Below, piece after piece: positions 1 through 64,000 of a DNA stretch of 64,000 bases. The number at the start of each line of letters is the position of its first letter. Within the stretch, counting starts at the first letter, position 1. The stretch is from Mugil cephalus. Its lineage: Eukaryota; Chordata; Actinopteri; Mugiliformes; Mugilidae. The notes under the pieces are model-generated. The model was given only the letters and a program-made list of their open reading frames with translations, ran no database searches and had not been told where the DNA came from. The position numbers and the translations under genes are program-made. The DNA lies in assembly GCF_022458985.1 (NCBI RefSeq), contig NC_061781.1, positions 17,639,001 through 17,703,000 of the forward strand, given 5' to 3'.

Positions 1-1217
<1,217 letters not shown>

Positions 1218-2825
1218 ATGGACCCCAGGATTACTGCTGTTCACTGAACCTGAACAGACATCACTCCTTCCCTCTGGACCAACGGAAACCGGGAATTGAC
1301 GGCTGCGATCGAAACGGGAGCGGAGGGATGGACGGCTTCTGTCTGGGGTTTAGAAAAATAAAATAAGTTGCAGTACTTGTTTTTTGTGAGGGTGTTAAGC
1401 TTCCAGGCTTTATCTGTTTCATTGCACTTACTGTGACATCGCCCATCGTAGTCGACTGCACTAAAGCGAAGGCTTTCAAACTGAGAGTTAAACGTAATGT
1501 AAACCTGCTCAGAACTTATCGTGACTCCGTAACTTGTCTGAGGATCTTCAGTGTGCTTCAGTTTCAAAGTAAAACGGTGATAGTTGTCGGTACGCTGCAA
1601 ACGAGAACAACTTACAGCTATTTTGGCAAATTAAAACTACTGAGCTCAATTTGTAGGCCACATATCTGATTAAGATTATTCCCGTTGACATCCCCTCAAA
1701 GTCCTCAAATTACGGTAACTGTTATCAGTTTTGTCTAAAGGAACGGGAGACGAGGGCACACTTGGCGATTTTGAAAACGCTGCACTAAAGTTTTAGGAGT
1801 TAGGGAAAAAGTGATGCTCTGAGTACCTTGATTGAAACTGCATCTACCAAGAAGCAGCTCTCAGGTTGGACAAACACATCGATGTACATTATTGACAGCT
1901 GAACGTAACCGCACCAAAGTCGTACACAGACACACTAAAAAAAAACAACAACAACAACAAAAAAAGAAAAACAAACAGGCTGAAAATAGAGAAAAACAAC
2001 TGTCACATAATGCCTTTAAATAAATTTTCTACAACTTCACCAGCTCATGTATTGCAGACCTTTGAGTTAATGTTTTTAGGCGATTACTGAAATTTCTGCT
2101 CTCACAACCTTTAAGATTTTGATACTAAACCTTTAAAGTCCTCAGAACTAGACTAGACTAGGTAGAAAGGAACAAACAGTTAACGCTGAAGGGAATAACT
2201 GTTGTATGTTGTCCTAATGAAAGTCTTGTTTAAACAGAGTTAGTTCATGTAGCAGTTTGTATCTTTTGATGTTTCAAACTGTGTTGGCTACTGTGTGGAT
2301 AATTTTGAGTATTGATCGGGTATGTTGTGATGTATTTCATCTTTTGCCTTGTGTAAAAACAAAAAAAAGTGTTAATCTGTAGCTTTGTGAAGGTTACAAA
2401 GAGCAAAACGTGTTAGTCAGTGTGATAATTTCTTCCAGTTCAGTCTGTTCAAGTGGAAAGTAAGTTCCGTGATTTAGTCGGTGGTGGATTTATTTTTACT
2501 AAATGTGATGAGGCCTTACGGACGGATTTCCTGTGTTTGGACATGACAACGTGTCTCAGAGGCAAAAGCAGGAGGACGGCATTGGAAAGTGGCAATGCTT
2601 TGGATAGCATTTATGAACATTGAGCTTGTGTTGGCTTAAAAGACAAAATATAAAGGCCTGTGAATATCAGCAAACCAAAGCAGTATCCCAGCGCTAACTG
2701 TGCCTGTTGTGGAACATTAATGAGCTCTGTGTGTGTGTGCTGTTTTTTGCATATGCAATCAAAGCTGTTCAAAATATCCTACAGGGTTATTGATATTAAT
2801 AAAGTGTCCAGGTGAAAAAAAAAGA
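1218..2825 (+). other. lancl3: lancl3 3' UTR with candidate poly(A) signals
   Basis: This is non-coding DNA downstream of the lancl3 stop. AATAAA-like signals occur near 1362 and at 2798-2803. The second is followed by an A-run at about 2815-2823 and is the better candidate for the distal end. No other gene is seen here; the short open frames look random. Confidence 0.5.
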
Positions 2826-2854
2826 TGGATGTGTCATATTTATCAGATGTACTT

Positions 2855-3065
2855 TTAGCTTTTTTTTTTAGCTTAGCTTTTAGTCAGTATTAAATATTTA
2901 TGCTGGACCACCACTCTACTTATTTAGTTTATGTATTTATTGTTTTTATTGCTCTATCCAGCGTATATTTATTTATATATATTTTTATTTACTTATTTAT
3001 TTAATTTTATTTATGTACATTTTATATATTATTTTTTTTTTTTAATTTTTTATTTTTTTACTCCA
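2855..3065. repeat. AT-rich low-complexity tract
   Basis: The stretch is made mostly of TTTAT/ATTTT runs and long T homopolymers with no coding potential. Confidence 0.7.
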
Positions 3066-3074
3066 GCTCTAGTG

Positions 3075-3340
3075 TTTCCTCACTGAGGACCGTCCTGTGG
3101 TTGTGGCCTGGACTCCTCTGTCTGGGCCATGTTGTCCCTTCAGTTGGGGGCTGTGATTGACTGTTGTGGACGGTCCTCTGTGATGCCGTTTCCTCATTGG
3201 GTCATCTGTGGGAAGGGGGAGGGTTCTGCAGGCTTGTTTTATATTTGTTTGTCCTATATGTGAAGCACATTGGGTTGCAATTCATTTGTGTGAAAGGTGC
3301 TATATGAATACGTTTGATTTGATTTGTTATGTTTTGTCTT
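3075..3340 (+). repeat. Interspersed repeat with LINE/SINE-like 3' tail
   Basis: The segment ends with a GTGCTATATGAATA-type block followed by short TTTGAT repeats. This resembles the 3' tails of many fish non-LTR elements and their SINEs. No ORF is present. Family assignment is from memory of fish repeats and was not searched. Confidence 0.45.
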
Positions 3341-3439
3341 TGCTCACAGACATAACACAGCTCGGTGCCCAGGTCAGGACACAGGATGGAAAACCCTCAA
3401 GAACTTCCAGCCAGAACCTTGGAAATATTACACAGGATG

Positions 3440-3860
3440 TACTGTGTGTGACATAAGAAGTAAATAACATTTAACATCTTGTGACAATACAATGGTCTAC
3501 TGGGAATGTTGCACTTAGGCATGTACCCCAGCAGGATGCAGTCTGACACAGATACACACAAAAACACTTTAGGAACAACTATAAAAAGAAGAAAACGTGA
3601 AAAACAGCACAAGTCTTCAAATTCACTAGATACCAAACTGATCACGTATCTGTGGGATGCACCAGAACATGCCTGATTAACAGAGGCCCCTCCCCTCAAC
3701 ACATAGGACCCCTCATCAACAACATCCTGTAGCCAGGACACCCTCAGAAGTTCCATGTCTATCCTCCGATGAGTCCCAACTGTTTTGGAGGCACAAGGGA
3801 GATCTACACAATATTAAGAAGGTGTATTTAATGCTGTGGCTGATCAGTGTGTATATGCAT
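3440..3860 (+). mobile_element. Decayed Tc1-like DNA transposon fragment, 3' half
   Basis: Blocks at about 3655-3745 (TGTGGGATGCACC onwards) and 3765-3855 resemble the 3' transposase region and end of a common fish Tc1/mariner-like element. In that family the corresponding region encodes the DDE motif neighbourhood and the element ends in a conserved GTGGCTGATCAGTGT-like block, seen here at 3836-3850. All frames are broken. A second fragment that appears to be the same family lies at 42,600-42,800. Confidence 0.5.
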
Positions 3861-4490
3861 AATGACAATAAAGTAAAGGATAACATTCAGAGGAAATGAG
3901 TCACTTCACTGCATGAACTCATTGTGCTGTTGTTGCAAACTTGTTGCATAAAAAGCCTCTTCCGCAACGTGACTGAAATTGCAGCCGAAACACACATTGC
4001 ATCCGTTTGATGCAAAAAGGCAAAACCATCATCAAGATTCATCTTGAAAACACATGCAAATGAAGGAGGAGAGACATGTGGATGGAAAGCTGCTTTCAAA
4101 ATAATCTGCATATCTGCAGCAGTCACAGAGGACAAGTGGTTAACACTGTTAATTCATCTAAAGTGTTTGTTTTCTCTTCTTCATTTATGTGATTTTTCTC
4201 GCGGGTTAATTCATGTTTGTGCGCTAAGTGTGGTTGTTGTTTTTTTATTATTATTTATTTATATTTAAACCCCTAATTAAAAAGATGCGACCCTCTACAG
4301 TGCGGCTCTGTGCGCGCAGTCATAACAACTACAGGGCACTACATTATCGTCTTCGGGGCGTTTTCTTCACACTGACAGGCGCTTCAGTGCGCACTGGAGA
4401 GTGCAGCGCCTCTTGCGCCCCCCACAGACTCCACCCGGGACAACACTCGGCCGAAACGTCCTGCCTTGCCTGCCTTGCCTCAAACCGCGG

Positions 4491-4562
4491 ATGAGCTGCT
4501 GCTGCTGCTGCTGCCGCCGCCGCCGCCGCCGCCGTCGTCCCCTCCAGCGGGCGCCTGACTGA
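4491..4562 (+). other. Upstream ORF 1 in xk leader, 23 aa with Cys6-Arg8 run
   Basis: The frame starts ATG AGC and reads through the trinucleotide repeat as six Cys codons then eight Arg codons, ending PLQRAPD before TGA at 4560-4562. It lies 83 bases before the xk ATG. It would be translated only if transcription starts upstream of 4491. Confidence 0.35.
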
Positions 4563-4582
4563 CGGCTCGTGGCGGTGTCGTT

Positions 4583-4639
4583 ATGGACGTGCGCACCCGG
4601 TGCGAAGCAGCGCGGCGCGTTCCCCAAATGGCGGAGTGA
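4583..4639 (+). other. Upstream ORF 2 in xk leader, 18 aa, ends 6 bases before xk ATG
   Basis: The ATG at 4583 opens an 18-codon frame that stops with TGA at 4637-4639, just before the xk start at 4646. The close spacing could lower initiation at xk. Translation is inferred only. Confidence 0.35.
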
Positions 4640-4645
4640 GTGAGA

Positions 4646-7600
4646 ATGCGACTCCCCAGTTCCATCTTTGTGTCGGTGTCTCTGTTCACGGCCGAGACCA
4701 CGGCAGCGCTGTACCTCAGCTCCACGTACCGCTCCGCCGGGGACCAAATCTGGCAGGGACTCACGCTCCTCTTCACGCTCGTACCGTCCGTGCTCGTGCA
4801 GCTGACTCTCACCTTCATCCACCGGGACCTGAGCAGGGACAGACCGCTCATCCTGCTGCTGCACATCCTGCAGCTCGGTCCCATCGTCAGGTGAGTGGTG
4901 ACATGTTTATCTGTGTTTGCCCCGCACAGAATCCCCGCATATCACTGTATCGTTAACGTCCACTGCGCCCGGGGAGGACTCGTCTGTCATGTCAGTGCCC
5001 GTGTAGGTTTTGTATCCCCGGATTGTTTTGTCCCTCTCCTGCCTCCGTTCACTTGTTTACGGATGGCTGGCTGAATGCGTTGCGCACATGCTGTTGTTTT
5101 CATTCGCCCTGGCCCTTTGTCTGTGGTCTGTTGCGTGGCTACATGTTGGTGCAGCGATGTATGTGTGTGGGTCGTTTATTTCGAAAGTAAAGCCGATCGG
5201 CGAGGCCCCCTGCATATCAATATGTTCCATACAAACACACAGCTGCCGTTCGGCCCGGGCACAGAGGGCTCCCACAACTGTCTCCCCCACAGTTTGGTCG
5301 CATTCAGGCCCAGCTGTGTGTGATTTATTCATGCCTGTTCTGTCTGAAGGGGCATTAAATCACAACAACCGGGCCCAGCTGTACGCGGGGCATGAACAAG
5401 CTCACGCAGATCCACACTGCTGTGGAGGAGTCTCTTAATAGGCCCCGGTGTTTCCCTGCATAAGCCCGGTTTTCTTCTGACCATCTGCTTCAGCTGCAGG
5501 AATCTGAGACTAATCCTGCCATGTAGAGATCCTCCCTGCTGTACACACATGAATGACACCATTTTCAAATATGCAACAACAGGAGATCTAACCCTGGTAA
5601 CCCACTAACCCCCCCTCCCAAGAAAAACAAACTCACTTCCTAAAATGTAGGCTAGGGCTGACAAAAGTTGTTCTTGGATTAATTTGTACAGGAACAGAAC
5701 TGCAACCGTGGAGATGATCCAAGGCAAACAATTAACTGTTCAATTGGGAAAATTATCAGAAGATTAATAAATAATGAAAATTCTCCAGCCCTAATAAAAA
5801 GCTCTTAATTCGAGTGGAGCTGCACTCAATTTAGTCATGAGGATACTCATCATGAAGAAGGAAAAACACACATAATGTTCTTTGTGGCTTCTGAACGAGC
5901 TTTACCAGACCATCAGACCAAAGTGTGAATAACTGGCGATGATGATGATAAATGTCTGGACCTCAGCCAGTTCAGATTATTTAAGAAATGTTTTGATGTA
6001 TGTGGAAGCGCAGCTCTGCGTAGCTGCAGATCCTCTTAACTTGACCTTTCGCTTGTTCAGTGCACAAATTCATAGATTACAGCTAGTCAAATGTGACATT
6101 TTATCTTTTGTTCAGACAAGGAGCCTATTTGTTGGGCAAAACAAGCTCTTTTATCAGACACTTCATAGACTAATATAACAGAAACAAATGTCAGATAGCT
6201 CTTGGGGATCAAAATAACATGTATTTTTTTTTTTCTTTTTTTGTGATATCGTCACACTCGGCCTCATCCCTCGACGAAGACGGTTCTATTTGTGACTCAG
6301 AAACATTCGCGTTTTAGTCCTTTGGTCCCCCGGCGGCGGCCTCCACGCCTCTGACCTCCGCTGCCTGTTTCCCCCTCCAGTGTTCATTTGAATGATTACT
6401 GCTCAGATGTCTATATCTTCCCTCAGCGAGGAGCAAATCTAAGAATAGCACATGTCACTGCTGGCTCCTTATCTCTACCAACACAAGCAGAAACGGGAAT
6501 GTCCGCCTCTGCTGCAGACAGCGCGGCAGCACTTCCTCCTTTTATCCACCCAACACTTAAGACGTCTCAACAGCCTTAATCATGTTGTTTCACGACAGTA
6601 GTTCCCCAGTTGGTAGACACGCAGAAAACATTTGTGTACTTGTTTATGTTTTTTTTTTTTTTTTTTTGACACTGCATACATCATCCCTCATTAGCAGCAT
6701 ATAAGACAGTTGGTGTGAGGGGCCATTTCTTCTTTTGCAGAAGACGCAGACTGTAATCTCTCTCTGTCCAGAGCAGACGTCTGACAAAAATAATCTAAGT
6801 TCAAAGTCCCCTTCCAACCTTTTTCTGTAGATTCTGAGTGTTTATAGTCCCTCTAGTGTGGTAGGTGATCACAGTCTGATATGCACCTTAAACAAACTTA
6901 ATGAAGAAGATAAAAAAAATAAAAAATAATTCATATATGTCTTTAAAAATGCAAAATCAGATCATACTGGAACTTAATGAAACGGTGATGTTGCACTCCA
7001 GTGAAAAATAGTAAAAACACTGCGTCAGATCAGAGTTTCAACTCATTGTTTAGATTTCCACCTCCTATTATTTTATTGCTTTATGCTCGATTGAGTAAAT
7101 AAGGGCCTTACAGTAGAGTTTAATGTTGCTTCCTGTTAAATGATAAATGATCTTGTGATGTGTAATGAGGCAATTCAATGGTTTTAGAAATTGCATATTC
7201 CTAGATTCAGGATTGTTTAATGGGGACAAATGACTTGATTGAACTCTATCATCTCAGTACAAATCTTAGGATGTAGGATACGATAGTTCAGTATCTGCAC
7301 ATATGCGCGCAATTGACAAAGGAAGTGAGTTTATGAAACCTAAATGTCGCACGATGTTTGTACATCCCAAACATTGTGTACAGCCAGTGTTTCACATACA
7401 GCCAGTGACGTGACGCGTTACTAATTTAGCAATATTGACCGAAGCAGATATAAATTGATATTGATAACTTACAGCGCAATAATGAGAGTGGTCCCCCCCC
7501 GCAGCTCCATTCAGCTTTACAGACATTCACAGCGTGTCGGCATTTTGTTTTATTTCCAGTCGCCGGTTTTACCATCTTATTAGTTTATCTGTCAGCATCT

Positions 7601-10600
7601 TTCTGCTGTAGCCAACTAGAAAAATACCCACCGTTGTTGTTCTGCTTTTCGGTAGAAACAGGTGATGTAAGGCGTGATTGTCTGCGTGTTTGTGCATGTT
7701 GCTGGATTTTGATCTGGTGACTTGGGAGACCTCTGAACTCACTGTCACGTCAAAAAACAAGTTTGAGACATATTTTCCTCGGTGGCATGTTGCGTCCTCC
7801 CGCCGGAAATAGCCATCAGGCCTTGAAGAGATGAGCCACATTTTTAGCAATACTCCGATCAGCTTGTATGTATTTAAACCGTGACTTTGTTTTTTATTAA
7901 GGGGCAAGAAAACATTCTCCAGTCCATTACACACCAGCAGCAGCACCAGCAGCAGCAGCAGCAGTGTGGGTTGTTTGTACGATGCTAAATTTGATCCTAG
8001 CACCTGCAGCCTCAACAGACATCGAGATTCACCACACTACGCTGTGTTTTCAGTCTTCAGCTGTCTTGTTTTTGTGCCTGTGCCCATTGCAGCCTCTCAT
8101 TACTGTCCTTAGCCGTCAGCGGTGGAACCCGATGGAGTCCTCTCTTGTCGTATCCCATCCGCTTCTGAGTTACTGTTGGCTTTCTGTCAGCTCCGACCAC
8201 TCTCCCTGCAGATCTGGCTTTTATTATTAAATCATTTGGGGATTTTTTTGCTCAGCAGAGCTGGGGTAAAAAAAAAGGAGATTAGCCAAACCAGACTGTC
8301 CAACACAACAATTAAATTACAGTCTCTGAGATCACAGTTTCCTTTATGTGCTTTAATCTCCCCTGACTTGTATGTTCATGTCTTTATTGATGATGATAAG
8401 CTGGAAACAGAGTGTGAGACTGTGCTTAGTCACACCAGCTTTGTTTCGTTTTCGTTGCTATCGAAGTAAATGTCTCTCCAGTGTTTCTCACACCGATACA
8501 CAGCCATTCTACTATTGTACTGGTTGCGTAGCAGCTCTTCTACGTTGGGTCAGCACTCCCTTGACCTCTGGCTCCTTGCCCACACTCTGCACTATAGTGT
8601 TGCTTTACTATGACCCTGTCAAATACACTATCACCGACGGCTTTTTCAATATCAATAATGCCACAGAGTTAAATTCTGGCGTACACAACGCTGATGGTAA
8701 AATGACCTCAGCGTTTTTTTGGACTCCCTCCTGCATCTACTCACACGCTTGTGACATTAAGTTAGCACCCAGACAGTCAGTTGCCGCCTGTATATTAATT
8801 GGAGCTCGTAGACTACTTGTAGTGAAAGTGGTACTTTTTTTTTTTTTATACGCATTTATTAATTATCATTCAGCTATTCTGACCTCTTGCCTCTGGTTGT
8901 CCCAGGAACCAGGTTGAAACAGAGAGGAAATTATATTATCACAGATGCAGCTTGTGCATGTTAGGTAGGCCCGGACATGGCCTGTTTTTTAAATCCTGTC
9001 TTAAAACGCTTATTTATTTATTTATTTTGGCAGTTAATTCAGGTTATGCTTTTTTTTTTTTTTTTTTTTGCATTAAATGTGCTTTTATCTCAGTTTTAGC
9101 CTTTGACGGATTAAATTCCCTGGAGAGTAAAACCGACACAAGGGAAAAAGAGCTCAAAAGAAACAACCAAGCGCGTGCAAGCTTTCAAATGCATGACGGT
9201 TAAAGAAGAAGCACTTAGAAAGTAAGACTCAACTCTATAAGCCATCAGTGTTCATAAAAGTCAAAATTAGAGGACACGTGACAGATCCAGCTGGCCATAA
9301 ATGTAGTTTACCAGCTTGGAGAGTAGCTGTGTGTATTCATGAGAAGAACCACTTCATCTTCACGGTGTGCAGATACATTAGAGAAAATCCATAAACTCTT
9401 TCTGAATAATGGATGAATTGATTCGTAAATTATTAACAATTTTTAACGCAGGAATACTGATTGTTAGAGGAATAGCCAGGAAATGTGGTGCACGTATTGA
9501 TATATTCACGGTCCCCAGAAGATGAGTCCTGCAGCCTTTTCCTGTAGCACCACGCAATATGCTGGCAAGTTACCGCAAAATCTGTTGAACGGTACTTTAA
9601 TGCATGGGCGCACAATCAGGACAGGCAAACAAAGCAAATATTGGGGGGCCTCCGGATGGCTGCCATTTGGCATGTTTTGCAGCGACAACCATAAATGTCT
9701 CACATTGCAGCTGCAAAAGCGTGTCCGCGTTATCAGTGTGAGCACAACAGCACACAGGGCTGCTAGCTCGGCCGCTTATCTTCGCTATTGTCTCAGCTCT
9801 GTTTGAAAGTGACTGCAAGTCGTCTGTCACTGAGCGCCTTTGTGTGTACTCTAAGAAGAATTAACTTCCTTTTAATGACTCTAATGCAGTTCCGATGAGT
9901 GAGAATAATTAAGGGGTAATGAAAAGCTGCCTGCCTCTTAACGACACAACAGACGCCTCTGCAGCTCCTCGTGGTCTCTGCTCCTCCGCTGTTTCAGGTG
10001 CCTGGAGGCGTTCTGCATCTACGGCAGCGTGGGTCGCGTGGAGGAGCCGTATGTCAGCATCACCAGGAAGAAGCAAATGCCCCGCGGGGGTCAGTCCGAG
10101 GAGGTGGAGCGGCAGGTGGGGCAGGCGGAGGGCAAACTGTTTACGCACCGAGCGGCCTTCGCCCGCACCTCTGTCATCCAGGCCTTCCTGGGATCGGCCC
10201 CCCAGCTCACGTTGCAGCTCTACATCTGCGTCCTGCAGCAGGGGGTGTCCATCGGAAGAGGTGAGAGGGGCGGTGGGGGGGGGGGCAAAGTCCATGCAGA
10301 GGCTGCAGTCTGTCACGGCTCCACTGGGACGTGGGCTGATCAGATGAGTGCCGTATTGGAAATAAGCGGATGGTGCTTTCATGAGTCAAAGTGATGTTAT
10401 GTAACCGCCTCTCTGATATTGAGGATGGAAAACGGTGATTCTCTCTGTCGACCGGTGCGGATCTGGGGGGTCAAACTGTAACTCTGTGAGCGTGGGTGTG
10501 CGTGTCAGTACATCTATTCCTGAGAGAGATTTAGCAAAGGGTTCACGCAAAGTCAATCTAGGACATCTGGTCCTTAAATTAGGGCGAGATAAAATACGCT

Positions 10601-12836
10601 ATGAATATCGGTATAAATATCTCTGCCGTTGTTAGTCTGACACATCTGTTACAGATTTAATGCCATGAACGTCTCAGATGATATGGTCAGGGTCAGTTAT
10701 TCCACTAGAGAGGCGACTGTTTGCACATTAAAACATTAAAACTGCTGATGTAATAATTCCTGATCCCATTACTGTGAACGTAACGTAAATGATGGAGGAC
10801 AAATGTTCCAGTCTGTGCAAAAAAAAAATGTTAAACGTTAATCAGACGAGCTGGATATCATCTATCAACTACCCTCTTTGTGTGACTGATTTGTCCCCAT
10901 TTGTGTGCACAGCTACTACATGTTTTACTTTTACTGCTCAGTTTTAACAGGAGATTTGTTACATGAACCAGAGGTCTTCAACGTTTTTCAGGGCACGGAC
11001 CCACAAACTGATGGAGAGATTAAGTAGGAGCCCCCTACCTACTATATGTGCTCTATTTTAAACTCGGCCTAGTGCTATTAATATATATACATCATTATTA
11101 TCATGTTGCATTCAATATTAAGCCTTTCAAATAATACACAGGTTCAATTATTAATTTTTTTATTTCAAACATGTTCAATAATAGTAACTACTTACTTACC
11201 GTAACTTACTCAAATTTCACCTGGGGGCTGAATAGGCTCTCGATCAACTATGGCGCCAATTCGTGTTAATGTTTATTTAAAGAAATTTAAATTTGTGGGG
11301 AAAATTGAAAAATATATATATATATATGTAAAAAATGTCTAATCAGATTTTGCGACCCCCCCTGCAGTACCCCTGCGGACCCCCTAAAGGTCACATATGA
11401 CATAAACCAACAGCTTTTTCATAATTTATACAAACAAGATGTTTCACCTTCCGAGTCCATCTGCTCGCCCATAAATACACAAAATAAATTATTTATAGTG
11501 TGAAACCGAGAAATCCTGTTTAAAGTGAGTGATTTTAACACTTTAATGCGCTTCATGATAGTTTTATTTCTTACACTTATCATGTAAGTACTTATTATCC
11601 GAGAACACTTATATTTGTGTGTATAAATAAAAAAAAAAAATAGAATTCTTTACAACCTAAATGTGTTCAAATGATAATGTTTTAGTGCTAATGACTAAGA
11701 TGTAAGTGTTACTTTTTTGGTGGGTTTCCTGGCAGCTTCATGCTTGGTTACTTTCCAAAAAGGAGAAGTGAAACTCTCCTTGTAAATAAATAAACTCTCT
11801 GGAGAAAAGGTTAGAAGAAAAGTGACCCCGTCTTTTTAAAATGATCATATTTCTGTTTTTCTTTTTTTTTGTTTGTTTGTTTGTTTTTTTTGCCACGTCA
11901 GGCACACTGATGGTGATCTCCCTCCTGTCCATCGTGTACGGAGCACTGCGCTGCAACATCCTGGCCATAAAGCTTAAATATGACGACTACGAAGTGGACA
12001 TCCGGCCTATGGCTTACCTGTGCATTTTTCTGTGGAGGAGCTTCGAGATCGCCACTCGTGTGGTGGTTCTGGTTCTGTTCAGCTCCGTGCTGCAGCTCTG
12101 GGTGCTGCCCGTGGTCCTGCTGAACTTCCTCACTTTCTTCCTCTACCCTTGGATCCTGTTCTGGCAGAGCCACTCGCCGTTCCCCGAGAATATAGAAAAA
12201 ACTCTCACCAGGGTGGGAACCACCATCGTGCTTTGCCTTCTCACCTTCCTCTACGCCGGCATCAACATGTTCTGCTGGTCGGCCGTGCAGGTGAAACTCA
12301 ACGACCCGGACCTCATCAACAAGTCCCAGAACTGGTATCGCATGGCCGTGTACTACATGCTGCGTTTTGTGGAGAATGCCTCCCTGCTCCTGCTGTGGTA
12401 CATCTATAAAACGGACTTCTACAAGTTCATGTGTGCCCCGCTGCTGGTGCTGCAGCTGCTGGTGGCCTACGCCATCGGCATCTTCTTCATGCTGATCTTC
12501 TACCAGTTCTGCCACCCGTGTCGGAGGCTCTTCTCCTCCAGCATGACGCAGGGGATGTGGGACTGCTCCTCTCTTCTCTGCCTGATGTGCAACTCTTCTT
12601 CGCCGCGGAACAGGCCGATAGGAAAGGCCATGCTGGGGCCTCGGGGCCCGTCCGCTCACAAGGAGTCGGCCGACGACCGAGCCCACGACACGGGCAGCGA
12701 CACCTCGGACGACATGCCAAACGACACAACCTATGACATGCTCAATGACACAATCTATGACATTCCCAACGAAACGGACAACACAGGAGGCGGAATCAAC
12801 GGTGACCTTAGCCACAGCGTGTCCTGCGACGCTTAA
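4646..12836 (+). CDS. xk: XK membrane protein (Kell-associated, XKR family), complete, 480 aa
   Basis: Exons are 4646-4890, 9998-10260 and 11902-12836, with introns of 5,107 and 1,641 bp. Phases agree (2, then 1) and the stop is TAA at 12834-12836. The three-exon layout matches mammalian XK. The start [14 protein letters not shown] followed by AETTAAL matches the XK N-terminus. Later landmarks are [75 protein letters not shown] and CWSAVQ. Several hydrophobic segments fit the roughly ten-helix XK fold. In human, XK pairs with Kell and with VPS13A and has been linked to phospholipid scrambling. The fish protein is longer than human XK (444 aa). The extra length is a low-complexity acidic tail after about residue 415 that carries a threefold eight-residue repeat. 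Confidence 0.97.
5654..5792. mobile_element. Short MITE-like element with AGGGCTG/CAGCCCT ends
   Basis: AGGGCTG at 5654-5660 is matched by CAGCCCT at 5786-5792, enclosing about 125 bp of AT-rich non-coding DNA. This resembles widespread fish non-autonomous elements with ends of this kind. The short inverted repeat alone is weak proof. Confidence 0.4.
7930..7965. repeat. CAG-rich microsatellite in xk intron 1
   Basis: It is an interrupted CAG run ending in about five perfect units before TGTGGG. It is non-coding here. Confidence 0.7.
10965..11400. repeat. Degenerate interspersed repeat in xk intron 2
   Basis: A segment starting AGGTCTTCAACGTTTTTCAG and ending near the C-rich block GCGACCCCCCCTGCAG and GACCCCCTAAAG resembles an abundant fish non-autonomous repeat with these ends. 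The middle is AT-rich with a (TA)n tract near 11,313-11,327. The family name is not assigned. Confidence 0.45.
12708..12779 (+). repeat. xk: Three 24-bp coding tandem units in the xk C-terminal tail
   Basis: Three in-frame units encode [16 protein letters not shown] and YDIPNETD (residues about 439-462). They share the pattern x-D-[MI]-x-N-[DE]-T-x. The third contains YDIP, which fits the pYDxP pattern known for Crk-type SH2 ligands. Any binding role is inference. Confidence 0.75.
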
Positions 12837-13910
12837 AGCATCACGTGTTCTCAGTCGTGCCATTCAAGAGACAAATATCATAACCTTGTGTGACTTTTTA
12901 AGTGCCACGTGGATCCTTCCGCTCTCATATATCCATCTCAACTCGTACACGAAGCAAATGTGCCCTTAACTTCAGTCCGGTCCCGGCTGCGCAGTGTTCA
13001 CATGCAGAGGTGGCGCTCACCTGTCTCGGCAGCCCACACGCTAACCGTTCATCCTGCAGCCTTGACTGCAAATAAAAAAAAAACCCACGTACACCACCAG
13101 TACTCCTTTAGGTTTGAAGGCCGTGTCTGCTTATATGCTGCATTACTGATCACAAAGAGCCATGCATTTTAAGTGATTGTATTTCGCGTCTCTTTTGGCA
13201 TGGAGGTGTGCATGTGTGGAGCCTCAGATGAGGTGTTATTCAGCAAAGGGGGTGAGTATCTTCGTTTCGTTCCTTTTTTAACCCTTTGCTTGTTTCATTG
13301 CTGCAAGCAATCGGCCTTTTTACTCCTGAATAAGAGCTTTACGATTAATTACGCGCTGCTTCTGTGATGTAGTTGTGCTTGACGATGAGATGATAATCTG
13401 CACATGTTGTTAAAGAGACCTTTTGATCACCCAACACGTTATTGTAAAGCACGGACAGCGTTTCTTGCACGTCTACAGGAAAAAAAGAAAAAAAAAGACT
13501 TCACTTGCTTTGGTTCAACTGTTGAGCAGCAGCAGCAGCAGCAGCAGTGATGTGAAACGCTTTTTTTTTTTTTTTGGATGTATTTGCATTTTTCTGATTC
13601 ATGCCTGCTAACGTCTGTCTGCTCTGTGTCTCTAGTTAGAGTGTTGACACTGGGTGCACACAATGCAATGTTATATCTAACAGAGAAAAAAAAATTGTGT
13701 ATGTGTTTGGAAACCTAACAATGTACTTTTGCTTTTTTTTTTCAAACTTCAGTGTATTGTAATGTGTGTGTATGAGAGAGAAAGAGAATGTCAGTGTGGT
13801 TGTTTTTGCACTAACTCCTTTTTGCAATGTATCTTAAGAGGGATCACAACCTCGGGTATCACATGAATGCTCCCAATGTTTGTACACATAAAACAAAAAA
13901 AATAAATAAA
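12837..13910 (+). other. xk: xk 3' UTR region with candidate poly(A) signals
   Basis: AATAAA occurs at 13,071-13,076 within an A-run and again at about 13,901-13,910 (AATAAATAAA). A short AGC run lies near 13,526-13,547. No other coding exon is seen. The real end of the mRNA cannot be fixed from sequence alone. Confidence 0.5.
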
Positions 13911-15035
13911 ATAAAAAATAGGCTGTATTATACCCAGACATTCTAATACACAGCAAAAAGTATTTAAAAGATGAAGTCACACTTACAAATTCAAATAAAT
14001 TTATATTTATATGTGAAAGTTGTCAGGACTGTTTTAAACTCATCTCTCTATTCTTCGCTTTGCTGACCTCTAGTGGACAATCGTTCAAACTGCACATTAA
14101 TAATAAAACGATACAATAACATTTATTTACACATTTATTTATTGACTACGCTGAACAGGTTTTGACAAATTAATTTATTGGACAACTTTAACTCGTCAGC
14201 TTTACAGATGAATTTGAAGATTTCTACTGACAAAGAAAACTGTCCTGTCTGTAAAGATAAATAAATTACTAAATCATAAACAGCGACTACTAGAAACACA
14301 AGCAACGACTTCACACACTAAGACACAATGAGACATTTCTTAATTACTTAAATTCTCACTATAGCAACAGTTCAGTCTGTTTCATTTGGGAATGTGCTGA
14401 AGGAGATAAAGCTACAGCCCTGCTATCGGCTCTGAAAGACTGCACTTTGGGTCACCACGTCATCATGCTAACAGTTTCAGTTACACAAAGTTGAGCAAAT
14501 GTCATTAGTGTTGCAGGTATATTAGAGAAGCTAAAGACCTGAATATGATGCTAGCTCATCATAAGCTCAAGTGTTTCATGAAGGAGATATAAATACCTAA
14601 ATTTTGAACTTGAATTTTAAAATGTCATTGAAACCCACTAATGTGAGCCTCCTTCTGGGCAGCCGCTATTAGCCACTACATGGTTAACATAACAATCAGG
14701 TCTGACATACTGGGAATGTGACGTTAATTTGGAAATAATTTGAATATTCAGAACTCACTTTTCAAGAACATTGCTGTGATGTTTGAAAAGTATTTCTTGA
14801 CAAGGTACTTGATTAGGTTTGTTCTCTGATCCTGATTTTGGTCCATATAAATAGATCTGTCAGTCATCTCATCACACGTTCATCCATCTTGCAAAGCCAC
14901 CACTATTGTTCCACCCCCGTGGGAAGAAAAAGGTTAACCGTACATCGTCTGCTAGTGGAGGGTACTATCACTTCAAGCACCGTTTCAAACACGATGGCCT
15001 TCACGGAGACGGGAGGAAGCAGCTCTGCACCGTCC
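13911..15035. other. Intergenic xk-dynlt3 interval, AT-rich
   Basis: No coding exon is recognised; in particular nothing resembles CYBB, which lies between XK and DYNLT3 in human. The part next to 15,035 is probably the dynlt3 3' UTR. Reverse-strand poly(A) signals (TTTATT) occur near 14,121-14,140. Confidence 0.5.
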
Positions 15036-16762
15036 TCACAGCGCCACAGCGACAGCAAACACGCTGACCACACAGTACATGGTGCGGTTCTCCCACCTGA
15101 CGGTGCAGCTTCCTGAAACACACGAACGCAGGATTTATTTATGACATTTGGAACATCTTGATGGTAAAATATGAAGACACAGGAAGTGCGTAATTCAATA
15201 ACTGGAGCACAACTAGTCTAAAGGAATTTTTAATGAGATTAAGGGGGCAATATAAACCTTGGATAATCAGTTTAAAAAATATTACCAGCTACTAACTCAG
15301 GGCTTGATGTGATTGCTTCCCTCTGGTTGGAATTAATACTTTTTTTTTGTGCATGTTTGCATGAAAAAGTCATTTTATTTAGAATCCATGTCAGTCTGCA
15401 ATCAAGTAGAAGGAATTCTGTCCGTGTGATGATAAGTAATTTCTCCAGACAGAGGAAATTATTAGAATCTAACAAAATGTTTAAAAACTGTTTAAAAACA
15501 AATGAAAATTGTTTTCACTTGCAAAAGCCTGCACTAGAATAGTTAATGAAAGAAAATTAACTAGCTTCTAATCACTGAATTGATTCTGTCTCTGGAAAAC
15601 TAAACATATAATTGAAAGAATAACGACCTCAAAGACATCTGTATTATGACCAGAAATGTGTCTCATACTATATTAAGTAAAGACTATGATGCCCCATCAG
15701 TCTTTATAAGCTTTAAATGCAAGACCCTTATTTATGTTTCTGTATAACATGACTCTCTAGCTTTAGAACGTACTTGTTTACGTGTCACAGTGTTGTCCCA
15801 ACAGGAGTTGCTGTTAGACGCATGTATTTGATACGCGTCACTTGCAACACGAGCAGTGTATCTACATTACGTCCACATACAAACAGAGTAGTCTTGGTTC
15901 GGAGGAACGTGCTCTTTTTGATGACCGTTTCCAGGAGTTGTATCTACACTATCACTGATTAAGTCGTTTTTACCAGTGAGTTACATTATCTCACTGGTCG
16001 TAAATATTGATGAACATCAGGTTCTATGTCAGTAAATGACAATGTTTCACATAGTAACAAACATCGAAGACACAATTTCAATGTGTCATCTGTTGATGTA
16101 CATGCAATTTTTCAGGGGTAAATAACATCTTTACCTTTTCATGGATCTGTCTCACAAATGAGACTACCTAGATCATTAAACAAAATCATTAAGAAACATT
16201 AGGCTGAACAAAAAAATATTCCAAGAAACATAAACTATTTCAATGTTACAATTGCGTCTACATTAAAAAAGAACTAAAGTAACATAAAATATATCAAAAT
16301 ACTTTGACGTTAATATAAAATAAACATTTTATCAACTAATACTTAAATAATACATTTATTTCAAAGCCATTGAACATTCATAATTTATGATACATTAATT
16401 TTATTTAACCTTAATTTAAAACTTAATAACTATCTTAAACTGATACTTACTGTCTTTGTCATTAATTATTATTATTGATTTGTCAAATCATTTTTATTAG
16501 CCTATTTAAATAAGCGGTTGCTTAATTGACACAAATATGAGTTTATGATTGAGTGATAGTAGGGCTTTTTTAACCTTTATTTATCATTTTTATAATAAAT
16601 CGCGTGGGTATGACCACACCCCGGTGACAAGTGCGTTAGCCTCGACTAGCCGGCTAAGCTAACAGCTGGTTTATTTACTTATCTCATTTATTTAAGAACT
16701 GACTGCGGACTGGGGAGGTTTTAATAAATCGTTACCTCATCTCCAGAGTTAAACTCCTCCAT
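15036..16762 (-). CDS. dynlt3: Dynein light chain Tctex-type 3 locus; only first and last coding exons recognised
   Basis: On the - strand the last exon (15,112-15,036) follows a TTTCAG acceptor and encodes [18 protein letters not shown] plus AVAVAL and TGA. This is the DYNLT3 C-terminus, which forms part of the light-chain dimer fold. The probable first exon (16,762-16,736) encodes MEEFNSGDE and ends at a GTAACG donor; a short MEE-type first exon fits DYNLT3. The middle of the protein (about 80 residues with the NQWT, KYIV and HTA-CxWD motifs) should lie in the 1,623 bases between, but I find no exon that encodes it. A weak resemblance to the HTANSC-WD region near 15,790-15,830 looks frame-broken. 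DYNLT3 is normally a dynein cargo-adaptor light chain of about 116 aa. The position and orientation next to xk match human synteny. The gene is either a decayed copy or its middle exons were missed. Confidence 0.62.
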
Positions 16763-16930
16763 CGTTATTGTCGTAGAAACACCTCCTGTCTTCTATATTT
16801 CCTCTTTTGTTATTGTTCCTGTTTAGCTCCTCTTCCTGAGAGACAACGAGCACAAACAAGACGAATCTACGGCCGGAAACTGGGCGTCGATTCTTACTTT
16901 GTCGCCCCACTGTGGTTGAATTTAGACACG
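16763..16930 (-). promoter_or_regulatory. dynlt3: Probable dynlt3 5' UTR and promoter
   Basis: GC content rises around 16,590-16,920 in an otherwise AT-rich region, with CpGs near 16,870-16,890. On the - strand a purine-rich leader runs into ACG-ATG at the proposed first codon. This supports a - strand gene start. Confidence 0.4.
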
Positions 16931-19130
16931 ACAAGGCCAAACCAGGCCACTCACATTTTGTCTTTCTTTGTGATGATTTTGAGAATCTTAAGAGTCATTC
17001 CGATTAATTTTTTGTCGTGATAATTTGTGTCTTTGGGGTCATTTTGAGCATTTTATGATCTATTTTTTTTTTCGACTTGGACAGACACTATTTGTATTTT
17101 TATGTAATTTCCATGCAATGGCTCAGGATATTATATACAGTATATATACAGTGTATGATTTTAAATTAAATTTAAATAAATTTATTGCATAGTACTGTTT
17201 ATAGGGAAAAAGATTGCACAACAACAGCACAGAGGTGAAAGTGGAGCAGTCCTGAGTGGAAGTGTGTGGCTGAGGAGGATGGAAAGTTCAGGAGTCTTAT
17301 GGCATGCTGTTATTAACAGACACTGTCATTGAATCTGTTTTTCTCCGTAGGCTGTGGAACCGCCTTTAGGGTATCTGGGGACAGTCCCCTGTTTGTGGAT
17401 GACCTGTCCCTGAAAATATCCCAGATTTTAGCTTTTAATTAATGAGAAAAAAACAAATGTTGCGTGCCAACTATAACAGCAGTTATTACAGCAGTCACTC
17501 ACGCTGCTATTTACATTATAGACATAGCAGTTTAAATATGTGAAAATAAATAAAACCATAATTGCGTTTCTTCATTTCATCTTGATAACACTTAATTCTT
17601 TTTAATTCCCCATCTGTAAATGTCACTGGATCTCCTTTCAGAAATGTGGTCACCTTAGTTTATTTTTTATTAATATTTATTTTATTTTTTGGGGGACTCA
17701 AATCTATGCATATAGCTATTTATTTTTCATTGAGAGATACACAGGACATTAACAAATTAACATACATACACACTTAACTTATTCATTCAAGCTACCCAGT
17801 TACATATTCATTTTTTCTTCCAAACTATTAAATAAATGACAGTAGGGAATTCCATAATACATAATGTATAACCCGTTCCTGTAAACCCTTGTGGAGCCCA
17901 GTACTACAGTGAGATCTGTGTTCCTGGACATATTTCTCCTTTAATTGTGTTGTTTAGTCAATATAACATTCAAATGATAAGATAAAACGATAAAATGGCT
18001 GTTGCTTTGGCAGTAATGCTTGTTTTGCAGTTCTCTTGGAGGTGTTCTTACAACAAGCTGCAGAAACGATCTTCCCCCATGATGAAGGGATCAGATATTT
18101 TCCCCAAGGCTCATCAGTTGATACCCTCAAATATATTTGGCAGCAAAGAGAGGCCAGGGGGACGTCTCAACACCCCCTCTCTGAGGCACTCGGGGAGAGT
18201 GTGTGTATTTATTTCTCGCAGCTGTTTCTTTCATTCATTTTGCATGTGAGATAAAAAAAACAACAACAACCATATTATCGTTTTATGATGTGACAGACTG
18301 ACAAATACTGTTAGTCATGATGGAAGTGGTGCAGTGAGATGCTATTAAAATGAATTCACGACCTAAAATACACCGCAGCGAGTTTCTCGTCACAGTCGAT
18401 GGCGTAGTGCATGCTGCGTTTAAAACCAAAATCAATCACAATCAGTGTAGTTTAGTACATTTCCTTGCATTTGTTGGATCCGACGGTAGGGGGTGATATT
18501 TTAGTTTGTCAAACTTTATAAAACTTTATAGTGACTGACTGTTTTAATATGCACATCTCATTTAAGGTATCTGTGTTCAAACCTAGCATTAAAATGGTCT
18601 CTTGAGCCACCATTCGATCACTCAGTATGCAAATGAATAGCCACATCATTTGGGGTGCAATAGAGTATTATAAAAACTGCCCTCTTTAATAGATCGTTAC
18701 CTAACGTTGTTTCAGAACCACGAACAGGGCTGTTTGTTGTGTGTTGTCACGTTTAATCAAGTACCAGATGAGTCACAATCACACTAGTAAATCCTCAGCT
18801 ATGCAGAGCTGTAGCATTGTGAGATGAACGTGTCAATGGGTCCTTCATGTGTTACTTCATCACTTTGACAGACGACAGCACTAATAGGTGCCAGCATCTC
18901 TGGAAGCTTCCCCTTAAATCCAGTGTGCATGGTTTGGCTCTGAGATGCACTGTCAGCTGTTCAAGTGTTTCACATTGTTTGGGCAACCCAATAGTATGAA
19001 TGCAGTGCCAACAAATTAAATGGCCAATATTGGTCATTATTATGACAAAGTGACTATGACAAAGTGACAATGTTTATGGTGCAATCTGGTACAAAAAAAA
19101 TATTCAGAGCTTATCATAAATTTTACAGCA
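16931..19130. other. Intergenic DNA, no recognised gene
   Basis: The stretch is AT-rich with T-runs. One open frame at 17,995-18,249 (+, 84 codons) overlaps another at 18,036-18,254; neither shows a family I recognise. Nothing else is supported. Confidence 0.5.
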
Positions 19131-19131
19131 T

Positions 19132-19315
19132 CATCTATCTCAGCTGCCATTGGGCTAGAGATGAGGTTCACCCTGGGCAGGTCACTAGTCTTTTACAGGG
19201 TTAACACAAAGAGAGGCTAGCATTCATATCTTTGGAAAGTAGAAAGCCAAAGCAAGCATGCAAACTATGCACCGAAAGACCTCAACTCGCTGCACCACTG
19301 CAGAGCCCTAGAGCT
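19132..19315 (-). repeat. Dispersed fish repeat, copy 1 (decayed)
   Basis: It contains the order GGGCAGGTCACTAGTC, GGTTAACACAAAGAGAGGC, CATGCAAACTATGCACC and CTGCACCACTGCAGAG. This follows a common teleost dispersed repeat also seen better preserved at 41,750-41,995 (same strand) and 60,279-60,449 (opposite strand). Confidence 0.55.
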
Positions 19316-19631
19316 GAGCATGGTGAGTGACATGAAAGATGATGAGTCAAGAACAGTAACAGTATAATAGACAATACACTTTGTAAAACTGAGCATGGCA
19401 GTAGATATATTTTAATTTGACCTATTTTTTTTTATTTTGTATACTTCACCAAACTATTAAACCAGTACACATATTATAATATTTATTATCCACTAGTGTA
19501 CAGTCCAAGTGTCAAACATTTTCCCTCCAGGTCCATAAATATTAAACAATCCTTTTGTATCTTTATGACTCATTCAGTTATTACATTTAACATGTCAGCT
19601 TAGCTTTAAGTTGTATGATTTTTTTTTTTTT

Positions 19632-20475
19632 TAACATGTTTTGAGAGTAGCTTCCAAGCACGTGTCCACTAATTTATAACAGACACATTTGCATGGCTTA
19701 CTTTAAGCGCTATTTCATTACGATACATGTCTGTCGCCTACTTGTAATGTTAATCTTACTGGAACGCGACATGGCGCTGACTGTGGTCTTGGAGGAGCAT
19801 GTGGATGTAACTGGCATACAGTTGCAAGACAGGCACACATCCCAGATGTCCAAAATAAAATGAAGACTGAGTGCCATTACATAAAATCTGATGAGGGATA
19901 ATATTTATCTTGGAAAAGAATGGACAGCACATTGCCATCTAGGCTGGGATAAAACCCAAAATAAGTCCTGGGTCAACAAACGTGACGTAAGAGATGCCTG
20001 AACAGTAATAGCAGCATGAATGAAAATCCAATCTAGTAGTAGTGGGAGTTAGAATTTATTGAGTGAGCAATTGAAAGTGGATAGTACTTTCATTCAGTCT
20101 AAATAACAAGTGTTCAGTGTGATATTCAGGTTATGGTCTTTGTATGTCATAAGTCAACAAACCTTGTTATACATAAATAGATTACACACCATTTTTGCAG
20201 AGGGAGATGACTGTGACATTAGCTCAAGATTAGTACAATTTATTAGTATCAACACATCAAATAAAATCTGTCCTTTTATCTGTGTTCTTTTGACAGCATG
20301 TTTTTAACATTTTATTTTCTAAAGCTCAGTCTGAGGCCACAAATGGACAACCAGTTAGAGTACAATGTGTGCACAAATTGCATCGACTCCAGGGTCCAAC
20401 AACAACACCTTTACCTCTGGCCACTTCCTGATTGCAACAATAATAGTGATTTTGAATTTTAGTGGTCACTTTACA
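19632..20475 (+). repeat. Three-copy local repeat, copy 1
   Basis: It is clearly related over its length to 38,332-39,100 and 60,458-61,205, all on +. Shared blocks include TTTGCATGGCTTACTTTA, GGAACGCGACATGGCGCTGA, AGACAGGCACACATCCCAGA and CAATGTGTGCACAAATTG. No transposase or reverse transcriptase motif is visible. A short open stretch starting MAL-VVLEEHV is shared by the copies. It may be an unclassified mobile element or a duplicated genomic segment. Confidence 0.8.
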
Positions 20476-20547
20476 TGTGCCACATTAAAAACATGATATG
20501 TTTTTGGAAGAAAATAAGTTAAAGAAGTTGGCTGCAACCTCTGTCTC

Positions 20548-20772
20548 TCATTGATCAGGAGCTTCTTGACAGCCTTGTACGACCTTAAGCCATGATCTAA
20601 AAGTCAACCACGTACAGTGCAGGTGGAACACTGGACACCAGTTTGATTTGACCACTGCTGTTGGAGCTCCTGTGATGTCATTCAGCGTTTTTTCCCTGCA
20701 TATGCAGATCAGGATGTGGCCATTTCTTGCAGAAGAAACCCTTGGATGCCCAGATCTTGGTTTGTCTTCCAA
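20548..20772 (-). mobile_element. Possible Tc1-like transposase N-terminal relic
   Basis: The - strand frame begins with RSGHPRVSSARNGHI, similar in style to the RSGRPR linker and following region of Tc1-like transposases. The rest has no recognisable catalytic motif. The match is short, so this is tentative. Confidence 0.3.
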
Positions 20773-21330
20773 GCTGCTGGTTCGTCTGTATTTCTGCAGA
20801 GTGTATCCAACTGCTGATGTACTGCATCTTCACTTCCTGGTGATCTGGTGGCAGCTGTACCATACCTGGCTGAGAATCTGTATATTCAGGTGTGTTTCCT
20901 GTGTTAGATTCTTGGTTTGAGCCATTTTTGTCTCTGAAGAACTGTCAAATATACTGGTTTTACATAGACACAAAGCACGGCAACAGAAACACGTGTCATT
21001 TAATAAGCACAGCCTTCATTAGTGGATCACATGACACAATACTCAAAATTTCTTATGTATTTTTATGGAAACAATCAATTTTAAGTTTTTTATGGCTGTT
21101 TTAGGATTTGTTTAGTATTTTGTCTGTGTCTGTACTAAAAGAAATTGAACTTGAAGACCTAAGAGTGATTCTTAATGCAATATTTCACAAATGCATGGGG
21201 TGTTGTGGTGTCCAGAACCTTTTTTTCCACCACTGTACAGTATGTATATGTAGTTTACATTAATATTATACTCAATGATTGCCAAAGTACTAGTTTAAGT
21301 AAGTAAACCTTGATGGTTCTATCTTCAATT

Positions 21331-21560
21331 CCAGGATCTAATTGAGGAGCTAGAAGATACAGTCACCACCTGAGCCTTGCTACCAGACAGGCTGCTGAAG
21401 CTCAGAAACAACTCAGAGATGTCAAGGGACAGAATCATTTAAATTACAAACTAAAAGTCTAAATAATACTGAAGGTTTACTGTTTTGGTTTGATTTGTTG
21501 TCAGGATGCAAGAAATGCTGAGGAGAAAGCCAAGAAGGCCATCAATGAGTTTACATCCCA
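21331..21560 (+). pseudogene. Myosin heavy chain relic 1 (rod exon fragments)
   Basis: Fragments match copy A in order: the start of coding exon 25 (IEELE region, about 21,340), the end of coding exon 32 ([16 protein letters not shown], about 21,388-21,430, with a stop before it) and coding exon 34 ([17 protein letters not shown], about 21,505-21,550). Large parts are deleted and frames are broken. It is a remnant of an older tandem myosin copy. Confidence 0.8.
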
Positions 21561-21879
21561 ATAGCTGTGTAATGTGTTTTTCTTGTATGTTTTCAATAAA
21601 GTGTGGTTACAAAACAGTTATTAGAGCCAATTATCATTCCGCAGTTAGAAGCAACTCAAGAAACTTGAGGCCGGAATATGAACTAAAGATACATTTTAAA
21701 TATATAGGTTTGATGAAATTTTTCTTTCACTAGTGAGTAAGCCCACACAATTAAAAACATAAATGCACACACAAGATTTAGCCTTCTAACTTATCCCCTG
21801 TAGTTGAACTTGCATGGATCTAATATTTAGACTACAGATTATGAAATAAATAATATGTAAGCCATTTTCCCACACAAGA

Positions 21880-22010
21880 ATACACTCAGAGAATGTAATT
21901 CCGTTTAAGCCACAAAAATGACTCGGTCCTGCACTACGTAGACGTCATGCTCTATTTCAGATGTCACAGGAAACAAACAGTAGGCTGCCAAACCTTAGCG
22001 CCATATTGAC
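21880..22010 (+). repeat. Myosin-relic flank repeat, unit 1
   Basis: The block from ACACTCAGAGAATGTAATTC to AACAAACAGTAGGCTGCCAA recurs at about 23,262-23,380. A shorter piece of it recurs near 61,617-61,650. Its placement after each relic suggests that relic and flank were duplicated together. Confidence 0.7.
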
Positions 22011-22292
22011 TCCAGGAGGAAATCAAAGCTTGACTTGGAATCTTGGAGCAGAAGGAGGTCTCCACTCAATCTTTTTGATGACCCTTCAACTTCTATCCTT
22101 GGGCCTTTCTATGAGGGGTTCTTGAACATCGTTAACTTAGATACGGTGACAGGGAACATAACAATCTCATGACTAAATTGCTATCATGAGATAGTAGAGC
22201 AGTGTGTAGAACATTAATCTAGTATGTCTTGCTAAAGCATTAAGTGAATGAGATATGAGTTATAGTGCTTATTAATGTGCTGTTTGATTGGG

Positions 22293-23110
22293 GTTGAGAG
22301 GCCTAGGAGTGCGAAAGTAGACAAGCAGAGACTTGACCTTCCCAGAGAGCCTGAGGAGATGAGTGAGAGGCTCATGGAAGCTAGCGGAGGAACAGCTGCT
22401 GAGACTAAAACGACTGAGACTGGCTTCAAGAAGCTGCTTTGTGACTTTGAGGAGTCAACCCTTGCAAAGTGAAGCTATTGCAGCTTTCTGCAAGAAGCGG
22501 GACAACAGTGTCTCAGAGCTGGAATAGCAGAATATGTCAAGCCAAAGTTGGAGAAAGAGAAGAACAAATACAAGATGGAGACCGATGACCTGTCCAGCAA
22601 CATGGAGGCTATTGCTAAAGCTAAGGTATGCTATATTTGACTTACTATTAGGCTTAATGAGGCTACCATAATAAAAGTCATTTTTGTTTGTAATCAGGAT
22701 TCTAACATGAATATTCCTACATCAAAAGGATATGCAGAATGGCAGTAAATAAGTTCTGTAATTTCTAATCTTCTGTTTGGTACAGCTACTTGGAGGCAAT
22801 ATGAAGAGCCAGGACCAGGACCAGCTGTGCTCAAATCCAAAAGTGACTGTCATTAATGCACAGAAGGCAAAAAAACTCATGTGTTCACTCGTACCGATGA
22901 ATGAGATGGAGACTCATCTGAGCCATGCTATAAGGCTGCTGAAGCTCAGAAATACCTGAGAGATATCCAGAGACAGCTTGAGGTAAGATTTTACAATCAT
23001 TTAAATAAAAAGTAAATGTCTAACTAATACAGAAGGTTTAGTGTTTTGTTTTCGTCTGTTGTCGGGATGCACAGTTGCACTTAAGATGAACCTGGAGAAC
23101 TCACAAGTCA
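22293..23110 (+). pseudogene. Myosin heavy chain relic 2 (rod exon fragments)
   Basis: About 22,293-22,625 matches coding exon 25 of copy A, including [20 protein letters not shown] and a kept donor-like GTATG, but with frameshifts and an in-frame TAG. About 22,785-22,880 matches exon 26. About 22,895-22,982 matches the end of exon 32 with its donor. About 23,060-23,105 matches the start of exon 33. Exons 27-31 are missing. It sits just upstream of copy A in the same orientation. Confidence 0.85.
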
Positions 23111-23261
23111 AGGACCGAACTGAGTACAGTCACAACACATCTTGATGAGTAACCATGAAGGTTAACTTCACAAGATTGGCCTGGGTGGATTTGTCATAAA
23201 CCTCAATGGTTCATAAGAAAAATATTTTCTAATAGTTACAGTAAAGTCAGTTGTCACACAA

Positions 23262-23470
23262 GAATACATTCAGGGAATCAAATTCTGCTGAGGACACAAA
23301 GATGGCTCAGTCCTGCCCTACATTGATGCAATACTCTATTTCAGATGTCACAAGAAACAAACAGTAGGCTGCCAAGTCCTTGTGGTGTCGTAATGACCCT
23401 TCAATTTCTATCCCTTCTATCTTTTCTATGAGGGTTACTTTAACATGGTTTACTCTGCCAAAGGAACAGC
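23262..23470 (+). repeat. Myosin-relic flank repeat, unit 2
   Basis: This is a direct repeat of 21,880-22,130: it has the AACAAACAGTAGGCTGCCAA block followed by the ATGACCCTTCAATTTCTATC block. It is partly deleted relative to unit 1. Confidence 0.65.
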
Positions 23471-23479
23471 ATAGATAAC

Positions 23480-25054
23480 TATTTTATTTAAGTAATTATT
23501 AGTTTTTAAAAAATTATATTTAAATCTGATCACCAGGTGATTTTAAGCAAAAACTTACTAAACCTGTGCAATAGCTGTTCTGGTAAACAGGCATAAACAC
23601 ACACCCATACACATTGATGCACCAGTACCTACAACACAACATGTATGTCAATACCAATAAATCACAGATTAGCAACAAAGATGCCATTAAGGGAGGGAGA
23701 AAATACTTCAACATGTTTATATCCTCACACCATCTCCTCTGATAAAAGCCAACTAATAAATAATCAACAAAGTTCATAAAACTGTGAGTCAACTTTCTGA
23801 AGCGAGTAAAGATTTGCATGTGTGTTTTCTCTGGTTTGAAATCAAAAATCTAAGAATGGATATCAGATGTCCAAGATTTCCCAGGGTCATTAAATTAAGC
23901 TTGTTTAACAGATGACACCTCCTATCAAATGAAGCAGCTGGATGAAGTTCATTCTGGCTTGTGTCGAGATTATTTTGGTCGTGATCTCTTGCAGGTTGGC
24001 AACCATTTTCATGGCCATATACAGAGTAATATAATAGGACATCAAACTTATTTGGATATATCTCATATTTAATACATGATGCCTGCCAAAGTCCTGTAAC
24101 TGTAGGCCACACACATTTGCATGACGGATGCATTTCTAAAACTAAGCCCCAGGCATGTGACCGTACCCCAAAAGACCTTAATGCTATTTAATCAACATGA
24201 AATAAAGTGTTTTTAAAGTGACTTGATAAAACGTGATGAATCATAATGATAAAGAATAGATTTTTATATATTTAATTATTTAGATGTTATTGACTTAAAC
24301 ATTTTATGAGCACAAATAGTATTATAGTGTTATAGTGAAAATAGTATCACTGATGTAACTGTTCTAGTAATTAGTTTCACATTTAGTGCAGCCTCTAAAT
24401 TTATATTTGACGTGTAAATTATGATTTAATTATTATGTGCTGGCGACTCTGATGTCAGTATCATTTCAAGGATGAACTTTATTTCATTTCAGAGATTTCA
24501 AACGTTCAAGCGTCCTGTAACTGAATACCAAAGGAATTTGGGAGACTTTCCATAACCAACCTTCTAAGCTGCCCAAAATTTTTAAAAATGCATTAATGTT
24601 CAAAGCATGTAAACACATTAAGGTCTCTTAAATTAGGCTTTATTGGAATCCTCCACCGCGGTGTTCTGCACTATTCAATGAATGATAGAAACTCCCCCAC
24701 TTCTGTGTCTTCACTTGGAGGCAGTGGTGGACCATATTTTAAAGTAGGAAGCTTGTAACTCTCTAAGTCTAAGGCAGCAATGTATCCATAAACTATTCTA
24801 ATTAACTGAAAATAGCTATTTATCCCCTTTTATAATGAAATGTTTCTAGAAACATGTCTGGGGTATTGTATTGTTCCATTACATTATTGTACCACCACAC
24901 TTTATAATTCATGGTCACATCCATGTTTTCCATAAAATGTAATTATTTGATATAATATCTTAATCCACCCTATATTTCTTGTCTTTTTTTTATTATTATT
25001 CTAGCCACAGAGAATCACACTGTATCACACTTCCATAAACATCAGCAACAGGAC
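23480..25054. other. Upstream arm DNA of myosin copy A, no gene
   Basis: The DNA is AT-rich and non-coding, with inverted homology to 54,770-56,000. A - strand frame at 23,789-24,133 matches a + strand frame at 55,452-55,742. I recognise no family in that sequence and both are interrupted relative to each other. Confidence 0.55.
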
Positions 25055-25140
25055 GTAGGACATAACCAAACTGGGTGAGTGTCTGCTGCTGACCAGGCAC
25101 TCCCACCCTCTATAAAAGAGACAGCTCTGGACTCCTCCAT
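25055..25140 (+). promoter_or_regulatory. Core promoter of myosin copy A
   Basis: TATAAAAG lies at 25,111-25,118. The 55 bases upstream (AACCAAACTGGGTGAGTGTC then TGCTGCTGACCAGGCACTCC) match the promoter of copy B, while more distal sequence is less similar. The first leader exon follows and ends at 25,162 before GTAAGT. TATA-driven starts are usual for sarcomeric myosin genes. Confidence 0.85.
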
Positions 25141-25845
25141 GAACTGAAGGACCACAACACAGGTAAGTGCATAACTCTCTCCTCGGTGTGACCTTTTATT
25201 TAATGAAATTAATTTTTGTTTTGATTACAACTTATGCATATTGTCTACAATGTATTTGGCAAAAAATGCTCCACATGCATGTCATCCAGGTGAAATTATT
25301 ACAATGGACTAGACATTTTATCTGAAACTATTTATTCAGCCCTTAAAAGGAATTTCTTAAAGTAATTAATTTTATTAAAACTTTGTTGGTGAATTCTTTG
25401 ATACAGTACCATATATCTCAAGAACCATGCACAAATTATAACTTTAAAAAAAGGGCTATGACTATGTCTTTGGTTGTGGGGGAGTTAAAGGAATGGGAAA
25501 GCACTGAATTTAGATGATTTAGATTAATACAGCTGACAGCTACTAAGTCATTAAGTTTCAAGCCATTTTTGAAATTTCACATTCTACTTGCACGGAAATT
25601 AAAATTTTACAAAAGAAACTGAAAATAAATCACATTTACACACAATTATTTATTTCCACAGCATCTTGAGACTCCACAAGAGACTTCAGCCCTGTTTACA
25701 TTTTAGAACGAGCTGAGGTAAAATGTCACACTAATCATGTTTTTTTCATGGCTATCATGGATAGTAAGGAATGAATATGTCAAATTGATGTGGTAACTCT
25801 GTTCTGGATTCTTTTGGACATTTCAGTCTCGACTAAAGTGCCATC
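25135..25845 (+). other. 5' leader of myosin copy A (two non-coding exons plus exon 3 start)
   Basis: Leader exon 1 runs from about 25,140 to 25,162 (donor GTAAGT). Leader exon 2 is 25,662-25,717 (acceptor CCACAG, donor GTAAAA). Exon 3 starts at 25,827 after TTTCAG, with the ATG at 25,846. Two short non-coding leader exons before the coding start are the standard layout of sarcomeric myosin genes. Confidence 0.8.
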
Positions 25846-35899
<10,054 letters not shown>

Positions 35900-36020
35900 G
35901 AGTCAACATCATCTGGGAACCTTTCGACAAAGTTCACAAAATGTGAAAGCTGTTGAACTCTCTTCTTATGATGTGATGATATAATAAATATATTTATTGA
36001 ATAAAATTAATTCATTTTTG
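35900..36020 (+). other. Copy A 3' UTR and poly(A) signals
   Basis: AATAAA occurs at 35,983-35,988 and 36,000-36,005, about 85-105 bases after the stop, giving a short 3' UTR. The first 60 bases are still recognisably similar to the copy B 3' UTR. Confidence 0.75.
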
Positions 36021-36655
36021 ATTTCTCTTTTGTCTTTAAGAGTCAAATTTCAAAACACAGTCAACACCACATAGTCTGGTAAAGCTGGGAGGAAAAGGCA
36101 GAGGCAACATTTGAAAACAAGTGCACCATAACAGACACAAACCAGTGTTCATTTTATAGACATTTTTGATTTAGGCTTTCAGATAAAAATAGTTATTAGT
36201 TTCAGTCATATTTTATTAATTTATATTAGTTTCTATGTTTAGTTGACAAAAAGTCATTGCATGTCTCCTTTATACGTCATCTTTAGACAACACAGTATTC
36301 AAACAAACAGCAGAAACCCGTCACTGAACGAGCTTCTGTGTCTGTCTATGGTGTCGAGGTGTACATTGTTCATGGATTTTGTGCAAGGTCCTTGCATCTC
36401 CCACTGATGCCAGGAACTCCAGCTCTTAGTGCTCCTTAGAACTTGTGCAATTATACAGGGTACTGTGTAAATATGTCGGAGGAAATCCTATTTGAATAAA
36501 CTCTTACCTATCTTAATTTTTGAGAAAATACTATTCACTGTGAAAACAAATAATTAAGGACACTTAATGATGTACATAAACATTATTCTAGAAATGACAT
36601 CCTGAGCCTATGTTGACTTTCTTGCTTTATATACAGAACATACAATAGTTTAAAT
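36020..36655. other. Spacer DNA after copy A, nothing recognised
   Basis: The DNA is AT-rich without long open frames or repeats I recognise. Confidence 0.5.
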
Positions 36656-36757
36656 GGAAATAGCATCCATGAGCTGGAGAAGAAGTAGAAGAAGACTCTG
36701 TAGATTGAGAAGGTTGAAATTCAGTCTGCACTGGAGAAAGCTGATGTAGAACAACAG
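36656..36757 (+). pseudogene. Myosin relic 3 (fragment of coding exon 31)
   Basis: The segment from CATGAGCTGGAGAAGAAG to GAGAAAGCTGATGTA matches exon 31 of copy A (33,791-33,875). It has an in-frame TAG in the coding frame and an overwritten splice donor. Confidence 0.75.
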
Positions 36758-36894
36758 AGTTGAGCCTCCTCATTGCTGTAATTTATTAATAAATTAATAT
36801 AACCGGAGACAAAATATAAACCAAAACACCAGGTTTCTGTGACTGTATTCCAGTTGTTTCTTCATAATGCAGTGATCCATTTGCTTTGGAGTCA

Positions 36895-36895
36895 G

Positions 36896-36926
<31 letters not shown>

Positions 36927-36930
36927 TATA
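36895..36930. repeat. (AT)n microsatellite
   Basis: A nearly pure AT/TA tract of about 36 bases, interrupted once by TAAATA. Confidence 0.85.
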
Positions 36931-37984
36931 TTTGACTGCTTTTCAAATCTGTTGATACAGTCAATCGTACAACGGCTCTTATCTATAGCTTGTAAACGGC
37001 CGTTAGTATATTTCAACCGATTTCAACTTTCGACTGTTTTGGCAAAAATGGACGAGGAAAGCGCATATTTTGGAGAATAAGTTATACTAATACACTCCCC
37101 GAGACCGTGATTGTTATTTTAACAAGGGGCGCACACAGATCTGGTGCATCACCTACAAAGATATTACCAGAAGTAAGCGGAACCATTGAGGTTGGTAAAG
37201 TAGTTTCTGCTTGAAACATGCAACTAACGTTGCGTTAGCTAGCCTAGCGGATAGCATTAGCCTGTAACAACAATCCCTCAAACAATGATTAACTTAATTT
37301 GATGATTCACCTTTCTCACTTATTAAGAACACACAATTTAGTGTAATTTAGTTATCCAGGCTGAAACTGCATTGCATATTAATCTTACCCTGATATGAAG
37401 TGCGCGCTGTTAATGATCGTCTCACTCCAATCCTTTCTTTTAATCGCGTTCAAATCGCGATTAGTTTGTCTAGACTGGCAGTGACTGGTATGCAATAAAA
37501 CTTCAAGTTAGTGTTTTTTTTTTTTTTTTTGCTCTTCCGGTTTTGATCCCCCAAAAATACAGCTAGATGACATTTTCGTGGTTGAAAGCGTCAGTGCTGC
37601 CCCAAGCTTCCTACTGTTTTGCCTCCAGCTATTGTCAAGACGCTACAGTGACATAGGCCATGAAGGGGTCTATTGACTCTTTGCAAGTGACGTCACATTC
37701 CACTCCAGCGATATACGAACGCCATGACAGACCGCGGAAGTGCAGTGGAGTCAAACAAGCAAGCATTACAGTGCATTAAAGTTCAGGACATTTCATGTGG
37801 GAGCAGACGTCTCCAAGGCCTGCTTTACCATCCCTCACACCTATGGTTTCAGTTGGGTTGCAGACAGAGCCTGATTATGATGGACCTGAAATTTCAGATA
37901 GTGCAAGCACTGTTTTACTCAATAGCTGTAACGCCACCAAATGTTAGCTAGATGTCAAGACTGTTTATTTGAGTTAGATGGCAC
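36931..37984. other. Spacer DNA, no recognised gene
   Basis: It includes a T-run near 37,517-37,530 and GC-richer patches near 37,100 and 37,700. A + frame at 37,724-37,951 (75 codons) has no family I recognise; it may be upstream sequence of the LINE relic that follows. Confidence 0.4.
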
Positions 37985-38310
37985 CCCGGGGGGAAACAGG
38001 TTAAAGCATATGCAGCTTTATTTCCTGAGCAGACTGAGGAAGTTTGGAATAAACACTAACTTGTTCACAGACTGTTGTACCATGAGTATGTTGACGGGCC
38101 GCATTACAGCATGGTACGAAAAGTGTTCCAGTCAACTACGGGAGGTGGTGGAAGCAGCACTGTATGGTACTGGAAACAGTGTCCTATCCATTCAAGATAC
38201 TTATCAGAAACAGTACCTACAGAATGGAAGACACAAAGCATCACGAACCACAGCTGCCACAGCACGTAGACTGTTCGCCATGTTATGTCTGGCAGACAGT
38301 ACTGGACCCT
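37985..38310 (+). mobile_element. LINE reverse-transcriptase C-terminal relic (L2/CR1/Rex-like)
   Basis: The + frame contains LYFLSRLRKFGINTNLF, then ITAWYEKCSSQLREVVEAA and SIQDTYQKQ. These follow the pattern of the region after the RT domain in fish L2/CR1-like LINEs (YFLRRLRxFGxxxxLL ... SIQDIYxKRC). The remainder of the element is absent. Confidence 0.65.
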
Positions 38311-38331
38311 AAATTTGTGGGAGATTTCTTT

Positions 38332-39100
38332 GACATGTTTTGAGTGTAGCTTCCAAGCGTGTGTCCACCAATTTAAAATGGGCACATTTGCATAGCTTAC
38401 TTTACGCATCATTTCATTAAGATACATGTCTGTTGCCTACTTGTAATGTTAATCTTACTGGAACGCGACATGGCGCTGGCTGTAGTCTTGGAGGAGCATG
38501 TGAATGTCACTGGTATACAATTGCAAGACAGGCACACGTCCCAGATGTCTGAAATAACATTAAGACTGAGTGCCATTACATAAAATCTGATGAGGGATAA
38601 TATTTATCTTGGAAAAGAAAGGACAGCACATTGCCATCTAGGCTGGGATAAAATCCAAAATAAGTCCTGGATCAACAAGCAAGATGTAAGAGATGCCTGA
38701 ACAGTAATAGCAGCATGATTGAAAATCCTATCTAGTAGTAGTGGAAGTTAGAATTTATTGAATGAGCAATTGAAAGTGGATAGTACTTTCATTCAGTCGA
38801 AATAACAAATGTTCAGTGTTATATTCAGTTAATGGTCTTTGTGTTTCCTTAGTCAACAAACCTTGTTATGCATAAATACATTACACACCATTTTTGCAGA
38901 CGAGAGACGACTGTGACATTAGCTCAGGTTTAGTCCATTTTATTAGTCTCAACATATGAAATAAAATCTTTCATCTGAGTTCTTTTGACAGCATCTTTTT
39001 AACATTTTATTTTATGAAGCTCAATTTTGGCCCATAGTGTGGGCAATGTGTGCACAAATTGTATTGGCCCCCACTTCCCTCCTGTGGAGACACAAACACC
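38332..39100 (+). repeat. Three-copy local repeat, copy 2
   Basis: It is clearly related to 19,632-20,475 and 60,458-61,205 and lies directly after the LINE relic. It begins GACATGTTTTGAGTGTAGC. It carries the GGAACGCGACATGGCGCTGG block at 38,460-38,479 and ends near CAATGTGTGCACAAATTG and the CCTCCTGTGGAGACACAAAC block. The blocks keep their order in all three copies. Confidence 0.8.
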
Positions 39101-39184
39101 TTGCCTTGTTGTGTGTTGCATAAAAAAAATATAAGTAAAATAAATTGTCAATATATACACACTAAAATATACACTACATATGTT

Positions 39185-39201
39185 GATATATACATATGTT
39201 G

Positions 39202-39245
<44 letters not shown>

Positions 39246-39315
39246 ATATGTATATATTTATATGTATATATATATATATATGTATATTTATATGTATATG
39301 TATATATATATACAC
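39185..39315. repeat. Compound (TA)n-(TG)n-(TATG)n microsatellite
   Basis: TATATA leads into an uninterrupted TG run at about 39,213-39,239. About 75 bases of TATG/TA repeats follow, ending near 39,312. Confidence 0.9.
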
Positions 39316-39668
39316 CAAACATAATACTATTGGCCTATATGACCTTTGTTGTGTCATTTCAAATAAGCCAGTCAACACTATGTTTACAAATGGGTCTGTT
39401 GGCAACAAGTTAACCAAGGTCATAAACTTAGAGTGTCCTTAAGATTCCTATTCCTTCATACCAGCCATCACATTGCTGAACTGAAAGACAACTAAGCACT
39501 CTAGCGAACAAATAGCCACAAGAGAGCACTTGAATTCCAACAATGGTTTTTGGCTTATGTTAAGCCAATTGTCATTCAACAACAGTGAGTGTTCATTTCG
39601 CACAAGTACCACTGACTGTAAAGTCCTCATATAATCTCACTCAACAATTTCTACTACAACATAGGTGG

Positions 39669-39905
39669 TCTGCCGGCTGGAGAAAAAATGCTCTGAACTG
39701 AAGATGGACATGAATAGAGAATCTCCTGGTTATACTATATAAGTGAAATGATTGATTTTCAAATTTTGCTGAGTGACACATAAATGTGCCTCTCTTTACA
39801 CTGTTGGGAAAGGCCCGAGAGAAGAGATGGCATCTCAATATGAGATCATTGCCAAATTAACCAAGGAAAAGAAAGACATCCAAGAAGCCCAGACAGAGAC
39901 TCCTC
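39669..39905 (+). pseudogene. Myosin relic 4 (coding exons 21 end and 22)
   Basis: CTGGAGAAAAAATGCTCTGA and following bases match the [14 protein letters not shown] region of exon 21. About 39,818-39,895 (GAAGAGATGGCATCTCAATA onwards) matches the start of exon 22, [19 protein letters not shown]. Both are frame-damaged. Confidence 0.8.
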
Positions 39906-41749
39906 ATATTTAGAGATTTAATGGGCGTAGTTGTCTGTTTTGCTGACCCAGGCCAACTTTGGGTGGTGCACAGGTAATCACGTTAGCTGTGTTGCTTGGC
40001 TTCCAGACAACCATCAGTGTGGTGGTAGATTTGTATTTGGTTTCTTTATATTCTGTTGGAAAGCTAGTTTTCTGTTTAATTTGTACTTTTGTTATAATTT
40101 TGTGTATTTGCTAATTTGTTTTGAGTTTACTTTTTATTTTATTTGTTCCAAACATATTAGAAATTGTTCTCCTGTAATTTACTTTGGATCCTCCCTGATT
40201 GTTTTATCTTGTATTTCAGAAGCTGAGAGCCTAAAGTTGTGGTGGCCCTTCCCAGAGATACCCCCTCTTGCTAGCCCTCCTTTCACCGGTAAGCCTGAAC
40301 TGTGAAGCAGCTAGCTCTTTTTAATATTTTGTCTCAAAAACAGTTTTTACGGATGGAACCTTGTCTCCTGCCTGTTCGCACAACAAACTTGATTACCTTA
40401 TAAGAAATGATTCATAATTAATAATCCCTGGCGTTCATTTGGGGCAGAAAACCTTAGTCTCATCCTTAGTAAATAGTGAATATACAAGTAACTATTTCCA
40501 CAATATACGCAACACTATATTGCATAAATTGCATTCTTTGTAGATTATATGAACCAATAAATCAAGATAAGGTGAAATATAAGTAACATTTTATAGTAGG
40601 AACCTGTGTGTCCTGTTTATATCACTGCCAGTGATGTGTTTACTGGTGTATAGTTGCACAGGATTTCCAAATCACTGAAATAAGATTCAGGCTGATAGAC
40701 TTTCCACTAATGCTTGACAAGTGTTATATATCTCTTGGGAACAGGGTTGAATTAGAATTGCCAACTCGGATCATTCAACACCACAAACATTTTCCTCAAA
40801 TGTTTCTCACAAATGCCACTACTGTTGACAGAATGTTCACACTGTTGGCAAATGAATAAATGCAGTATTCAGTTTTAATATTAACTGAGTGACTGCCCAA
40901 CAAATGATTTAATGATCAACATCCAGGATCAACTTTAATTTGCAAGTTGAATTGACATATTATTTGCTATCCTACCAGCAGATCACACCTATGCTCAAAA
41001 TAAATCCAACAAAAGGGAGGAGTGAGTAATGTATGGCTCAGAGAGACGGATATGTTTAAAGGACATGCTAATGATAGGACATGTTAAAACCATACCAAGA
41101 AGGTCTAAATTCCAACATCTTCATATTTGTTGTAGTTGTCCTTGGGTAGAGTAGAATTGCCAGAAAATTGCAGAAGAGACACATAGCAAAGACCAGAACT
41201 GGAATACTACTGACTTGATCCACTAGTTCTTAGCCTACACAATAGTATATAATATATGATTCTAATATACTGTATCTGCATGTGTCTAATATATCTAATA
41301 GATAATTCAATTCAAAATTACAAATGCTTTGCCATATGTGAAACATCAAGAAATTAAGTGCAGTTTAAGTTACTGCATTCTTGGAATAATAAAGCTAATT
41401 AAACCCAAAACAAAGGCAACTGAGTTTGCTGAGTTTTCTTGAGGGTGATCAACATCATCAAAGTAGCTTCTTCAATTCTACATGCTTAGGAATTTTATAT
41501 TAGGAATATATATGAGTAGTGACCAGCTGAAATTTAACAGCCAGAAACTCACCTGTAACTGGATGTTTTGAACCTCCTTTTCCCCTCAATGAATGGGACC
41601 CAAACAAACAAGCAAAAATGATTATTTCCCACCCGTCTAATCAAAATTGTAAATGAGAAAGCAAATGAATGATGTTATTGGCCATACTTAAAATAAAATC
41701 TCACTTACAGGTCTGCTGAATTTGATGGAAATTAAGCAAATGCAACTGC
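39906..41749. other. Spacer DNA, no recognised gene
   Basis: An open frame at 39,931-40,305 (+, 124 codons) is rich in Phe, Leu and Cys and looks like translated AT-rich DNA; I recognise no domain. The remainder is AT-rich and featureless to eye. Confidence 0.45.
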
Positions 41750-41995
41750 AACTTATGGGAGCGGTGCACAAGTCACCAGTCTATTGCAGGGCTAACACAG
41801 AGACAAATAACCATTGGCACTCATGCTTTACACACTTCAATTTAGAATCACCTATTATCCTAAAGAGCATGTTTTTGGAGGTGGGAGGAAAATGGAGTAC
41901 CAGGAGAAAATCCACACAGAACATTCAAACTTCACCTAGAAAAGCCTGAGCCAGACTTGAACCCAGACCTTCTTGTTGGGAGAGCCACTGGGATT
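41750..41995 (-). repeat. Dispersed fish repeat, copy 2 (best preserved)
   Basis: Read on +, it contains CACCAGTCTATTGCAGGGCT, ACACAGAGACAAATAACCAT, the GTTTTTGGAGGTGGGAGGAA block, AGAAAATCCACACAGAACAT and GACTTGAACCCAGACCTTCT. This is the reverse complement of the repeat at 60,279-60,449. The family is very common in teleosts; its class is not certain to me. Confidence 0.65.
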
Positions 41996-42009
41996 TGGGT
42001 CAGCACCAC

Positions 42010-42575
42010 TCAAAATGATTCAATCTTAATCAATCCTATCATGACAAGCATCTTTAGTACTTTTAGAGCAACCGTTTCTAGGTTTGTTTCTATTGTCAGT
42101 GGAAACAAAGGAGCCCCAGAACATCACCGAGCCATCACTAAGGTCATGTAGCCACTGTTCATTTAGCTTACGAATTATGCTTCCAGTTATACGTCTGGGA
42201 ATATTCAGAGCCTTTGCTAGGTTTTTCTCTAGCCTTATCCATGTTTCTAACATGCAATCAAATGTCACTGTCATCAGTCCAGGTATTTTAGGTGTTCTAT
42301 GTCAAGTATACCTGATGCAACTAATAAAGCCCTTGGCTAGTTGCAGCGCCCGCATGCAATTTGCAAAAGTGTGCGTTTATGAGTCATACTATTTAGGCAG
42401 TTGAATAATTTTGAGACTGCAGTGGTCGATAAAAATGCTATTTTATGTTGAACATTATTTGTGTTGAGCTATTTAAATTATTCTGGTTCGATTTGTTTAC
42501 GACAAATGGCTGCTAGTTTGTACATTTGCCAATAACTTGAAGTGGGGGTTGGATAATTTTGATTGCAACTGTAGT
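42010..42575 (-). mobile_element. Decayed Tc1/mariner-like element
   Basis: A - strand frame (42,274-42,026) includes LEKNLAKALNIPRRITGSII and DGSVMFWGSF; the latter resembles the GGSVMVWG motif of Tc1-like transposases. Related end-like blocks occur at 42,396-42,422 (GTTGAATAATTTTGAGACTG) and 42,546-42,573 (GTTGGATAATTTTGATTGCA), in the same orientation. No intact transposase is left. Confidence 0.4.
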
Positions 42576-42599
42576 TTTCTCTGCGAGTTTCCTAGACCC

Positions 42600-42800
42600 A
42601 CGTGTTTCTGTAGTCTCCTGGTAACCCCTAGTTTCCCAAGCAGACATTGTCTCGAATGCCGTATGCCCATTGTGCATTCTGTGCCATGTGTTGCCCAGGT
42701 AAGCGACACACCTGGCCATCCATGCAATGTGATCATGGGGCCACCTTCTTCTGTTCCTCCATGGTCTAGTTCTTTCTTTTTTACTCTACAGTACAAAATA
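42600..42800 (-). mobile_element. Tc1-like transposon fragment, same family as 3,440-3,860
   Basis: Blocks TTGCCCAGGTAAGCGACACA, CTGGCCATCCATGCAATGTG, CCACCTTCTTCTGTTCCTCC and ATGGTCTAGTTCT follow, in order, the central transposase region of a widespread fish Tc1-like element read on its antisense strand. Frames are broken. Confidence 0.55.
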
Positions 42801-43861
42801 CAAACTACAATATGTGTGTACTTTCCAGTTTTCTGACTGCTGGTTGGTTTCTGTAGAAGTAGCACATCTAGTGCTTCTACTTCATTTCTAAAATGGGCAT
42901 GAGACATGCTGTGGGGGAGATATCAGATTTTATAAGGGGCCTGTATGGTTTATTTGATGACCACCTACGTTTATACTTGGGGTAAGGTTGACCAGCATGA
43001 TCAAAAATAGAAAGGCAGCAGCAAGTGTGGCATCATGTGTCAGTAAGCATGAGTGCATGATAGTGGCTTCTGCAGGATACATAAGGTGGCCCATCTGCTT
43101 GTGTTGATTAAATCAGTAATGTCTGCCTTCTGCCTTAGTGACAGAGACATGGACTGCTTTACTCAATGGCAGATAAAATGATGTTTATAGTCTATGAATT
43201 TATAATGTACCGCTTGTACAGTAAGTGTTTGAAGAAGCCTTTGAATGATCTGCAGGTTTTTTGGCATTGTTTCCTTGCTGCAGTGAAACAGTGAAATTGC
43301 ATTTGTTTGTACATATTCCTGTATTTCTTCTGGGCTGTTTATGCTTTCAGACAGATTTGGTGATGCATTGCTTTAAAGGAGAAGTAGTGTGACATGCTTG
43401 ACTTTCTAAAATAATACAGAAGATTACCACCAGAATGCCAAAAATTGCTTGTTGTTGCTACATTAGAAGTGCACTAAGGAGTCAGTATTTTACAAGTGTT
43501 TGTCTTAAATCTTAATATTTGTTTAAGCTAATTATTGTCTTGGCCACACATTGGCACATAATCAGTTTTACATTTACATAATTTTACATAATAACATTTA
43601 CATAAAAATTATAATAACAGTCACCAGTCACATTCCATTAGGGATTTACAACAGGTCCTCTATCCAAGGCAGAAACACTATCCAAATAAAGCAGTTGATG
43701 TTTTAATGGTACTTGTTTGTTGATGTACCCATTAAAGCTTGGTGATAAAATAATAATAAAACCTGTAATTTTTGTCGTTTTATGATTTGCTGTATCAGAA
43801 CGATTTTTGTGTTGGCACAGTGACTTGGAAAAAAAGTAAAATGTATCATTCAGTAGAGGAG
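42801..43861. other. Spacer DNA next to copy B 3' end, nothing recognised
   Basis: The DNA is AT-rich without coding exons. Similarity to the left-arm 3' flank fades within about 100 bases of the copy B stop. Confidence 0.5.
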
Positions 43862-43947
43862 TTTATTTAATTAACACATTGTGAGAAGACAATACAACAA
43901 CTAGTTCATATTTTATGAACTCTGTTGAAATGTTCCCAGATGGTCTC
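43862..43947 (-). other. Copy B 3' UTR and poly(A) signal
   Basis: On the - strand AATAAA lies at 43,867-43,862, 81 bases after the stop. The sequence after the stop (ACCATCTGGGAACATTTC) is homologous to the copy A 3' UTR but more diverged than the coding region. Confidence 0.7.
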
Positions 43948-54051
<10,104 letters not shown>

Positions 54052-54695
54052 GATGGCACTTTAGTCGAGACTGAAATGTCCAGAATAAGTCATGAGATCA
54101 ACTTGACATAGTCATTCCTTACTATCCATGAAAAAAAAAAAAAAAAACATGATTCATTGGTAGTGACATTTTACCTCAGCTCGTTCTAAAATGTAAAGAT
54201 GGCTGTAGTCTCTTTTGGAGTCTCAAGATGCTGTTAAAAGATAATTCATCATGAATGTGATTCAGTTTCACTTTATTTTGTTATTTTTTAATTTTAGTTG
54301 CTGAAATTTTAATGTGAGAATGTGTTCAAACTAAACCAAACAATTTAAACTTCCATTTCTCCAACTGACTCATACAACCAGAGATAAAGCATAGACCTCT
54401 TACTTAATGACAACCTGTATAACTTATCACTCGGTATATATTTACAGTACATTATGATTCAACTTAAAAAAAAAAGAAAAAAAGAAAAACTACTTTACAA
54501 AATTGCAAAATAGCTTTGGAACAATTTACACACACACACACACACAATAAGTTATTTATTCTAAATGCATTGTAGACAATGTAATAAGTTGTAAGCAAAG
54601 CTAACATTAACTTTATCTAATGAGAGGACAGGAAAGAGTTATACACTTACTTGTGATGGGGTCCTATCAGTCCATACAGAAGTCCACAGCTGCCT
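54052..54695 (-). other. 5' leader of myosin copy B
   Basis: Leader exon 2 is 54,175-54,230 (- strand; donor GTAAAA, acceptor AAAAG-CAT). Leader exon 1 ends at 54,651 before GTAAGT. An A/T homopolymer (54,130-54,147) and a (CA)n run (54,531-54,546) lie in the leader introns. Exon 1 has diverged more from copy A than exon 2. Confidence 0.75.
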
Positions 54696-54765
54696 CTTTT
54701 ATAGAGAGTGGGAGTGCCTGGTCAGCAGCAGACACTCACCCAGTTTGGTTATGTTTAACGTCCTG
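54696..54765 (-). promoter_or_regulatory. Core promoter of myosin copy B
   Basis: On the - strand TATAAAAG lies at 54,703-54,696. The upstream block containing AACCAAACTGGGTGAGTGTC and TGCTGCTGACCAGGCACTCC is shared with copy A. A CAGCTG E-box lies just downstream (54,687-54,692) in copy B; copy A has CAGCTC there. Confidence 0.85.
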
Positions 54766-56180
54766 CTGCGGATGTTTTTGGCAGGGTGATGCAGTGTGAT
54801 TCTCTGTGACTAGAATAAAAAAAGAAATACAGGATGGATTATGATATTATATCAAATAATTAGATTTTATGGGAAAAATTGATGTGACCATGAATTAAAA
54901 AATGTATTAATGCACCATGAAGCTAAACTACATTAAGTAACACATTATAATGTGTGGAAATGAAATTGCCACCACAGAATTATCTCTGCTAGGAAAACCT
55001 AAATCACAGAACAGAAGAAACAGCTGGTCCAATACACTGTCCCAGATGTGTTTCTAAAAACATTTATTAAAACCATTTCATTATTAAGAGAACAATAAGT
55101 AGTTGTTTATGTGTGCATTGCTGCCTTAGACTATTTTGAACCATTACAAGCTTCCTACTTCAAAATATGGTCCACCACTGCCTCCAAGTGTATACACAGA
55201 AGGGATGGGGCCTCCCCCCCCCCCCACCCCACCCCATTTGAATGTTTGAAATCTTTTAAATGAAACAAAGTTCACTCTTGAAAGGACACTGACATCAGAG
55301 TCGGCAACACATATACATTTAACTATAATTTACATGCCAAATATAAATTTAGAGACTCCACTAATGCTGAGAAAGCCCTCACCGTTAGTGCTCAAACTCA
55401 GAATTCTTAGTTGAACAGTTATTGAATCAAAGTTTTAAATAAATGTAGGTATTGAATCAAATTAAGGTTTTCATTGGGTCATGTCACATGTCTGGAGCGT
55501 ACACCAGGCAAGGAAATGTTTGTGGCCTAAAGTTACAGGACATTAGCACATCTCATATTCCTGTAATAAAATTGAAGGAAGATGAGATATATCTATATAA
55601 GTTCAATGTCCCTTTATATTACTCCGAATATGGATGTGAAATGGTTGCCAACCTGTCTGAGACCAGGACCAAAATAATTTCCACACAAGACAAAATGAAC
55701 TTTATCCAGTTGCTACATTTGATAGGAGGTAACATCGGTTAAAGAAGCTTGATTTGAGGCTCCTGAGAAATCTTGGACATCTGATGCCCATTCTTAGTGT
55801 TTTGATTTCAAACCAGAGAAAACTTACATGCCAATTAGAAAAACTTAACACATTTCAGAAAGTAGGCTACCAGTTTTATTCATACTTATAAATGGACTCT
55901 TTGGAGATTTGAGGAGATGGTGTGAGGACTTAAAGTATTAAAGTATTTTCTGCCTCTCCTTATAGCATCATACCATATCATTTATTGGAAGTGATACACT
56001 GTCCTAGTACTACTGCATCACAGTGTGGGTGTTTGTGTGTATGCACTTGTACAGCTAGCTGTCTGAGAACCAGTTTTTTGCTCTACTGGTAAGACCACAT
56101 TTGTGAAAAGTGAGGATATTTTGGCCATTCCTTACTTCTTAATTAGGCTGTTTGAGGGCCAAGACTTGGTCTTAGGGTAA
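54766..56180. other. Upstream arm DNA of copy B, no gene
   Basis: It is the inverted match to 23,480-25,054. It includes a C-run at 55,206-55,219. An open frame at 55,452-55,742 corresponds to the - strand frame at 23,789-24,133, but no protein family is recognised. Confidence 0.5.
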
Positions 56181-56193
56181 AGGTTAAGATTAC

Positions 56194-56235
56194 GTTAGGG
56201 TTAGGGGGAAGGGTTAGGGTTAAGGTTAGGGTTAA
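56194..56235 (+). repeat. Telomere-like GGTTAG short repeat
   Basis: Imperfect GTTAGG units (GTTAGGGTTAGGGGGAAGGG then TTAGGGTTAAGGTTAGGG) lie next to ACTTGGTCTTAGGG. A similar stretch occurs inside a common fish dispersed repeat, so it need not be a former chromosome end. Confidence 0.65.
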
Positions 56236-56948
56236 TCACTTTGAGATGCAGAGAGAGAAAACAGAGAGACGGAGAGGCAAGGTTATGCCTTTTCATCAGG
56301 ATAACTTGCACGGGTTTCATTTTTGACTTGAAATCACTAGTGGCCTGGAAGCTCATAAAATTTAAATATCATTTGACTCAAAATGAATTACCACTGTCAG
56401 GAAAGTGTCATCTATTCCATTCCTTTGATACTTGTGACTCAGAACTGGTGGTGCTGCTTTATTTCTGCTAATGTGAGTCACCATATATTCCCATAGACAC
56501 ATCGAAAGATGCATAGAAATGCCCAGGGATAGAACCTGAACTGTCATCAAATTAATCTCGTGTGGAGCCCTCCTTCTGCTCCAAGATTCCAAGTCAAGCT
56601 TTGATTTCTTCCATGCGAAGAGTCATAGTGCAAAGACTTTCATAACTTGGCAACCCACTGCTTGCTCCTTATGAGATCGAAAATAGACCTTTGCATGATG
56701 TCAGGCAGGCCTGAGCCATTTTTGCATCCTAGACAGAATTTGATCTTCTAAATGTATGTGTAACATGTTGACATTTACATTGTGAGATATCTTATGCACA
56801 TTACATGTAGCATCACAAGAGAAAATAAATAAATGTACTGTATAAATGATGTGATTAGATAATAGGGGACATATTGATGCATTTAAGTATATATACACAC
56901 ACACAACAGATGGATACATACATGTTGGATACACTCAGGAAAAGGTGT

Positions 56949-57800
56949 TCAGGCCATAGGATCGTCAGACAGTGTGATGTTTGTCCAAAACCAGCCCCAG
57001 AGTGATGTTTTGAACTCATTCCTGTTGTTCATCTTGTTGAGCGTAACTTCATATGAAGCTGTTTTAACCATAATGTTCATCCACTCTTTTAGTTCAGGAG
57101 GCTTAGCTGTTTTCCACAGTGTAAGTATTGCCCTGACAGCCGTTGTAGTCCCTGCCATGATTACAGAGAATTCTCCACTTCATGTTTTGTATTTGGCTTC
57201 TGTCCCCGAGTAAACATAACCTGAGAGATAACGGTATGTCACTTCCCAGCCATTTGCTCAAGTTGTCCAGGACTGTTTTCCAAAAAGGCTGAATGAAGGG
57301 CACTCCCATATACAATGTAACAGAGAACCTATGTCTTTCTGACATTTCCAACACAAGTTATTGTTTATTATGCCTGCTCTAAGTTTTAATGGAGTCCAGT
57401 AGTACCTATGTGTTATTTTGTATTGTGTAAATTTCCTTTTAGCTTCCCTAATGCATTTACCATTGTTAGATATAATTCTCATCCATCAGACATCCCAGGT
57501 CTGTCTCCCATATTGTTTTCAGGCTCTGACAGCTGTCGCTGAGCAGTTGATTTGTTGTTCTATAATATAGAGGCTTGATGAAGCTCCACGAGTAACGTAA
57601 AATAATCTGTGATATGGTTTCCATCTTTATATTGAATCTTCTTTGTGATACAGTCTCTGATGTGTAGATATTTCCAGAAATGTTCCTTTCCCTTAAGATT
57701 TTATTTTCTTTAAACATCAAGAAATGACATAAATACGCCTTCCTCATATAGATCAGCAATATGACATATTCCATTAAGGTGCCATTCCCTCCAGTATATT
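56949..57800 (-). mobile_element. L1-type LINE, ORF2 3' end, decayed
   Basis: On the - strand successive frames read KFTQYKITHRYYWTPLKLR, CWKCQKDIGSLLHCIWECPS (zinc-knuckle-like CxxC...HxxxxC), PLSLRLCLLGDRS, TAVRAILTLWKTAKPPELKE and WMNIMVKTASYE. This is the C-terminal order of fish L1-type ORF2. At least three frameshifts separate the pieces. The reverse transcriptase and endonuclease parts are absent. Confidence 0.8.
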
Positions 57801-57934
57801 GATGTCACTTTATCTTAAAGGAGTCCGCAAGTTAATAACTCAAACTGGGTTTCAAAATATAACTTTGGCTTAAGCTGAAAACTGGCTGACTACTGGATGA
57901 AGATCATTAGTCTCTGTCAACTCCTTCTTTATAT

Positions 57935-58700
57935 ACCTTAGCTTCTTCCAGTGCTGCCTGCATTTCAGTCTTCTTTGCTTTCTCCAGTTCATGAATACTC
58001 CAGTCTCACCAATCTGTTCAGTCAGGTCTGAGATCTCCTCTTCAGGAAAGAAAAGCAAAAGAATTTAGAACTAGCATTTAGTCAGTATTGTAGTGATACG
58101 GATTTAAGGTTATCGTATAGATAGTATGTATATAGTATAAAAGTAATCATACTCTGCAGGTTCTTGTTCTCTCTCTTCATGGTCTCCAGCTGATCCAGAG
58201 GCTCTTCATAGGAGTTCTTTATCTTGAACAGCCTTTATTGTAATTGTACTTATATTATGTATTTTGGGGAGAGAGAGCCTTTAATACCTTCACTTCCTCG
58301 ATTTGTGTCTTAAGCTCCTCCATTTGCTCAGGGAATGCCTGCTTGCCCTTGGTCAGTTGAGAAACGAGAGCTTTCTCCTCAAGCTGGCGGGATGCATTAT
58401 TACTAAAGATAAGTCTTGTTAATTTGATTCATTCACTTCTACACTGCAAATCAATATTTAGCAAACATTAAATATCATATTTGGTAAATTTAACATCAAC
58501 ACTTCTCAATACACGTCCTCAACAGTTCTACACGTTTTCTCCAAGTTACCCTACAGAAACAAAATGTAATGTATGTTCTGCATGTCCACAAGTTTAAAGC
58601 TACTGTATTGTAATGGAAGACAAACCAACCACTTACCTTTGCTTTGGCAACAGCCTCCATGTTGCTGGAGAGGTCATCCATCTCCATCTTGTACTCACTC
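57935..58700 (-). pseudogene. Myosin heavy chain relic 5 (rod exon fragments)
   Basis: On the - strand, in gene order: part of coding exon 25 with its donor (58,700-58,638, [20 protein letters not shown]), start of exon 26 (about 58,556-58,510), exon 27 (about 58,400-58,290), end of exon 30 (about 58,240-58,157) and exon 31 (about 58,046-57,935, [14 protein letters not shown]). Exons 28-29 are deleted. It lies upstream of copy B in the same orientation, mirroring relic 2 upstream of copy A. Confidence 0.85.
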
Positions 58701-59175
58701 ACTGGTGAGGACCCAGGTGCAGAACGATAAGGGTGAGGCAGGAAGTTCAAACAAAAGGTATTTAATAACTAACAAAAGGTGCTGCGTTGAGCAGGAAAAA
58801 AAAACAACAAAAGCCAAAATCTAAGACAGAATCATTGCTTTGAGAAATAGAACGTGGACGAGGTAATATTACATACTCACCAGGGAAAAAACATCAACAA
58901 CGCAACAAAGAACAAAGGGAAAGCAGGGCTATAAAAAGACAAGAGGGCTGAGGGATGACAACAAGGGAAAAACAATTAACAATCAAAGGACACACGATGA
59001 ACACAGACAGGAAATTCAGAACTTAACAAAATAAAACAGGAAACTCAAAACAAAACACAGACAGACATCAAGACAGAAACATGAGGCACAACAGACAGGA
59101 AGTTACAAAACTTAACAAAAATAAAACAGGAAACTCAAAACCATGATCACAAAATAAAACACAGAACCATGACAG
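58701..59175. mobile_element. Unclassified interspersed repeat interrupting myosin relic 5
   Basis: Myosin exon 25 similarity stops abruptly at TACTCACTC near 58,700. The following A-rich DNA starts GGTGAGGACCCAGGTGCAGA and contains two copies of an ACAGGAARTT-AACTTAACAAAA-AACAGGAAACTCAAAAC unit (about 59,009-59,053 and 59,093-59,139). It resembles a common fish repeat; class uncertain. Confidence 0.5.
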
Positions 59176-60278
59176 TGTAGGAGAACATTTTATTTCTCCC
59201 CTGACCCACCAGGAGGGGTCACTTCGTCAGACAGTCCATAATGGACAGGACTGTTGTTGTTTCCTTTGCAGATTTCTGAGACAATAAAACAAAGCCATAA
59301 AACAAGCTTTAAAGCACATTCCTGTGCCAACGAACAAGAATTTAAGACTTACAAAATATTACAACTGCAATATTGTGCCCTTATGGTGTCTCTACATTAA
59401 AGGTCCACCAGATGTCGCTGTTTAAGGGTTACAACAAGTCTAACAATGTATATTTTTCTTCACAGCTAATATTGCTGATGCATTAATTACATATAGCAAT
59501 AAGTATTTAAGTCACGCGTCTTCCCACAGCTATCCTGTGAAATTGAACTGTAGATTTGTTTATCCAGTTCTTTATACGTCCCGGGTTTATTACCCAAGCC
59601 GGGACGATCTTTCAGGGGGATAACAACATGAGCTACAAGAGGTGGATGCTCTTTCTGCAGTGTGGTGTGAATATGGAGAGATTGAAGGTTGACACAAGAC
59701 CTATGAATAGGCACAACACATGCTGAGGGTAACACGGTTGTATCACATTTGCAGACATTGTCAGGCATTTTGTGCATGTACAGTAGATGTTTAGGAGCAT
59801 CTAGTGGCAGGATTGAGAAACAACATGACTGGCAAACTTCTGTGTTCCTCTAAGTGTTATTTTTATCTCCATGCTGCCTCTCCGCGTTTACCATCAGTTG
59901 TACCAGGCTCCTCTTATTTTGCGTTTGTCCAACAGTCCAATACATTAGACTGCATGTTTCAAATGAACCTGAGAAATAAAAGTCTTATTGTGTTAATTAT
60001 GCTTTCCTAACAAGCCAATGCAGATCAGAACTGAATTAATGATAACAAGGATGAAGATATTAAACACTGAGAACTGGATGGTGATTGACATACAATATGG
60101 TTTTTTTTATACTAATTGGCCTGGACAGAAGAGCATCCCCACAGCTGTCTTTAGGGCTTAAAGGTGATTGACAGATAACTGACTTACTGACTTTCTATCA
60201 CTTTGGTAGAGATTAATCTTGGTCTCATCCGTCATCAAGATTGTGATCCAGAACTTTTTTTTGCTCATCTCTGTACTG
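59176..60278. other. Right flank DNA, no recognised gene
   Basis: A - strand frame at 59,777-59,487 (96 codons) has a pattern I cannot place. No splice-supported exon or clear repeat is seen. Confidence 0.4.
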
Positions 60279-60449
60279 CGGATACTCCGGTTTCCTCCCA
60301 CCTCCAAAGACATGCTTAGGTTAATTGGTGACCTTAAATTGACCCTAGGTGGTTGGTTGTCTCTGTGTTAGCCCTGCGATAGGCTGGAAACCTGTCTAGG
60401 TCTCGCCTGCCTCTCGTCCCATGACAGCAGGGATAGGCTCCAGCATCTG
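60279..60449 (+). repeat. Dispersed fish repeat, copy 3
   Basis: It contains ATACTCCGGTTTCCTCCCAC, CAAAGACATGCTTAGGTTAA, TCTGTGTTAGCCCTGCGATA and GGGATAGGCTCCAGCATCTG, the conserved order of a very abundant teleost repeat. It is the opposite orientation to 41,750-41,995. Confidence 0.7.
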
Positions 60450-60457
60450 GAGGGAAA

Positions 60458-61205
60458 ACACACATTTGCATAGCTTATTTTATGCACTATTTCATTAAGA
60501 TACATGTCTGTCGCCTACATGTAAAGTTAATCTTACTGGAACGCGACATGGCGCTGACTGTAGTCTTGGAGGAGCATGTGAATGTTACTGGTATACAGTT
60601 GCAAGACAGGCACACATCCCAGATGTCTGAAATAAAATTAAGACTGAGCGCCATTATATTAAATCTGATGAGGGATAACATTCGCCTTGGATAAAACCCA
60701 AAATAAGTCCTGGATCAACAAACATGACGTAAGAGATGCCTGAACAGTAATAGTAGCGTGAATGAAAATGCAATCTAGTAGTAGTAGAATTTAGAATCTA
60801 TTGAATGAGCAATTGAAAGTGGATAGTACTTTCATTCAGTCTAAATAACAAGTGTTCAGTGTGATATTCAGTTAATGGTCTTTGTATTTCTTTAGACAAC
60901 AAACTTTATTAAGCATAAATACATTTATTTACCATTTTTGCAGAACAATTTATTAGTCTCAACATATTAAATAAAATCTGTCCTTTCATCTGTGTTCTTT
61001 TGACAGCATATTTTTAACATTTTATTTTCTGAAGCTCAGTCTCAGGCCTCAGATGGACAACCAGTTTAGAGTGCAATGTGTGCACAAATTGCATCCACTC
61101 CAGGGTCCAACAACATCTCTGCCTCCTGTGGTGGCACAAACATCTTCACCTCTGGCCACTTCCTGGTTGCAACATTAATAGCAATTTTCAACTGAAGTGG
61201 TCACA
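60458..61205 (+). repeat. Three-copy local repeat, copy 3
   Basis: It is clearly related to copies at 19,632 and 38,332. The open stretch LILLERDMALTVVLEEHVNV continues here for 70 codons (60,482-60,694). The end, with CACCTCTGGCCACTTCCTGG, matches copy 1. Confidence 0.8.
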
Positions 61206-61324
61206 AACAAAACTAAATTCTTGACAGTTTCAATATGTCAGTTCTCAACATTTTAGGTGTAAAAGTCAACAAATAATAGATAATGTGTTCAAAGCTGAAC
61301 AAAAAATAAACCATGACATCATCA

Positions 61325-61580
61325 AATTAATGTTTAGTACTCCTGCCATCAGCACACAGTAGAGCTCTAATCCTGGCTGACATGTTCCCCATGAGCCTTT
61401 CACACTGTTGAAGGGTAATCTTGTCCCATCCTTCTTGAATTAGTACTTTTAATTCTTTCTAAATTCTTTGGTTTGCGCTTTGAAACACAGGCACCATTGA
61501 GAGCATCCAGCTACATCACTGTCTGGTACGGAGCCTGCGCTGCATCCTGCTGAAAGACCCTCCACACAGTGAGAGCAGCT
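61325..61580. mobile_element. Possible DNA-transposon fragment
   Basis: The segment around GAGCTCTAATCCTGGCTGAC, AGCCTTTCACACTGTTGAAG and GTAATCTTGTCCCATCCTTC resembles antisense transposase-region sequence common in fish DNA transposons. Only a short, frame-broken piece is present. Confidence 0.3.
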
Positions 61581-61764
61581 GAAATGAAATAAATAATATG
61601 TTAGACATTTTCCCACACAAGAGTACACTCAGAGAATCAAATTGTGTTTAAGACCCAAATATGATACATATAGTGAGATATCCAGATATAAGGTGAATAT
61701 GCAATAAAGTGTAGCCTTATCCATTAACCTGCCAGTTCAACAAATCCCACAGGAAAATTTCCAT

Positions 61765-63353
61765 TTTCAATGGAATACGTATCTGGGCTTAGAGGTTCCC
61801 ATGCAGTTAGATACGACTTTCCACTTACCTATGAGACAATGTTAAGGAAGGTGGAGAAGGACCTGGACAGATGGATGCAACTACCCATTTCTCTCATAGC
61901 GCGTGTGAATTGTATAAAGATGAACTTGCTGCCGCGATATCTCTACCTGTTTCAAACCCTTCCCATATCAATGCCAACTAAATTTTTCAAGAAACTAGAA
62001 GGTGTGATATCCAGGTTTATATGGAGGGGGAATGTACCCAGAATTAAAATTAAGACCCTGTATAACACTCCCCAGCACGGTGAGCTGAAACTCCCCAATT
62101 TCGATTTTTTTTTTACAGGGCTGAGAACTATCTGGTTCTGGCAGATAGAGATGCCCAACCCTCGAGCTTAGAAGCAAATAGAGCCGTTCCATGCAGCTTA
62201 TGTGCCACTGGCTGGTATTCCCTTTATTAAATCCTATCATACCTTGAAGGATGGCACAGATAATCCATTAATCAACCATACGTCTAAATTATGGTCAGTT
62301 ATACAACTACGTACCCGTAGTGTGAAATTATTGCATAACAGCACCCCCTTTCATAATAACCCTGCACTACCACTAGTACTAAGAGATGGTCTCACTAAGA
62401 GGTGGCACAATATGGGGACTAAAACATTTGGCGACCAACAAAGAAAATAATACTCAAATCCTTTGAGCAGTTAAAAGATACCCTCAGTCTCCCTGCTGTG
62501 CATTTCTATAAATACCTGCAGGTCAGGCATTTAATTTGCTCTCAACAGGGTGGGAACCCAACGCCTCTAGGATCTCCTGTAACTCATGACATTCTGAAGG
62601 GCATTCAATGCCCTAAGGGCATGGTGTTCTTGACATATAGCAGAATACTGGACCTCCTGGTAAATAAAACTCTGAAATCTAGGGTTAAATGGGAACAAGA
62701 TCTCGGTTTCACTTTTGAAGACTGTGACTGGGAAGGGTTTGTGTAGTGCAGCTCAAAATCTCTCGTATAATAGTCGTCATAGGCTTCAGCAGTTTAATCT
62801 CATTCATAGAACCTATCCCACACCAGAGAGACTTCATAAAATGTACAGTACGATTTCTGAACGTTGTCCTAGGTGTAAGGTTGCAACAGGAAGTCTTGTC
62901 CATATGTTTTGGGGGTGTGCAAGTTTGAGACAATTCTGGGATCACATTCTGAATGCACTCAAGGGCATCACAGGGATTGATATCCCTCACTTACCATGAT
63001 TAATTCTGCTAGTGGACTTATGTGTTTTACCTACTGACAAAATAAGGAAAACACGATCTTTTTTACAAATGCTGAAGTGACTTTAAAATTTACCTGGATA
63101 ACTTTTGATAGTTAAGTTGGTGTGGCGGTGGTCGTTGGTTGCAGCACACCTGCAGAAGTATTTGTGCTTCTCCATTACCAATGTCATGTCCTGTGCTGAA
63201 CGTAATTTGCTGTGCTTTGTATCTTCTGTATCGAATCGATTGGCTTGGGAGGGGGATGGGTCTGGGTGGAAGCTGAAGTTCTATTGCTCTTATTGATGCT
63301 GTGAACTGGATATGAAAAATGTTAATAACTATATTGTTTAAAAAAAAAAAAAA
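61765..63353 (+). mobile_element. L1-type LINE, ORF2 C-terminal part with A-rich end
   Basis: Frame 61,770-62,171 reads LDRWMQLPISLIARVNCIKM, NLLPRYLYLFQTLPI, FKKLEGVISRFIWRG and GELKLPNF, the post-RT region of fish L1 ORF2. Frames at 62,202-62,450, 62,498-62,746 and 62,715-62,999 continue it; the last has LIHRTYPTPERLHKMY and CPRCKVATGSLVHMFWGC (CxxC...HxxxxC). Several frameshifts and stops break it. An A-run at 63,340-63,353 is a plausible 3' tail. The 5' part is missing, as in usual L1 truncation. Confidence 0.82.
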
Positions 63354-63444
63354 GACTAAAATGTCGGCGCACACAAGATGTCAACCTTTCAGATGTTAAA
63401 GAACAACAGTAGCTGTTCTAAACCTAAGCGCATTATTGCTCACG

Positions 63445-63695
63445 GTGGAAATCAAACGCTTGATTCCTGAACTCTGAATGGAGGCAAGAAGGAGGTCTCA
63501 TAACAAATACTTTTGATGACCGTTACAACTCTACTAGTTAATGACAGACCGTCCTTTTAACTGATGAAGGGTGTTCTTGAAAGATCGTTAACTAGATACG
63601 GTGACATTGGATAAACATATCCACAAAACTCATACTAAATTGACATATCGATCGAGTGTCCTAGTGTGTTGCAACATTAATCTAGTCATGCTTTG
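63445..63695 (+). repeat. Myosin-flank repeat, further copy
   Basis: The blocks AGAAGGAGGTCTC, TTTTGATGACC, GGTGTTCTTGAAAGATCGTT, ACTAGATACGGTGACA and CAACATTAATCTAGTCATGC match 22,060-22,235 in the same order and orientation. It suggests that flank DNA of the myosin unit was copied to the right side as well. Confidence 0.65.
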
Positions 63696-64000
63696 CTTCA
63701 AGGAGACAATCTGATCATCGAATCAGAGCATCATGAGGTTAATGCCCTAGCTTATGTAATTTGCTAGGATCTGATTGGTTAACCTACGGGAAATAAAGAA
63801 CAAGCAGGTCATTGAGCGTACTACCAGGAGTAGCTCAATGTGGTAATGAGTGCATAGGCTTGAATTATTCATGGAAGCATCCCCACGAGGCAAATGCTGA
63901 AGTGACTAAAACTTGTACCTGGATGGCTTGCAAGAAGTTGCTTTGTGGCGGTTGTGAAGTTGCAGACACCTTGCAAATTTGAATGCTCATGACCAATGTA
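63696..64000. other. Right end of window, nothing recognised
   Basis: No exon, repeat or regulatory motif can be supported here. Confidence 0.5.

Follow-up and report, generated by a model that had tools for sequence, protein, structure and literature searches.

In excerpts, MYH clusters A, B and C are described for torafugu, medaka and other teleosts, and a figure legend of the same paper numbers the MYH coding exons 3-41 (PMC3869912). For zebrafish, one sentence of a 2025 stickleback preprint presents the tandem fast MYH genes as two inverted groups of three (PMC12776057). The excerpted text of that preprint also reports that trees join fish MYH copies species by species, and that the MYH3C locus of threespine stickleback, with tandem copies and with SYT19 and NLRC5 nearby, has undergone copy-number turnover, for which its authors left independent expansion versus gene conversion open (PMC12776057). 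Searches for inverted or tail-to-tail MYH genes, for MYH conversion and for the synteny described below found, among the open-access papers listed, nothing beyond the zebrafish sentence that describes such an arrangement. Unequal crossing-over does not ordinarily homogenise inverted copies; inverted copies therefore help to separate expansion from conversion.

The window, the whole stretch of 64,000 nucleotides analysed here, corresponds to C12:17639001-17703000 of a Mugil cephalus assembly of 634.8 Mb in 24 contigs. The contig size, 26.5 Mb on average, and the short coding introns (77-406 bp) fit a teleost host. It was extended by the next 130 kb to a locus of 194 kb. A Myosin_N exon search of the whole assembly gave at least 33 matches. 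Eight MYH copies stand within 139-140 kb at the locus, and seven of them have all 39 exons placed.

25846-35899, plus strand: MYH gene A, encoding 1941 aa in 39 coding exons (exons 3-41)
54051-43948, minus strand: MYH gene B, encoding 1939 aa in 39 coding exons
67463-78186, plus strand: MYH gene C, 39 exons placed, no internal stop, ATG 3.5 kb past the window's right edge
95256-85319, minus strand: MYH gene D, 39 exons placed, no internal stop
103134-99752, minus strand: MYH copy E, truncated, 9 of 39 exons
124687-114486, minus strand: MYH gene F, 39 exons placed, no internal stop, GC donor after exon 7
150265-140062, minus strand: MYH copy G, 39 exons, one-base frameshift in exon 32
from 165228, minus strand: MYH gene H, 39 exons placed, no internal stop

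Where exon 15 of D and of G begins, and at exon 39 of H, the DNA itself shows usable splice sites. The locus thus has several MYH copies in one region, as a teleost fast MYH cluster does. Most copies lie on the minus strand; A and C are the plus-strand exceptions. They give two tail-to-tail pairs, A/B and C/D, with B and C standing head to head. The first-pass annotation of the window had described A/B as a large palindrome and had taken fish fast MYH clusters to be usually head to tail; A/B does not stand alone but belongs with at least six other copies to one cluster, which has a second tail-to-tail pair, and the order + - + - - - - - departs from that premise. Six decayed MYH fragments in the window, and gene C past its right edge, were absent from that annotation. 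Elsewhere in the genome there are five other groups of Myosin_N matches (spacing below 30 kb), four of which are uniform in strand (C7, C10 and two on C20). The fifth is mixed, - - + (G000:C4:5567999-5594816), and one of its matches carries TAG.

The exon models of A and B were predicted by a gene finder that had been trained on this sequence, and three exon limits were corrected by hand. Their upstream elements are placed as follows.

25110-25120, plus strand: TATA box of gene A, from alignment and motif positions
ending at 25162, plus strand: noncoding exon 1 of gene A, limit predicted from conserved splice signals
about 25662-25717, plus strand: noncoding exon 2 of gene A, limits predicted from conserved splice signals
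from 25827 up to 25845, plus strand: leader of exon 3 of gene A, limit predicted from conserved splice signals
54704-54694, minus strand: TATA box of gene B, from alignment and motif positions
within 54052-54704, minus strand: noncoding leader exons of gene B, from alignment and motif positions

A and B share the TATA block, the leader-exon splice signals and the polyadenylation signal, and both have 39 coding exons after two noncoding exons, as expected of a sarcomeric class II MYH gene. Their introns are bounded by AG/GT signals (77-406 bp for the coding introns), each frame has a single, terminal stop, and the exons of A project onto B with no splice problem. The Pfam and PDB scan was made with gene A. 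It places Myosin_N, the motor and the coiled-coil tail in one protein (9.5e-17, 2.2e-281 and 4.2e-156, respectively), and the top PDB match is Myosin-4, covering residues 2-1934. Judged by its sequence, gene A is a sarcomeric (muscle) class II myosin heavy chain gene; the B protein differs from it in 27 of 1,941 alignment columns. Nineteen of these 27 differences fall within the first 780 residues (binomial p 0.0025), and several surround what we take to be loop 2. Between A and B, dN is 0.0059 and dS 0.072 by NG86 (dN/dS 0.08), and 0.0067 and 0.054 by YN00 (dN/dS 0.13). Purifying selection is the best explanation for A and B being kept as complete genes, and their sequences suggest that both work in fast muscle.

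Self-BLAST of the window yields inverted arms at 25596-35720 and 54294-44075, made up of five long segments that are 92-96% identical (E=0), and a weaker inverted piece (78%) extends them to 35988 and 43862. The resulting segments are the following.

25596-35988, plus strand: left inverted arm, 92-96% up to 35720, then 78%
43862-54294, minus strand: right inverted arm, by self-BLAST
about 35989-43861, no strand: spacer of 7.87 kb between the arms
23241-25595, plus strand: upstream DNA of A, patchy match to B upstream, 96% identical to C upstream
54295-56778, minus strand: upstream DNA of B, resembling that of D and F

Each arm measures about 10.4 kb, and A-B homology stops at about the polyadenylation signals. 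These arms, with the open frames and splice sites, bear out the first-pass reading of an inverted, tail-to-tail pair of intact 39-exon MYH genes around a spacer of about 7.9 kb, and the identity along the arms, proposed there as a check, agrees with it. Upstream, collinear inverted homology reaches 23241 and 56778, about 2.6 kb from each ATG, but it is weak and patchy. The outer edges proposed at 22010 and 56620 rest on a piece in which the upstream DNA of B is paired to sequence 3' of an older MYH relic, which lies one unit farther out than the A-proximal counterpart of that DNA. A and B are 64-72% identical upstream and 45% identical, i.e. unrelated, in their 3' flanks; the pair does not have the highly identical arms, flanks included, of a palindrome. 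The left end of the spacer is 3' flank of the A type, with 36149-36389 resembling the 3' flank of C (87%), and its right end is minus-unit intergenic DNA like that of D, F and G. The flipping of the spacer that had been envisaged is not seen in comparison with these relatives in the one assembly, each end having the 3' flank type of its own gene. AT and TATATG microsatellites lie in the spacer at 36896-36931 and 39203-39311.

Comparison of both arms with the rest of the window located five of the six relics below, all but R6; the same search on the reversed sequence gave no MYH matches.

21263-21716, plus strand: MYH relic R1, pieces of exons 25-35
22286-23094, plus strand: MYH relic R2, exon 25, and exon 32 with the following intron
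36655-37326, plus strand: MYH relic R4, exon 31 and a piece of intron 35, in the spacer
39747-39891, plus strand: MYH relic R5, exon 22, in the spacer
57966-58700, minus strand: MYH relic R3, upstream of B
61584-63977, plus strand: relic R6, a copy of the R1-R2 intergenic DNA and the start of R2's exon 25

R2 has a counterpart upstream of C at 64107-64643, R5 is also present downstream of F and G, and the counterpart of R3 is the truncated copy E, upstream of D. R6 was found by DNA similarity to R2 and its flank only, with no match by tblastn, and is interrupted by a LINE-like insert; the relic at the right edge of the window forms part of the sequence upstream of C. A LINE-like reverse transcriptase tail lies at 61728-62999 on the plus strand (zf-RVT 7.9e-7 at 62676-62999), and another on the minus strand at 57258-57485 has zf-RVT at 0.015, below the cut-off. 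A 46-bp match to the arms occurs at 16321 (E 7e-4). Repeat M is present in six copies, at 19626-20469, 38325-39102 and 60455-61204 in the window and near 80.0, 106.7 and 132.2 kb in the extended locus. All are in plus orientation, beside or between myosin units regardless of gene direction, and the repeat may mark unit borders. On the left of the window are the end of a LANC-like gene at 100-1217 (plus strand; Pfam 2.2e-18 and 3.1e-7), which we guess to be LANCL3 from human synteny with XK, and an XK-related gene of at least three exons at 4640-12836 (plus strand; PF09815 at 1.1e-18, 1.1e-11 and 6.7e-47) with a 24-bp coding repeat at 12711-12772. An Rfam search at gathering thresholds and a tRNA search by ARAGORN with the bacterial code each gave no match.

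Two accounts of how the orientations arose were rejected. A model drawn from the window alone, in which the segment from B to R3 was inverted within a plus-strand array, fails on the wider locus, where minus is the majority and A and C are odd. Breakpoints at the inverted repeat 41768-41906/60395-60276, where that model had put them, were discarded as well; both sides recur near 82.9, 112.3 and 137.4 kb. We also considered a tandem duplication of the whole A-B unit as a possible origin of C-D. The flanks of A and C, 96% alike, would suit it, but those of B and D are only 87-89% alike, and D is closer to F (94%).

The flanks and the gene bodies record different relationships. Upstream identity is 96.2% for A-C, 94% for D-F, 87-89% for B-D and 64-72% for A-B. 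The contrasts between pairs are smaller in exons (A-B 98.1%, A-C 98.1%, B-C 98.0% and B-D 97.7%), and introns give 90.3% for A-C and C-D, 88.7% for A-B and B-D, 87.3% for A-D and 86.5% for B-C. For the site analyses, columns lying two positions or fewer from a gap were excluded, and H (about 50% identical upstream) and E (truncated) were left out. Over 1,493 flank columns, quartet sites support AC|BD 330 times, AB|CD once and AD|BC never; over 9,144 gene-body columns the counts are 105, 104 and 15, respectively. The labels are clustered along the bodies, 167 of 223 neighbours being equal against 97.4 +/- 7.0 in permutations (0 of 5,000). Sites private to a pair among the six genes A, B, C, D, F and G tell the same. 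In the flanks (1,387 columns) there are 238 for AC and none for AB, CD, BC or AD, and in the bodies (9,058 columns) there are 77 for AC, 65 for AB, 23 for CD, 12 for BC and 2 for AD. These five labels are clustered too (121 of 178 equal neighbours against 59.6 +/- 5.9; 0 of 5,000). With introns 12, 14, 24, 34 and 38 removed, AB retains 44 sites, AC 29, CD 12, BC 12 and AD 2, and clustering persists (45 of 98 against 29.9 +/- 4.2; 4 of 5,000).

The tracts are visible in single introns. C and D have the same intron 12 without a difference, and ten sites in it are shared by these two genes only; intron 34 of A and B has a sequence of its own. Stretches of A-C type (introns 14, 24, 36 and 38) alternate with A-B tracts. 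Intron 37 (0 of 94 positions differing between A and B) adjoins intron 38 (28 of 118; p 2.6e-8). A-B intron divergence is fitted far better by two or three rate classes (BIC 255 and 252) than by one (346). The leader introns of A and B differ at 31% of positions and the coding introns at 12%, the second leader intron being set at 25713-25826 with its donor reading at about 25718. Derived sites common to the two arms against the flank history, as expected of conversion in a palindrome, are present, and they support the suggestion of the first-pass annotation that the inverted arms can exchange sequence.

A misassembly of similar copies could in principle produce either the order or the tracts, the coding sequences being 95-99% alike. 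Such an artefact is very unlikely. The spacers and flanks can be told apart and lie as far as 30 kb from one another, the 194 kb contain no N, and shared tracts such as that of intron 34, with its numerous private differences and its deviating length (97 versus 129 bp), are not collapsed copies.

Several results qualify the strength of the exchange signal. For A and B alone, third-position differences show no significant clustering (dispersion p 0.29, longest run p 0.055), there is no link between the divergence of introns and the silent divergence of adjacent exons (rho 0.07), adjacent introns are uncorrelated in divergence, and scans for runs of divergent introns give p values of 0.30, 0.18 and 0.05. 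The mosaic becomes clear only once C, D, F and G are compared. Because the divergent A-B introns are those that differ in length (rho 0.71), alignment may account for part of the intron contrast. Of the 65 private A-B sites, 20 come from intron 34, and of the 23 private C-D sites, ten come from intron 12; each set is probably one event. In the whole-CDS tree, computed with H lacking its last 18 bases, A and C still separate from the other genes (support 0.984). These mostly negative A-B tests would suit a history with no exchange, in which a single inverted duplication was followed by constraint on introns and silent sites, and silent sites and short introns may indeed be constrained. Constraint, however, explains neither the clustering of sites that are shared only within A-B or only within C-D, in conflict with the flank history, nor the distinct intron 34 common to A and B. 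This history is already contradicted unless the assembly is wrong, and we give it hardly any credence.

The reading that we hold with high confidence is that of a birth-and-death MYH cluster whose gene bodies have been converted in patches, mainly between tail-to-tail partners, while the flanks keep an older history. The cluster of sarcomeric (fast-type) genes has most of its members in minus orientation (B, D, E, F, G and H) as well as two plus-strand units, A and C, which make the two tail-to-tail pairs. Ectopic gene conversion would have overwritten gene bodies in patches, mainly A with B and C with D, and the promoters, leader introns and 3' flanks would retain their older, separate history. 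Exchange reaches beyond the partners, since there are 12 private B-C sites, and 58 sites in the bodies (17 in the flanks) separate the trio A, B and C from the trio D, F and G. Eight of the 12 B-C sites fall in introns 2-10, where B and C face head to head; the numbers are small.

Mosaic bodies would also be expected if the arms had repeatedly crossed over, each crossover flipping the spacer and an even number restoring the present orientation; exact runs shared by A and B, which reach 236 bp, could serve pairing. Against such reciprocal exchange, gene A shows the A-C type at either end (exon 1 and introns 14, 24, 36 and 38) with A-B tracts in between, and each spacer end keeps the 3' flank type of its own gene, so that several even-numbered exchanges would be needed. 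We consider it improbable. Conversion without crossover would leave A-C-type stretches between A-B tracts, and the evidence points to conversion, not repeated crossover, as the maker of the tracts.

A further proposal, which we put forward tentatively and think rather doubtful, is that tail-to-tail orientation decides the conversion partners and that the loop 2 stretch (intron 14) escapes exchange. Inverted neighbours would fold back on each other, so that A-B and C-D share private sequence and A-D, about 49 kb apart, hardly any. The rest of the gene would be homogenised while motor differences persist.

Because the duplications can be read from the flanks and later exchange from the gene bodies, expansion versus conversion is directly testable at this locus. 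Like the torafugu and medaka clusters, as far as the excerpts describe them, it holds several fast MYH genes in one region with coding exons 3-41. It shares MYH copy-number turnover with the described part of stickleback MYH3C, and differs from it in that the units are inverted and LANC-like and XK-related genes lie on the left. Sex-chromosome palindromes, in the features considered, are alike in having inverted arms kept similar by gene conversion; unlike them, this locus has gene bodies alone homogenised and flanks that diverge. In zebrafish, too, the tandem myosin genes fall into two groups of opposite orientation. At the level of that one-sentence description, two inverted groups of three there compare with + - + - followed by a minus-strand run here. 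Inverted MYH groups and copy turnover are on record; the alternating order and the partner-biased exchange make this locus a new form of that known arrangement, as far as the open-access papers surveyed show.
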